Positions 1 to 64,000 of a stretch of DNA of 64,000 nt are shown one piece after another. Where the stretch lies: assembly GCA_024195265.1 (NCBI GenBank), contig JAJLRJ010000007.1, forward strand, positions 9,310,828-9,374,827. Reading direction: 5' to 3'. The position numbers and the translations under genes are program-made. The stretch is from Dendrophyllia cribrosa. Its lineage: Eukaryota > Cnidaria > Anthozoa > Scleractinia > Dendrophylliidae. The first letter of the stretch is position 1; each line of letters opens with the position of its first letter. The notes beneath the pieces are model-generated. The model was not told the origin of the DNA and searched no databases. It was given only the letters and a program-made list of their open reading frames with translations.

Positions 1-498
1 CACTCCGTTGTTCACGGTTCAGCTGTTGGCCTTGGTTTCATCTCTGCGGGCTTATCATCTGCAACCTTGGCAACAGCCTTGACAGGAGTTGGAATTATCG
101 CCAGCCCTACACTAGCTGGCGTCGCTGCTGTTTTAGGGTTTTCATCAGCTGGCCTTACTGCATTCAGTAAACGGATTGAAAGGAAGATCACAAAACATGA
201 AAAGATCTACACACTCGCCATTGCTGAACGAAACTCTGTCAATGACTTGGTTTCAAAGGCTCTCACGGACAAGACCATTAGTGATACAGAGTTTACAATC
301 ATACTTAGCGAGGTAGAGAAATATCACGAACTGAAAGCCTTGATTCGCTCTGGTGAAACAAAGGCTACACGAGGCAGTCAAACTCCAGCGCCTGATATAG
401 ACAAGATCAAAACCGAGCTTCGCAATGAAATCAAGCAAGAGTTTCAAAAAAAGATCAATCGTCTCACAGCTGTGTCCAAGTCAGATTTGAAAGATTAA
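1..498 (+). CDS. Viral-type membrane/coiled-coil protein, 5' truncated by window edge
   Basis: The reading frame is open from base 1, so the start lies outside the window; the first internal ATG at 67 is not the true start. The visible 165 residues have a Gly/Ala/Ser-rich hydrophobic stretch (about residues 7-48, probably two membrane helices) followed by a charged, helical, coiled-coil-like tail ending SKSDLKD. The protein at 55387-56073 on the minus strand is a clear homologue: both share KHEKIYTLA, RNSVN-LVSKAL, ISDTEFTII and EFQKKI at matching positions. The next downstream gene starts 66 bp later on the same strand. I do not recognise a named family. The pairing with virus-like genes at both window ends implies a structural or membrane-remodelling viral protein, which is inference. 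Confidence 0.75.
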   Translation, partial: HSVVHGSAVGLGFISAGLSSATLATALTGVGIIASPTLAGVAAVLGFSSAGLTAFSKRIERKITKHEKIYTLAIAERNSVNDLVSKALTDKTISDTEFTIILSEVEKYHELKALIRSGETKATRGSQTPAPDIDKIKTELRNEIKQEFQKKINRLTAVSKSDLKD

Positions 499-540
499 AC
501 TCAGGTTTTAATCTACAAATCTTGAAGGAAAAATCCTGAA

Positions 541-564
541 AAATATAAACCACTATATATAACA
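541..564 (+). promoter_or_regulatory. TATA-like viral promoter before the 565 start
   Basis: The motif ACTATATATAAC (552-562) ends 2-3 nt before the ATG at 565. It matches the TATATA elements that sit just upstream of most other viral starts in this window. Confidence 0.55.
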
Positions 565-936
565 ATGCCTACTCTCAAAGAAATAATTGCCCTTCTCCAG
601 GAGGCAAATAAAAGATACGATGGGTTATATCAGAAGCATAAAGAGTTAAAGATCAGCTACAGCTGTCTTTATCAAGAATATATGACACTGCGAAACAGAC
701 TGCTTTGCCAGGACTGCAAAACACGGTGTGAAGAAGAGGAAGAAGGCAGCTGCACCGAAGCGCTCCCTAAATACCGAAGCGCCCCCCAAAAAAATTTTTC
801 AAAAAATAAATTCCGAAGCGCCCCATTTTTATTTTTTCAAAAAAATAAATTCCGAACCGCCCCAGAAAAACTTTTTTCAACAAAGTTGGGGCGCTTCGGT
901 ATTTTGGGGGCGCTTCGGTATGTTCGAGAAGTTTAG
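565..936 (+). CDS. Small Cys-containing helical protein with a repeat-derived tail
   Basis: The start is supported by the TATA-like motif immediately upstream. Residues 1-60 are helical and rich in Lys, Leu and Tyr, with a CxxC-type cluster (LLCQDCKTRC) near residue 50, followed by an acidic run. From about residue 64 the frame runs through tandem copies of a short repeat that encodes K-x-R-S-A-P units, so the C-terminal half is probably repeat sequence rather than conserved protein. The right-hand viral block has no obvious counterpart between its membrane protein and its VLTF3-like gene. Function is unknown. Confidence 0.5.
   Translation: MPTLKEIIALLQEANKRYDGLYQKHKELKISYSCLYQEYMTLRNRLLCQDCKTRCEEEEEGSCTEALPKYRSAPQKNFSKNKFRSAPFLFFQKNKFRTAPEKLFSTKLGRFGILGALRYVREV
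755..920. repeat. Direct and inverted CCGAAGCGCCCC repeats
   Basis: Four direct copies of CCGAAGCGC(C) begin near 755, 774, 813 and 852. They are followed by two inverted copies (GGGGCGCTTCGG) near 888 and 907. A/T-rich spacers containing TTTTTCAAAAAAATAAATT-like sequence separate them. The inverted pairs could fold into GC-rich stems with AT-rich loops. Confidence 0.8.
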
Positions 937-964
937 TTCCCCAATTAAACATTTGTAATTTTCT

Positions 965-974
965 AAATATAAAC
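965..974 (+). promoter_or_regulatory. TATA-like viral promoter before VLTF3-like gene (left)
   Basis: AAATATAAAC abuts the ATG at 975, the same arrangement as CCATATAAAC before 53797. Confidence 0.45.
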
Positions 975-1916
975 ATGACGGGGCTTAGAGACACTGAAGT
1001 TTATAAGCGCTTCAACGCGCAACTGTCTATCATTAGGCGTATGGATGAAAAGAAAAAAACGAGACACAACTCTCTGTCTTGGATATTCAGCATAAACAAG
1101 TCATGCTACGTTCACTCACTGGCAGCGACTATACAACCGAACTTCACCGATCACAACTACCAGAGAAGCTCCAAATCATCTTCGAAGCTCTTAGTTCTAC
1201 AGCAAAACAGGAGTTTATCCAACAATACAACGATATAAGGTTTGTTATCACTTTAAATAGAACAAACAAAGGGCTAAAATCATGTCTTGAATGTGGTGGC
1301 TCATTTTCGCTCGTGTGTGAATCCACAGAACTTGTCTGCACAAAATGCCGCGCATTGAAGTATTAGACGGAGCTGCCTTTTCTCATAAAGACCTTTACAA
1401 CAAAGGAAATATGAAAGTTAAAATACGATGTACAAGAAATTATAATTTTAAATATCGGCTTGATCAGTTACTCGGAAATAACTCTTTGGAATACATAAGC
1501 GGCAGTGAAAAGGTTTTATTAGAAATACGGAAAGAAATGGCAAAAGAAAATATTCTTCCAGCATTTTTAACAATAAATGTTCTGCGAAATATTCTTAAAA
1601 AAATAAAACGAAGTTATTTTTATAAACACACTTCTCTATTGTTGAGCTTTATTTGGGGGAACCCCCTCCGAGATTAACCGATGACGAAATTAAGCAAATT
1701 AACTCTGTTTACTCAAGCATAAAATATTATCTACCAAACAATATTTCTTATAATTTCGTAATTCATGAAATCTTGGCCCTAATTTAACCAGAAGGGCTAA
1801 GAAAACACAAAATCTTATCTTACATAAGTCTTCCGAAGCCAGCTACAAATCTAACGAACGAATGGTATTGGCAAGCAGCCATTAATGCCGCGGGCATTAA
1901 TCATATTGTTGCGTAA
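975..1916 (+). pseudogene. VLTF3-like late transcription factor, broken by frameshifts and a stop
   Basis: Coding similarity passes through successive frames: 975 to about 1075, 1079-1366, 1345-1677, then a further frame to a stop at 1786-1788, and finally recognisable residues up to a stop at 1914-1916. Features include a zinc-ribbon-like CLECGG...CTKC (about 1290-1350), the block TRNYNFKYRLDQLL, and LTDDEIKQIN...YYLPNNIS...FVIHEILALI near the end. The minus-strand gene at 54616-55347 aligns with all of these blocks. The arrangement of a zinc ribbon, an aromatic/His block and a C-terminal helical domain suits the poxvirus-type VLTF3 family found in nucleocytoviruses and PLVs. That assignment comes from pattern memory. 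At least three frame changes and one stop make it non-functional. Confidence 0.65.
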
Positions 1917-1943
1917 GTAAACTATAATCTTGCTCAAACTTAT

Positions 1944-3047
1944 TCAGTAGAAAACCTTCCATGTGTTCTCTTTCATCGTCGATGTTTGGAACTGCTTCCT
2001 CTGACTTCGGTTGGTTGTCCTCTTCAAAGGCAAAATCAGTAAGTTTTTTTTAAGTTTTGATAAATTATTGTGAAAGCACTCGACCGACCTTTGAATGTTG
2101 CTCAAAAAATTCGGTTGCTTTCTTGCCTGAATTTCAGTTATATCCAGCAGCTTCCAGGCGAACACTGCCTCAGGTTTTGGACTTGCTGAACCCTGATTTG
2201 AAAACGCTTTTTGCATAGAGACAAAACGCAAAAACCCCTCGTCTTCGTCCTGTTTTCTAAACGACATTCTTATACTGCCGTAAGAACACCAGATATTTTT
2301 CTCCGCGATGGAGCTCATAATCCTCTTAAACAAAAGGATTTGTGTTGTTGTTTTAAGTGAACCAAGGTCGATGATTTCGTTTTGATTTCTGGTTATTTTC
2401 TGTTTGCTAAATAGATAACAAACACCCCACGCGAGTGTTGTGTTGCCCTTTGTTTTATATTTGTTTTCTCCGTTTAAAAACTGATTGTAGGCCAAACTCG
2501 GCTCTAGCTGCTTTAAAGAGCACATTCTTAAGTAAGCGTCGACAAACAGACCATTGTTTACCATATCCCCACTAAAAGCAAGGCCTGTTTGTATCTGGGT
2601 GCTATAATAATTAGGAATTCTACTCATAGCTATTTTCCTCTTGAACGGACATTTAAATTCTAACAAAACTAAGGTGTTATCTTTGTCTAAATAATATCCG
2701 TCTGGACTGCAAGTGACCTTTCGATAAAGCGGATGATCTCTTGCTAGATTAAGAGAGATACTGTGACCAAAAACGGAAACAGAGTGTTTTTGCTCAAAAT
2801 ACTTGCGTACAAGCTGCTCGAACAGAGTGCCTAAGGTACAAGCCGCATTGTTTAGCATATCTGTTGGTTGTATTTTCTTTAAGAGCAAGCTTTGTCGTGT
2901 TTCAAACGGCGAAGTTCCTGTCAAGGCAGAGATCTCTGATGCACCGATGGTGTTTTGTCTAGCTCTTACCCAGTCGGCGCTCTTTTGTTTCAGACCAGTG
3001 TTCCTCGATTTAAGAAAGTTCACGAACACTTGAGCAGTCGTCATCAT
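1944..3047 (-). CDS. YqaJ/lambda-exonuclease-family viral recombination nuclease
   Basis: The family is made of 5'-3' alkaline exonucleases of the PD-(D/E)XK fold used in viral recombination and replication. The sequence shows WVRARQNTIGASEISALTG near the N-terminus, the typical R-xx-x-GASE motif, then CSPDGYY and LLEFKCP about 15 residues later, which supply the catalytic D...E-x-K. The ATG at 3045-3047 is preferred to an upstream frame extension because a TTTGTATATCA motif precedes it directly. The gene is about 367 codons, uninterrupted, convergent with the VLTF3-like gene and overlapping the zinc-finger gene upstream by 4 bp. No equivalent was found in the right-hand viral block. The residues after about 300 are lysine-rich and not recognisable. 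Confidence 0.8.
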   Translation of the reverse strand: MMTTAQVFVNFLKSRNTGLKQKSADWVRARQNTIGASEISALTGTSPFETRQSLLLKKIQPTDMLNNAACTLGTLFEQLVRKYFEQKHSVSVFGHSISLNLARDHPLYRKVTCSPDGYYLDKDNTLVLLEFKCPFKRKIAMSRIPNYYSTQIQTGLAFSGDMVNNGLFVDAYLRMCSLKQLEPSLAYNQFLNGENKYKTKGNTTLAWGVCYLFSKQKITRNQNEIIDLGSLKTTTQILLFKRIMSSIAEKNIWCSYGSIRMSFRKQDEDEGFLRFVSMQKAFSNQGSASPKPEAVFAWKLLDITEIQARKQPNFLSNIQRSVECFHNNLSKLKKNLLILPLKRTTNRSQRKQFQTSTMKENTWKVFY

Positions 3048-3457
3048 TGATATACAAAGGGTATACATTTCTTCAATTGGTAATATCCACTCAACTCAGT
3101 TTGAAACATTGTGAGTGGTGTCTTACCATTGATATAATCCGAAACAAAGCTTAAATCACGGATCCTGTGTAAAGGATCAAGAGCCTCTAAGCTTTTATTT
3201 TTCGGAGGAGTTTTAAGATGTCCTTGCTCTTGTTCGTCAAGCCATGCATTCAACTCGTGCCAGCTGACATTTGACTTGGCAAAAACTTCTCGAATATCCA
3301 TCGGGGGTGTCGTCAAACCCACCTCATGCTCTGAAAGAATTAGAAAGTTTCTTTTAAAACGCGGACAACCATTTTGTCTGTGTCTGTAAAACGTTTGCTT
3401 TGACACTCCTCGATTGCAACTGGGGCAAATCACTTTCGGACGAGCTCTGTTTACCAT
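3044..3457 (-). CDS. Viral zinc-finger protein (CPSCNRGVSK type)
   Basis: The ATG at 3457 is chosen because TTGTATATACAGCA lies immediately upstream; the in-frame extension to 3493 would run across that promoter. The N-terminal motif CPSCNRGVSKQTFYRHRQNG, followed by C, reads as a C-x2-C...H-x4-C zinc finger (about residues 10-32). The right-hand viral block has the same module at 53797-54195 (CPGCNRAVSKPTFYKHLKNG). The remaining ~105 residues are charged and not recognised. The gene abuts and slightly overlaps the YqaJ nuclease on the same strand, suggesting co-transcription. A nucleic-acid-binding role is inferred from the finger only. Confidence 0.65.
   Translation of the reverse strand: MVNRARPKVICPSCNRGVSKQTFYRHRQNGCPRFKRNFLILSEHEVGLTTPPMDIREVFAKSNVSWHELNAWLDEQEQGHLKTPPKNKSLEALDPLHRIRDLSFVSDYINGKTPLTMFQTELSGYYQLKKCIPFVYQ
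3048..3059 (-). promoter_or_regulatory. TATA-like promoter before YqaJ gene
   Basis: On the minus strand CTTTGTATATCA runs straight into the ATG at 3047. It lies inside the 3' end of the upstream zinc-finger gene. Confidence 0.5.
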
Positions 3458-3472
3458 TGCTGTATATACAAA
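3458..3472 (-). promoter_or_regulatory. TATA-like promoter before left zinc-finger gene
   Basis: Minus-strand TTGTATATACAGCA leads directly into the ATG at 3457. A second TTTGTATAC lies a few bases further upstream. Confidence 0.5.
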
Positions 3473-3637
3473 GTATACAAAGGGGGTATGCATTTCTTCA
3501 ATTAGCTATGCCCAACCCTCAAGTGCTCCATAGGGCTTCGTTTGGGTGGATGGTGGCCTCCTTGGCAGTTATGTTTTGGTTGCTCTAAACGGTTGTTGCC
3601 CTGACGAGTTTTTGCGCTGTGGTAGAAGGACGAGCCT

Positions 3638-3826
3638 GAGTAGATGGAGAGGGCACGTTCTGGCAAGCATTTTTAGGGTGTCGCAGGCACATATAGAACA
3701 TTAAATGATTTTTAGGGCCCAGGGCCGACTGAAAGGAGGTCCTGGGCCTATTAATCATTTAATGTTCTATATGTGCCTGCGACAGCCTAAAAATGCTGGC
3801 CCAGAACGTGCCCTCTCCATCTACTC
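3638..3826. repeat. 189-bp extended hairpin at the edge of the left viral block
   Basis: Arms 3638-3724 and about 3741-3826 are inverted complements with few mismatches. The outer tips read GAGTAGATGGAGAGGGCACG and its complement, and the loop is about 17-20 nt. The left arm begins about 180 bp beyond the outermost viral gene. The right arm ends within a few bases of where tandem-unit copy 1 begins (TGTATTTAATGATG). It may be a viral end, a foldback MITE or a recombination scar. Confidence 0.85.
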
Positions 3827-4522
3827 TGTATTTAATGATGCAGTTTGAAAAGCTATATCAAATACTCGAAGGAGTGTTTCATCGGGTATCCAAACACCTC
3901 CAAGTGGGTTAAAAGAAAAACTCGACTGTGCCTCGTTTTTTGCAATCCACTTCTCGGTGTTTGGAAATCCCAATAAAACACTCTTCCTCGTGTTTCATAT
4001 ATTACATCAAACTTAAAAATCGTCCTTAGTGGCTTTTCAATTGAATTACTTTTTCGTGACGTTTTCGGATTTTGTTTCTTTTTGTTCTTGGTGTTCTTGC
4101 TTGTTCAAATGAATGCATTGAAAAGAGTATTCGTAAACAAACGAACAGTCGATATGGACACACCTTTCGTATATATGCATAATGGCATACGTTGAATTAA
4201 CTCCACTACACTGTACGCCGGATGTATATATATATGTAGGGGTTTAGTTTTGGGAGACAACAAAGCTCAAAGTACGAAAAAAAATCGGTAGTGTAGCGGT
4301 TCTACTCGGTTGTTCAACAACGTGATTTCTGATCTGTATTCTTTAATTAGTCTACTTATGCTAAGAAAAATAATTCAGATTGCTGTTAGTTTTCTATCTT
4401 GTTTCCTACAGTTGGCCTTCATCTCATGCTCAATGCCAGACAAAATCTTATTTAAAAAAAATTAAAAACAAACTCAGTGTATCTGATTCTACATTGTGAA
4501 TCTTCGATTACGGAGTAGTTAC

Positions 4523-4687
4523 CATGGGCGTAGCCAGGACTTTTTCAGAGGTACGCACAATCACCAAATCTTCACATAAATTTTCAGCTAGGTCCTATAC
4601 TTTTTTTTAATTTTTACTTATTTTTTCGTCTTTTTCAGGTACGCACGTGCGTACGTGCGTACGTGCGTACAGGTAGCTACGCCCCTG
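4523..4687. mobile_element. 165-bp MITE, hAT-like ends (CAKGGGCGTAGC)
   Basis: The ends are CATGGGCGTAGCCA and the complement of CAGGGGCGTAGCTAC. GTTAC is duplicated on both sides (4518-4522, 4688-4692). The copy-2 locus near 26545 is an empty site reading GTAGTTACACTACTAG. It contains a TACGTGCG tandem run at 4650-4672. Confidence 0.8.
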
Positions 4688-5545
4688 GTTACACTACTAG
4701 GTATACTTCGAATTCTTAATTTCTTATGTACGTTTAAAGCCCGATTTCACTACTCGTATAATTCTTGTTAAAGGTTAATAAATCGGAAAATACATACAAA
4801 TTAAATTTAATAATTTGATCGAACTGGCACTTTAAATAGTAATGAAAATCACATCAGTTAAAGGATTAACATTTTACCTTCATGACAAAAGGTTCTTTTC
4901 TTGTGCTGTACCGCTTGAAACACCAAGTGACCAGATGGACGCGTTTTCTCTGAAACCTACTGAAGATTTGAAGCTGTGTCTCGCAATTTATGGGTTTTTG
5001 CATTGCCATGGAAAATAATTGATTGAAAGTTGAGTTGAATTAGAGCACTATCAATTTCCTTAATTGCTGCAGACAATGTTTTTATCCTAGATTGCTGAAG
5101 CTACGGCAAAACACTACTGTTTTTCGATGTTTTACAGAGCACGTTCAGGAAAAAGGCCACTGATATCCCATTTCAGGCTAACACTAATTTGGCGGCGCAT
5201 AAAGACTCAAAAATTAGCATAGGCAATATCACACTATAAATCAATGCTCACAGCATAAAATCGGCGCAACAACCACACTCTATATCCTGCTCTATACTAA
5301 TTTAAGGGTTTTTTTTTTAAATGTCCTTTTCCGCTAGGATCATGTTTTTGTATATCCTGGATTGTTGAAGGGCCGTGAGACGAATTTTGAGAGAAAACAA
5401 ACATGTACTGTTTAGGCGGTATGAGCGGATAAGCATTACTGCCAGCATTGTTTTTATCCTAGACTGCTGAAGCTGCGGAAAAATAAAGGCTTCCTGCTGT
5501 TTTGTAAAGCACGTTCGCCTTCAGGATAAGAAAGTTCATTCACGA

Positions 5546-5581
5546 GGGGGCGGGGGGAGGGGGGGGGGGGGGGGGGGGGGG
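5546..5581 (+). repeat. Poly-G tract
   Basis: This is a nearly pure G run of about 30 bases after GAGGGGGCGGGGGGAGG. It is prone to length error in assembly and could form G-quadruplex structure. Confidence 0.9.
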
Positions 5582-5770
5582 GTACTCCCACATGTAAGAT
5601 ATGGTATGTGCCGCGGGATCTCAGTCCTTAAATAATGAATCCTTTTTGGTATTGTGATCCTTGTATAGGGTTCCTTCAAATTGTATTAGTTAAAATGTAA
5701 TACCCAAACGCCCAGCTAGACGACAAACGATATGGTCTGTTAAAACTGAACTATCCTTTTAAAGTATTAA

Positions 5771-7906
5771 AGGAGAAGTTCACTCCAGAACGCACTCTTT
5801 TTTTCTTTCCACCAATAAAAAGTACATATAGAGATAGGATGCTGACCAAAGTTTCAGCTTCTAAAGAGCTTCCAATCCCAATTAAATCCTTGTCCAAAGT
5901 AGCCCAAAAATCGTTTTGAATGCCGCCATTTTTTAACCATATTTAGCAGCCTGGCCTTGAAATGTGACGTCATTCCGTCCAACTTAAAGTGACTCGTTTT
6001 GTTTACTATAGGTGGTTTTCATGTTACGTCATCGCCGCCATGCTGGTGGACATAAACAATAATTCTCTCATTAGCTCCTTTTGTTCGTCCACCAGCATTT
6101 GTTCGTTTCACTATTGTTATCTATGTCTCTAGAGATTGGTTGCAAACCACCTATACTGAAATCATGGATTAAGAGGGTTATCAAGGGTCCTGGCCGCATT
6201 TCACGAAATTCACCGGAATTTTTCTGGCCTTTAATAATTTATGTTTCAGCCCAAAGTTTCTCTTTTCTCGAAACAGAATGAGTTATTTTATATCGACCGG
6301 ATTTTTTTTTTTACCACATCACAGCACCGAACCGGCAACCCGGTTTTCAAGAAAATAATTCTTTACTCCTTAACAAAACAAAGGAAAACTTTTGAGACGG
6401 GGAAGGAAAAGGTAAATAAATTCAATTAAACTTAATCTAGCTTTCAACGACGTTTGTAGCGATTATATGAAAGTTTTCTGAACAGCGGCGCAAGTAGGTA
6501 AAGACTGAAATTGTGTCGTTCGAGTCATGAATTTTATTTGGGTTCGGGGATTTTTTTTATATACGGTCGGATTTGTGGGAGTAAGTTGACTGTGAATTAA
6601 ACTGAACAACAATTTGTAATCAATTTTTTTTGTACAAGTACAATTCCTTCCCAGCCGGTTGTCAAATGTACATAGTTTATTCGAACTGTTTGGAATTTCA
6701 GTGTTTTCCTGTTTCGCTTCCCAGTGTTTTTGTTGTAACGTAAATAACAGGAATCACAACATTCAGCAGTGACTTAGTTTGAAAGAAAACTCCACTAGCA
6801 AACTGAACATAGAAATATATTTCTTCCAATAATATCCGTTTCACATCAGTCTCAATGAAGTAGTCTTTGTGGTTATTATTTTCAGTGCGTGTTAAAATAT
6901 TTTGACTATGCCTCTATGCAAATTTTGCGTTGAAACGCGACACGCACGCTGCTATGCAGTTTTTTTTAGCTATTTCTGTCAAATGATAAATTTGGTAATA
7001 CATGTGCACATTTAGCTTATTCCCGTTTGCGAAATATATTACGAGAATCAAAAGACTTCCATCATCACCTTATCGACGAAATTTGCTTTAGAATCGTTAT
7101 CAATCCTTATTAATTCAATAACAGGAATCGGAATAAAATAAAAACGTCGGAAAGCGTTGGCGATGCATGCTAATTTCAGAAAAAAAAAAAACGTTTAAAA
7201 GCTTGTGAAAGAAGAAATTGATTTGAAACATCTCTCACCTCATTCTGTACCGAAGACCTAAACAAATCGATCTGTGTATAAAAAAACGCCGAAGCAAAAT
7301 AAATATAAAATTAATCGGCTTGAGAAACTATTTCAGTCCTTTCCAGTCTGTGCCGGTGTTAAATCTCACATCTCTTCAAAGCCCCTTATAAGCCGGATAC
7401 ATTTCTATTGAATTTACCTTTTCCTTTCCCATCTCTAATGTTTTCTTCTTCTTCTGTGTGTCTGCGATAGAGCGAAGAATTATTGTCTGATAAAGATCGT
7501 ACGATGCTGCGATTGTTAAAAAACTCGGGCCCGTATAAAATCTCAGGAAGATAACTCATACTCTTTCTAGAAAAGAAACTTTGGGCCTTAACGTGCAGAA
7601 AAATTCTGGTGAATTTCGAGAAATGTGGCCGGGACGCTTGACAACCCTCTTAATCCATGATTTCAGTATAGTAAACAAAACGAGTCACTTCAAGTTGGAC
7701 GGAATGACGTCACATTTCAAGGCCAGGCTGCTAAATATGGTTAAAAAATGGCGGCGTTCAAAATGATTTTTGGGCTACTTTGTACAAGGATTTAATTGGG
7801 ATTGGAAGCTCTTTAGAAGCTGAAACTTTGCTCAGCATCCTATCTCTATATGTACTTTTTATTAGTGGAAAGAAAAAAAGAGTGCCTTCTGGAGTGAACT
7901 TCTCCT
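5771..7906. mobile_element. TTAA-flanked transposon with long (~330 bp) terminal inverted repeats
   Basis: TTAA occurs on both sides (5767-5770 and 7907-7910). The ends AGGAGAAGTTCACTCCAGAA and its complement continue as inverted repeats for more than 300 bp, interrupted on the left by a small MITE. The TTAA duplication is characteristic of piggyBac-type elements. No transposase is readable inside. The interior 6400-7500 is AT-rich and without recognisable genes, so this is a non-autonomous copy. Confidence 0.85.
6011..6151. mobile_element. 141-bp MITE nested in the TTAA element
   Basis: The ends are GGTGGTTTTCATG and GTTGCAAACCACC, flanked by TATA on both sides. The opposite inverted-repeat arm near 7665 is uninterrupted (GTTTACTATACTGAAATC, read on the minus strand), giving an empty-site comparison. 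Confidence 0.8.
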
Positions 7907-8090
7907 TTAACAAAGCAATTTAAAATAACGTTAGTTTGTTTTACCGTGCGCGGGTAAGCTTCATAGTATTCTGTCTTTGATGCTAAACTTCCCATGTACA
8001 GCAAAGAAATAAAAACGACCTGTTCACATAATTTTGAGTTATCAGTATCTGAATTTTCGATTTTCTACCCTTCGCGGCACACACCTATCC

Positions 8091-8120
8091 TATATTGACG
8101 GGAGTACTCCCGTCAATATA
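8091..8120. repeat. Perfect 30-bp palindrome
   Basis: The sequence is symmetrical about GGAGTACTCC with outer TATATTGAC arms. It is identical in copy 2 at 31741-31770. Confidence 0.9.
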
Positions 8121-9384
8121 CATAATATGGCGTATTAAAACATATAGCAAAAATATTGCTATCACGGATTGTTGGAGGGTGGTGAGTTCGAACTTTTTGT
8201 GAACAAAGACGCCGCGCAGCCTGGTGTTTGCTTTCTACATAACTAACGAGATTTATGATTATGGACTCTGTCCCACTGCGAAACTGTACGATATATCGAT
8301 AAACATTAAAAAGCTGTTACTATCGTCACCGTTAACTCAACCAGCCGAAAGCTGTTTAACTGCTGGTCCCTCGGACGCTTGTTTATCTGTAGTCGGCAGG
8401 GCCGGATTATCGGAGGGTCCAAAATAGGCCGCTTATAAAATCCCGCTTCTTACCGTTTTACCCTTCCCCAGCCGTTAAAATATTGCGCGCCAAGCAGATC
8501 CCCGGCCTCTCGGCCCTGGCTAGGTTCTTTGACGCGAGATAAAAAGAATATTTCTCTTTTTATTCCGCTAGCTTTCTAACGTCAGGTTTTCTTGTCAGCA
8601 TAAATTTCAATACTCTCCTGCTTGCCACTTCTCGCCAAGGTATTTTTGCTCTGTTATGGGGAAAATTCATAATACCACGCACCCAGCATCCCGTCCCTAC
8701 CCACATCCCGTAAAATAAAATTCTAGGGCAATTACACTAGTCATTTCCCGTTTCGTTGAAGCACGTACAGGAAAAATTGTGTCAGAAGCCATTTCAACCT
8801 GAATTGCATTTAATGTTGGTAATTTGTACCTGTCAGTCAGACGTATATACACTAACTTCCTACTTTGCTCAATCGGGTAAAACTATAACCTCAATAACAG
8901 AGTTTATTTCCGTTTTGAAAAGGGGAAGTTGACGTGTCTGAAATCGAAATGATTCACTGATCCGTAACCTACCCACCGAGACTCAACTTTCAATTTCCAG
9001 ATCGCTGACGAAGACGTATAGACAGCTGTGCTAGAAACTACTTTCAAATACCAAATAGATGATCGAGTATTTTTTTACATTTTGCTTTCGTGCACTGAAA
9101 CACGGGAAAGTGATACACTTCATGCCAGTCGTCCCTTTCAGACAGTCATGATAACCCTTACTTCCTGATCTAAAATTATCGCACCAGTAAATTATTACTA
9201 AACCCCATCATAGTTATAACAAGGCCTCGTAAATTTCTTCTCTGACAATTCTTATTCGATCCGTATTATTTACTGACCAATCTACGAGAAAAGCGTTTAG
9301 AACATTAAAAGAATCAGCATGTTTCAAAACACTTGTGACTATCATAACTTATGGCCCGTTTATATGGTCTCGGGTACCCAAGAC

Positions 9385-9430
9385 AACCCTACCCCCCCCC
9401 CCTACCCCCCTACCCCCCCCCCCCCCCCGA
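9385..9430 (+). repeat. C-rich tract (C-runs broken by TA)
   Basis: Runs of C are separated by TA between ACAACCCTA and GAGATAACTTTGTCGA. The copy-2 equivalent at 33090-33147 has extra C/TA units, so the length is unstable. Confidence 0.9.
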
Positions 9431-9772
9431 GATAACTTTGTCGAATGTTTATATGAGAAATGTTGTCCCTGCTGTCCGAGTCAAAGTTGACCCTACTTAA
9501 ATATTGACAACGCTGCATAAATATTCAAATCTAAATACAACTATCGTATACTTGTTCTTTTGACTTTGTTTCATTCATTCGATCACTGTGGGCTTTTCTG
9601 ATTTACATTTTACTTTGCTTAATGCGAATTTGTGTTCTTAAACCTAAAAACTTGGCTTTCCGTGACACGCGACAACAACAACATTTCGCTTTATTTGCAT
9701 GACTGTAAATTTTACAATATTGCAAAAGCTTACCGGCTAACTAACAAAAGGAAAGAAAACAAAAGTGGATAA

Positions 9773-10470
9773 TTAAATTACATTGGTGACAAGTTTATCT
9801 CGAGAATTAAAACTAGATGAAATAAATTTAATTAATTGCATGTTTAGAAAGTAAATGGAAGAATTCATTAATTCTATGATCAATTCAGTTACAGGTAAAT
9901 GGCTAATATTTGGTATAAAAGTTTGTATTTTATTGTAAAAATTATCTCTTATTGTTGCGTATTTTGAACAATAGAAAAGAAAATGGATTTCGTCTTCGAT
10001 TTCATTTGAACCACAAACTGGGCAAAGCCTTTTGTCTCTTGGAATTTTGTTGTATCTGCCCAGTTCGATCATAAGTTTATGGTTACTTATACGTAATTTA
10101 GTTAATGCCCTCCTATCAGATGCTCGTCTAGTCAGGCCTAGATAATTTGAGGGGGTATATTCGTTCTTGAAAATGTTATAAAATTCTAGTTTTTGAGAAT
10201 GCTGAAGTAAATGTTGCCAATAAGAAATATATTTCTGTTTCATTAAATTTTTACAGTGTTTGACTTCAGCGGTGTTTAATAAATCGAGGTTAAAATTTCT
10301 GAAATTAAAATATTCGGATATCTTCATAAGATTAGAGTGAAAGCTAATTTTACCATTCGAGTGAAGATCTAATGATATTAAGAAAGATTGTTTAACAAAA
10401 GAGTCTTGGGGTTTATTTTGAAGGTATATATGAGAAAAAGTTGTCTCGCCTGCCAGGGTTGTCCTACCTG
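9773..10470 (-). pseudogene. Non-LTR retrotransposon ORF2 C-terminal fragment (copy 1)
   Basis: The minus-strand frame contains RRASDRRALTKLRISNHKLM, then CPVCGSNEIEDEIHFLFYC. This is a C-x2-C...H...C motif of the kind found at the C-terminus of LINE ORF2 proteins after the reverse transcriptase. No reverse transcriptase core is present. Upstream on the minus strand the frame runs into a poly-G tract, so the first ~30 residues are low complexity. A copy lies at 33501-34190. The EYFNFRNFNLDLL segment (10260-10465) is repeated at 10870-11065. Confidence 0.65.
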
Positions 10471-10869
10471 TCCCCCCCCCCCCCCCCCAATTTTGAGTTC
10501 GGCAAGTCGCATGTTTAAAATGACCTAAAAAATAATATGCCCTGCAGATATAAAACAACTTTTACATGCATTGTGATTGAGAATAATTATTCTAAGTCTG
10601 TGTATAGTTTTACTTTTATTGATATTATTCCAAGACTTTTACGGCGCTTCATCCTTGGACCAAATTTTCGATAATTGAACACGCGAAAACCGCACTTTGA
10701 CCGCACTTTGACCGCATTTTCAAACTTCCGTGAATTTCGCAAATTCAAAACAACGCTGGAACTTTTAAATATGATTTTTGAAAAGAGTTCACCCAAGGGT
10801 ATCTTTTGACAAAATATGAGGATTTCGATCAAATCATCGCTGACCGGCCATTCTCGGTCGATACAGACA

Positions 10870-11099
10870 TCCACTCTTAATAAATCGAGGTTAAAATTTC
10901 TGAAATTAAAATATTCGGATATCTTCATAAGATTAAAGTGAAGGCTAATTTTACCATTCGAGTGAAGATCTAATGATATTAAGAAAGATTGTTTAACAAA
11001 AGAGTCTTGGGATTTATTTTGAAGGTTTAAATGAGAAAAAGTTGTCTCGCCTGGCAGGGTTATCCTACCTGTCTTCCCCCCCCCCCCCCCCCCCCCCCC
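10870..11099 (-). repeat. Second copy of the LINE-fragment 5' segment plus poly-C tract
   Basis: Bases 10870-11075 repeat 10258-10471 with few differences, and each ends in a poly-C run (10472-10488; 11076-11099). Between them, 10560-10870 is unrelated noncoding sequence with repeated CCGCACTTTGA. Copy 2 shows the same arrangement at 34595-34820. Confidence 0.75.
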
Positions 11100-11598
11100 A
11101 TTAATACACCCTCTTTTTTACAAGAACGTCTAATTTTTAGCTGAGGCTGAACGTTCTAATGTTCCTTGCTAGTTTTGGCGATTTGAGCCTGAAAAACGTT
11201 TTTAATGATGTTGTTATTAGCTAAATTGTTTAGTGCTGTCAATCATAATACTATTATCTTTCGAAGAAACAGGCAAATCATAAGAAACTATAACTGAGAA
11301 AAATAGGCCAAGCTGTACCAATCGGCCTGATTGTTATTTGAATTTGCTTTTTTAAACTGCAAAACCTTAGGACTACCCTGACTCCACGGGTCCGTTCTCT
11401 AAACTGATCAAGAGTGAATTAAACCGCGTCGTCATCGGTCGGTTAGAAACTCGCCCGCCGATGGTTAAAAAATAAAACCTTTGAATCGACATGCAACCTT
11501 GCAAAACTCAGCATTTCTGTTTCATGGGTGAAATTTGTGATCCTCGCAATGAGCTCTCAACTTAAGCAGTTCAAAAAGCAACCTGAGAAAAGAATTCA

Positions 11599-11669
11599 GG
11601 ATTGAACGGGATTCGAACCCATGACCTTGCGCTAACGGTGCAATGCTCTATCCACTGAGCTACCAAGCC
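11599..11669 (-). tRNA. tRNA-like sequence, tRNA-Asn(GTT)-like, probably repeat-derived (copy 1)
   Basis: The minus strand folds as a cloverleaf: acceptor GGCTTGG, D arm GCTC...GAGC, anticodon loop CCGTTAG with anticodon GTT, T loop TTCGAAT. The acceptor stem has a C-T mismatch, base 33 is C rather than T, and the anticodon stem ends with an A-C mismatch. A second copy at 35325-35395 lies in the duplicated unit. A- and B-box pol III promoter elements are present. A decayed tRNA or SINE head is more likely than a working tRNA. Confidence 0.5.
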
Positions 11670-11701
11670 AGTTAGTAATATACCTGATGATAGTGAATAA
11701 T

Positions 11702-11782
11702 TATGAATGTGAACATATGAAAATCATATATTTGAACTGCGGATAAACATGCAAATATATGATTTTCATATATTCACATTCA
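11702..11782. repeat. Hairpin beside the tRNA-like sequence
   Basis: Arms of about 28 nt (GAATGTGAA...ATCATATATTTG and its complement) flank a 17-nt loop. The same hairpin occurs at about 35427-35507 in copy 2. Confidence 0.85.
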
Positions 11783-11880
11783 TTTCTGTTTCAGTTGCCT
11801 TGGAATGTAACTGACTTATGCTTTGTTTCTATAGGGAAGTGCAACGGCCAAAACAACCCGTCGTGAAACGTGACTAATTA

Positions 11881-12376
<496 letters not shown>

Positions 12377-13414
12377 AAGAATGAAGTAATACAATCATTC
12401 AAGCAAGCTGTCATTTTTTATTGACTAAGATTAATTAAGACATCGTTGATACTTGATTATTCTAAAATAAAACAGCTTTCGTGCTTAAACATGCTACCAA
12501 CTTCAAAAGTTACACCACCAGGCCCTAGTGGGGTTGACGGTCCGTGCGTGACAATGGCACTTCACGGCTTTGCTGATTGAAGGACATTCAATAGGAACCG
12601 TTTGACAACGTCCACCGTTATAACCCAGACACCAGCACCTGTTGAAATAACACTGGAGTTATGACAGAGAATATGTGAACTAGTCACCTCAGTTACTGAC
12701 CGCTCAAATTAAAAGACATTAAAACGACAAGCTCGTCCCCAGAACTTTCTCCGCTTTCTAAATTACGGGCAGGGCGTAGTCTCCACTCACCATTTTGAAC
12801 GCGAGGAAGGGCCTGGGGACGAGGTTGGAAAGACGAATGAGGACAACTCGAACTGGAGAAGCGAACATTCAAAATGAGTTTTGATGAATGGATAATGTAA
12901 AAAGGACAAATATCCGAGCAGTTAAGGTTTGAAACCAAACCAAGGCCATTGTTTTGTTATCAATTTTATTTAATTAAGTTTTTTATCTCAAAATCACGCT
13001 GTTTAGGATTTGCCAAGCTGTCAAACGCCAGTCAGCTAGCTTCATAAAGGTCGTGCTAGTTCCCTTAAGACAGTCTACAGTGCGATTAAACCTTGCGTGC
13101 AATTAAAAATTACCTGTCACTGCAATTCAACCACACAACTCGGCCCGAATTAGTGACTCGTATTCTGCTCCCCCGAGAACATCTGCTCCAATTATCCCAG
13201 CATTTTCCTGGTAAATAAGTTGTACTTTATAGTCAGTAACTACACAAATTCTTAGTTGCAGGCACTTTCTCAACCAACTCCAGAAATATAAGAACCAAAG
13301 TCAATGGTCTCTTTGTCGCAAGATCTGGATAAATCGTGCAAGATACTGATACGAGAATCCTTTCTTGTCGTACCCGTTTTCCCGCACTTAACTTGGCGTC
13401 GACTTACATCACAG

Positions 13415-13748
13415 GACGAAATAACGACTTTAAGTGCAAGTAAAGGTTCATTAAAGAAAACTTAAAGAACAATTTCGACTATCTTTAAGTGCACCGTAAA
13501 TTACTTAAATAAGCCTTTACTTGACAACACTTAAAGCAAGTAATGAACAATTTAAGTTGCCTTTAAGGGTCTTTAAGTTGTTGAAAAGTTGAATTAAAGA
13601 TAACGTAAAGGTTCTTAAACACATATTAAAGATACTTACTTAATACTTTAATACATTTAAGAGTATTTACGTCTCAACTTAAAGATTTTCGAAACCTTTA
13701 AGTAAAATTTAATTTTCTCTTAAAGATTAGTAAATTCATTATTTCGTC
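13415..13748. repeat. MITE-like block dense in TTAAAG/CTTTAAG motifs
   Basis: Imperfect terminal repeats GACGAAATAACGACTTTA (13415-13432) and the complement of GACGAAATAATGAATTTA (13731-13748) bracket a block where TTAAG/CTTAA recurs dozens of times. In copy 2 the 11.7-kb TTAA transposon entered this block at the site corresponding to about 13561. Confidence 0.65.
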
Positions 13749-14775
13749 GTGTTATTTACTTCAAGTTCTTATTGGTTGATTGGGTTGTTTGCGTATGTCG
13801 TGATTGGTCATAGTAGGACGGTTTTCAAGCGAGTGTCGAACTAAATTAATTGCGCGTTTGCTTTGCTTTTGCATTGCTACGCTATGTGATTGGTTAAATC
13901 AGAAGTATTGAACCAGAATCAATCAGAAAGTAAAACCAAAACCAATCGTGACTTGATTGTACGCGTTTTCCCCGCTTGGCGCCGGCTACATGTATTTGCT
14001 TCGAGTTCTGATTGGTTCATTGGATTGTCTGTGACTGTTGTGATTGGCCAGAGTAATTACTTTGGTTTTGGTTTTACCACACTCAATTGAAAATCGCTCT
14101 TATGACTTTGGATTTGGTTTTGAGACATTCATTTGCAAACTCTATTGAAACTACTTTAAAGATCTGATGAAGAATGGAACTTACTGATGTCATTTGCTTC
14201 AACCACTGAAACTTTCAGAATGGCACAAGCCGCAAACAGGAGAAGGAAAAATGATGCACGACGGAATGCCTGCTGAAAAAGAAAGGTACGGACTTCTCAA
14301 ACTCATTTTAATGAATTGATTATTAAAAATAATTCATCAAGTTTAAACAAAGACAATCATAAGCGATAAGCGTGACGGTGGTTTGCAAATCCGATCTTAA
14401 TTAGCATAGCTTTTGGCGATATTATCTTTCGTTTTTTTCTGTATTTGATGATCAGTTTGAGAAGCTATATCAAACACATAAAAGAGTGTTTACCTTAAAT
14501 TGGGTTAAAAAAACTCGACTGTGCCTCGTTTTTTCAACCAACTTCTCAGTGTTTGGAAATCCCGATGAAACACTCTACCTCGTGTTTCATATATTACATC
14601 AAACTTAAAAATCGTCCTTAGTGGCTTTTCAATTGCATTACTTTTTCCTGACTTTTTCGGATTTTGTTTCTTTTTGTTCTTGGTGTTCTTGCTTGTTCAA
14701 ATGGATACACTGAAAAGAGTATTCGTAAACAAACGAACATTCGATATGGTCACACCTTTCGTATATATGCATAAT

Positions 14776-14956
14776 ACACCTTATTCCAAAATGGTGACCA
14801 ATTTAATATTCTTTTATATGTATGTTAATTAGCCCTTGTTGCCTCGTCAGCATGTGCAAAATACAACAGAATTTTCACGCGAAAATGAGGCAAAGAGGGC
14901 TAATTGACATGCACACAAAAGAATAATAAATTGCCCGCCATTTTGGAATAAGGTGT
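14776..14956. mobile_element. 181-bp MITE (ACACCTTATTCCAAAATGG ends)
   Basis: Terminal repeats ACACCTTATTCCAAAATGG and its complement enclose 181 bp. Copy 1 at about 4190 is the empty site (GCATAATGGCATACG). An identical insertion is present in copy 3 at 49915-50095. Confidence 0.85.
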
Positions 14957-15059
14957 ATGGTATACGTTGAATTAACTCCACTACACTGACACTGACACTG
15001 AAGACGTGACACGTCAGCAATGAGGCCGGCAACTTCGTGGCTTTCAGTATCGACAAAAA

Positions 15060-15279
15060 TCAACTATGAATGCCAGCAAAAGAATAAGAGAGTCGAGTAC
15101 AAGTTGTACATAGTCTTATCTAATTTGTATATAGTTCTAATTTTGTAAATTTAATTTTTATAAATGTAATTCTTAACTTTTAGTATAGTAGGTCCACATC
15201 AGCCCTTTGGCTGCCTTTTATCCAACCTACTTATCAAATAAAGTATGTATGTATGTATGAATGTATGTATGTATGTATG

Positions 15280-15310
<31 letters not shown>
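15060..15310 (+). repeat. (ATGT)n microsatellite after an AT-rich, LINE-3'-UTR-like segment
   Basis: The sequence AGTATAGTAGGTCCACATCAG...CAAATAAAGTATGTATG ends in an ATGT array (15242-15308). This is the layout of a CR1/RTE-type LINE 3' tail. Copy 3 has the same segment with a different array length (50403-50456) and a deletion just after it. Confidence 0.6.
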
Positions 15311-15933
15311 TGAATCAAATTCACCAAACCTCGAGTCTTCACTTAAGATTATTATGCAGAAGCTCGAAAACATACAACAATCTTTGGACAGCAACTTCGC
15401 CATTGCCATGAGTGAAATCAACAAGCTTCGCCTCGAAGTCAATAACCAGATTTCACCGTTAAAAACTGAAATTGGTGATCTAAGAAAGTCCTTGGATGCT
15501 GCCTGGATTGAAATTGAAACGTTAAAAGTTCAACAGAAACAGAGCAACGAGTTGGAAGTGGAACTAACACAAGAAAACGAACGCCTCAACGCCGAAGTAA
15601 TCGCCCAGAAACAAAGAGCTATCAAGTTAGAAAACTACACGCGAAGAGAAAACATATGCCTACTTAAAGTGTCTATAACCCCAAAAAGTTTTTTTCATTA
15701 GAACAGATCTTTATATTGAACTGAGTAAAATGCCGCAGAAATTTTTGCTTTTGCTTAAAACCTCGATTTTTGACGAATTTTCAAAGTCTGCGAAAATCAC
15801 AAAAATAAAAATCATGACCGAGTCGCAGAATCATTCGAAAAGGTCTGGGTCTAGCACAATACGTGACGTCATTCCAGGATATCTTGCGCTCTCGATCATC
15901 GAAGACAGTCTCGCTGCGGTCAGGAACACAAAA

Positions 15934-16240
15934 ATGCCTGAGAGTTGTGTAGTATTTGGCTGTAGCAACCCTTCAAACGAAAAAGAAGGTATTGCTCTCC
16001 ACACAATACCTTTTTAGGGTAAAGAAGAGGCGGAGAAACGAAAAAGAAGAAAAAAAGAGGGTCGATTTTGTTAAACTGAAGCGAGCACATTGGGAGTCCG
16101 CCAAGTACTTGTCGGTGTGTTCGAAGCACTTCACAGACGAGGACTTCACTGTCCGGTTTTCTGAATTAACAAAGGAGAGTTTAACCGAAACTGTAGAAAG
16201 TAGAACCGAAACTGCAGTCTTGCTTGAGATTTTCTACTAA
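15934..16240 (+). pseudogene. THAP-domain zinc-finger fragment, frameshifted
   Basis: THAP domains are C2CH DNA-binding fingers common in DNA transposases. The frame from ATG 15934 gives MPESCVVFGCSNPSNEKEG, containing the first C-x-C-like pair, and stops at 16017. The neighbouring frame continues with RAHWESAKYLSVCSKHFTDE, containing the C-x2-H pair and the conserved W. One or two frame changes in the AAAGAAG-rich stretch near 16015-16060 separate the halves. Confidence 0.75.
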
Positions 16241-16548
16241 AGATTTTCTATGGAGATGTCAGATACTCGACAGCATTATGGCCACCTCGTGCCAAACCAA
16301 TCGCCACAGAATAGCCGGACAAATTAAACGACATCGAGATGAAAGACGAAGGATTGAATGCACCGCTCCCAGATTATCCAAGTTCTGAGGAAGAAACAAT
16401 CAGCAATGCTCAACCACCGCGCAGAGAAAGCCGTAAACGCTACCGTGAAACGCAGGATAGAAAACAACATCACAGCAGTTAATGAAACAACGGCGACAGC
16501 AAAAGAGCTAGAAAACGTCCACGCTCTTAGGAGAAAACCACCCTGGAA

Positions 16549-17650
16549 ATGTCGATAGACAGCTGGATAAAGGCATCGGAAAAATCGATCGGCAAACTAG
16601 AGACACACATAGAGAATATAAACTCTTGCCCAAAAACACTTCGTTACGATGCGAGGGCAAAGATCAGACCCGATCCAGAATTCAAGACCGACATTAACAG
16701 GAGTAGAAAGGAAGCAGAGCGTAAACTGCTCGGAGCATTAAAAACATTCCACTACCGAAGCGTAACAAAGTGAAACTAAGAGACCTTGAGCGAAAATCAT
16801 GTTTCAGTCTTGAATCTAGTGAACCTAGTACATCAAGAAATACTGATGTAAATCGAGACCGAGCTAAGAACAAACAAAAGAATGTGACAGCTAGCACTGA
16901 TAATGTATCACGGAATCCACAACATTCAAGCACAAATAGATAAATTAAGAAAATTGTGGAAACTATAGAGAAAGCAAATAAGAATAAATGAAATGCATCC
17001 TATCCTTGTCTATTATCTGAGTGTACAGATAAAATTAAGAGGGAAAAGAATACAGAGAAACGGAAAATACGAAACAAGAAACACAATACGCGCAAAAATA
17101 TAGCGCGCCAGAAGCGACAGATTAAAACTAATGAGTCGAGTCGAACAAAGGACACATTAAAAGAACCTTTCCGCTATAGAACTCACAACTGATCAAATCA
17201 ACTTACTTTCAAAAGGGCTTAAGTTTATCCCTACACCCGTGACAAGAGAAAACCACAAAAGCATCAACTGATGCAAGATTTTAATCAATTCGCAAGACGA
17301 ATGCGTACGCGTCTCCAAATACATTTATCATGGTGAAGATAGAACACAACACCCCTTTCGTGTTAGATCAAACTAGAATCTGCCAGTTCAACCATCAGTT
17401 GCACTAGAAAGCTACCTAGAAGAGGTGAAATTACAACTCGCTGAAATAGAGATTACCAAGCCTAAGAACAACCTGCCATACAACGAACGCAAAGCGATTG
17501 AGGGGTTGAAAAATAACTCTGAAATAAATATTAGAAGGCAGACAAAGGCACTCATAATATGAACAAACAAGAGAAAATCACAGTGTGTAAGATCCAACTT
17601 GATGATATAGAAAACTATAGACCCCTCGCAAAACCTATGGTAGAAGAGAC
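16549..17650 (+). pseudogene. Decayed retroelement ORF, Penelope-like N-terminal region?
   Basis: Short conserved-looking pieces appear in changing frames: SCPKTLRYDARAKI (about 16627), DFNQFARRMR (about 17280) and EITKPKNNLPYNERKAIEGL (about 17450). They resemble the region upstream of the reverse transcriptase in Penelope-like elements, as I remember it from cnidarian genomes. Many stops and frame changes occur, and the reverse transcriptase core itself is absent. Family assignment is tentative. Confidence 0.35.
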
Positions 17651-18258
17651 TTCTGTTAAAGTCGAACGACTTATAACATACAAGATATATCGATGACGGT
17701 GTTCTCTTTGTGGCACACCAACTCGTAATTTGCGGTCTCCAAAGCTTCTGAATCCGAGCTGTAGTCTAAACCAACATTGCTCGAGGCTATTATCCACAAA
17801 ACGTAACTATTAAACTAAATGAAGGTCAATAAAGGTTTTTTTCTTCGCAAGTACGAAACAAATACGCGGCTGACTGAAATCAACATGTAAATGACTGAGA
17901 TCGGACCGGATCAGCTTTGTTGGCAAATATCCTGGAATGACGTCACTAGTCCCAGTCTCCGCTTCACTCGGTCGTGTGGAAAACAAGTCTAACTTTGACG
18001 GGCCATAAAAAATCGAGGTTTTAAGCAAAAGCAAAAATTTTTGCGGCATTTTACTCAGTTCAACACAAAGATTTATTCTGATGAAAAAAACTTTCTGGGG
18101 TTATAGACACTTTAACATACCTGAGAGTCAAGATGAAGACTGCAAAGAATTAGTGAAAGAAGTTATGAAAGCCGTTAACATGCCTAATGCTGACAGAATT
18201 GAGTTCCACGCAGTTCATCGAACTGGGAAACAAAGAGAAGACGGAAAACATCAAGATA

Positions 18259-19172
18259 CAGTCAACTCTCTCGTAAGCGGACACCCTCGGGAATTGAAAA
18301 AAGTGTCCGTTAGTAGAGCTTTCCGCTTACGAGAATTATTCCCATAAGAGGACACCAAAGAAAAATAGGGTAGATGTCCGCTTACGGGAGAGTTATGCGG
18401 AGTTATGCGGTTGCTGTAGTAAGGCCTAAGTTAGAAGATTGTCGTCTTGTGAACCACAGCCAAGGAACACGCTAACACAGTTACTGGATTAGATGAGATA
18501 CTTGGTCACATTCCTTTGAGGATGGCTGTATTTGTCACCACGTTTTTAAAGCGCGGAACAAACAAAGGGAAAGCCATCATAATTGATAAAGGTGTCAACA
18601 GAGGAGCTGGTACGGCCTGGAAATTCCTTGTAAATACTTTTTTTAATGGTGATTTTCAAACATTTACCGTGGCTCATGTCCAAGTTTGATTATCTGAGAT
18701 ACAGTGTTCGGTATAGTCAGTAATTGAACACAGAAACAAGAAGGAAAGTAGATCATGACGAACGCGGCCACAACGTGATACTACAAATGTTACGTCAGAC
18801 TCTGTCAAACGGACGGACGGCTTGCTTTCCCGCCGACAAATGGAGATTTGACAAAAGCGACCCCCACTGTTCTGTTTCTCTGTCAAAGGTCATGTCATAT
18901 TTTTGTTTATTTATTGCAAATTAAAGACAAATTTCATTGCCAAGAGTCAATTATTATGCATGGGGTGTCCGCTTACGAGGGAGCTTAAACAAAAGAAAAA
19001 TCCAATTTTCATTTCCAAAAGTGTCCGCGTCCGCTTACGAGAGAGTGTCCGCTTACGGGAATGTGTAAATACAGAGTTTGACTGAGAGGTAAAACGGGGA
19101 TTTGAAAACGCGTCCGTAAATAGAGCTGTCCGCTTACGAGACAGTGTCCCGGCGTTAGCGGAGAGTTGACTG
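18259..19172. mobile_element. TA-flanked Tc1/mariner-type MITE with internal GTCCGCTTACGAGAG repeats
   Basis: TA duplications (18257-18258, 19173-19174) and ends CAGTCAACTCTC / GAGAGTTGACTG define it. The interior repeats variants of GTCCGCTTACGAGAG in both orientations near each end. It interrupts LINE ORF1 and has no transposase. Confidence 0.85.
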
Positions 19173-19865
19173 TATCATCGCACGTTCCACCAACCGAGAA
19201 TCCAGAAACGACCTATGGCACAAAAGAAAAGAACTTGCAAGTACACTAACCCACCAAAATGTAATCCTAGTACCCGACTATACATTCGAAACAGCCGAAG
19301 AGTAGAAGAAATTATCCAAAGCCCTACGCAATGCCAAAAACAAGAAGATCACTAAAGGCATACATCACGAAAGGGAAGCTGTTTATCAGAGGAACCTCAG
19401 TCTTATAATGCAGACAACATACCAGGTTATTTACTAGAAAACCAGGCTGATCCTAGTTAAAGTGTTTTATTTTGAACTTGCTGGGCAACAAATTTAAAAA
19501 TTAAAGAAACTTAAGACAAATATTTGCCGGTCAAGCCAATCTACCAGACGTTTCAGTTCAATTCTAAGATCTCTGAACCGCTCATGTGTTAAATTTAGTC
19601 TTTCTATTATTCGTATGTATCTCTTGTCTTGTTTGCGTTTTTCGCATTTAATTTATTTCTTGTTTGTAATATTATTATCAGAGTATGCTTTACTCCTTTT
19701 ATCCAGAACAAGTACAAATTTACTCATTATGATAATCTGAATAATTCAACGAAGCGTTTACTTAGCATCAACTTTAAGTCTTTTGTATCTCAACAAATAG
19801 GGCTAATTACTAAGTGTTGAAGAAAATATATCACACACCAGTAATGAATAGTATAACATCTTTTA

Positions 19866-20551
19866 CAGTCAAAACCGGTCAAGCGTTCCTGCTAAGAATG
19901 AATTAATGAATTCATTATTGCAAATTCGATTTCATTACTCGTTTCAATAATCCGCTCTTCGAATAAATAATGCAAAATTCAAAATAAGCCTCGATTCAAA
20001 AATCGAATTTTGATTGGATTAATGAACAAAAGGTTTAGGCTTTATATCAATCGCAAATTGATATAAACTCGTGGTTATTTGGGAAAATTCGAGGAAGAAG
20101 TATAGCGAGAGCCATGTAATTGTTGATATTTTTTTGTATCTCCGAAAGCCTTCTCATACAGCGCTCCATAAATCTGATTTTTCCAATACAAGTGTTTCAT
20201 TATAACGGCAAACTATAGCCATAATAGTTACCATGCACTAATGCTTGAAAAGAGGAAAAGTTTCCCAACAAAATGGATTATAAACCTACCTTTTCCTCAC
20301 ATGAGGAAGACGGAGATCTTGCCGCCATCTTTGTTGACAAGTCGCGGTCAACCTGGTGCTAAGTATTCCATATATAGCATAAACCTTTTGTTCATTAATC
20401 CAATCAAAATTCGATTTTTGAATTGAGGCCTATTTTGAATTTTGCATTATTTATTCGAAGAGCGGATTATTGAAACGAGTAATGAAATCAAATTTGCAAT
20501 AATGAATTCATTAATTCATTCTTAGCAGGAACGCTTGACTGTTTTTGACTG
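19866..20551. mobile_element. 686-bp TA-flanked MITE with ~100-bp inverted repeats
   Basis: TA precedes 19866 and follows 20551. The ends CAGTCAAAACCGGTCAAGCG and the complement of CAGTCAAAAACAGTCAAGCG continue as inverted repeats through TGCTAAGAATGAATTAATG and beyond. It sits just upstream of the LINE endonuclease and separates it from its likely start. Confidence 0.85.
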
Positions 20552-20555
20552 TAAT

Positions 20556-21438
20556 TTCAAAGTCCTTTCACTAAACGTCAGAGGAATGAATAAATCTATT
20601 AAACGCAGGAAAATTTTCAGGTGGCTTCATCAGCTAAATGCTCACTGCTGCTTCTTACAGGAAACGTATAGTACGAGCCCTACTATAAAGCAATGGGAAT
20701 CAGAATGGGGAGGTAAGATGTTTTATAATCATGGAACTAACCATAGTAAAGGTGTTATGATATTAGTTAATCCAAAATATCAAATTGATGTAATCAAATG
20801 TTTAAAGGATAACAATGGAAGATTATTGATTTTACATGCAAAAGTTGACGACCAGCACATCATTTTGGCCAATGTTAACGCCCCAAATGTTACAACCCAG
20901 CAAATAAAATTTTTTCGAGAATTAAACGAAACATTATTAGGTTTTGATGTTGAAAATATGGTAATAGGCGGAGATTTCAATTGTGCTCTGACAACAAAAG
21001 ACAAAAAAGCACAAGATCGCACGGGAAAAAAGACACGGTTATAAAAGAAATTGTGCAATTAAATGAAACACACTCTCTTTGTGATATATGGCGTGAAAAA
21101 AATCCTGAAATTGAGTCGTTCACTTGGCGAGACAAAGGGTTTAAACCTCAGAGCCGTTTAGACTATTTTCTTGTTTCAACAGAACTAACTTGGGCTGTGT
21201 AACTAAAGAATGTGTCATAGCTTTCTCACAGTTTTCAGACCACTCAGCAGTAATTCTAAATATGCAAACTAGCGATTACCAGAGGCGCTCTGGCCCGGGC
21301 TTCCGGAAGTTTAATTCTAGTCTTCTTGAAGCTGAATCGTATGTAGAAAGAGTAAGAGAAAATATTAAGCTTTACAAAGAAAATTACAAAGATGTTGAAG
21401 ACTTGGGTCTTAAGTGGGACGTCATAAAATGGAGCTGA
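20556..21438 (+). pseudogene. LINE ORF2 AP-endonuclease domain
   Basis: The domain nicks target DNA for reverse transcription. Visible APE motifs in order are LSLNVRGMNKS (Asn), FLQETY (catalytic Glu), IGGDFNCAL (Asp/Asn), SRLDYFLVS and FSDHSAV (terminal SDH). Frame changes near 21036 and 21198 break the frame. The N-terminus is cut by the MITE ending at 20551. Confidence 0.85.
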
Positions 21439-21539
21439 GAGGCTTTACAAAGAAAAAGAATTAATTTTCAAATTAGATGAACTTCAACAAAAATTAAGCA
21501 CTTCAACAAGAATTAAAATTAGAAAAAATAACTAATAAA

Positions 21540-24500
21540 AAGATAAAAGGTACAATCTTACGCAGCAAAGCCAGATGGTGGGAGAACGGAGAAAAGAACT
21601 CAAAATATTTCCTCAATTTAGAAAAAAGAAGCTTTCCAGGAAAATCTCTAAATTAAAGCAGGCTTTGTAATGGAAATGAAACAGGAAACCCAGATGAAAT
21701 TTTAATGGAAGAAAAACTATTCTACCTCCAAACAAGTATAAAATCCAAATGAGGATGGGCTAGACATGTTCTTCAATAATGATTTAATAACTTCACTTGA
21801 TGTGAATCAATTTAAAACATGTGAAGGAAAATTAACGGTAGAGGAGTGCAGCAAAGCCTTAAAAGACATGAAAACCGGCAAAACACCTGGTTCGGATGGT
21901 TTTACCAGCGAATTTTACAAATGTACGTTTCTGGGATGATATCAAACATGTAGTCATAGAAAGTATTAATTACGGCTTCGATAAAGGTGAATTATCGATA
22001 TGTCAAAGAAGAGGAATTATCTCGCTAGTTCCAAAGAAAAATAAACCAACAAATATACTCAATAATCTGAGACCAATCTCCTTACTAAATACTGATTATA
22101 AATTTGCAACAAAAGCAATTGCCAAGAGGCTTGAAAGGATTCTTCTACATGTAATAAACCTCGACCAAACAGGATATGTTAAAGGACGTTACATCGGAAA
22201 AAATATAAAACTAATTAATGATATGATTAAGTACACGTCGAACAAAAACATCTCTGGAGTTGCTATTTTTCTTGATTTTGAAAAGCCCTTCGACTCAATA
22301 GAGTGGAATTTTCTTTTCAAAGTCCTTGACAAGTTTAATTTCGGACATGATTTTAAAAACTGGATTATTCTACAGTAACATTTCAAGCTGTGTAACCAAT
22401 AATGATCATGCGTCAGAATTCTTTAATCTGCAACAAGGATGCCCATTATCCAGAATGCTTTTTTGAGCTATTTTGAAAAAAATAGCTCATTAGCAGGCGC
22501 AAAGGTTGGTTTGTGATGTTAGTATGTTTGTTAGCTTGTTTGTTTGTTTGTTTGTTTGTATGTATGTCTTGGGTTATGTCACACCAATCAGATTGCCTCT
22601 AGTATGTACACCGTGTACTATGTCAGCCAATCAAATTTTCGCTTCTAAAATGGTATTACTGAAGGTCAAAGAAGGGCACTTGACATGAATTGAAAATCAG
22701 CCATCTTGAATCTCCGCGATTGTTGCCGCAAACACTAAAAGTGTAAAGTTTTGAAAATTTGTTGCTTGGGAACTGTTCTCTAATCCCGACTGGCTTGATA
22801 ACCTGGCAATATCAAGGACATTTATTCGGAAATACCGCCTATAATGTGCCCTATGCATGAATGGTAGAATGGTCTGCGGGGGATGAGACGTCCAAAAAAT
22901 GTGGACTACGGTTACGTTCATAGGTGAGCTTATGACTGAAGTATGAGTATAGTTTTATTGCAAAAACGGCAAGCCGATTTCAAATAATATGATGCGGAAC
23001 ATGAATTGTATGTTTCAAGCCTGGGTTTCAAGAGATTACTATTTAAAATTGGATTTTTTTTTGTCAGACACGCTGTCTGCACGTGAAAATGTTGAACTTT
23101 GTCCTTATAGAAACTTGTCCGTGATGCATGGAGTTCAACAGAGAAAATGTAATGCAATTAATCTACAATTTACAGTATGTAAAACGTTTATCTTTCTTTG
23201 AATTAATGTGAGCTGATGTGTAGGTTATTAATTGTATGCCTCAAGCGATTACTATAAGCGAGAAGCGACTGTATTTTGTATGAGCAGTCACGTTGTGTGC
23301 ACGTGCAAATATTGAACTTTGTCCTGGTACGTGATGAAATTCAACATGTTTTCGAGAAAACGTAATGTAATTAATTTATATGGTGCGTTAAAAAACGCCT
23401 GTTTAAAAAATATTAGTTGCAATTTACTAGGAAACAAGCAAAATTCATTTTGGATGCGCTAAGTTTCTGCTGGTCGACATTACAGGAAAAGGTGTTTGGT
23501 TCCAAATGTTAACCTCAACAATGTTCGTGTAAGTAATTCAATTAGCTTGTGGTTTTGAGTCGAAAACAATTTAATCTAATTAGTTCTGTTTCTATTTGCA
23601 CGACTTTTTTGTGGAGAATAAAAACAGTTGTTTAAATAATATTAGTTCCAATTTACTAGGAGACTACTTATATTCATTTTTCATGCGTTTAGTTTCTGTG
23701 AAAGACTTTTCTGGTTGACATTACAGAAACAGGTGGTTCAAAGAATTTTCCTGTCACTAATTTAATTAGCTTGTGGTTTGGAGTTGAAAACAATTTAATT
23801 TAATTAGTTTGCGTCTTCCAGGCCAAAGGAACCTTTTCCACGTGTCTTTTGTGAATAATAAAAGAAACCTTTAAAAAAAGACTAGATACAAATTTCCAGG
23901 AAATAATAAGCCTTCAATTTGGATGCATCAAATTTATGTGCAGGACTTTTCTGGTTGACATTTAATTTAATACACTCATTACTGAAACAAGTTGCTCATT
24001 TCACTGGGGCCGTAGTTTCGTCAAAAAATAACTCCGGAAATCCCGTGAAAAAAAGCTAGCCGAGAAACGAGAAACGGGACCCAGTTGGTTATCTCGGTAT
24101 TTTTTTTGGTAGTGGGCGGGCCGGAGGATTTGAAAAACGTATATCTGCAAGCGGTTATTTGTGCGAGTTAACTTCCGCTGTTTTGTTACTTTCACCATTT
24201 CATATCATTTAGGTAATTTTCAAAATAGCTCATGCACGCAATGCGTGCCTATGTTTGCATTAGGCATCGAAATATTAGCTCTTGCAATTAAGAATAATCC
24301 CAACATTGAAGGTATCAAAGTAGGAACACAAGAAATAAAAATCTCTCAGTATGCCGATGATACAACCTCATTTTTAAAAAATCTTAATTCAGTAAAGGAA
24401 CTCTTAGACATCTTAGAAAAATTCGAAAGATGTAGTGGTTTGAGAATTAACCCTACTAAGTCGGAGGCATTGTGGTTGGGCAAATGGAAAAATAGAAAAG

Positions 24501-26000
24501 ATACTCCTTTTAGTTTCAGATGGCCAAATGAATCTGTTTATGCTTTGGGGATACATTTTTCTAACAACGAAAAAGTGAGTGAGCAATTAAACTTCCTCAA
24601 AAAGCTCAATGACTTAGAAAATACTTTAAGCAGCTGGAAAAGAAGAAAATTAACATTACTAGGTAAAATTAATATTGTTAAAACGTTAGGTCTTTCAAAA
24701 CTCATCTTCAATGCATCTGTTTTACCTGTCCCAAATACTTTTTGTGAAGCAGTAAACAATATAACATTTAATTTTATTTGGGACAACAAGAAACCAAAGA
24801 TTAAAAGAACCACAATTATCGGTGGAAAAGAAAACGGTGGATTGAACATGATTGACTTTACGTTAATGAATAAAGCACTAAAATGCGCCTGGGTGAAACG
24901 TTTCAAATCAACGAGAAAAGCAGCATGGAGAATTATTCCTGATGCGGCCACCTCACAAAAGGGAGGTTTCGATTTTCTATTGTCGTGTAAGTGCACTAGC
25001 AAAGATGTTAATATCAGAGATTTACCGCCTTTTTGCGAAAAGATCTTACAATATTGGTATGAACTAAATGAAGCTGAAAACACCTTCCAAGATAATGTTT
25101 TAAAAACTGTAATTTGGAATAACCGCGATCTTAAAGTTCAACAAGACTGTCTTCTGGCGTACCTGTTTTGACAAAAACATTATTTCTTTAGACAGCCTGC
25201 TTGAAGAAAATCTGAACTTTTTAACGCATGAAACGTTTCTCGCAACGTATCAAATACAAACAGATTTCTTGACTTATTACGGGCTAATTAATGCAATTCC
25301 TGCAGAGACTAAAAAATCGATCAAGAAACTAAAACTCAGCGAAATACTTCAACCCAATTGTTTTTAGATGTCAAAAACTTCACAACCAAAGCTGCATGTA
25401 TACCAAAAACTTGTTAAACACACGTTCAAAGATCCCACGTCAAAGCAACGTATTTTAGATCTTATGGAATTGAATCGGAACAAACGACTGACTATTACAA
25501 ACTTGCTTTTACTGTTACAAAGGAAACTAAACTAATAATGTTTCAATATAAGATCCTGCATAATATAGTTTTTACAAAAAGTAAGTTGTTCAAAACAAAG
25601 CAGGCAAACAATAACTTATGTTACTTATGCAAATAAGGAAATCAAGACCTTAAACACATGTTATTTCTCTGCCCTATTGTTGCTCAATTCTGGGACTCCT
25701 TTGGTGAGTTATACAAAGTGTATATGCCCTCAGCAATAGAGCTTTCAATCGTTAAAATCATGTTTGGAATTCTTAAAATAGACAAGTTTGATAGACTTAT
25801 CAATCATTTAATTCTTATCGCGAAATATTATATTTATTGCTGTAGTGTTAAAGAGGAGCCATTATCTATATCAACGTTCTAAGCTATAGTTGTAAGTAAA
25901 GCTGAAATTGAAAAACGAATTGCAACTAGGTCTAACTCTCTGACAACATTTTACCATAAATGGAAGCCCTTAATTAATAGATGCAAATAACATCCAAAAG
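21540..26000 (+). pseudogene. LINE ORF2 reverse transcriptase and C-terminal region, interrupted
   Basis: Before the insertion at about 22465 the frames show KTPGSDGFTSEF, NLRPISLLNTDYK, DQTGYVKGRYIGKNI, then FLDFEKPFDS, in which the usual A of the A-F-D motif is P, and QQGCPLS. After it comes ALGIEILALAIKNN and the catalytic SQYADDTTSF at about 24340-24370. The frame then stays open to 25171. Further pieces include CYLCK...DLKHMLFLCPIV, a Cys/His C-terminal motif, at about 25620-25680. Several stops and shifts occur. The element is inactive. Confidence 0.85.
22465..24231. mobile_element. ~1.77-kb insertion inside the LINE reverse transcriptase
   Basis: The insertion begins GAGCTATTTTGAAAA and ends with its complement TTTTCAAAATAGCTC, then a short hairpin GCACGCAATGCGTGC. 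The LINE frame resumes in the next bases. The interior is AT-rich, with two or three diverged ~230-bp repeats (about 23450-23970, sharing TAATTAGCTTGTGGTTT). No gene is readable. It could be a TIR element, or a Helitron-like element because of the 3' hairpin. Edges are uncertain by some 20 bp. Confidence 0.55.
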
Positions 26001-26590
26001 TAAAGATTGCTTTATAAGCGAACATTTCTCTCTGACCCCGTACTTGTTCTTTGTCTTCCTTTGTTTGTTGTTTCTCTGTGTTTAAGAATTAAAATCTGTA
26101 ATAAATAAGTATATACAAATAGCTAGTTTTAAGTTGTAGCCTTGTATTGTTAGTTTTATGTAACGTTTCTGTTATTTTTATGTATTTTGTAGATTGTAAG
26201 GAGTTATTAACACTAATAAAGTGAAAAAAAAAACTCCACTACACTGTACGCCGGATGTATAAATATGTAGGGGTTTAGTTTTGGGAGACAACAAGCTCAA
26301 AGTACGAAAAAAATCGGTAGTGTAGCGGTTCTACTCGGTTGTTCAACAACGTGATTTCTGACCTGTATTCTTTAATTAGTCTACTTAAGCTAAGAAAAAT
26401 AATTCAGATTGTGGGAGTTTTCTATCTTGTTTCCTACAGTTGGCCTTCATCTCATGCTCAATGCTAGACAAAATCTTATTTAAAAAAAATTAAAAACACA
26501 CTCAATGTATCTGATTCTACATTGTGAATCTTCGATTACGGAGTAGTTACACTACTAGCTATACTTCGAATTCTTAATTTCTTATGTACG

Positions 26591-27442
26591 TGTTTACGTC
26601 CTTCTGTTGGAGGCTAGCTCGTTGCAGAGCAGAGGTACCCGGGATCGGCACAGCAACACACTTCAGTACTTCAGTACGATTTATTCACTTACATTTCCTT
26701 GCTTTTTACAGTTTCTTTCTGTTTCTCTTCAGATGTTATTCTTAGTCTTAATCTCTTCTGACTTACTCTCTTTCAACTATATTCATCTTTCAACTGGTCC
26801 TCTTTCGACTAATCCTCTTCCAACTAATCCTCTTTCAACTAATCCTCTTTCAACTTATAGTACTTATCCTTACTCTTTATATATATTTTCATCGCCTTAA
26901 TTACATGCAAATATTTCAAAACAACTTTTACCGATCACGAAATGTTTGCTAGTTAATTAACATAATATTGAAAATCTCTTGCGGAGGTTTTTCTTTAGGG
27001 CGAAGTAACTTAACAGCAAATTATTAATATAACCTAAATAACAGAATTATAGGCTACATATTGACGGTCTCTTATAAGAATTAAGTTAACTTCAAGTAAT
27101 AGAAAATCGCGAGCAAAAGTTAATCTAAGGACAGCGCCCTATTCTAGTTGAACAAAATCGTGAAAATTATCTAAACCATAGAGTAAATATAAAAACCAGT
27201 TTCCTGCACTTAATTAGTGGAAAAGGCTAAAAGTATTTTAAAAAACTGATTCATTAAATTTGTGAAGGAAACGTCAATATTTAAAAGGTTTGTGCTAAAT
27301 GTGGAGACAAGATGTCCCGAACTTGAAGCTATTGATAACATTTGTAATTTTTATGATTTATCTGCTTTTCCTTTCCACAAACGCCCACTTATAATGGAAG
27401 TTTCTAGAAAACCTAAAAAATGCTGCAAGTCACTCTGTGACA
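26591..27442 (-). repeat. 3' LTR of the minus-strand element
   Basis: Nearly identical to 29884-30750. It holds a CAACTAATCCTCTTT minisatellite with one unit fewer than the other LTR and differs by a few substitutions and small indels. Confidence 0.85.
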
Positions 27443-27672
27443 TTACCCCCATGTCAAGATTGAATTTCCCGATTCAATAAGAAAACCATTAAAAAGAGAA
27501 TTGACACAGACGTTCGACAAGTGTATGTGAAAACTATCACAAACATCTCACAAAAACGTTTCGAAAGACACTTTTCGAAAAATCGATCTCTACATGATCA
27601 AGATAGAATCAAATTCCATTGAATATATCTCTACAACTGAGATATCATCTGCATTTTACGGCGATACTTTTT

Positions 27673-27975
27673 TCACATGTTATCATTGTCGCCAAATAAC
27701 AGTTCCACTAGAGGCTCACTAGAAACGAATGGGTCTTCATATTCCTCTGTATGACTTCCAAGCGGTGGTGCAACAATATCATTAAAATTATTATGATGTA
27801 TTCTCTCTCTTTTTTTTTTTTGATCCCCTAGAAATTTTACTTGAAAGGACGCCTCTTGCGTCAATACACTGACTTCATCATTAAAATTCATCAATAGGGC
27901 ATCAACACTTAAACTCGCAATAAAAATTTGAGAATCCTTGGAAGACTTCTTAATGCTCGAACTCTTTATCAACAC
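27673..27975 (-). CDS. Unidentified small ORF in the LTR element
   Basis: An open frame of 100 codons on the element's coding strand, acidic and hydrophilic, with no motif I recognise. It lies 3' of the gag-like region where pol would be expected, and may be the remnant of a longer polyprotein. Confidence 0.3.
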   Translation of the reverse strand: MLIKSSSIKKSSKDSQIFIASLSVDALLMNFNDEVSVLTQEASFQVKFLGDQKKKRERIHHNNFNDIVAPPLGSHTEEYEDPFVSSEPLVELLFGDNDNM

Positions 27976-28141
27976 TGAGGCTATTATAATAATAAGGGAT
28001 TATACCAGCCAAGTGTTGGTATACGGAAAAATGGCCGCATTACTGAAGGTTTCGCAGTTTTTTTACGCGACGCAATTTTTTACAAACGTTGGCAACGTCT
28101 GTTAAAACAGCAATAACATCATGTTTTGCGGAGGAAAAAAT

Positions 28142-28882
28142 TTATCCGGTGGTTTTGGTGGAATTACGGCCTCGTAGATATAAGGAGGCGGAAAATTTGC
28201 TTGATCCAAAAAAAACCGACGACAGCGTTTGACTGTCATCTTTCCTCAAAAACTGGTCATATGCAAATTGTCCAGCAGGCTTTTGTGCATTCACGAGTAA
28301 TAAATACAATAAAATACATGTTTTAAACAGAGTGAAAACTTCATTTTTAACTCTTCTTCGATCAATCTTTGATTCGCACTGACGCACAGGACGTGTATCA
28401 CATGCCTGCCAAATATCATTTTCGGAAATATGGGGAAAATCTTCTGGAAAATATGAAAACTGCACGTCACTCAGAATTGTAACATTTGGGGTTTCAAAGT
28501 TTTTACTTGTTTCAATTTCTGCTGTCGGACTACAGCATGCAAAATCTTTTTCATAAAACTCATCGAAGTCAACACCCGTTTTTGGTTCTATGACTGTGGC
28601 ATAAATTATTGGATAAACGAAGTTCAACGTTTTTACTTCAAACGTCTCTACATTAAATAATTCGTCCGCTTTATCCTCGGAAATGGAAACTATCGTAAAT
28701 TTTTCTTCAAAAGAAACATTATTGGTCAAAACTGAGCAAATTTCAAATGGTTCGTCCTCATTTGGACAATGAGCCGTTCTTAAGGAACGCAATTGTTGTT
28801 CCAAATTCACGAATTTCCTTTTCAAACCCGTATTAAATGAATGTAAGTTTTCATCGCTAATAGAAGACAACTGAGAATCCAC
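28142..28882 (-). CDS. Unidentified 246-aa ORF in the LTR element
   Basis: The frame follows the gag-like frames on the minus strand. It is acidic (many Glu/Asp) with one hydrophobic stretch TCILLYLLLVNA near residue 190. It lacks zinc knuckles and any reverse transcriptase or integrase motif. It could be the C-terminal part of Gag, an accessory protein, or captured sequence. No function can be assigned. Confidence 0.4.
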   Translation of the reverse strand: MDSQLSSISDENLHSFNTGLKRKFVNLEQQLRSLRTAHCPNEDEPFEICSVLTNNVSFEEKFTIVSISEDKADELFNVETFEVKTLNFVYPIIYATVIEPKTGVDFDEFYEKDFACCSPTAEIETSKNFETPNVTILSDVQFSYFPEDFPHISENDIWQACDTRPVRQCESKIDRRRVKNEVFTLFKTCILLYLLLVNAQKPAGQFAYDQFLRKDDSQTLSSVFFGSSKFSASLYLRGRNSTKTTG

Positions 28883-28968
28883 TCGAGAACACTGAAAATA
28901 TGCTGGCGAGTGATAATCGCTATTTTGTGCATTTTCTGTGATTTCATCGACCCAAACTTTATGTTGAG

Positions 28969-29417
28969 CTAGACCGACTGCTTCATCAAACGATTGCGGT
29001 CTTTCATCAGTACTTCACGTTTAATATTTTCATGCAGGCCGTTAACAAAAACAAACAATTTAGTATCGTTTGAAATTTCCAGGAGTTGAGCTCTTTGTTC
29101 AATAAAATCAATATAATCCTGCAAAGATTCCGTAGCACCTTGTTGTGTTCGTTCGAATTCTGCCCGTAAACGAAATTTATCTCCATACGACAACTGAAAT
29201 CGTAAAATTAATGCTTGCTCGAGCGCTGAAAAATTTGCACGTACTTCTTCTGAAAGAGAATAATAAAAGGTTTCTGCGGAACTCGTAGAAAAAATGGTAA
29301 AACTCGAGCAGCTTCATAGTTACAGGGCTTAATACCTTCAACGATTAAAAAAGTTTGAAATCGAATAAGCCACGTTTTGACATTTTCGGTTTCGTGACCA
29401 TGAAAATAACCTAACAT
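28969..29417 (-). pseudogene. Retrotransposon Gag, frameshifted
   Basis: Two adjacent minus-strand frames (29208-29417 and 28969-29193) together read like a retrotransposon Gag core. The first has FHGHETENVKTWLIRF, matching the usual F-x-G-x-E-x-V-x2-W-L-x2-F pattern. The second has LRAEFERTQQGATESLQDYI, the region around the conserved R-x-G-E/Q-S-x2-Y motif. A frame change near 29200 separates them. Confidence 0.65.
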
Positions 29418-29883
29418 TTCCTTACACTGGTGATAACACTACTATATATCGCTGACTTCATAACATATCATTAAAAATCTGAGCATTAAACTATCATAGT
29501 TAAGTGTTTAGAAAAAACGTCAATGCTTTAGTTCCTCTTCGTAAAGTAAATACATCACCGGGCTCGATACCAAGAGGTCTTGTCCTGCCTTCTTTTAATT
29601 TCTTTCTTGGTCCTGAACACCGTCCACAGCATTAAAATTTAGTACTACATCCATGGTAGTTCAAGTTGTAGGAAAAAAACATTCTGGCAGCGTTGAGAAG
29701 GTATAAGTCCTCGTCAGCAGCTGGGACAAATGTTTCCTCTGTTTCTGCCTTTTCTAGTTCTGTTGTTTAACCCGGTTGTCTCTCTCGTTCTGGTTCTGGC
29801 TCTGGCACTGGCTTTGTCTCTGGCTCTGGCTCTGGCACTCGCGACATGAAATGCCCGGTTCTGCACCACTGTGAAGAAGGCGA

Positions 29884-30750
29884 AATTTACGTCCTTCTGT
29901 TGGAGGCTAGCTCGTTGCAGAGCAGAGGTACCCGGGATCGGCACAGCAACACACTTCAGTACTTCAGTACGATTTATTCACTTACATTTCCTTGCTTTTT
30001 ACAGTTTCTTTCTGTTTCTCTTCAGATGTTATTCTTAGTCTTAATCTCTTCTGACTTACTCTCTTTCAACTATATTCATCTTTCAACTGGTCCTCTTTCG
30101 ACTAATCCTCTTCCAACTAATCCTCTTTCAACTAATCCTCTTTCAACTAATCCTCTTTCAACTTATAGTACTTATCCTTACTCTTTATATATATTTTCAT
30201 CGCCTTAATTACATGCAAATATTTCAAAACAACTTTTACCGATCACGAAATGTTTGCTAGTTAATTAACATAATATTGAAAATCTCTTGCGGAGGTTTTT
30301 CTTTAGGGCGAAGTAACTTAACAGCAAATTATTAATATAACCTAAATAACAGAATTATAGGCTACATATTGACGATCTCTTATAAGAATTAAGTTAACTT
30401 CAAGTAATAGAAAATCGCGAGCAAAAGTTAATCTAAGGACAGCGCCCTATTCTAGTTGAACAAAATCGTGAAAATTATCTAAACCATAGAGTAAATATAA
30501 AAACCAAAGTTTCCTGCACTTAATTAGTGGAAAAGGCTAAAAGTATTTTAAAAAACTGATTCATTAAATTTGTGAAGGAAACGTCAATATTTAAAAGGTT
30601 TGTGCTAAATGTGGAGACAAGATGTCCCGAACTTGAAGCTATTGATAACATTTGTAATTTTTATGATTTATCTGCTTTTCCTTTCCACAAACGCCCACTT
30701 AATGGAAGTTTCTAGAAAACCTAAAAAATGCTGCAAGTCACTCTGTGACA
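29884..30750 (-). repeat. 5' LTR of the minus-strand element
   Basis: Matches 26591-27442. Its minisatellite (about 30090-30165) has five units against four in the other LTR. The outer end meets TACG at 30751. Confidence 0.85.
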
Positions 30751-31094
30751 TACGTTTAAAGCCCGATTTCACTAGGCTGTAGGTTAATAAATCGGAAAAT
30801 ACATACAAACTAACTTTAATAATTTGATCGAACTGGCACTTTAAACAGTAATGAAAATCACATCAGTTAAAGGATTAACATTAGGTAAGTTTACCTTCAT
30901 GACAAAAGGTTCTTTTCTTGTGCTGCACCGCTTGAAACACCAAGTGACCAGATGGACGCGTTTTCTCCGAAACCTACTGAAGATTTGAAGCTGTGTCTCG
31001 CAATTTATGGGTTTTTGCATTGCCATGGAAAATAATTGATTGAAACTTGAGTTGAATTAGAGCACTATCAATTTCCTTAATTGCTGCAGACAAT

Positions 31095-31324
31095 AGCGAC
31101 CTTTAGATTGAACTACGAGTACGAGATTGAGTACGAGTACGAGTTTTCAAACCAAATTCGTGTGCCTCATATAATTTCTTATCGCACCAATCTTATCCCT
31201 AACGTTTGTTTATGTGTTAGTCAGCAACAGAAAAGAGTTATAGTTCAGGGCAAATAATTATCTCGAAATTCCAAAGTCGTACTCGTACTCGATTTCGTAC
31301 TCGTAGTCAAATCTAAAGGTCGCT
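31095..31324. mobile_element. 230-bp MITE (AGCGACCTTTAGATT ends)
   Basis: The terminal repeats are AGCGACCTTTAGATT and complement, continuing through TACGAGTACGAG for about 45 bp. AAT flanks both sides (31092-31094, 31325-31327). It is absent from copy 1, and the surrounding sequences there are rearranged. A 3-bp duplication suits a Harbinger-type element. Confidence 0.75.
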
Positions 31325-33089
31325 AATGTTCGGCGCAACAACCACACTCTATATCCTGCTCTATACTAATTTAGTTCCGCTTTTCCGCTAGGATCATTGT
31401 TTTACCGTGCGCGGGTAAGCTTCATAGTATTCTGTCTTTGATGCTAAACTTCCCATGTACAGCAAAGAAATAAAAACGACCTGTTCACATAATTTTGAGT
31501 TGTCAATGCAACTCTATTAAATTCGACGTCTAAATCAAATGTCGAATTTAATTATTTGAGTCGACCCAAATAGGTATTAGATTCGGCACATATGAAATGC
31601 GACGTTTAAACTGGGCCTAAGACACTAAAAAAATACGATTAGACCAACGTTCGTAATTAATAGAATACATGTAGCTGACTGACTTAGCGCATCAGTACCT
31701 GAATTTTCGATTTTCTACCCTTCGCGGCACACACCTATCCTATATTGACGGGAGTACTCCCGTCAATATACATAATATGGCGTATTAAAACATAGTCTGT
31801 TTTAATACGCCAACTCACTCACAAAAACATTGCATGCAAAAATATTGCTTGTTATTTATCACGGATTGTTGGAGGGTGGTGAGTTCGAACTTTTTGTGAA
31901 CAAAGACGCCGCGCAGCCTGGTGTTTGCTTTCTACATAACTAACGAGATTTATGATTATGGACTCTGTCCCACTGCGAAACTGTACAATATATCGATAAA
32001 CATCAAAAAGCTGTTACTATCGTCACCGTTAACTCAACCAGCCGAAAGCTGTTTAACTGCTGGTCCCTCGGACGCTTGTTTATCTGTAGTCGGCAGGGCC
32101 GGATTATCGGAGGGTCCAAAATAGGCCGCTTATAAAATCCCGCTTCTTACCGTTTTACCCTTCCCCAGCCGTTAAAATATTGCGCGCCAAGCAGATCCCC
32201 GGCCTCTCGGCCCTGGCTAGGTTCTTTGACGCGAGATAAAAAGAATATTTCTCTTTTTATTCCGCTAGCTTTCTAACGTCAGGTTTTCTTGTCAGCATAA
32301 ATTTCAATACTCTCCTGCTTGCCACTTCTCGCCAAGGTATTTTTGCTCTGTTATGGGGAAAATTCATAATACCACGCACCCAGCATCCCGTCCCTACCCA
32401 CATCCCGTAAAATAAAATTCTAGGGCAATTACACTAGTCATTTCCCGTTTCGTTGAAGCACGTACAGGAAAAATTGTGTCAGAAGCCATTTCAACCTAAA
32501 TTGCATTTAATGTTGGTAATTTGTACCTGTCAGTCAGACGTATATACACTAACTTCCTACTTTGCTCAATCGGGTAAAACTATAACCTCAATAACAGAGT
32601 TTATTTCCGTTTTGAAAAAGGGAAGTTGACGTGTCTGAAATCGAAATGATTCACTGATCCGTAACCTACCCACCGAGACTCAACTTTCAATTTCCAGATC
32701 GCTGACGAAGACGTATAGACAGCTGTGCTAGAAACTACTTTCAAATACCAAATAAGAGATGATCGAGTATTTTTTTACATTTTGCTTTCGTGCACTGAAA
32801 CACGGGAAAGTGATACACTTCATGCCAGTCGTCCCTTTCAGACAGTCATGATAACCCTTACTTCCTGATCTAAAATTATCGCGCCAGTAAATTATTACTA
32901 AACCCCATAATAGTTATAACAAGGCCTCGTAAATTTCTTCTCTGACAATTCTTATTCGATCCGTATTATTTACTGACCAATCTACGAGAAAAGCGTTTAG
33001 AACATTAAAAGAATCAGCATGTTTCAAAACACTTGTGACTATCATAACTTAGGGCCTGTTTATATGGTCTCGGGTACCCGAGACAACCC

Positions 33090-33147
33090 TACCCCCCCCC
33101 CCCTACCCCCCTACCCCCCCCCCTACCCCCCTACCCCCCCCCCCCCC
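33090..33147 (+). repeat. C-rich tract, copy 2
   Basis: Expanded version of 9385-9430, with additional CCTACCCC units. Confidence 0.9.
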
Positions 33148-33500
33148 GAGATAACTTTGTCGAGTGTTTATATGAGAAATGTTGTCCCTGCTGTCCGAGT
33201 CAAAGTTGACCCTACTTAAATATTGACAACGCTGCGTAAATATTCAAATCTAAATACAACTATCGTATACCTGTTCTTTTGACTTTGTTTCATTCATTCG
33301 ATCACTGTGGGCTTTGCTGATTTACATTTTACTTTGCTTAATGCGAATTTGTGTTCTTAAACCTAAAAACTTGGCTTTCCGTGACACGCAACAACAACAA
33401 CAACAACAACATTTCGCTTTATTTGCATGACTGTAAATTTTACAATATTGCAAAAGCTTACCGGCTAACTAACAAAAGGAAAGAAAACAAAAGTGGATAA

Positions 33501-34190
33501 TTAAATAACATTGGTGACAAGTTTATCTCGAGAATTAAAACAAGATGAAATAAATTTAATTAATTGCATGTTTAGAAAGTAAATGGAAGAATTCATTAAT
33601 TCTATGATCAATTCAGTTACAGGTAAATGGCTAATATTTGGTATAAAAGTTTGTATTTTATTGTAAAAATTATCTCTTATTGTTGCGTATTTTGAACAAT
33701 AGAAAAGAAAATGGATTTCGTCTTCGATTTCATTTGAACCACAAACTGGGCAAAGCCTTTTGTCTCTTGGAATTTTGTTGTATCTGCCCAGTTCGATCAT
33801 AAGTTTATGGCTACTTATACGTAATTTAGTTAATGCCCTCCTATCAGATGCTCGTCTAGTCAGGCCTAGATAATTTGAGGGGGTATATTCGTTCTTGAAA
33901 ATGTTATAAAATTCTAGTTTTTGAGAATGCTGAAGTATATGTTGCCAATAAGAAATATATTTCTGTTTCATTAAATTTGTACAGTGTTTGACTTCAGCGG
34001 TGTTTAATAAATCGAGGTTAAAATTTCTGAAATTAAAATATTCGGGTATCTTCATAAGATTAGAGTGAAGGCTAATTTTACCATTCGAGTGAAGATCTAA
34101 TGATATTAAGAAAGATTGTTTAACAAAAGAGTCTTGGGGTTTATTTTGAAGGTATATATGAGAAAAAGTTGTCTCGCCTGCCAGGGTTAT
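33501..34190 (-). pseudogene. Non-LTR retrotransposon ORF2 C-terminal fragment (copy 2)
   Basis: Duplicate of 9773-10470 with a few substitutions. The CPVCGSNEIEDEIHFLFYC motif is intact. Its presence in both units shows the fragment predates the tandem duplication. Confidence 0.65.
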
Positions 34191-35324
34191 CCTACCTGTC
34201 CCCCCCCCAATTTTGAGTTCGGCAAGTCGCATGTTTAAAATGACCTAAAAAATAATATGCCCTACAGATATAAAACAACTTTTACATGCATTGTGATTGA
34301 GAATAATTATTCTAAGTCTGTGTATAGTTTTACTTTTATTGATATTATTCCAAGACTTTTACGTCGCTTCATCCTTGGACCAAATTTTCGATAATTGAAC
34401 ACGCGAAAACCGCACTTTGACCGCACTTTGACCGCATTTTCAAACTTCCGTGAATTTCGCAAATTCAAAACAACGCTGGAACTTTTAAATATGATTTTTG
34501 AAAAGAGTTCACCCAAGGGTATCTTTTGACAAAATATGAGGATTTTGATCAAATCATCGCTGACCGGCCATTCTCGGTCGATACAGACATCCACTCTTAA
34601 TAAATCGAGGTTAAAATTTCTGAAATTAAAATATTCGGATATCTTCATAAGATTAGAGTGAAAGCTAATTTTACCATTCGAGTGAAGATCTAATGATATT
34701 AAGAAAGATTGTTTAACAAAAGAGTCTTGGGGTTTATTTTGAAGGTTTAAATGAGAAAAAGTTGTCTCGCCTGGCAGGGTTATCCTACCTGTCTTCCCCC
34801 CCCCCCCCCCCCCCCCCCCCATTAATACACCCTCTTTTTTACAAGAACGTCTAATTTTTAGCTGAGGCTGAACGTTCTAATGTTCCTTACTAGTTTTGGC
34901 GATTTGAGCCTGAAAAACGTTTTTAATGATGTTGTTATTAGCTAAATTGTTTAGTGCTGTCAATCATAATACTATTATATTTCGAAGAAACAGGCAAATC
35001 ATAAGAAACTATAACTGAGAAAAATAGGCCAAGCTGTACAAATCGGCCTGATTGTTATTTGAATTTGCTTTTTTAAACTGCAAAACCTTAGGACTACCCT
35101 GACTCCACGGGTCCGTTCTCTAAACTGATCAAGAGTGAATTAAATTAAACCGCGTCGTCATCGGTCGGTTAGAAACTCGCCCGCCGATGGTTAAAAAATA
35201 AAACCTTTGAATCGACATGCAACCTTGCAAAACTCAGCATTTCTGTTTCATGGGTGAAATTTGTGATCCTCGCAATGAGCTCTCAACTTAAGCAGTTGAA
35301 AAAGCAACCTGAAAAAAGAATTCA

Positions 35325-35395
35325 GGATTGAACGGGATTCGAACCCATGATCTTGCGCTAACGGTGCAATGCTCTATCCACTGAGCTACCAAGCC
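35325..35395 (-). tRNA. tRNA-Asn(GTT)-like sequence, copy 2
   Basis: Copy of 11599-11669 with one base change in the variable/T region (GATC for GACC on the plus strand). The same stem mismatches are present, which supports a repeat-derived pseudogene. Confidence 0.5.
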
Positions 35396-35426
35396 AGTTA
35401 GTAATATACCTGATGAAAGTGAATAA

Positions 35427-35507
35427 TTATGAATGTGAACGTATGAAAATCATATATTTGAACTGCGGATAAACATGCAAATATATGATTTTCATATATT
35501 CACATTC
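35427..35507. repeat. Hairpin beside the tRNA-like sequence, copy 2
   Basis: Same inverted repeat as 11702-11782, one substitution in the left arm. Confidence 0.85.
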
Positions 35508-35606
35508 ATTTCTGTTTCAGTTGCCTTGGAATGTAACTGACTTATGCTTTGTTTCTATGGGAAGTGCAACGGCCAAAACAACCCGTCGTGAAACGTGACT
35601 AATTAT

Positions 35607-35847
<241 letters not shown>

Positions 35848-37149
35848 GAAGTTATACAATCATTCAAGCAAGCTGTCATTTTTTATTGACTAAGATTAAT
35901 TAAGACATCGTTGATACTTGATTATTCTAAAATAAAACAGCTTTCGTGCTTAAACATGCTACCAACTTCAAAAGTTACACCACCAGGGCTTAGTGGGGTT
36001 GACGGTCCGTGCGTAACAATGGCACTTCCAGGCTTTGCTGATTAAAGGACATTCAATAGGAACCGGTTGACAACGTCCACCGTTATAACCCAGATACCAG
36101 CACCTGTTGAAATAACACTGGAGTTATGACAGAGAATATGTGAACTAGTCACCTCAGTTACTAACCGCTCAAATTAAAAGACATTAAAACGACAAGCTCG
36201 TCCCCAGGACTTTCTCCGCTTTCCAAATTACGGGCAGGGCGTAGTCTCCACTCACCATTTTGAACGCGAGGAAGGGCCTGGGGACGAGGTTGGAAAGACG
36301 AATGAGGATAACTCGAACTGGAGAAGCGAACATTCAAAATGAGTTTTGATGAATGGATAATGTAAAAAGGACAAATATCCGAGCAGTTAAGGCTTGAAAC
36401 CAAACCAAGGCCATTGTTTTGTTATCAATTTTATTTAATTAAGTTTTTTATCTCAAAATCACGCTGTTTAGGATTTGCCAAGCTGTCAAACGCCAGTCAG
36501 CTAGCTTCATAAAGGTCGTGCTAGTTCCCTTAAGACAGTCTACAGTGCGATTAAACCTTGCGTGCAATTAAAAATTACCTGTCACTGCAATTCAACCACA
36601 CAACTCGGCCCGAATTATTGACTCGTATTCTGCTCCCTCGAGAACATCTGCTCCAATTATCCCAGCATTTTCCTGGTAAATAAGTTGTACGTTATAGTCA
36701 GTAACTACACAAATTCTTAGTTGCAGGCACTTTCTCAACCAACTCCAGAAATATAAGAACCAAAGTCAATGGTCTCTTTGTCGCAAGATCTGGATAAATC
36801 GTGCAAGATACTGATACGAGAATCCTTTCTTGTCGTACCCGTTTTCCCGCACTTAACTTGGCGTCGACTTACATACACAGGACGAAAAAACGACTTTAAG
36901 TGCAAGTAGAGGTTCATTAAAGAAAACTTAAAGAACAATTTCGACTATCTTTAAGTGCACCGTAAATTACTTAAATAAGCCTTTACTTGACAACACTTAA
37001 AGCAAGTAATGAACAATTTAAGTTGCCTTTAAAGGGACACTGTCACGAGGGCGCATGCGTGAGTTTTTCGAATCGAAACTTGAAAAGTTCAGCCTGAATT
37101 TTTTAAGTTGAACCGTCAATTTCAAAATGGCGTCGACTAGCGGTGGCGG

Positions 37150-38290
37150 TGGAGTATGCTTGTCAAATAGGCTCAAAATGTCGAAAGATTGATATATATG
37201 TCCAAATTGCAATATATATGTCCAAATTGTAATATATATGTCCAAATTGCAATATATATGTCCAAATTGCAATATATATGTCCAAATTGCAATATATATG
37301 TCCACAGTTTACAAAATATATGTCCAAGGCGATGACGTAATTTTCGACATATATATTGGGGATACAGTTTCGACATATAAATATCGGCGTGCAAACTTAT
37401 GCAAATGAACTGACCCGTATCCCGCGAAGAATGAAAGCGAGGCTGCACCAAGCAACAACAACATGGCGGCAATGGAAGAAGACAGAATTCAGCTCATCGT
37501 GAGAGAAATTATGAGTTCAGAGATAAGGGAAACGGGGTCAGGTTCTTCAATTCAACAGGATTCCAGCAACAACAGTGCTCTCCCGCCCGTTTACAATGTT
37601 GTAGATACCTTCCAAGACGAAAACGAAGAGTTGTCCTCCGTCAAGATTAAACTTTCCAAGATCGGCAGCCCACCGACAGTCATTGCTTCGCGACAAATTT
37701 CTTCTTGTTTTAACCCTGCGGCAGTCAAAGACGATCGCGTTAATTATCAGAGAATACTTCCCTATACCCGGGATTCGTTTGTGCTCATTTCACGAGTCAA
37801 GTTCAAGTCAAGTTTTAAAGAAAATACCTTTTCCTTTTTTCGCGATTCTTTTATTTTATTATTATAATTGTTGTTGTCTAAATGGTCTTACAGTGGTAAA
37901 CAGCCCGAAAAAAGAAAACAATCATTTGAGATTTATGAAAGACAAAAGCTTAATTTTATTCGCACGCGCTGACTGTCCAAAATATTATATCTTTGTTTAG
38001 ATGCATTAAGCGATTCTAGTGAGCGTTGATTTCATTCGGATTATATAATGATTTGCTCAGTCTGTGTACGTGTACAATACGCGAACGACTCATTTCACGA
38101 CGCTTAGAATCTGTTCACACATGGTTCGAACTCACGGTAACGTCACACAACTTCTCATTCAAAGACGGAGTATTTAAAATAAATACAAGACTAAAAGAAG
38201 GTTGAATAATCGCGAAATCATTTCTTACAAACTCTGTTACATGAAAAAAAATGTAATATTATTATAAAAATTCCTCGAGTATTCGAACCC
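37150..38290 (+). repeat. Foldback, left arm
   Basis: Inverted copy of 40095-41292. It starts near GCTTGTCAAATAGGC and includes the ATATATGTCCAAATTGCA minisatellite (37192-37320) and a coding-like segment. The arms differ by substitutions, small indels and minisatellite unit number. Confidence 0.85.
37463..37867 (+). pseudogene. Captured coding segment MAAMEEDRIQ, left foldback arm
   Basis: The ATG at 37463 opens MAAMEEDRIQLIVREIMSSE, followed by a Ser/Asn/Asp-rich stretch. The inverted arm keeps the same start and reads MAAMEEDRIQRIVREIVSSE (41024). Agreement between the arms falls apart after about 75 residues: one copy has an extra ~40 bases and both frames drift. This looks like the first exon of a host gene, or of a transposon-borne gene, duplicated by foldback formation. 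I do not recognise the protein. Confidence 0.4.
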
Positions 38291-38427
38291 TGATTCAAAA
38301 TTCAATATTCAGACTCATCATTCAGTTCACGGCCGAGCGGCATCAACAGCTGAATTTAAATTAACACTCCCTTAAACGTTTAAACAAAGATATGATATAT
38401 TGCCTTGGGTCGAATAATTAACAACTA

Positions 38428-38520
38428 TTCACCGAAGTGGAGGTGGGTAGTGGTGGATATTTACCGAGCCGCGAAGCGGCGAGGTAAATATCCACCACTA
38501 CCCACCTACACTGAGGTGAA
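38428..38520. repeat. Hairpin MITE (GGTGGGTAGTGG arms)
   Basis: Inverted arms reading GAGGTGGGTAGTGGTGGATA and complement surround GCCGCGAAGCGGC. I recall similar hairpins as abundant in coral genomes, but that was not checked. Confidence 0.75.
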
Positions 38521-38522
38521 TA

Positions 38523-38946
38523 CAGTAAAAACCCGCATACAAGAACACCCATTTTCGGGGTTCAGGCTGATTGGGTTCTTATATATCGGGTATTTTAGGT
38601 GAAATCAGCCTGAAAGTGTTCTTAAGTGTTCTTAATTTTTTACTTCTAAAAAAATGTAAGGGATTTACTAACTATGATGAAATACATAACTTTGAGAGAA
38701 AATTAAACTTGAGACACACAACATTAGAAAATAAATTGCACAACCGAGCTTTCAACTGGCATCCGCTAATACCACAGTAAAGCTACAGACACTGTTTGTT
38801 CTATTAAACTGAAAAGGGAAGAGTTTTTATATATAAGAACAATTTTCAATTTTCAGGCTGAATGTGTTCTTATATATGCTCCTTTTTTATCAAATTTCAG
38901 CCTGGGTGTTCTTAATCCACATGTTCTTGTATGCGGGTTTTTACTG
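38523..38946. mobile_element. TA-flanked Tc1/mariner-type MITE, 424 bp
   Basis: TA flanks both ends, with terminal repeats CAGTAAAAACCCGCATACAA and complement. The interior contains internal repeats of GTTCTTATATAT. No transposase is present. Confidence 0.85.
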
Positions 38947-38954
38947 TAGTTGTT

Positions 38955-39138
38955 TTAGTATATACTGAAACAGTGAGATAATATAACGAAAATGATGCTT
39001 TTTAACTCATTTATTCCTGTCATCGATTGCAATTTTCGCGCGCAAATTGCTGGGAGGTGAATAGCACTTGCTATTCCGAGTTTCAGTAGCTAATCAGAGC
39101 GCGCCAACAATGCTATCCACTGTTTCAGTATATACTAA
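38955..39138. mobile_element. 184-bp MITE, first of a tandem pair
   Basis: Terminal repeats TTAGTATATACTGAAACAGTG-like (21 bp) and complement. The flanking CTGTAGTTGT and CTAAGAAAGCAA are duplicated with it at a 257-bp period. Confidence 0.85.
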
Positions 39139-39211
39139 TAGCTATTATAATCACTAAGAAAGCAACTAAGAAAGCAACTAAGAAATCACTAAGAAAGCAA
39201 CTGTAGTTGTT

Positions 39212-39395
39212 TTAGTATATACTGAAACAGTGAGATAATATAACGAAAATGATGCTTTTTAACTCATTTATTCCTGTCATCGATTGCAATTTTCGCGCGC
39301 AAATTGCTGGGAGGTGAATAGCACTTGCTATTCCGAGTTTCAGTAGCTAATCAGAGCGCGCCAACAATGCTATCCACTGTTTCAGTATATACTAA
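39212..39395. mobile_element. 184-bp MITE, second of a tandem pair
   Basis: Apparently identical to 38955-39138 by eye. A unit of 257 bp, MITE plus flank, was duplicated in tandem. Confidence 0.85.
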
Positions 39396-39404
39396 TAGCT
39401 ATTA

Positions 39405-39950
39405 TAATCACTAAGAAAGCAAATCAAACTCTAGCTTTTTTAAGGAGGAACCTAGGAAATTGTCCACAAACAGTCAAGGAGAAGGCATGTAAATCACTCA
39501 TAAGACCACACTTAGAATATGCCAGTAGTGTATGGGACCCATACCCCGCTAAGGATATTTTGGAACTAGAAAAGATACAGTGCAGATCAGCACGATGGGT
39601 TAACTCTTGTTACTCAAGGTCCCTGGGGGTCGTTACGAACTTATCAAACGAGCTGGGATGGGTGCCCCTTCAGCCATAGAATGAACACAAGGTTGATTGT
39701 TATGTGGAAAGCCATAAATAATATGATTAGTCTCACTATGCCAGCCCATGTAATTCAGAAACAGAGAGTCACAAGAAAGTTCCATTCTAATAAGTTTATT
39801 CAGCCATCAGCTTCTAGCAATGTTTATAAATACAGCTTTGTATCCAGAACTATGAAGGTCTGGTAATGATATTATTGAAGCTACCACACTGAACGCCTTT
39901 AAACGTGCCGTTAAAGAGATTGATATTGAACTAGAACTTACTTTATGAGC
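39405..39950 (+). pseudogene. LINE reverse-transcriptase C-terminal fragment
   Basis: The reading frame gives LAFLRRNLGNCPQTVKEKAC, then SLIRPHLEYASSVWDPYPAK and LEKIQCRSARWV. This is the conserved segment after the polymerase domain in CR1/Jockey/RTE-type LINEs. A frame change near 39678 is followed by an open stretch ending SRTMKVW at 39866. It lies in the loop between the foldback arms. Confidence 0.8.
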
Positions 39951-40094
39951 TAATTTTTTTCCCACATATTTATTTAATAGGATTATTTATATTTATTGTA
40001 AAAATTTCATTTATTTAATAAGCTGAACTATTGAAAGCTGACCAATTCACGCGTATGGGAAACCTTTGTGAATTACAATTATAGATGTAGATAG

Positions 40095-41292
40095 GGAATT
40101 TTTCCAGTCTGTGAGCTGGAATGCTGGAAGAATTTTCATAATAATATTTTCCAACCTCATTTATAATATTTTATTAATTTCGCGATTATTCAACCTACTT
40201 TTAGTCTTGTATTCAATAGTCCGGCTTTGACTGAGAGGTTGCGTGACAACCGTGAGTTCATGTGTAAACAAATTGCACGAAATGAGTCGTTCGCGTAGTG
40301 TATACGGACACAGTACAGACTGAGGAAATTGGTATGAATGAGATCAACGCTCACTAGAATCGCTTAATGCATTTGAACAAAGACAATATTTTGGACTGGT
40401 AAGAATAAGTGATTACATGGAAATTTTACGAAAAGTCTGGACTCCCGTATGAATAGCAAATTGGCCGTCCACAGTCAGGACCAGTCAGCGAATAAAATTA
40501 AGCTTTTGTCTTCAATATATCTCAAATGATTTTTTCTTTCGGGCTGTTCACCACTGTGAGACCATTAATAATAAAATAAACGAATCGCGAAAAAAAGGAA
40601 AAAATATTTTTTTTAAACTTGACTTGAACTTGACTCGTGAAATGAGCACAAACGAATCCCAGGCATAGGGAAGTATTCTCTGACAATTAAAGTGATCGTC
40701 TTTGACTGACCCTACCACCATAATTTGCCGCAGGGTTGAAACTAGAAGCAATTTGTCGCGAAGCATGACTAAATAAATGAAATGAATGAAAGCATGACTG
40801 TCGGTGGGCTGCCGAACTTGGAATATCGAAAGTTTATAAATCTTGACGGAGGGCAACTCTTCGTTTACATCTTGGAAAGTATCTACAACATTGTAAACGG
40901 CCGGGAGAGCACTGTTGTTGCTGAAATCCTGTTGAATTGAAGAACCAGACCCCGTTTCCCTTATCTCTGAACTCACAATTTCTCTCACGATGCGCTGAAT
41001 TCTGTCTTCTTCCATTGCCGCCATGTTGTTGTTGCTTGGTGCAGCCTCGCTTTCATTCTTCGCGGGATACGAGTCAGCTCATTTGCATAAGTTTGCACGC
41101 CGATATTTATATGTCGAAACTGTATCCGCAATATATATGTCGAAAATTACGTCATCGCCTTGGACATATATTTTGTAAACTGTGGACATATATATTGCAA
41201 TTTGGACATATATATTGCAATTTGGACATATATATTGCAATTTGGACATATATATCAATCTTTCGACATTTTGAGCCTATTTGACAAGCATA
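40095..41292 (-). repeat. Foldback, right arm
   Basis: Inverted partner of 37150-38290. It includes the minisatellite with fewer units (about 41160-41265) and the second MAAMEEDRIQ segment. Confidence 0.85.
40548..41024 (-). pseudogene. Captured coding segment MAAMEEDRIQ, right foldback arm
   Basis: The minus-strand frame from 41024 gives MAAMEEDRIQRIVREIVSSE, then a region shared with the left arm up to VYNVVDTFQDVNEELPSVKI, after which the copies diverge. It is the longer of the two frames (158 codons). Function unknown; see the left-arm entry. Confidence 0.4.
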
Positions 41293-41352
41293 GTGGAGGG
41301 AAAAGAACCAATTCGGGACGGTAGAGGAAGTTCGAGGATCAAGCAGAATATA

Positions 41353-41610
41353 TGTTCTGTCACGCATGTCACATATCTTGCGTTACTACATAGCTTGTTA
41401 CGTAGTGTATTTCGCCATAGGAATTATGGGATAGGGGATTCCATGTGATTGCTTTTTTAGGGGAATATTGTTTTGCTAGCTGGTGGAAACGCTTTCTCGT
41501 TTCACCGCGAAATTTTGCTTAGATTAAAACCGGTTACACGTCTGATGAAAGGCCTACGTCTCGTTATTTACTGGGGAGTATCATGGATCAAGGTCTGACG
41601 GATCAGAACA
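41353..41610 (+). repeat. BEL/Pao 5' LTR
   Basis: 258 bp, TGTTCTGTCA...GATCAGAACA, with canonical TG/CA ends. Only a handful of differences from the 3' LTR are visible, indicating recent insertion. The Gag-Pol ATG at 41583 lies inside its last 28 bases. Confidence 0.92.
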
Positions 41611-44600
41611 GTGAAACGAGAGATTTCTCACCGGCTGACGAAAGCGATCAAATCGAGCTCGTGCCGAGGGAATTTGAGCTCGGGCAAGAAAGCGAAGCCG
41701 AAAATCACGGATCAGCCAACAATCTGGAAGAAATGTCCGCTCACCCGTTCGTCACTAAAGCAGTCGACTTTGGGGCTTCGACAAAAAGCCCTCAGACAAC
41801 GGGAAAAGATGCGCTCGTAAACACAAGAGTCCAAGATGGCGCCGAGCAAACTGTCATGGAATCCACGCGACCGAAACGGGTTTCGAAACCCAGCGCGAAG
41901 CTGATCGACAACAAACTACAGACAGAAACCCTGAAGCTCGAACAAATATGGGAGAGAACTGCCCTCGCGATTTCTGAGCTCCAGAGAACTCCAGATTCCA
42001 TCAAAGCCCTTCGCAAAGCGGTAGGAAATTTGCGTTCGACTTTCAGCGAATACCAACTCGTGTGGGTTTCATTAATGGATTACACTGTGCATGCCAGGAC
42101 GTCGGAACAACAACAGGAAAGACAAACAGTGGAAGCGTCGATGAGAACACGCAAAGAACTCGTCCAAACAGCATTGAACGAAGGAATTGATCGAAAAAAT
42201 GACCTTTTACAGGAATTAGGGTCGGCTCGGTCTGAATCGCGCTGTTCCAGTGTTTCATCGAATGCAATACGAGCCCACGCAAGAGGCGAGGCGGCCGCGG
42301 CGTTGAAAAAGGCCGAAATGCAAAGGAAAATTAACGAGTTTCAATCCAAATCCGCTCTAGCATTGGAGCTGGAGGAAAAGAAAAGGCGAGAAGACGACAT
42401 GGCATTCGCAAGAAAGAAACGTGAGGAAGAAGCACGCTTGGAATCCCTACGCGTAGAACAAGAAGCTGCCGTGGCCGTCGCGCCAGTTAAAGCCATTGAT
42501 GAGGAGCTCGGACTCAGTCACGAATACCAGCTACCAGATTTACCGCTCGAGGAACCTAGTAAGCGTGTCCAGGAATTTATCAACAGCCAGCTTAAAGACT
42601 CAAAACCACAAGACCCCTCTAGTTGTCTAGGAATCGATACACCAAACCTCAATACCCCTGGTTTTCCAGTGAAGACATTCAAGGAGGAAAAGCCCAACTT
42701 CACAAATGTGCTCAACCCAGGTGCACAGCCTTTCTCTCCCAGCCACACCACCCCGGTCTCCGCTCCAGCCGACCGCATGGAATGTTTTATTCAGTTCATG
42801 GCCCGAAGAGAACTCATCGCCAACAAAATAGAGAAGTTTGACAACCGTCCTGAGAATTACAATACTTGGAAAGCAGCCTTTAAGAACATGACAAGAGATG
42901 TGAACATCTCCGCAAGCGAGGAACTGTCCCTCATGATAGAGTTCACTACCGGTGAATCCAAAAGGCTTGTTCAACGATTACGCAATGCTTACATTGAAAA
43001 CCCAGAAGGGGGAATCAGAGAGTCGTGGAAAAAGTTAGGTGAACGTTTCGGCTCTACTGCAGTGATCACCCAAGTGCACCTGAACAAGCTAACAATGTTC
43101 CCAACGTTATGCGCAAGGGATAACAAAGGACTGCAAGATTTGGGGGATTTGCTGTTGGAATTACAATGTGCCAAAGATGATGGGGGACTCGCAGGCCTCA
43201 AAATCCTTGACGAGCCAGCCTTCTTGAAACCACTGCTTTCCAAACTACCCGAAGACCTCCAAGGAAGATGGCAAAGGCATGCATATCGTTACAAGTCCAA
43301 GCACGGCGTTGATTACCCCCCATTTCAAGAGTTTGCCTCATTTATCCAAGAAACTGCGCGGGAACGGAATGACCCCTACCTATCGATAGAGAGCCCAGAG
43401 CCAAAGAACTCGCGTCAAATCAAGCCCCCCACCAAGCCTCCAGCCAAGCCCCTTTTGAAACCCGACAACAATCCATATTTTGGATGGGACTTGACGGCAT
43501 TCAAGACTGATGTCTCGGACCCTGCACTCAGGGACTCAGCTACTCGGGATCCTGCCAAATGGTGTATTGTCCACAAGCTTTGTCATCCCCTCAGCAAGTG
43601 CCGCGCCTTCAGGACCATGTCCCTCGCCGAAAGAAGAAACCTGCTCAGCCAACATGGGATTTGCTTTCGCTGCCTCGCATCCTCTACTCACCTAGCAAAG
43701 GACTGTAAGGCATCGGTTAAGTGCACTGAGTGTCAAAGCGACAAACACATTGCAGCACTACATGCAGGACCTCCCAGCGAACCAGCATCGCAACACAGAG
43801 AACTGGGAGATGTCCACCAGCAAGGCGGGGAGCCGACCAACGTCATAGCTAGCTGTACGGAGGTGTGTGGGAACATAACCGGGGGTAAATCCTGCTCGAA
43901 GATATGTCCAGCGAACATCTATGTCTGTGGCCACCCCGAAAACAAGATAAAAGCCTATGTGGTCATTGATGACCAAAGTAACTGTTCTCTGGCCAAGCCA
44001 AAGCTCTTCGACTTGTTGAAGCTGGGTGGGGAAGCCACTACCTACATGCTGAAGACATGCTCTGGGACAAGCCAAGCCAAAGGAAGACGCGCCCACAACC
44101 TCATTATCGAGTCTCTGGACAGCACCCAGAGTCATACACTCCCTGTCCTCACCGAATGCGATGCTATCCCTGACAGTAGAGAAGAAATTCCAACCCCCAC
44201 AGCGGCTAGAGCCCATCCTCACCTAACACCTATTGCAGACAAGATCCCGGAGCTAGACCCGGAAGCTGAGATCCTGCTACTCGTTGGTAGAGATGCGCCG
44301 CCGCTCCACAAAATTCATGAGTCTCGGAATGGACCCAGGAATGCACCATGGGCTCAACGCCTCGACTTAGGATGGGTGGTCTTGGGAAATGCCTGCTTGG
44401 ACGGGGCTCACAAGCCTAGTGAGGTCTCGTCTTTCAAGACACAAGTCCTCATCAATGGCCGACCCTCCTATCTGCTACCTTGCGAAAACCGACTGTACAT
44501 TAAACATGATACAAGTGCAGACTCCACAACCTACTTAGCGGCTGGCAAAAGGAAAGGAACTTTCTTCCAGGGGAGATTTGAAGATGGACTGGGAGACAAC

Positions 44601-47600
44601 GTCTTCCTACGCACTAAGGACGACAACAAACCAGGCACGTCAGTGGAAGACAGGAAGTTCATTGACATTATGAACCATTCAGTGACCGAAAGCGAATCTG
44701 GCAGTTGGGAAGCGCCCTTACCCCTCCGCGAGGAAATTAAAAAGCTTCCAGATAACCGAGAAGGTGCCCTCAAACGCCTGAAATCGACTCGACGCACTCT
44801 AGACAAGAAACCTTTGATGAAACAACATTATTTCGACTTCATGCAGAAACTGTTTGATAATGGTCATGCTGAACCCGTGCCAAACACAGAGTCAAGCCCA
44901 TCTGTTCTCCGCTGGTACCTTCCTCATTTCGGAGTCTACCACCCCCAAAAGCCAGGAAAAGTCCGCGTGGTCTTCGATTCCGCAGCTGAAACCGAAGGAA
45001 TCTCTCTGAACAAGATATTGCTCTCAGGACCAGACCTCACAAACAGCTTACTAGGCATCCTGATACGCTTCCGCCAGGATCCTGTTGCCTTCATGGCAGA
45101 CATTGAGCAAATGTTTCACTCCTTCCTAGTCCGTGAAGACCACCGAGACCTCTTGCGGTTCTTTTGGTACAAAGACAACAACCCAGATGGAGAGCTGACT
45201 GAATACCGGATGAAAGTTCATGTTTTCGGAAACACGTCCTCACCAGCAGTGGCCACCTTCTGTCTTCGGAAAACTGCGGAAGTTGGCGAACCACTATTTG
45301 GCTCAGATGCCAAAGACTTTGTGCACAACAACTTCTATGTTGATGACGGAGTCAAGTCTGTTGCTGAATCAGCCGAAGCGATCGACCTACTAAGTCGCAC
45401 TCAAGCCATGCTAGCAAGGGCCAACTTGCGTCTACACAAGATAGCATCCAGCCACCCCGAGGTAACTCGAGCCTTTCCAAGCGAAGACCAAGCATCCGAT
45501 CTTCGTGATCTGGACTTCTCACAGGACACCATTCCAGTTCAGCGTTCTTTAGGTGTACTGTGGGACTTATCAACTGATGCCTTCACCTTCAAGGTATCTC
45601 TGGGAGATAAGCCATTCACAAGGCGAGGTGTATTGTCCGTCATCAATAGCTTGTATGATCCCCTAGGACTTGCAGCTCCAGTCGCGATTAAAGGAAAGTT
45701 CCTTCTCAGGTCGATGACAGCCCACCTCAGTAATCTCTAATGGTGCCATACTCTCCAAGCTCTGACACTGCTCAAAATCCCTCGATGCTACACACATGGT
45801 CCACTTAAAGCAGCTGCCCACCGAGAGCTTCACACATTCTGTGATGCCTCCAATGAGGCTATTGGAGCCGTCTCATATCTGAGAACCATCCAGCACGATG
45901 GACGCGTCTATGTATCCTTTGTCCTTGGCAAAGCCAAGCTCAGTCCATCCCATGCCACAACTATTCCTCGTCTCGAACTGTGCGCAGCAGTACTGGGAGT
46001 TGAATTAACAGAGCTGATCATTGAAGAGCTTGACCTGGGACCTGAAACCATCTCATACTACTCAGATAGCAGAGTTGTCCTTGGCTACATCAGTAATGAA
46101 AGTAAACGATTCTATGTCTATGTCAGCAATCGAGTGGAGCGGATCAGGAAATCGTCAACCCCAGAGCAGTGGCATTACGTACCCACTCACCACAATCCTG
46201 CCGATCTGGCAACTCGATCAGTCGATGCTCAGAACCTGAAAGACAGCATGTGGCACAGCGGCCCCAAGTTCCTTCACAATGAGGATGCAACCGTCGATTC
46301 GACAACCAGTACCTTAGCCGCAGAGCCTGCAGTCGATGACCCCGAGGTCCGCCCAGTACTCAAGGCACTAACAACAGAAGTTCTGACAAACAAGTCTCTG
46401 GGAACCAGTCGTTTCTCCAAGTTTTCACAGTGGGGAGCTCTCTCGAAAGCAATTGCAAGGCTGATCTCAGTAGCCCAATCCTGTCGTCGAAAGGCTCCAG
46501 ACAAGCCCAGTGGAACCAATGCAGCTCAGAAACGTACTGTCTACGTCCTTAATCAAGCAAAGTCCTTGATCATCCAAAACGTCCAGAACGAGGTCTATCA
46601 GGAGGAAATCACTTGCCTCAAGAGCTCAGAAAGACTGCCAAAGACAAGTCCACTCCTCAAACTAAGCCCAGTGATTGACGCCAATGGACTCCTAAGAGTT
46701 GGTGGCCGACTGGAACGAGCAGGTCTGAATTATGAAAAATGCCATCCCCTGATACTTCCAAGCACACATCACGTCACTATTCTGCTGATCGATTACTATC
46801 ATAACCGAGTACAGCATCAAGGACGACACTTCACTCTTGGCCTAATCAGAAGCAGTGGGTTTTGGATCGTGGGAGGCAAGCGAGCCGTCAATAGTGTCAT
46901 CAACAATTGCATAAGATGCAAGAAACTGAGGGGAACACGACAGATTCAGAAAATGGCCGATCTACCCATTGACCGACTAACTCCCGCTCCTCCATTCAGC
47001 TTTGTTGGCCTCGACGTTTTTGGACCCTGGCTGGTGAGTGCTCGGCGGACAAGGGGAGGAGTTGCTAACAATAAGCGTTGGGCTGTGCTCTTCACGTGCT
47101 TGACTACAAGAGCCATTCACATTGAGTTGATAGAGTCAATGGACACTTCAAGCTTCATCAATGCGCTGCGTAGGTTCTTAGCTTTACGAGGACCGGCTAT
47201 ACAGCTTCGCTCCGACTGTGGTACGAACTTCGTGGGAGCACATAATGAGCTTCAAGCTTCTTTCAGAGAGATGGAAGACACCATTCAGTCCTACTTAGCT
47301 TCAGAGGGCTGCGATTGGATCTTCAATGCTCCTCATGCATCCCATGTTGGTGGGGTGTGGGAAAGGATGATAGGAGTGACACGTCGAATCCTGGATTCAA
47401 TGCTTGCCAACCTTGGGCCCAAGCACCTTACTCACGAAGTCCTTTCAACGCTCATGGCCGAGGTTACGGCTATTGTAAATGCCAGACCTTTGGTACCGGT
47501 ACCTACTGATCCAGAGATGCCAGAGATACTCACGCCAGCCACCTTGCTAACACAGAAAACTCAAAGCTTGAAGGCTACACCAGGAAACTTCACCTGCACA

Positions 47601-47951
47601 GACCTCTACAGCAAGCAGTGGAGACAAGTCCAGCACCTGGCCAATGTATTCTGGTCCAGATGGCGGAAGGAGTACCTGCCGACACTCCAGCCTAGACGGA
47701 AGTGGCAACACGAGACAAAGAACCTTGAAGAGGGTGACTTGGTTCTTCTCCGCTGTAAAGAAGTCCCAAGGAACAGTTGGCCACTTGCCCGGATCACCAA
47801 AGCCTACCCCAGTGCAGATGGAAAGGTGCGCAAGGTCGAGTTGCTGACAACCAGGGATGGATCCAGAAGGAGCTACACTAGACCGGTGACTGAGGTTATA
47901 CTGCTGAGGAGCGAGAATGACTTTCAAAAATTGAAAACCACTGTTGGATGA
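41583..47951 (+). pseudogene. BEL/Pao Gag-Pol polyprotein with one in-frame stop
   Basis: The frame spans 2123 codons and is open except for TAA at 45738-45740. Domains in order (residues counted from 41583): helical N-terminus and coiled coil (~60-300); DUF1759-type Gag with KFDNRPENYNTWKAAF (~415); zinc knuckles CFRCL...C and CTECQSDKH (~690-720); an aspartic protease/A17-like region with YVVIDDQSNCSL (~790); reverse transcriptase with GKVRVVFDSA, FMADIEQMF and FYVDDG (~1125-1250); YDPLGLAAP (~1355); RNase H-like HTFCDASNEA (~1420); integrase with HHQ-type zinc-binding region, DVFGPW, LRSDCGTNF and HVGGVWERM supplying D, D, E (~1810-1925); C-terminal GDLVLL domain. The stop falls at a point where homologues seem to have more residues, so a small deletion may have made it. 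Only one disabling change is visible. Confidence 0.93.
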
Positions 47952-48098
47952 ACTGTCTCAGCCTAGTGCTGAAGATTGCAAACTGAACATTTAACTTTAA
48001 GAAGTTATTTTTCTCTAATCAAAGATTAACATTTTTGTTTACCATGTATCGTTACCGTTTATATCATAGTGGTATCTCTGCAATACCAGGCGAGGAGT

Positions 48099-48355
48099 GT
48101 TCTGTCACGCATGTCACATATCTTGCGTTACTACATAGCTTGTTACGTAGTGTATTTCGCCATAGGAATTATGGGATAGGGGACTCCATGTGATTGCTTT
48201 TTTAGGGGAATATTGTTTTGCTACCTGGTGGAAACGCTTTCTCGTTTCACCGCGAAATTTTGCTTAGATTAAAACCGGTTACACGTCTGATGAAAGGCCT
48301 ACGTCTCGTTATTTACTGGGGAGTATCGTGGATCAAGGTCTGACGGATCAGAACA
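48099..48355 (+). repeat. BEL/Pao 3' LTR
   Basis: Matches 41353-41610. The position equivalent to the Gag ATG reads GTG here. The target duplication ATATA follows. Confidence 0.92.
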
Positions 48356-48589
48356 ATATAAGATAGCGTGGTCTAGAAACCTCAAACGAATATATTTGGA
48401 AAATCGGATATTTAGGTCATGGCTTCAGGCTAAATTCGATGCCGGGAATGAAGGTTCCAGTGACAGCGACTTTGTCGCCCATTTGTTGTCGTTGGAATAT
48501 CGTCGAAGGTATGCTATGTTTTCATGACTTTGGCTTCAGTTTGCCCTCCTCAGGACGAGTGGCTCCTTGACAGAACCAAAAAATGATTA

Positions 48590-48699
48590 GCCTACGACAC
48601 GAGGTATTCCCAGGCGGTCACCCATCCAAGTACTAACCTCGCCCGACAGGGCTTAACTTCGGTGATCGGACGAGAACCGGCGCATGTCAACCCGTGACA
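48590..48699 (-). rRNA. 5S rRNA-derived sequence fused to the TTAA element's right end
   Basis: The minus strand reads GGTTCTCGTCCGATCACCGA, AGTTAAGCCCTGTCGGGC, GGTTAGTACTTGGATGGGTG, ACCGCCTGGGAATACC and ends GTCGTAGGC. These are the conserved internal promoter and 3' half of animal 5S rRNA over about 90 nt. The first ~20 nt diverge and merge into the terminal repeat. A T-run follows the 3' end (TAATCATTTTTT on the minus strand). It is probably not a functional rRNA gene, but the internal control region seems intact. Confidence 0.88.
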
Positions 48700-49589
48700 C
48701 TGTCCCTTTAAGGGTCTTTAAGTTGTTGAAAAGTTGAATTAAAGATAACGTAAAGGTTCTTAAACACATATTAAAGATACTTACTTAATACTTTAATACA
48801 TTTAAGAGTATTTACGTCTCAACTTAAAGATTTTCGATACCTTTAAGTAAAATTTAATTTTCTCTTAAAGATTAAATTCATTATTTCGTCGTGTTATTTA
48901 CTTCAAGTTCTTATTGGTTGATTGGGTTGTTTGCGTATGTCGTGATTGGTCATAGTAGGACGGTTTTCAAGCGAGTGTCGAACTAAATTAATTGCGCGTT
49001 TGCTTTGCTTTTGCATTGCTACGCTATGTGATTGGTTAAATCAGAAGTATTGAACCAGAATCAATCAGAAAGTAAAACCAAAACCAATCGTGACTTGATT
49101 GTACGCGTTTTCCCCGCTTGGCGCCGGCTACATGTATTTGCTTCGAGTTCTGATTGGTTCATTGGATTGTCTGTGACTGTTGTGATTGGCCAGAGTAATT
49201 ACTTTGGTTTTGGTTTTACCACACTCAATTGAAAATCGCTCTTATGACTTTGGATTTGGTTTTGAGACATTCATTTGCAAACTCTATTGAAACTACTTTA
49301 AAGATCTGATGAAGAATGGAACTTACTGATGTCATTTGCTTCAACCACTGAAACTTTCAGAATGGCACAAGCCACAAACAGGAGAAGGAAAAATGATGCA
49401 CGACGGAATGCCTGCTGAAAAAGAAAGGTACGGACTTCTCAAACTCATGTTAATGAATTGATTATTAAAAATAATTCATCAAGTTTAAACAAAGACACTC
49501 ATAAGCGATAAGCGTGACGGTGGTTTGCAAATCCGATCTTAATTAGCATAGCTTTTGGCGATATTATCTTTCGTTTTCTCTGTATTTGA

Positions 49590-50847
49590 TGATCAGTTTG
49601 AGAAGCTATATCAAACACATAAAAGAGTGTTTACCTTAAATTGAGTTAAAAAAAACTCGACTGTGCCTCGTATTTTCAACCAACTTCTCGGTGTTTGGAA
49701 ATCCCGATGAAACACTCTACCTCGTGTTTCATATATCACATCAAACAAAATCGTCTTTAGTGGCTTTTCAATTGCATTACTTTTTCCTGACTTTTTCGGA
49801 TTTTGTTTCTTTTTGTTCTTGGTGTTCTTGCTTGTTCAAATGGATACACTGAAAAGAGTATTCGTAAACAAACGAACATTCGATATGGTCACACCTTTCG
49901 TATATATGCATAATACACCTTATTCCAAAATGGTGACCAATTTAATATTCTTTTATATGTATGTTAATTAGCCCTTGTTGCCTCGTCAGCATGTGCAAAA
50001 TACAACAGAATTTTCACGCGAAAATGAGGCAAAGAGGGCTAATTGACATGCACACAAAAGAATAATAAATTGCCCGCCATTTTGGAATAAGGTGTATGGT
50101 ATACGTTGAATTAACTCCACTACACTGACACTGACACTGACACTGACACTGACACTGACACTGAAGACGTGACACGTCAGCAATGAGGCCGGCAACTTCG
50201 TGGCTTTCAGTATCGACAAAAATCAACTATGAATGCCAGCAAAAGAATAAGAGAGTCGAGTACAAGTTGTATATAGTCTTATCTAATTTGTATATAGTTC
50301 TAATTTTGTAAATTTAATTTTTATAAATGTAATTCTTAACTTTTAGTATAGTAGGTCCACATCAGCCCTTTGGCTGCCTTTTATCCAACCTACCTATCAA
50401 ATAAAGTATGTATGTATGTATGTATGTATGTATGTATGTGTGTGTATGTATGTATTGCCATGAGTGAAATCAACAAGCTTCGCCTCGAAGTCAATAACCA
50501 GATTTCACCGTTAAAAACTGAAATTGGTGATCTAAGAAAGTCCTTGGATGCTGCCTGGGTTGAAATTGAAACGTTAAAAGTTCAACAGAAACAGAGCAAC
50601 GAGTTGGAAGTGGAACTAACACAAGAAAACGAACGCCTCAACGCCGAAGTAATCGCCCAGAAACAAAGAGCTATCAAGTTAGAAAACTACACGCGAAGAG
50701 AAAACATACGCCTGCTTAACATACCTGAGAGTCAAGATGAAGACTGCAAAGAATTAGTGAAATAAGTTATGAAAGCCGTTAACATGCCTAATGCAGACAG
50801 AATTGAGTTCCACGCAGTTCATCGAACTGGGAAACAAAGAGAAGACT
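49590..50847. repeat. Tandem unit copy 3, truncated
   Basis: Repeats 14450-15660 and its continuation at 18113-18247. It includes the MITE (49915-50095), the LINE start with six ACACTG units where copy 2 has three, the ATGT array and ORF1 sequence. Similarity stops at GAGAAGAC (50847), where another repeat begins. Confidence 0.85.
50458..50765 (+). pseudogene. LINE ORF1 fragment, copy 3
   Basis: Reads the same coiled coil and LENYTRRENIRLLNIPESQD as ORF1 in copy 2 but without the TTAA insertion. It shows the intact joint and dates that insertion after the duplication. A stop (TAA, 50763) replaces the next codon. Sequence continues as ORF1-like to about 50847. Confidence 0.75.
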
Positions 50848-52650
50848 AGCCTGTTCCTGGCTCCGAGATAGTGGGGAACGCGCGAAGTAAAAAAAGGGAA
50901 AAATCGAGGGGGAACTGGTCGGCGGAGCCTGTAAACATTTCTTTTTTTTGGCAAGCTTTGCGATAACCCAATTTTCTGTCGTCAAAATGTCAAAATGTCA
51001 ATTAACAGAAATAGTTCTCGGATTTCTCGCGCGAGTATTTCGCCCAAAAGCACGTACAAGAACGCGAGGTAATCCGCATGTCTTTCAAGACGCTTACGCC
51101 GACGAAAATACTGTCCTCGAATCTCGAAGTCCACCCTTCAAAGTGCTGCAGATTTTGTAGGAAAAACGTAGCATGTAGAGGAACCAAGAGTTTCTTTGTT
51201 CATTGTAGTGAGAAATAAGGAATTGCTGGCGTTTTCTGGAACAGAGAGTTTGGTTTTAGCCGATGTTGTCGCCTCGTTTGGGCACAAGCTCATAAAGCAC
51301 GAGGAACTTTCTACTGTCAGCTGCTTAACTTGTGCGAGAACTTTAACAAGGCTTAACGCTACTTTTTTCAAACTTGTCGCAAAATCAAACGACGGCATTT
51401 CTTCAGCTAAACCGAAGAGACTTTCCAGCTCACCTACTGGAATTTCGCCTTCCGCTAATTGAACGCGGGAAGGAACTCCGTCTTCTGGGACAAGAAGACG
51501 ACGACTCTTACCTCATGTTCTTAATGCCATTTGCTCCTTTTATATGTTTTGAACGGGTATTCTACATTTAGCCGTTTGTAAGGAGGATTTTAGTTTAGCG
51601 TGCAACGGACTAGACGTCAAGTCTGTCGTTGTGGTTTCCCGTGGTGTTGCGCTTGTAGATTTTGACCTCATTTTAGCGTCCTTTTTTTTTTAGCGTCCTT
51701 TTTAGCCTAGCGGTTGGTGTGTTGTTTTCGCCATTAATATTGGCATGTAGATTTTTATGAAGGAAAGGTTTGAATTTCTCTAACTTTTCTCTCTGAAATA
51801 CCGGACATGACAGGATCTGAAATGATCTGTTGGCCGTGAATGTCTTTCCTGCTATTAAAATAAAGAGTCACGCTGGGCCCAGCTATTTTAGTTTTGTCTT
51901 TGCAGGATTTTAATTTTCAGGATCCAAGCTTTATAGCAGAGAGAGTTGTAGCTTAATACGCTATTCAACTTGTAAAGAGTTGAAGTTTGTCTCAGTCAAG
52001 GCTGTTATTTTAGCTTCCATTCGCTACTCTTTATAGCTGCGTGGAGCTGTTTATACTAAAACCTCCGTTGGCAATTTTAACAGTCTAGCGACTGCTTCGT
52101 TTATGCCACTATTTCATTCAGGCAAAACCATGGTTTCGGTTCTCCTCTCGAACCTCATCAGTTGCCGGGTTTGTATTTGCTAGTTGCTACCTTTAAGTAG
52201 CAACGCATATTTTTTTGAGAACGGTTAAATCATTCTGCTCGGCATAATTTTCAAACATGTATTTATACCCTTGGTGTGGATCGAATTTCCTCGTTTTCTA
52301 TTGGCTTTTCAATAGAAATTTCGATCCTCTCCGCTTGAAGCTAAGCGTGTGTTTTTTTGGAAGGCATTATTTGAAAATTCGCGAAGACATTCGTCCAAAA
52401 TATTACATAACTTTGATTCCTCTTCATCACGCGCGAGGATCGCGAACGCCATCGTTATGATTGACAAGAATAATGTGCATAGCGAGGTGTTGACATTACC
52501 TGTCAAAACGGACCAATCAGAGGGTATACCAGGAGCTGGTATACCGGAAAGAGCTTTTTAAAGAAATGTTTATAGGCTCCGCCGACCGCCTTCTCCCCAG
52601 TTCCCCCGCGACTTTTTCCCTCTTTTTATCTCGTTAATGCGCATGCGCAT
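50847..52650. mobile_element. TIR-bearing element with decayed ZAD-like gene
   Basis: Bases about 50870-50945 (GGGGGAACTGGTCGGCGGAG, CCTGTAAACATTTCTTT) reappear inverted at about 52558-52640 (AAAGAAATGTTTATAGGCTC, CGCCGACCG). The outermost right end is missing or rearranged, and no target duplication was found. The interior 51600-52560 is noncoding. Confidence 0.6.
50988..51571 (+). pseudogene. ZAD-like zinc-finger gene fragment, frameshifted
   Basis: Pieces in changing frames include KCCRFCRKNVACRGTKSFF (about 51130), SFGHKLIKHEELSTVSCLTC (about 51265) and KRLSSSPTGISPSAN (about 51415-51462). Two C-x2-C pairs separated by about 50 residues resemble a ZAD-type zinc-finger associated domain. 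I remember similar uncharacterised proteins from cnidarians. Frame changes occur near 51155 and 51200. Identification is tentative. Confidence 0.4.
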
Positions 52651-52721
52651 AAACGAGATTTAAGAATCAATACAAAAAGGGACAAAAGTTGTTAACAAAA
52701 GTCCATTGTTAACTTTTGTCC
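52628..52721. repeat. Two adjacent palindromes
   Basis: A 32-bp near-perfect palindrome centred on GCGCATGCGC (52628-52659) is followed by a hairpin with GGACAAAAGTTGTTAAC arms (52679-52721). From 52722 to 53288 there is AT-rich DNA without a recognised gene. Confidence 0.8.
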
Positions 52722-53288
52722 GGGGGGTTACTTCTTTCTTCTTTATAGAAGCTATATTAGGGTATTGAGGATATGGCTGGTTCAACCGGTTAGGATTTCA
52801 AGAAGGGCGTCACATACCGCCACTAAAATTTTTGAGGAGCACCCCCGGACCTATTGTTAATTTCCCTAGGGTATTGAGATGTCAGAACTTTTCATGAACT
52901 TGTCATATCTCACATTACGTCACCGCAAAGGTATTAAAGTTCTTATTAAGTTTCGATATCTCACGTTACCTATCAAGAAATATCAATGTTTCAAATTTTC
53001 TACCATTTGTCGTAAAGCCATAAAGCTGCTTTAGAAGGGTAAAAATAGGTCAAATGCGTTTTCTTTGGAAACGCAGTTTGAGAATTTCACGGTGTATTTT
53101 TACGAATGGAGACGTTTTAAGGAAGTTAAATGGGACGGGAAAGTTTGTGTTTTACTGATGAGCGATATGGCAGAGCAAAATAGCATGAACTTTGGGTTTG
53201 TTCTATTTTGGAAAACTGAATCATTGCTATTACGGTTTGATTATGCAATACTATGGGAAAGACGTCATAGTTTTGGTGATTTAGCTAA

Positions 53289-53413
53289 GTAGTGGGTAGA
53301 GCGCTTCTCAAATGCGGTTTTTTGAGCCGATTTCCAATTTGTCCTCACTTCGTTCGGAAAAATTGGAAATCGTCTCAAAAAATCGCATTTGAGAGGAGCG
53401 CTCTACCCACTAC
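53289..53413. repeat. 125-bp hairpin at the edge of the right viral block
   Basis: Arms 53289-53341 and 53361-53413 (GTAGTGGGTAGAGCGC outer tips) flank a 19-nt loop. Read on the minus strand the outer tip is GAGTAGTGGGTAGAGCGC, resembling GAGTAGATGGAGAGGGC at the left hairpin. Confidence 0.85.
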
Positions 53414-53531
53414 TCGGGATTCCCGTCCTCAAACACCCGTAAGAGGGAGTCAAATTCGTTTTTCCCCGAGCCCACCCGCAACGGCAAGCGAGGCATCACC
53501 GATTGAAGAAACCACTCCTCTCATTGTAACA

Positions 53532-53765
53532 ATGGGGAGAGGAAGAAAGGGTCTTCTGACACAATCAGCTAAACGAATGTCATTTAACCTTTCAAGACAC
53601 GGAAGTCTTTGTTGTTGTGTATGCAGCAAAGGCAAATGTTACAGCTGTAAATACTTTGAAGAAACTCGAGAGCAAACATCTCCTCCATCCATTGTACCGC
53701 AATATATTCTTGAAGCCACACAAAGCCTGACTCCACAACAACTTGTGGCGTTGATTCCCAATTGA
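53532..53765 (+). CDS. Small Cys-rich protein, first gene of the right viral block
   Basis: The ATG at 53532 opens MGRGRKGLLTQSAKRMSFNL followed by the cluster CCCVCSKGKCYSC, a likely zinc-binding site, and a polar tail. The frame stays open upstream to the hairpin, with a Pro/Ser-rich stretch, so the true start may be further 5'. No TATA-like motif was found directly before 53532. The next gene follows after 31 bp. No family recognised. Confidence 0.45.
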   Translation: MGRGRKGLLTQSAKRMSFNLSRHGSLCCCVCSKGKCYSCKYFEETREQTSPPSIVPQYILEATQSLTPQQLVALIPN

Positions 53766-53780
53766 AGAAACCACATTACC

Positions 53781-53790
53781 CCATATAAAC
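53781..53790 (+). promoter_or_regulatory. TATA-like promoter before right zinc-finger gene
   Basis: CCATATAAAC lies 6 nt before the ATG at 53797. Confidence 0.45.
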
Positions 53791-53796
53791 GTGACA

Positions 53797-54195
53797 ATGC
53801 CATTCGCCAACGAAGCAATGACTGCCGTTGCGTTTTTGAAAATGAGGGGCATTGAGGTGAAAGAAGGCGATGACTTATATGCAAAGAACAAAGAGACGTT
53901 CGAATACAACCCTTGCAGACATTGTGGTTTAAACTTCACCCAAGGCCATTCTCTTGTTGAGCATCAAAAATACGCTTGCAAGAAGCTGCGAACAGAACCA
54001 CGCCCGAAAGAGATTTGTCCCGGCTGCAATCGAGCAGTTTCTAAACCAACCTTTTACAAACATCTAAAAAATGGTTGCCCTCCCGCGAAAAGAAACCCAC
54101 TGATGAACGTTGATACAGTACGATATCTCCAATTGGACAAATCTCTTCCCCTGTATATACCATACCAACATTGCAATGGTGGCTCAAGGACTTGA
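53797..54195 (+). CDS. Viral zinc-finger protein, homologue of the left-block gene
   Basis: The ATG at 53797 follows a TATA-like motif. There are two fingers: CRHCGLNFTQGHSLVEHQKY plus C (residues ~40-60, C-x2-C...H...C) and CPGCNRAVSKPTFYKHLKNG plus C (~75-95), the second matching the left-block protein at 3044-3457. The C-terminal ~25 residues overlap the promoter and start of the next gene by 20 bp. They may not be original sequence if a frameshift lies near 54110. A DNA- or RNA-binding role in viral expression or replication is inferred. Confidence 0.65.
   Translation: MPFANEAMTAVAFLKMRGIEVKEGDDLYAKNKETFEYNPCRHCGLNFTQGHSLVEHQKYACKKLRTEPRPKEICPGCNRAVSKPTFYKHLKNGCPPAKRNPLMNVDTVRYLQLDKSLPLYIPYQHCNGGSRT
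54152..54162 (+). promoter_or_regulatory. TATA-like promoter before 54176
   Basis: TGTATATACC lies 14 nt before the ATG at 54176 and inside the preceding gene. It supports an independent start there. Confidence 0.5.
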
Positions 54196-54628
54196 CATAA
54201 AACCAAAGAATCTAGACAACTTCGACAAATGGTTGCTGACCTTTGGTGAAGTCAATTTGGACTACTTACCAGACATGCTCCAGGATTTCATCCTTGAACT
54301 GGCTTTTAGGTTTATACAACGTGACTTAGACGCCAGGGACCTTCATCAACACAGGATGAAATCTGTATGCTTTTCAATAAAAAATCATTATCAATGGCAA
54401 CACCTTTGTCATTTGCGTTTATTAACTTCACAAACATGTGAGGAATGCCAAGAACACTTCTCGCCAGAAGTGGACATGGGCAGGCACAGAGCCATTTGTC
54501 CTGGCATGCCGCTTTATAGAGCTTTTCAGGGGGCATTGATGTTTACAGGCATCGACAGTGATGACGAGGAAGATTATGATGGCCCAAGTGCTTACGAAAG
54601 TTTCTATGGCAGTGCTCACTCAACGTGA
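54176..54628 (+). CDS. Viral zinc-finger-like protein, function unknown
   Basis: The start at 54176 is chosen for the upstream TGTATATACC; the open frame extends back to 54110 without an ATG. The 150-residue protein has a helical N-terminal half, then CEECQEHFSPEVDMGRHRAI followed by C (a C-x2-C...H...C finger, residues ~93-115), and an acidic tail. It is convergent with the VLTF3-like gene, overlapping it by 13 bp. In the left block this position is occupied by the YqaJ nuclease on the opposite side of the zinc-finger gene, so gene content differs between the two viruses. Confidence 0.55.
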   Translation: MVAQGLDIKPKNLDNFDKWLLTFGEVNLDYLPDMLQDFILELAFRFIQRDLDARDLHQHRMKSVCFSIKNHYQWQHLCHLRLLTSQTCEECQEHFSPEVDMGRHRAICPGMPLYRAFQGALMFTGIDSDDEEDYDGPSAYESFYGSAHST

Positions 54629-55347
54629 CCCATCTTTTCAAGCATGATCTTCCAGCTTTGTTCGTGCTTCCACATTGATTTTTCTGGGACTTGCAGCCAG
54701 AAGTAATTGACAAGCCGATGTGGCCCTTTTATCGCATCCAAGATTTTGTGGGCCACAAAGGGCATGGAGATTCTTTTCGGCAGATATTCTTCGATGAATT
54801 TGAAAGAATCATTTGCATGTTGTATTTCATCATTGGACAAGCAGACGTGGTGTTCACAAATTTTCAGATGTTTGTTGAGATAGCTTTTGAAGTTGTAGTG
54901 TTTGGTGGCCATTCTTTTTTTGGTAATTGTGTAATCACCACCATAGAGCCCGTTGTAATCGAATGTAACACCATCCAGAGGCTCTAAGAGCCCGCAGTCC
55001 TCACAGCAAAGTTCTGATGAAAACATCCTGAGGTTTAATTTGCCTTTGCAGTTTTGGCAAAATTTTCTCCTTTCATTCACAAGGGTGAAAGGTGAGTGTG
55101 GAGGGTATTGTGCCTCGGGAGAAAGATACTCCTTGATGATATGAAGGCGTTCTGACAGGTTTGAACGCCGTATTTCCTTTGTGTAGTTTTCGAGTGAGCG
55201 CAGGAGGATAAATTTGTATTCTTTATCAAGCTCATCGAGTTTGGCTTTGTATTCGCCTTTAGTGTCCAAGGACCGAATATCAGCCAGTTGTTTAGCGAAC
55301 TTCTCCATGGTTGTACACAGCCGGGTTATGTATTCAATTGGGTGCAA
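54616..55347 (-). CDS. VLTF3-like late transcription factor (right), internally shortened
   Basis: An uninterrupted minus-strand frame aligns with the broken left-block gene. It has a zinc-ribbon pair CQNCKGKLNLRMFSSELCCE-DC, the HYNFKSYLNKHL block, and LSNDEIQHA...YLPKRISMPFVAHKI near the C-terminus. Compared with the left gene, about 70 residues between the HYNF block and LSNDEIQ are missing. No ATG opens the frame: it begins after the stop of the neighbouring gene with TTG at 55347 as one option, and the first in-frame ATG is at 55311. VLTF3-type factors activate late promoters, fitting the shared TATA motif. Family call is from pattern memory; activity is doubtful given the gap. Confidence 0.65.
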   Translation of the reverse strand: MHPIEYITRLCTTMEKFAKQLADIRSLDTKGEYKAKLDELDKEYKFILLRSLENYTKEIRRSNLSERLHIIKEYLSPEAQYPPHSPFTLVNERRKFCQNCKGKLNLRMFSSELCCEDCGLLEPLDGVTFDYNGLYGGDYTITKKRMATKHYNFKSYLNKHLKICEHHVCLSNDEIQHANDSFKFIEEYLPKRISMPFVAHKILDAIKGPHRLVNYFWLQVPEKSMWKHEQSWKIMLEKMGHVE

Positions 55348-55386
55348 ATGATTTATCCTTAGAAATGTAGAGGTTAAAGCCCGAAT

Positions 55387-56073
55387 TTAATCTCTCAAAT
55401 CGGATTTGGATGCTGTGGTGAGAAGACTTATCTTTTTTTGAAACTCTTGTTTGACTTCCTTGCGAAGTTCGTTTTTGAGTTTCTCGAGGTCTGGCGCTTG
55501 TGTTTGAGTGGCAACGTCTTTTTTTGCCCTAACACCATCCCTGATTGCAGCTTTGAGTTCGTGATATTTTTCCACCTCACGAGTAATTATGGTGAATTCT
55601 GTATCACTGATCCTCTTGTCTTCCAGAGCCTTTGAGACCAGTTCATTGACAGAGTTGCGTTTAGCCAGTGCCAGTGTATAGATCTTCTCGTGTTTAGTCA
55701 CTTTACGCTCTAATCGCTTGTTAGCAGCTGTAAAGCCAACAGAGGACAACCCACAGAGGGTCGCGATGCCGGCAAGTGCTGGACTTGCAATAATTCCGAA
55801 CCCAGTCAATGCAGTGGCAAGGGCACCTGATGACAGCCCAACAGAAAGCGACCCAAGGCCAACCGCCGAGTAATGAACTAAGGATTGGGTTCGTTTATAT
55901 TTCTTTGCGACTTGTCTGTAATGCTCGGCTTCGTCAGACAGCTCTTTAAGCAAGTCAGAGATCTTTTTGAGTCGGAAGTCTTCTGCATTGATTTGAGTGA
56001 TCCCAAGGTCAGGGTATATCTTTTGTGTATGGCTGTATTCGGGGGCCGATGGTAGCACATTAGCAGAACTCAT
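55387..56073 (-). CDS. Viral membrane/coiled-coil protein, complete copy
   Basis: The ATG at 56073 follows CATATATATACC on the minus strand. The 228-aa product has a polar N-terminal helix region, a Gly/Ala-rich hydrophobic stretch at residues ~70-115 (probably two membrane segments), then KHEKIYTLALAKRNSVN and a coiled-coil tail. It is homologous to the truncated gene at 1-498. The VLTF3-like gene follows on the same strand about 40 bp later. The hydrophobic pair plus coiled coil suggests a virion membrane or scaffold role, but no family name can be given. Confidence 0.75.
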   Translation of the reverse strand: MSSANVLPSAPEYSHTQKIYPDLGITQINAEDFRLKKISDLLKELSDEAEHYRQVAKKYKRTQSLVHYSAVGLGSLSVGLSSGALATALTGFGIIASPALAGIATLCGLSSVGFTAANKRLERKVTKHEKIYTLALAKRNSVNELVSKALEDKRISDTEFTIITREVEKYHELKAAIRDGVRAKKDVATQTQAPDLEKLKNELRKEVKQEFQKKISLLTTASKSDLRD

Positions 56074-56080
56074 GGCGTGG

Positions 56081-56092
56081 GGTATATATATG
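56081..56092 (-). promoter_or_regulatory. TATA-like promoter before 56073
   Basis: CATATATATACC on the minus strand, 7 nt before the ATG. Confidence 0.6.
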
Positions 56093-56097
56093 ATTTT

Positions 56098-56769
56098 TTA
56101 ATTTAACTCAACTTCAAATTCCAAAGGCGCGCCATTGAAGTTGAAGAGGTTATTGTTCTCATCCCTAACTGACAGTGTGATAGAGTTAACAAATTCGCCA
56201 GACGAGACGTCACGCAAGACGTTCTGTTGTGTTGTCTCGTAAAACACCTTCTCAAAAGCTTTTCCACGAATATCAAACCGAGCCAAAACTGTCGAAGGCT
56301 TCCCATTGAGGAGGTTTTGCTCTTTATCAACCAAATCACAGTGGATGAAGTAAGTGCTTGGTGCCCTTAAACGCTTGACGAAGGTTACTAGCATCAATGC
56401 AGGTCTTATGCCAAGCAATTCTGCCAGATTGTTACTAAGCGTCACACTGTTGCTGTTATTATGAATGACCATGACCCCGTATGGCCTGTTTGTTTCAATT
56501 GTTAGGTTTAAACGGCTGTCGTGGTCTTTTAGGCTTTCAAAGTCTTTCGCTAAGCTATCAACAGTGTAATGGCCTTGAAGTAAGGTCACGACACGTGATG
56601 AACTATTAGGGGGAGGGCCCGTTGGCGAAATCTTTGCTTCTTCTTTCAAATTATGCCAAGCGTTGAAAATTGAGCAAGAAACAAGACGGATATAACTCGG
56701 TTTCGGCAGTGGGCGGTCGAAATAGATCGTGTGAGGGTTCGAAGGTGTGACGATTGTTAACACAACCAT
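56098..56769 (-). CDS. Predicted all-beta viral structural protein (minor capsid candidate)
   Basis: The ATG at 56769 is preferred because TATATACAACAATC precedes it; an upstream frame to 56814 would cross the divergent promoter. The product is 223 aa and begins MVVLTIVTPSNPHTIYFDRP. It is rich in alternating hydrophobic/polar strands (SVTLSNNLAELLG, NSITLSVRDENNNLF) and ends PLEFEVELN. Such strand-rich composition and its place beside the virion gene set fit a penton or other jelly-roll minor capsid protein, but no motif proves it. It is divergently arranged with the 606-aa gene. Confidence 0.5.
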   Translation of the reverse strand: MVVLTIVTPSNPHTIYFDRPLPKPSYIRLVSCSIFNAWHNLKEEAKISPTGPPPNSSSRVVTLLQGHYTVDSLAKDFESLKDHDSRLNLTIETNRPYGVMVIHNNSNSVTLSNNLAELLGIRPALMLVTFVKRLRAPSTYFIHCDLVDKEQNLLNGKPSTVLARFDIRGKAFEKVFYETTQQNVLRDVSSGEFVNSITLSVRDENNNLFNFNGAPLEFEVELN

Positions 56770-56816
56770 GATTGTTGTATATAATAAACATTTTATAATT
56801 ATAATTTTATACAATC
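56770..56816. promoter_or_regulatory. 47-bp divergent viral promoter
   Basis: The minus strand carries TATATACAACAATC before ATG 56769 and the plus strand carries TTTTATACAATC before ATG 56817. Both genes must be controlled from this short A/T-only spacer. Confidence 0.6.
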
Positions 56817-58637
56817 ATGGTTGGCAGACGGCCTGGTGGATTTAATCCTAATTCAAATCTTGGCATAAACATCGGGGGCCACAATTACGGGCCCCCGCCT
56901 CCTTTTTATTCGCCTCCAAATGCCTATACCCATGTCGCGCCAAAGCCACACCCAAATCCTGAAATGGCTTGGTTGAGTTCGCCGGAGGCTGCCAAGCTCT
57001 CTGCCGCGGCCAAGGCCAAGGCAATTTCAGATTTCAAAAAGCGTTTCCCGCACGCTGATATGTCACACTTTGAAGTGCAAGTAGAGTTTGGCGACGACCA
57101 CAAAACAGCAACGGGGGAAGTGCTTTACAAAGAGGGTCAAGGCTCATGGGGGCTTATCACAGAAATGCCCCACAAAGATTGGACTGGCGCTGAAAGAGAT
57201 GCTCTTGGCCTTCATTATGACGGGGGTTTCCCTTATCAGTTATCGTTGGGGCAACCAGAAAAGTCAATCCCAGCTGTTGCTTTCTCCTCCACAATAGACA
57301 AAGACATGATGATTGGCGCAATCTTGAATGACAAAGAGCAAAAGATTTACGTCACACCAACTGATTATTTCACAACGAAATACAGAAATATCTTCAGGGA
57401 CACGCAGATATCATTCACAACCGCTAAATACGGGCTAAAGTGGATGGGTGGTCCTCATATGAGCTTTTGGCCACAACAACTCTCCTTCGCACTGTGGTGT
57501 GCAACAACCGGCTGTGGAATCTCGCGTGACATTATCTTCGATAAGAACTCAAGTCTATCCCTAACCCCACAGCTCCGGTCGTTTTACCGGTTTCACGTTT
57601 ATTTCACAACAAGGCGAATACTCTACCAGATGGGTGGGGAACAAAGCGTGAGTGCTTTGCCAGACGACCCTCCATTTAACCAGAAAGACAATAAATACAA
57701 CATCGACGCGTACAAGAAGCTTTGCATAGAGTTCGGTATCGACCCCAGTTCTGACTTCCGTTACACATACGGTAAGAACCACGGGCTTGGGAATGTCTAC
57801 ATTTGGGAAACTGGAGAGGGCCCCAGCTCTACCGATTACACCTATCCAGACTCTGATCTAGCTCTGTTCAATGATGAGCGCGTTACTGACAGAAAAGACC
57901 CCAATTATCGCGCCAATGGAATAACTTTCGTCCGCAACGATCAAGGGGCGGACACCCAGTTCGAGCACTTTGTGCCAAATTACGCACAGGGGCTAACACA
58001 GCCAGGGCTCGCGCGTATGAACCAATCAATCGAGGCCTTTGTGTACTGCATTCTTGGTTCACAAGCCAAAACCCGCAGCAGCATCATTGGAAGAGGAGGC
58101 AGGGCTTTCGAAACGCAGAGAGTATTCCTCACCCATCTAGAGGAGGCCATAATCCTGAACGACATCGCAACAAGCGTACAGCGATACCAGCTTGCCATCC
58201 AAGCAACGAAAGTGCGCCTGGACTTTGCGACAGCACCCGGAAGCTGGCTCATACCCTCGCGCATGATTATCAACACAGAGAGCGTGATCGGGTATAACAA
58301 CAATCTACAGGAGGCAACGCAAGGGATGAAGCTGGGCGTGAACAGTGGTGTTAATCCAGGCACAAAAAAAGCCTCCCTTCGCCACATGGCCGGTGGACCA
58401 ACAAAGATTAATCCACCAAACAGCCACCCATCAAACCCGATACATAAACAGGCTACACAGGCACAGGGCATCGCCCCAGCCACACCACAACCCACACCCA
58501 CACCCACACCAACACCAACACCCACGCCCACATCAACCCCCGCACCCACACCACAGCCCGACCCGCATCACGTCTCCAAGGCAGTCGTTGCTGTTGGCGC
58601 GCTTTCTTTGGCTGGGCTTTTCGTTTGGTTGAGATAA
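56817..58637 (+). CDS. 606-aa viral protein with Pro/Thr stalk and C-terminal membrane anchor
   Basis: The ATG at 56817 follows TTTTATACAATC. The N-terminus is Gly/Pro/Asn-rich. The central ~450 residues look folded (SFWPQQLSFALWCATTGCGI, RSFYRFHVYFTTRRILYQMG, RNDQGADTQFEHFVPNYAQG). Residues ~560-585 are a repeated P-T-P-T stalk and the last ~20 (AVVAVGALSLAGLFVWL) form a membrane helix. No signal peptide is evident. The frame is intact. It ends 5 bp from the oppositely oriented coiled-coil gene. I remember similar uncharacterised proteins in cnidarian genomes but no function. A spike or minor capsid protein anchored in an internal membrane is a guess. Confidence 0.7.
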   Translation: MVGRRPGGFNPNSNLGINIGGHNYGPPPPFYSPPNAYTHVAPKPHPNPEMAWLSSPEAAKLSAAAKAKAISDFKKRFPHADMSHFEVQVEFGDDHKTATGEVLYKEGQGSWGLITEMPHKDWTGAERDALGLHYDGGFPYQLSLGQPEKSIPAVAFSSTIDKDMMIGAILNDKEQKIYVTPTDYFTTKYRNIFRDTQISFTTAKYGLKWMGGPHMSFWPQQLSFALWCATTGCGISRDIIFDKNSSLSLTPQLRSFYRFHVYFTTRRILYQMGGEQSVSALPDDPPFNQKDNKYNIDAYKKLCIEFGIDPSSDFRYTYGKNHGLGNVYIWETGEGPSSTDYTYPDSDLALFNDERVTDRKDPNYRANGITFVRNDQGADTQFEHFVPNYAQGLTQPGLARMNQSIEAFVYCILGSQAKTRSSIIGRGGRAFETQRVFLTHLEEAIILNDIATSVQRYQLAIQATKVRLDFATAPGSWLIPSRMIINTESVIGYNNNLQEATQGMKLGVNSGVNPGTKKASLRHMAGGPTKINPPNSHPSNPIHKQATQAQGIAPATPQPTPTPTPTPTPTPTSTPAPTPQPDPHHVSKAVVAVGALSLAGLFVWLR

Positions 58638-58641
58638 ACGT

Positions 58642-60173
58642 TCAAGACTTCGAACGCTTGGTGATCCTTTCAACAAGGAAGGCCACCACGGCAAGGATGA
58701 GCAGCCAGGCGTGTTCGCCCAGAAAGGAGATGACCGACCCAGCCGCTTTAAAGATGAAGCTCACAATTGAGCCAATGAGGCCAGGCAGTGCGCTGGCTGC
58801 CTTTTTGCCAAACTCTTTAAGCCCATTTCCAATAGCCTTGGTGGCCCTTGCCAGGCCGTTCAAGGTGGCGAGTACAACAGCGCTGATGGTGATGCCAGCT
58901 GCCAGAACAATCGCTTGCAGGGTCCATCCGTATTTCTTGAAGATTTCTCTAACCCTCTCTCTCAAAGACAGGGCTTGTTCCCTTTCTTGAACCTGTGGTC
59001 GGAGCCTTGCCAGCTCTTCTTCTCGCTCAGCAACCCGGGCTTCCGCTGCTTCTCTTTCAGAGGGAGAAGTGTTCTCATCCTCTATGACGCGCTTGTCTTC
59101 AGCGTTCTGCCGTTCAAGCTCGGCTTCTCTTTCGTTTAACTCATCAAGGGGTTTAGTTGAGTTTAGCCTTGCTTCAACTTCATTTCTTTCTCTTGTTTTC
59201 TCAGAAAAGCGTGTTCTGAGTTTGTCAACCTTTGCCTGTTCTTTGTCTCGTTGTTTTTGTATTTTTTGAAGGGCCCCTAATTCTTTTTTCTGGTTTTCAA
59301 GATCTCGTTGAAGATTCTTTTTCACCAGTTTTAGGCGGTCTATCTCGGCTTGATTTTCAACGCTTGAACCGTGTTCCTGCTCCAGATTGTCAATCCTCGC
59401 TTGAGTTTGCTCAATTCTGTTTCTGAGGTTTTGCACCTCATTTTGTGCTTTTTGTTGTTCCACAGCAGCCCTTTCATTCTCCTTCAGTTGTTTTTCTGCC
59501 TCCTTCAATCTTTGTCTTTCTTCCCTTATTGATGCATTGTCTTCAGAGACAATCTCTTCAGCGCTTGGGCCAAGGGATGTTTTGAACTTGTCTGTGAACG
59601 ATTTAAGAAGGCTCGACCCATCTTGTTTGAAAATGGGAGTCTCGCCGCCCTTTGACCCAAAGGAAACTATTTTGCCAGAATTTGCTGGTTTTTTACCGTA
59701 ACCAATTGGTCCTAATTTCGCGATGTTTAGTTTTGGAAACTTATTTTTTAACCAGTCCATGGCTTTATCGATTTTATCTGCTTTTTCATTTCCGTCTAAG
59801 ATTTCTTCCAGCAGACGGACGGTTTCAGGGTCACCTGGCAGCCCACTTTGTTCGCGAGGCATTGTATGCATTTCATGCTGCTCGCCACCATGATATGGGG
59901 TGGATGCAGCACCTGGTTGATAAGGTTGACTTTCTTCGCGAGGCATTGTATGCATTTCATGCCAGGGCGATATGGGGTGGATGTACCGCCTGGTTCAAAG
60001 GGTTGCGTGGTGTTGGGGTCGGTGTCTTGGGTCCATCGGCGTCGTTCTTCTTCTGACATTTGATCCCACCTGACTTCAAACTCGTCATCGTCATCATTGC
60101 CATCCTCTGTGCCTGGGGTGGGGGTTTCCTCAGTTGGATCAGTTGGCTCGTAGTCGACTCCGCCTTCTGCCAT
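58642..60173 (-). pseudogene. Large coiled-coil membrane protein, one frameshift
   Basis: The ATG at 60173 follows a TTTATATACCC motif on the minus strand. The N-terminal part is acidic (GNDDDDEFEVRWDQMSEEER). The frame shifts near 59958-59965, inside two copies of a MHTMPREE repeat, and continues from about 59955 as one open frame. That frame holds a folded segment (~60-110), a coiled coil of about 200 residues (QNEVQNLRNRIEQTQARIDN) and a C-terminal region with two or three hydrophobic segments (VLAAGITISAVVLATLNGLA; WLLILAVVAFLVE). The ~510-aa protein could be a scaffold or virion membrane protein. Only the one disabling change is seen. Confidence 0.65.
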
Positions 60174-60176
60174 CGT

Positions 60177-60188
60177 GGGTATATAAAT
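60177..60188 (-). promoter_or_regulatory. TATA-like promoter before 60173
   Basis: Minus-strand ATTTATATACCC lies 3 nt before the ATG. It shares the 51-bp divergent spacer with the capsid gene promoter. Confidence 0.55.
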
Positions 60189-60210
60189 ATAAAATATAAA
60201 TTTTAAAAAA

Positions 60211-60224
60211 CACAAATATATACC
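60211..60224 (+). promoter_or_regulatory. TATA-like promoter before the capsid gene
   Basis: CACAAATATATACC abuts the ATG at 60225. Confidence 0.6.
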
Positions 60225-61611
60225 ATGTCTGTGCAACCGAATTTACTTCCATCTCACAGGGAAAAAACACTGGGCGCCATGAAGGCAGAGCGAACCGTCA
60301 AGTTCATCACATTCAACCCCTCTGAGGCCAATCCCGGCGAGACACTGTACGTCTCGGTGCCCAAGCTAAGGCGAGCACGATGTCATTGTGTCCGGCTCGC
60401 TGGCCCTGGTGTTCAACATCAGCCTAGCCGGCGGCCATGCAAACAACTATCTCGTGCAAAATGTTTCTCGGGCCCTGGTGGACAGGCTCGTTGTAAAGTT
60501 TGCAGCCACCACTATCCAGGACACGGTTGGATACGACATCTACAAGATCTTCGAAGACCTATTCCTCTCAGCGGATGAGCGGGACAACATGATTATGGAT
60601 GGCATCCAGAGTGTGGATTTGTGCAAGATCCGCTCTGGTGCTGGCGATAAGAAGACCTCCGGCGTGGATGCAGAGAACAAGCTTGAGACAATATACAAGA
60701 ATAAGTATCACATCAAGCTGGATCACCAAATCTTAACTGATCACGGAGTCCTATATCCTCGGGCACTGTACAGTGATCTGGTCTTCGAACTAACCCTCGC
60801 CCCCGCAAACCAAGTTGTCCGAGGCTCAGACACAAGCAAGCTCGTGTACAAGTTGGAAAACATCCAGCTGGAGTATGAGACGATCAGAAGTAAGGAGCTG
60901 GCCGACGAGGCAACAAGCACTTACACCAGTGGCAAGGAGTTCGCTTATGACCTGGTAATGCGAGATCGGGTGCATCCCTTCTCAAAAAGTGGTGACACTC
61001 GGCTGAATCTTCGGGTTAACCCACAGCGCCGGTCTCTCAAGGGCATCCTCTTGCTGTTCATCAACCCTTATGTAGCTGGTGCCAGGGATTCTGAGAACTA
61101 TTTCAATCCCGACATCACCAAAGTTAAGGTCACCATAAATGGGGTTCCAAACAGGCTTTACAATGATGGCATCAGTGGTACATACATGTGGAGAGAGATA
61201 ACCCGGCATTTTACCCCACATACGGCCGGCAGGCCTAACATGAACTTGACCAAATATCTCACAGGCAACAAGTTTGGTCTCTGGATTGACCTGCGGGCCA
61301 TGGGCGACACAGCCCTTCACGGCAACGGCCAACGGCTCGTCAACACACAGGATGGCGTGCAACTCGAGATCGAACGAAACGGTACAGGGTCGGGAAACTT
61401 ACTCTGCCACATCTTCACCCTCTCAGACGCACAGATGAACATCATGAACAGGCAGCTGGAATCTCTACTAAGTAAACGCAACACACACGAACAACGCACG
61501 CATATATATACCCACCAGCCCCATGGCCAGCCCCATGGCAACAAACAACAAGCTCAACTTCTATGCCAAGCCGGCTCCCCTGCCATCCACCGGATATCTG
61601 TCACACAATAA
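60225..61611 (+). pseudogene. Probable major capsid protein, one frameshift
   Basis: The ATG at 60225 follows the viral TATA motif. About 50 codons in, near 60371-60376, the frame shifts by one base; the rest is open from 60388. Recognisable blocks are AGGHANNYLVQNVSRALVDR, TVGYDIYKIFEDLFLS, RSGAGDKKTSGVDAENKL, RVNPQRRSLKGILLLF and KVKVTINGVPNRLY. I believe the last two types occur in the double jelly-roll capsid proteins of PLV/virophage-like viruses. The core ends near 61475 (NRQLESLL). The following ~45 residues read over the next gene's promoter, so the original stop is probably lost. The capsid-then-ATPase order supports the call. Structure prediction would be decisive. Confidence 0.6.
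61497..61516 (+). promoter_or_regulatory. TATA-like promoter before the ATPase gene
   Basis: CACGCATATATATACCCACC lies 6 nt before the ATG at 61523. Confidence 0.6.
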
Positions 61612-62294
61612 AATACAAAGACATCTGGCAATGGCCCCCTCCCCGCCAACACATGAACCAATTGTTTGCAAACCAACTAATATAGGTGTTGGGTATGGAC
61701 CCAAGAAAGCTGCCATTCAATGCACTAATCGTGGGCCCCACTAACTCTGGCAAGACACAGTATCTTCTCTCACAACTGCGAGGCCCCTTTAGGGGTTGTT
61801 TTGATTACATCGTTTTATTCTGCCCCACATTTGTTAAGAACAAGACATACGATGGCTTCGTGGACCGCGATCCGCACATCTTCGTCATCGTCTGCCAACA
61901 GCACGAGATCGAAGACTGGTTGAGGTTGGCGAGCTTCTTTTTCACATGCACCAACACTTTATTCATTCTCGATGACTGCGCCGCCTCCAAAGATGTCAAA
62001 GGCCGCACGGGTCAGCTGGTTAATCTGGAGTTCAGCGCAAGGCATGACGGCATATCCGTGTGGGTCTTGACCCAGCAGATTACCAGCATTGCCAAGCCAT
62101 ATCGTGATAACATTGCAGCGATCGTGCTCTTTTACACGCCATCCAGCAAGACAACCAAAGCCTTATTCGAAGATTATGCCGGCGAGCTCTCCCACGAGGA
62201 GTACAAAGAGTTTATCGCAAGGCTCAAATCCCGCAAGTTCTCCCACCTGGTTTTCTCTTTGAGACACCCGTATGGAATTGAGTACAAGATTTAA
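61523..62294 (+). pseudogene. FtsK/HerA-type genome-packaging ATPase, one frameshift
   Basis: This ATPase pumps viral DNA into the capsid. From the ATG at 61523, MASPMATNNKLNFYAKPAPL runs to about 61707, where a one-base change in AAGAAAGCTG shifts the frame. The second frame has Walker A GPTNSGKTQYLL, a hydrophobic strand plus acid at FILDDCAA (Walker B), and VLTQQITSIA, the Q-containing sensor-like motif typical of A32-like packaging ATPases. Total length would be about 257 codons, usual for PLV and virophage ATPases. It follows the capsid gene directly. Confidence 0.88.
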
Positions 62295-62296
62295 AC

Positions 62297-62310
62297 ACAC
62301 ATATATACCC
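62297..62310 (+). promoter_or_regulatory. TATA-like promoter before 62311
   Basis: ACACACATATATACCC abuts the ATG at 62311 and starts within 3 nt of the ATPase stop. Confidence 0.65.
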
Positions 62311-62550
62311 ATGAATGCGCCAACCAGTCTACACAAGCTCACTGTGCTTTCACAGCTTTTGGATGAATTGCACAAACACACCCTTGATACGCAAAACAAA
62401 ATTATCAAAGCCGCTGGTGAGGAAGATCTGCGCCTCATGCTTCTCAACAGATATCCATTGCGATTGACGTCTATGCCAGACACCATGGCGGGGCTTATAC
62501 GAGAGCTTGAAACTCTTTTGCCAGACATCAATAGAATTATTGAAAAATGA
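62311..62550 (+). CDS. Small helical viral protein (79 aa)
   Basis: ATG directly after the TATA motif. The product begins MNAPTSLHKLTVLSQLLDEL and is helical and Leu-rich, without Cys or membrane segments. It is intact and is the second of a run of same-strand genes each preceded by its own TATA motif. Unknown function; length and position suit an accessory virion or scaffold protein. Confidence 0.6.
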   Translation: MNAPTSLHKLTVLSQLLDELHKHTLDTQNKIIKAAGEEDLRLMLLNRYPLRLTSMPDTMAGLIRELETLLPDINRIIEK

Positions 62551-62559
62551 AAAACAAAA

Positions 62560-62575
62560 CACATATGTATACCCC
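62560..62575 (+). promoter_or_regulatory. TATA-like promoter before 62578
   Basis: CACATATGTATACCCC ends 2 nt before the ATG. Confidence 0.65.
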
Positions 62576-62577
62576 TG

Positions 62578-63203
62578 ATGGCTGAAGCAGCTGAAGACCA
62601 GGTCGCCTTGAACGAAGTAATGCAGATGCTGGAGGCCACCCCTGGTGCCGCACCTCCAACAGGGTTAGTTGGTGACAATGACATTCCTGCCAAACGTGAG
62701 AAGCTAGCAATCCTTGTTTCAACTGGCAAGGCCAAAGAAGCCATCGGTGTGCAGCTCACACACGATCATGTCAAGCGGTTGTCAGACAAGGACGTTGACA
62801 AGTACTGCAAAAGGTACGAGGCATACATCGGCAACAAGACAACCGAATCCCTAGTTGATTCTGGCATCATGCTCATATCCAAAGGCGTTGGCATGGTGAT
62901 CCCGGTTGATGATGTCAAGGAATTGCAGAAAGAACTCAAGAACGACTACATCATCAACCAGGAGCTGTCAAATCTGCCGGGGCTATTGCCATGCGATGCG
63001 GGCGATTGCTGGCGCTTGCCAATGCTGCTCTCATCACAACAAAACACATCAAGTTTGAACGAGAGCCTGATCACAAGCCTGATTTGATAGAATTGGAACC
63101 CCAGCCCCCACCCACACATCCAACCAGAGACAGTGAAGGCTATCCACTTGAGGGACTTGATGAAGTTGGGTTGGGACCTGGGGTGACCTCGCAGCAACCT
63201 TGA
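62578..63203 (+). pseudogene. Viral protein with C-terminal hydrophobic helix, one frameshift
   Basis: The ATG at 62578 opens an acidic N-terminus (MAEAAEDQVALNEVMQMLEA), then a helical domain (THDHVKRLSDKDVDKYCKRY), then a Gly/Val-rich stretch. Near 62975-62990 the frame changes. The other frame continues with a hydrophobic MRCGRLLALANAALITTKHI and a Pro-rich tail ending at 63203, which looks like the natural C-terminus. If rejoined it would be about 208 codons. No family recognised. Confidence 0.5.
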
Positions 63204-63258
63204 AGAAACCTGGCAGCAACCTGTCAGCAACCTGGCACATCTTGTAAAAAATAAAACT

Positions 63259-63270
63259 CACATATATACA
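63259..63270 (+). promoter_or_regulatory. TATA-like promoter before 63273
   Basis: CACATATATACA ends 2 nt before the ATG at 63273. Confidence 0.65.
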
Positions 63271-63272
63271 GG

Positions 63273-63935
63273 ATGGCCACACCACTCGAGACGATCCCTG
63301 AAGAAACTCCAGCTCCAACTCCAACACCTGACCGTGTTACCTCTGAGGCTCCGAAAACAAAGCCTGCAACAGAAAAGAACCCCGGGCGTGTTGCTTCTGG
63401 CAAAAGGCTAGCAGAACGCAACCGCCTGGCCCGGGAAGCAAAGAAAAAGGTCGAAGCACAAAAGCCTGCACCCTCAACAAGTGAAAACAATTCTCCAACA
63501 AGTGACACAACAAGTGACAGCAACAGCAACAGCAACAGCAACTCAATCTTTTATATTCTGGGGGTTGGTGGGTTGATTGTCTCTGCTGCTGGTGTTTATT
63601 ACCAGCGCGAAGCTATAATGCAAAGGCTTTGGAGAAAATCAAACACACCCGCTGCAACACAACCAGCAACACCCCATCTCGAGCCCGAGTCTGAGTCTGA
63701 GTCCGAGTCTGAGTCTGAGTCTGAGTCTGAGGCCGAGGAGCCCCGAGCCCGAGTCGAGGTCCGAGTCATTCTAGTCAAGGAGCCACAAGCCCGAGTCGAG
63801 GAGCCACAAGCCCAAGACGAGGAGCCCCGAGCCCAAGACGAGGAGCCCCGAGCCCAAGACGAGGAGCCACAAGCCCGAGTCGAGGAGCCCCGAGCCCGAA
63901 CCCGAGGTCGAGGTCGAGGCAGAGGTCGAGTCTGA
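63273..63935 (+). CDS. Single-pass membrane protein with Ser/Glu and EEP-R/Q-A repeats
   Basis: The ATG follows the TATA motif. Residues 1-90 are Thr/Pro/Lys-rich and polar, then an (N-S) run leads to a membrane helix SIFYILGVGGLIVSAAGVYY (~91-110). The C-terminal half is low complexity: alternating E-S (~135-150), then tandem EEPRAQD/EEPQARV units, and a final R-G tail. The repeats are encoded by nearly identical GAGGAGCC(C/A)C(G/A)AGCCC units, so length probably varies between copies. The frame is intact. A tail-exposed virion membrane protein is possible; no family known. Confidence 0.6.
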   Translation: MATPLETIPEETPAPTPTPDRVTSEAPKTKPATEKNPGRVASGKRLAERNRLAREAKKKVEAQKPAPSTSENNSPTSDTTSDSNSNSNSNSIFYILGVGGLIVSAAGVYYQREAIMQRLWRKSNTPAATQPATPHLEPESESESESESESESEAEEPRARVEVRVILVKEPQARVEEPQAQDEEPRAQDEEPRAQDEEPQARVEEPRARTRGRGRGRGRV

Positions 63936-63953
63936 GTCAGAAAAATAAAAAAA

Positions 63954-63965
63954 CACATGTATACT
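63954..63965 (+). promoter_or_regulatory. TATA-like promoter before 63977
   Basis: CACATGTATACT lies 11 nt before the ATG at 63977. Confidence 0.5.
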
Positions 63966-63976
63966 GCACACAAACC

Positions 63977-64000
63977 ATGTCTGACAACAAGCTTGTGAAG
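63977..64000 (+). CDS. Start of a further viral gene, cut by window edge
   Basis: Only eight codons (MSDNKLVK) are visible after the TATA motif, continuing the run of same-strand genes. The gene cannot be identified. Confidence 0.4.

Follow-up and report, generated by a model that had tools for sequence, protein, structure and literature searches.

The analysed stretch of DNA (64,000 nt, hereafter the window) carries a compact viral block, copy 1, that extends from position 53288 to the window end. Its open reading frames (ORFs) are closely packed in both orientations at 53532-63977, with intergenic gaps of -89 to 185 nt, and coding sequence makes up 95.5% of 53532-63935 when 13 genes are counted and broken genes are included as whole spans; the dense packing described in the initial annotation was thereby borne out. 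The block is embedded in repeat-rich DNA. No tRNA or Rfam matches were obtained within the element at gathering scores. The visible terminus of copy 1 is its left end, which bears a palindrome, and its right end lies outside the window. A second, more decayed copy, overlooked in the initial annotation, was located at 91-3826 and follows the gene order of copy 1 as far as it is visible.

The left part of copy 1 begins with a small Cys-rich ORF (77 aa; 53532..53765, + strand) that has GATTGAAGAAA upstream and an ATTGAA motif ending 24 nt before its ATG, followed by ZnF1, a C2H2-like zinc-finger protein (132 aa; 53797..54195, + strand) preceded by AATTGAAGAAA, and ZnF2, a Cys/His protein (150 aa; 54176..54628, + strand). 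Of the zinc-finger proteins proposed earlier, ZnF1 did yield a zf-C2H2 match, which remained below the cut-off (E 0.0013), and the ZnF2 ORF at 54110-54625 had no Pfam match. The adjacent gene (54616..55308, - strand) encodes a 230 aa VLTF3-like protein combining a Cys4 zinc ribbon with a VLTF3-like C-terminal part. Of 321 candidates, 165 proved to be homologs of this protein (clusters, E<=0.001), and among 121 aligned homologs three matched PF04947 at E<=0.05 (best E 0.0019, 18.4 bits against a cut-off of 25) and 11 matched the TFIIB zinc ribbon at the same threshold. Matches to either family in individually inspected members fell below the cut-off, and the copy 1 protein itself matched neither. 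The earlier proposal of a VLTF3-like factor is thus weakly supported. DUF5637, matched by 57 of the 121 homologs at E<=0.05, was rejected as an assignment, since in the individually inspected members, from which alignment extents were taken, the matches span 18-20 residues of a 33-residue model and lie below the cut-off.

Copy 2 retains four recognizable genes. A fragment of g228 (91..495, + strand; tblastn E 8.8e-58, 70%) corresponds to the 228 aa g228 protein of copy 1 (55387..56073, - strand), whose family is unassigned and in which a hydrophobic stretch was noted by eye; blastn between the copies aligns 193-535 with 55695-55350 in this region. The two g228 versions share 70% protein identity, and their dN/dS of about 0.11-0.16 (dN 0.20, dS 1.3-1.8, the latter near saturation) indicates purifying selection on g228. 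The VLTF3-like gene of copy 2 (1061..1895, + strand) is broken across three frames and was matched in tblastn by 62 of 120 VLTF3 homologs at E<=0.001 (best about 1e-15), with the copy 1 protein itself matching at 1611-1895 (E 1e-6). It is followed by an open gene for a YqaJ/lambda-type exonuclease (367 aa; 1944..3047, - strand), identified through PF09588 (E 2.9e-16) and TIGR03033 (5e-21, above the cut-off) and with R354 as its best PDB match (E 5e-5); ZnF2 occupies the corresponding slot in copy 1. The last gene is an open ZnF1 homolog (137 aa; 3044..3457, - strand), in which positions 3442-3338 are homologous to ZnF1 of copy 1 (tblastn, 69% identity over 35 aa, E 3.5e-12).

The major capsid protein gene of copy 1 (60225..61611, + strand) is broken by a frame change, which went unnoticed in the initial annotation. 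In tblastn, residues 1-57 of its relative P0002 match one frame (60225-60404) and residues 37-418 another (60334-61467, where homology stops), and P0003 likewise matches in two frames. Of 5,300 candidates, 1,877 were homologs (clusters, E<=0.001), and 106 of the 120 relatives listed measure 405-440 aa, indicating that full-length copies exist elsewhere. The structure prediction that the initial annotation had called for was made on the intact relative P0002 and gave a low-confidence model (pLDDT 51). Foldseek comparison of this model with the PDB placed PBCV-1 first (E 2.6e-10), and the best 50 of 101 PDB rows at E<=0.001 were all chains of double jelly-roll virus capsid structures. Superposition over the full length gave an rmsd near 20, with a good fit for the first jelly roll only (163 residues, 3.4 Å). 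The earlier suggestion of a probable double jelly-roll capsid, a hallmark of the Bamfordvirae, is therefore upheld within the limits of a low-confidence model built on a relative, the prediction having returned jelly-roll capsids and not a fold devoid of jelly rolls. The matches of capsid members to Capsid_N and P2_C, detailed below, and the viral-model matches likewise speak for this fold. A virophage or adenovirus affinity may also be compatible with the structural matches listed for this model. A PHROGs search with 32 capsid members gave 13 weak families, none of them capsid by name, and PDB sequence-profile searches with the capsid, 606-aa and VLTF3-like alignments gave nothing of weight. 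No relatives emerged from a search of genome contigs with the capsid alignment, nor from a scan of phage records with the capsid and ATPase.

Downstream of the capsid gene lies an A32-type packaging ATPase gene (61523..62294, + strand) that spans two frames, with the Walker region in the ORF at 61686-62294 and what is probably the N-terminal part lying in a different frame (61523-61744); the gene is probably broken. The protein matches Pox_A32 (E 3.6e-14, 53.3 bits against a cut-off of 22.8) and no other Pfam family at E<=0.1, including HerA and FtsK; a Walker A motif is apparent by eye, and PHROGs returned one terminase family (E 0.00074). This confirms the packaging ATPase claimed earlier and, judged from Pfam families and not from a tree, does not group it with cellular HerA proteins. 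From its sequence, the protein is predicted to be an A32/FtsK-type packaging ATPase of the kind expected in Bamfordvirae.

The remaining copy 1 genes carry no family assignment. The longest, intact and on the + strand (56817..58637), encodes a 606-aa protein with a Pro-rich tail and a C-terminal hydrophobic segment, for which at least 976 homologs were found among 7,989 candidates scored, the best-scoring being 59% identical; its relatives form clusters of near-identical members, up to 686 in number. No Pfam family was identified for this protein, 25 scanned members giving weak ones only, and a structure model from a 25-row alignment was uninformative (pLDDT 40). The neighboring coiled-coil gene (58642..60173, - strand) occupies two frames, one running from an ATG at 60173 to 59796 and the other providing a 437-aa ORF from 59955; its product has C-terminal hydrophobic segments and gave coiled-coil-type matches only, below the cut-off where one is given. 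In relative P0238 the 606-aa homolog reads into the antisense of the coiled-coil gene, and the gene order is therefore conserved there. Protein g238 (223 aa; 56098..56769, - strand) matched neither a Pfam nor a PHROGs family at E<=0.1, and its best PDB match had E 0.48; its position makes it a candidate minor virion protein and, by position only, a candidate single jelly-roll minor capsid (penton) protein. Beyond the ATPase lie, all on the + strand, a 79-aa ORF (62311..62550) with TATATACCC directly before its ATG, a 169-aa ORF (62578..63087) with no clear family in profile searches, a 220-aa protein (63273..63935) with one hydrophobic segment noted by eye, acidic/Arg repeats, tandem repeats and no Pfam family at E<=0.1, and the start of a further gene (63977..64000) with TATAC 12 nt upstream of its ATG, cut by the window end.

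The number of relatives (1,877 clusters for the capsid, at least 976 for the 606-aa protein and 165 for the VLTF3-like protein, at E<=0.001) indicates that these three ORFs are real genes and not chance reading frames. Among the relatives listed, the three families also recur on contigs identical in size, base for base: with 114-115 distinct sizes each, 14 exact sizes are common to capsid and 606-aa relatives, 23 to capsid and VLTF3-like relatives and 17 to 606-aa and VLTF3-like relatives, against one, zero and zero coincidences, respectively, in a control with sizes off by 1-10 bases. We count this as support for linkage of the three genes in the relatives. Taken together, both window ends probably represent integrated, decaying copies of one small dsDNA virus family of the kingdom Bamfordvirae. 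Domestication of the genes by the host, or a transposon cluster that lacks a capsid and is retained for the host, would be in keeping with the fully open 606-aa gene and the location of the block in repeat-rich DNA, but we consider it very improbable given the broken capsid gene, the ruined second copy, the many multi-member clusters of relatives and the virus-type packing without visible introns.

Both copies are bordered by a palindrome at their outer end, a feature overlooked in the initial annotation. That of copy 1 (53288..53414, 127 nt), a candidate terminus detected as inverted repeats I1 and I8, is near-perfect and folds as DNA at -57.3 kcal/mol (z -18), and that of copy 2 (3638..3826, 189 nt, self-palindrome of 89%) at -90.7 kcal/mol (z -23.5), values reached by none of 200 shuffles in either case. 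These could be unrelated host fold-back repeats lying beside both copies by chance: five further self-palindromes of at least 80 nt, from three repeat families, occur elsewhere in the window without viral genes, the stems of the two palindromes have no blastn match to each other, and local alignment of the end regions yields the motif region only. We regard such a coincidence as somewhat unlikely, because the two copy-end palindromes have the best E-values of all palindromes in the window, each is found a short way outside ZnF1 (382 and 180 nt ahead of its start), and, in comparisons of the palindrome borders with single-base shuffles, only 1 of 2,000 was as good for the inner 70 nt and 14 of 2,000 for the outer 40 nt.

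Two promoter-like motifs, likewise missed in the initial annotation, accompany the genes: ATTGAA(GAA) before regulatory genes and TATAC directly before virion genes. TATAC lies 1-12 nt upstream of 10 of 10 virion-side starts, the start codons of g238, the coiled-coil gene and the ATPase having been chosen with the motif in view, and within 30 nt of 28 of 1,492 background ATGs; ATTGAA lies within 60 nt upstream of five of six early-side starts and 58 of the 1,492 background ATGs. The two classes are not clean, since TATAC also precedes three of the six early-side genes (ZnF2 and both copy 2 genes) and ATTGAA one virion-side gene. Scanning the window for AATTGAAGAAA with a tolerance of one mismatch revealed no enrichment, its 11 matches being equalled or exceeded in 8 of 100 shuffles. 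In the life cycle that we propose, the virus would have entered germ-line DNA and then multiplied there. The early genes (zinc-finger proteins, exonuclease and VLTF3-like factor) would be turned on via ATTGAAGAA-type motifs located 24-39 nt upstream of their start codons, and the VLTF3-like factor would next activate the virion genes, with the TATATAC-type motif 1-12 nt before their start codons serving as a putative initiator-type late promoter. The exonuclease would process replication intermediates, the ATPase would translocate DNA into the capsid, and the palindrome at the end may act as terminus or origin. Copy 1 can hardly complete this cycle now, because its capsid gene and probably also its ATPase gene are broken.

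The placement of this family within the Bamfordvirae is less clear-cut. The PDB capsid matches, the VLTF3-like gene and the copy 2 YqaJ exonuclease lean toward Nucleocytoviricota-type viruses, and the other evidence is mixed. The endogenous polinton-like virus of the initial annotation is supported insofar as it is an endogenous DNA virus encoding both a packaging ATPase and a double jelly-roll capsid, but the label itself does not follow: in the visible part of the element, which runs off the window, neither a polymerase nor an integrase, protease or minor capsid protein was identified, and its viral-model matches are mixed. Specifically, among 13 ORFs scanned, in an element that continues past the window, no Pfam match to protein-primed DNA polymerase B or RVE integrase was found. 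An ordinary animal polintovirus or polinton-like virus (Preplasmiviricota), with these genes and the protease right of the window and a VLTF3 likeness reflecting a generic zinc ribbon, is nonetheless a serious possibility, if short of an even chance. It fits the capsid, the ATPase and the large near-identical clusters of relatives, and an adintovirus protein, adomaviruses, Tetraselmis virus and virophages appear beside giant viruses among the viral-model matches. It also fits excerpts of published work reporting capsid genes from cnidarians that group apart from the main Maverick-Polinton cluster (PMC10120064), a Stylophora polinton (PMC11071308) and, as the subject of a 2024 paper cited in PMC12721341, stony-coral polintoviruses. 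The outlier capsids and the stony-coral polintoviruses, as far as these excerpts go, leave only part of the earlier claim of a little-described lineage in place.

A small, mriyavirus-like giant-virus relative, endogenous in an animal, would instead have inherited capsid, A32 ATPase, VLTF3 and YqaJ together and would use ATTGAA as a giant-virus early promoter. We judge this unlikely: the VLTF3 match is below the cut-off, the ORFs scanned in this incomplete element have no Pfam match to VLTF2, HUH endonuclease or RuvC resolvase, and the likeness of ATTGAA to the giant-virus motif is short. Moreover, P2_C, a coat protein from phage PM2 and thus from a different virus group, matches capsid members as often as Capsid_N does (14 of 32 each at E<=1; best E 0.0037 and 0.002, respectively), and in the viral models three unnamed entries score best, followed by a bracovirus protein and an adomavirus protein that outrank the first giant viruses. 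More doubtful still, though the most far-reaching reading, is a small Nucleocytoviricota-like lineage, endogenous in animals at high copy, that would bridge polinton-like and giant viruses and combine a VLTF3-like factor, a giant-virus-type early motif, initiator-type late promoters and self-complementary ends.

Polintoviruses, Mavericks and adintoviruses are integrated viruses with a double jelly-roll capsid and a packaging ATPase, present in multiple copies in animal genomes. The element described here resembles them in all these respects, as far as the sources consulted in excerpt describe them, but differs in the presence of VLTF3-like and YqaJ genes and in that polymerase B, integrase and protease were not identified in its visible part. 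If the host is a cnidarian, its capsid may belong with the cnidarian capsids outside the main Maverick-Polinton cluster in the excerpted PMC10120064. With the polinton-like viruses of protists it shares an endogenous state, a double jelly-roll capsid and mixed affinities, whereas the host type differs and no helicase-polymerase fusion was identified in the visible part. Mriyaviruses, in the excerpts available of PMC11253617, likewise combine capsid, packaging ATPase and VLTF3 (weak here) in one small genome, but their VLTF2, HUH endonuclease and RuvC were not identified in the visible part of this element; the main text of that paper contains neither the word "animal" nor "endogenous". Nucleocytoplasmic large DNA virus core genes have been reported in cnidarian genomes, with VLTF3 in Exaiptasia and others in Hydra (PMC5294986, in excerpt); the Exaiptasia gene is described there as isolated among typical animal genes, whereas the VLTF3-like gene here lies inside a viral cluster. 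No description of this gene set was found in the literature searched, which included promoter literature and left aside the stony-coral polintovirus and adintovirus papers. Pattern scans of an environmental virus collection with the capsid, 606-aa, ATPase, g238, g228, YqaJ and VLTF3-like proteins confirmed no relatives, in scans that need exact short peptides and that distant relatives could escape; current catalogues may therefore lack such viruses. Broadly similar viruses are already known from animal genomes, and this one appears to be set apart by gene-control signals and some genes reminiscent of giant viruses. If these giant-virus-type genes and signals belong to the lineage, its copies would preserve in host DNA a countable record of viruses that stand between polintons and giant viruses, whose early/late promoter scheme would be directly testable through mapping of host transcript starts.

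Copy 1, the decayed viral element at 53288-64000, lies at the right end of the window and consists of compact genes on both strands, with GC content rising from 0.41 to 0.50 along its length. Thirteen genes occupy 95.5% of 53532-63935, counting broken genes as whole spans, and a 14th begins at 63977; the element is embedded in repeat-rich DNA, bearing out the initial annotation of tightly packed genes in both orientations. Matches to the capsid relatives P0002 and P0003 are split between two frames of the capsid gene (tblastn), and the homology stops at 61467, with the capsid ORF continuing beyond that point. In the coiled-coil and ATPase genes alike, the ORF on the start side and the main ORF occupy different frames, and both genes are probably broken, relatives having been used for the capsid gene only. 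Full-length capsid genes are present in other assemblies, since 106 of the 120 capsid relatives listed measure 405-440 aa.

The proposed packaging ATPase was confirmed by a match to Pox_A32 (E 3.6e-14), the only Pfam family found for this ORF at E<=0.1; a PHROGs search returned one terminase family (E 0.00074). A VLTF3-like factor had also been proposed. This protein carries a Cys4 ribbon conserved among its relatives, of which 165 were found and 30 and 121 aligned. Matches to PF04947 occur in 3 of the 121 aligned members at E<=0.05 (best E 0.0019), with residues 136-235 of the relative P0258 aligning to model positions 61-163 of 168 at 18.4 bits, against a cut-off of 25. TFIIB ribbon matches occur in 11 of 121 (best E 0.0033) and matches to DUF5637, a 33-residue model, in 57 of 121 at the same threshold, the latter being taken as chance. 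The window protein itself matches none of these three models. Because PF04947 matches are confined to three relatives, fall below the cut-off in P0258 and are absent for the window protein, the name VLTF3 is likely rather than demonstrated.

Relatives of the capsid, 606-aa and VLTF3-like proteins were searched for independently, 120 were listed from each search, and exact lengths of the contigs bearing them were compared (115, 115 and 114 distinct lengths, respectively, one VLTF3-like row being omitted). Among the relatives listed, 14 lengths are common to capsid and 606-aa, 23 to capsid and VLTF3-like, 17 to 606-aa and VLTF3-like, and 4 to all three, with near-coincidences off by 1-10 bases numbering 1, 0 and 0 for the respective pairs. 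The three genes thus travel together in relatives. Reading past the end of the 606-aa gene in its relative P0238 enters the antisense of a coiled-coil gene, the same arrangement as in copy 1.

Two promoter-like motifs accompany the element genes. With some start codons chosen with the motif in view, TATAC ends 1-12 nt upstream of all 10 starts of virion-side genes (capsid, ATPase and associated genes), and ATTGAA lies 24-39 nt upstream of 5 of the 6 starts of the other genes (zinc-finger-like, YqaJ and VLTF3-like genes among them) and ahead of 1 of 10 virion-side starts. Among 1492 ATGs outside both copies, TATAC falls within 30 nt of 28 and ATTGAA within 60 nt of 58. TATAC is also found ahead of ZnF2, a Cys-His protein gene, and of both copy-2 genes. 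The 64 kb contain three exact copies of AATTGAAGAAA, all of them ahead of element genes; allowing one mismatch gives 11 matches, an unremarkable total that is equalled or exceeded in 8 of 100 shuffles. The exact AYATRTATACMC pattern has four matches in the window, all ahead of virion-side starts, and 12 with one mismatch (0 of 100 shuffles), five of them outside both copies. On the model of mimivirus, poxvirus and ASFV promoters, as presented in the available part of the source (PMC5294985), the ATTGAA and TATAC classes may represent 'early' and 'late' genes. At 56763-56823, divergent 223-aa and 606-aa genes are separated by a 47-nt spacer. The arms across it show 80% complementarity and each start has its own TATAC motif directed towards it, making this a candidate two-way promoter.

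A second, more decayed copy (copy 2, 91-3826) was identified by tblastn with copy 1 proteins, comprising the g228 gene (91-495, E 9e-58), ZnF1 (3442-3338, E 3.5e-12) and VLTF3-like remains in three frames (1061-1895); for the capsid and 606-aa proteins, the rest of the window gave no hit with a meaningful E-value. The slot between ZnF1 and the VLTF3-like gene, filled by ZnF2 in copy 1, holds a YqaJ exonuclease in copy 2, which matches PF09588 at E 2.9e-16 and exceeds the cut-off of TIGR03033; its best PDB match is R354 (E 5e-5), a mimivirus protein. Both copies share the order palindrome, ZnF1, YqaJ or ZnF2, VLTF3-like, g228, and a small ORF ahead of ZnF1 sets copy 1 apart from copy 2. Between copies, g228 shows dN 0.20 and dS 1.3-1.8 (near saturation), with identities of 0.80, 0.84 and 0.47 by codon position, and was therefore under protein-level selection before decay.

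The left end of copy 1 falls within the window and its right end beyond it. Copy 1 starts with a 127-nt palindrome (z -18) 382 nt ahead of the ZnF1 start, and copy 2 with one of 189 nt (z -23.5) 180 nt ahead. Their stems are unlike in sequence; the borders align to some degree, an equally good alignment arising in 1 of 2000 shuffles for the inner 70 nt and in 14 of 2000 for the outer 40 nt, but aligning the two end regions locally recovered the motif region only. Such a link is no more than suggestive. Five other self-palindromes of at least 80 nt, from three repeat families and away from the viral copies (14774-14958, 49913-50097, 38426-38522, 11703-11783 and 35429-35509), are probably fold-back repeats of the host.

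Elsewhere in the window, a retrotransposon, presumably of BEL/Pao type, occupies 41353-48355, with higher GC (0.50), flanking 258-bp direct repeats (98.8% identical) and two long ORFs (41583-45740 and 46134-47951), gag-pol and integrase-like by eye. A ~7-kb unit occurs twice at about 97-98% identity, at 8160-15294 and at 31857-37036 plus 48705-50455, the second being split at 37036-48705 by ~11.7 kb containing the retrotransposon; both copies hold a tRNA-Asn(gtt) gene (11598-11669 and 35324-35395). A 5S rRNA match lies on the minus strand at 48589-48704, and a 257-bp unit is repeated head-to-tail at 38943-39422 (1.9 repeats, 100% identity).

Neither a gene set with VLTF3-like and YqaJ genes nor the ATTGAA/TATAC motif classes were met in the parts of the literature searched, which included by title only, from a reference list, a publication reportedly devoted to polintoviruses of stony corals. 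Viruses of the element's kind are already known, given these reported coral polintoviruses together with published cnidarian capsid genes, a Stylophora polinton and animal viruses of mixed affinity. A cnidarian host, suggested in the initial annotation, would fit similar unnamed proteins of cnidarians and is treated as a lead only. In the portions of the papers available, capsid genes of cnidarians are alone among those of animals in falling outside the main Maverick-Polinton cluster (PMC10120064), a Stylophora polinton is mentioned (PMC11071308), and animal viruses are described that combine an adintovirus-type polymerase and integrase with poxvirus- or giant-virus-like virion proteins (PMC11071296). 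Likewise from partial texts, VLTF2 and VLTF3 homologs are reported as undetected outside Nucleocytoviricota (PMC11253617), and VLTF3 is noted for Exaiptasia and other core genes for Hydra (PMC5294986). Because of copy number and precedent, the balance tips slightly towards a polintovirus-type virus rather than a small relative of giant viruses.
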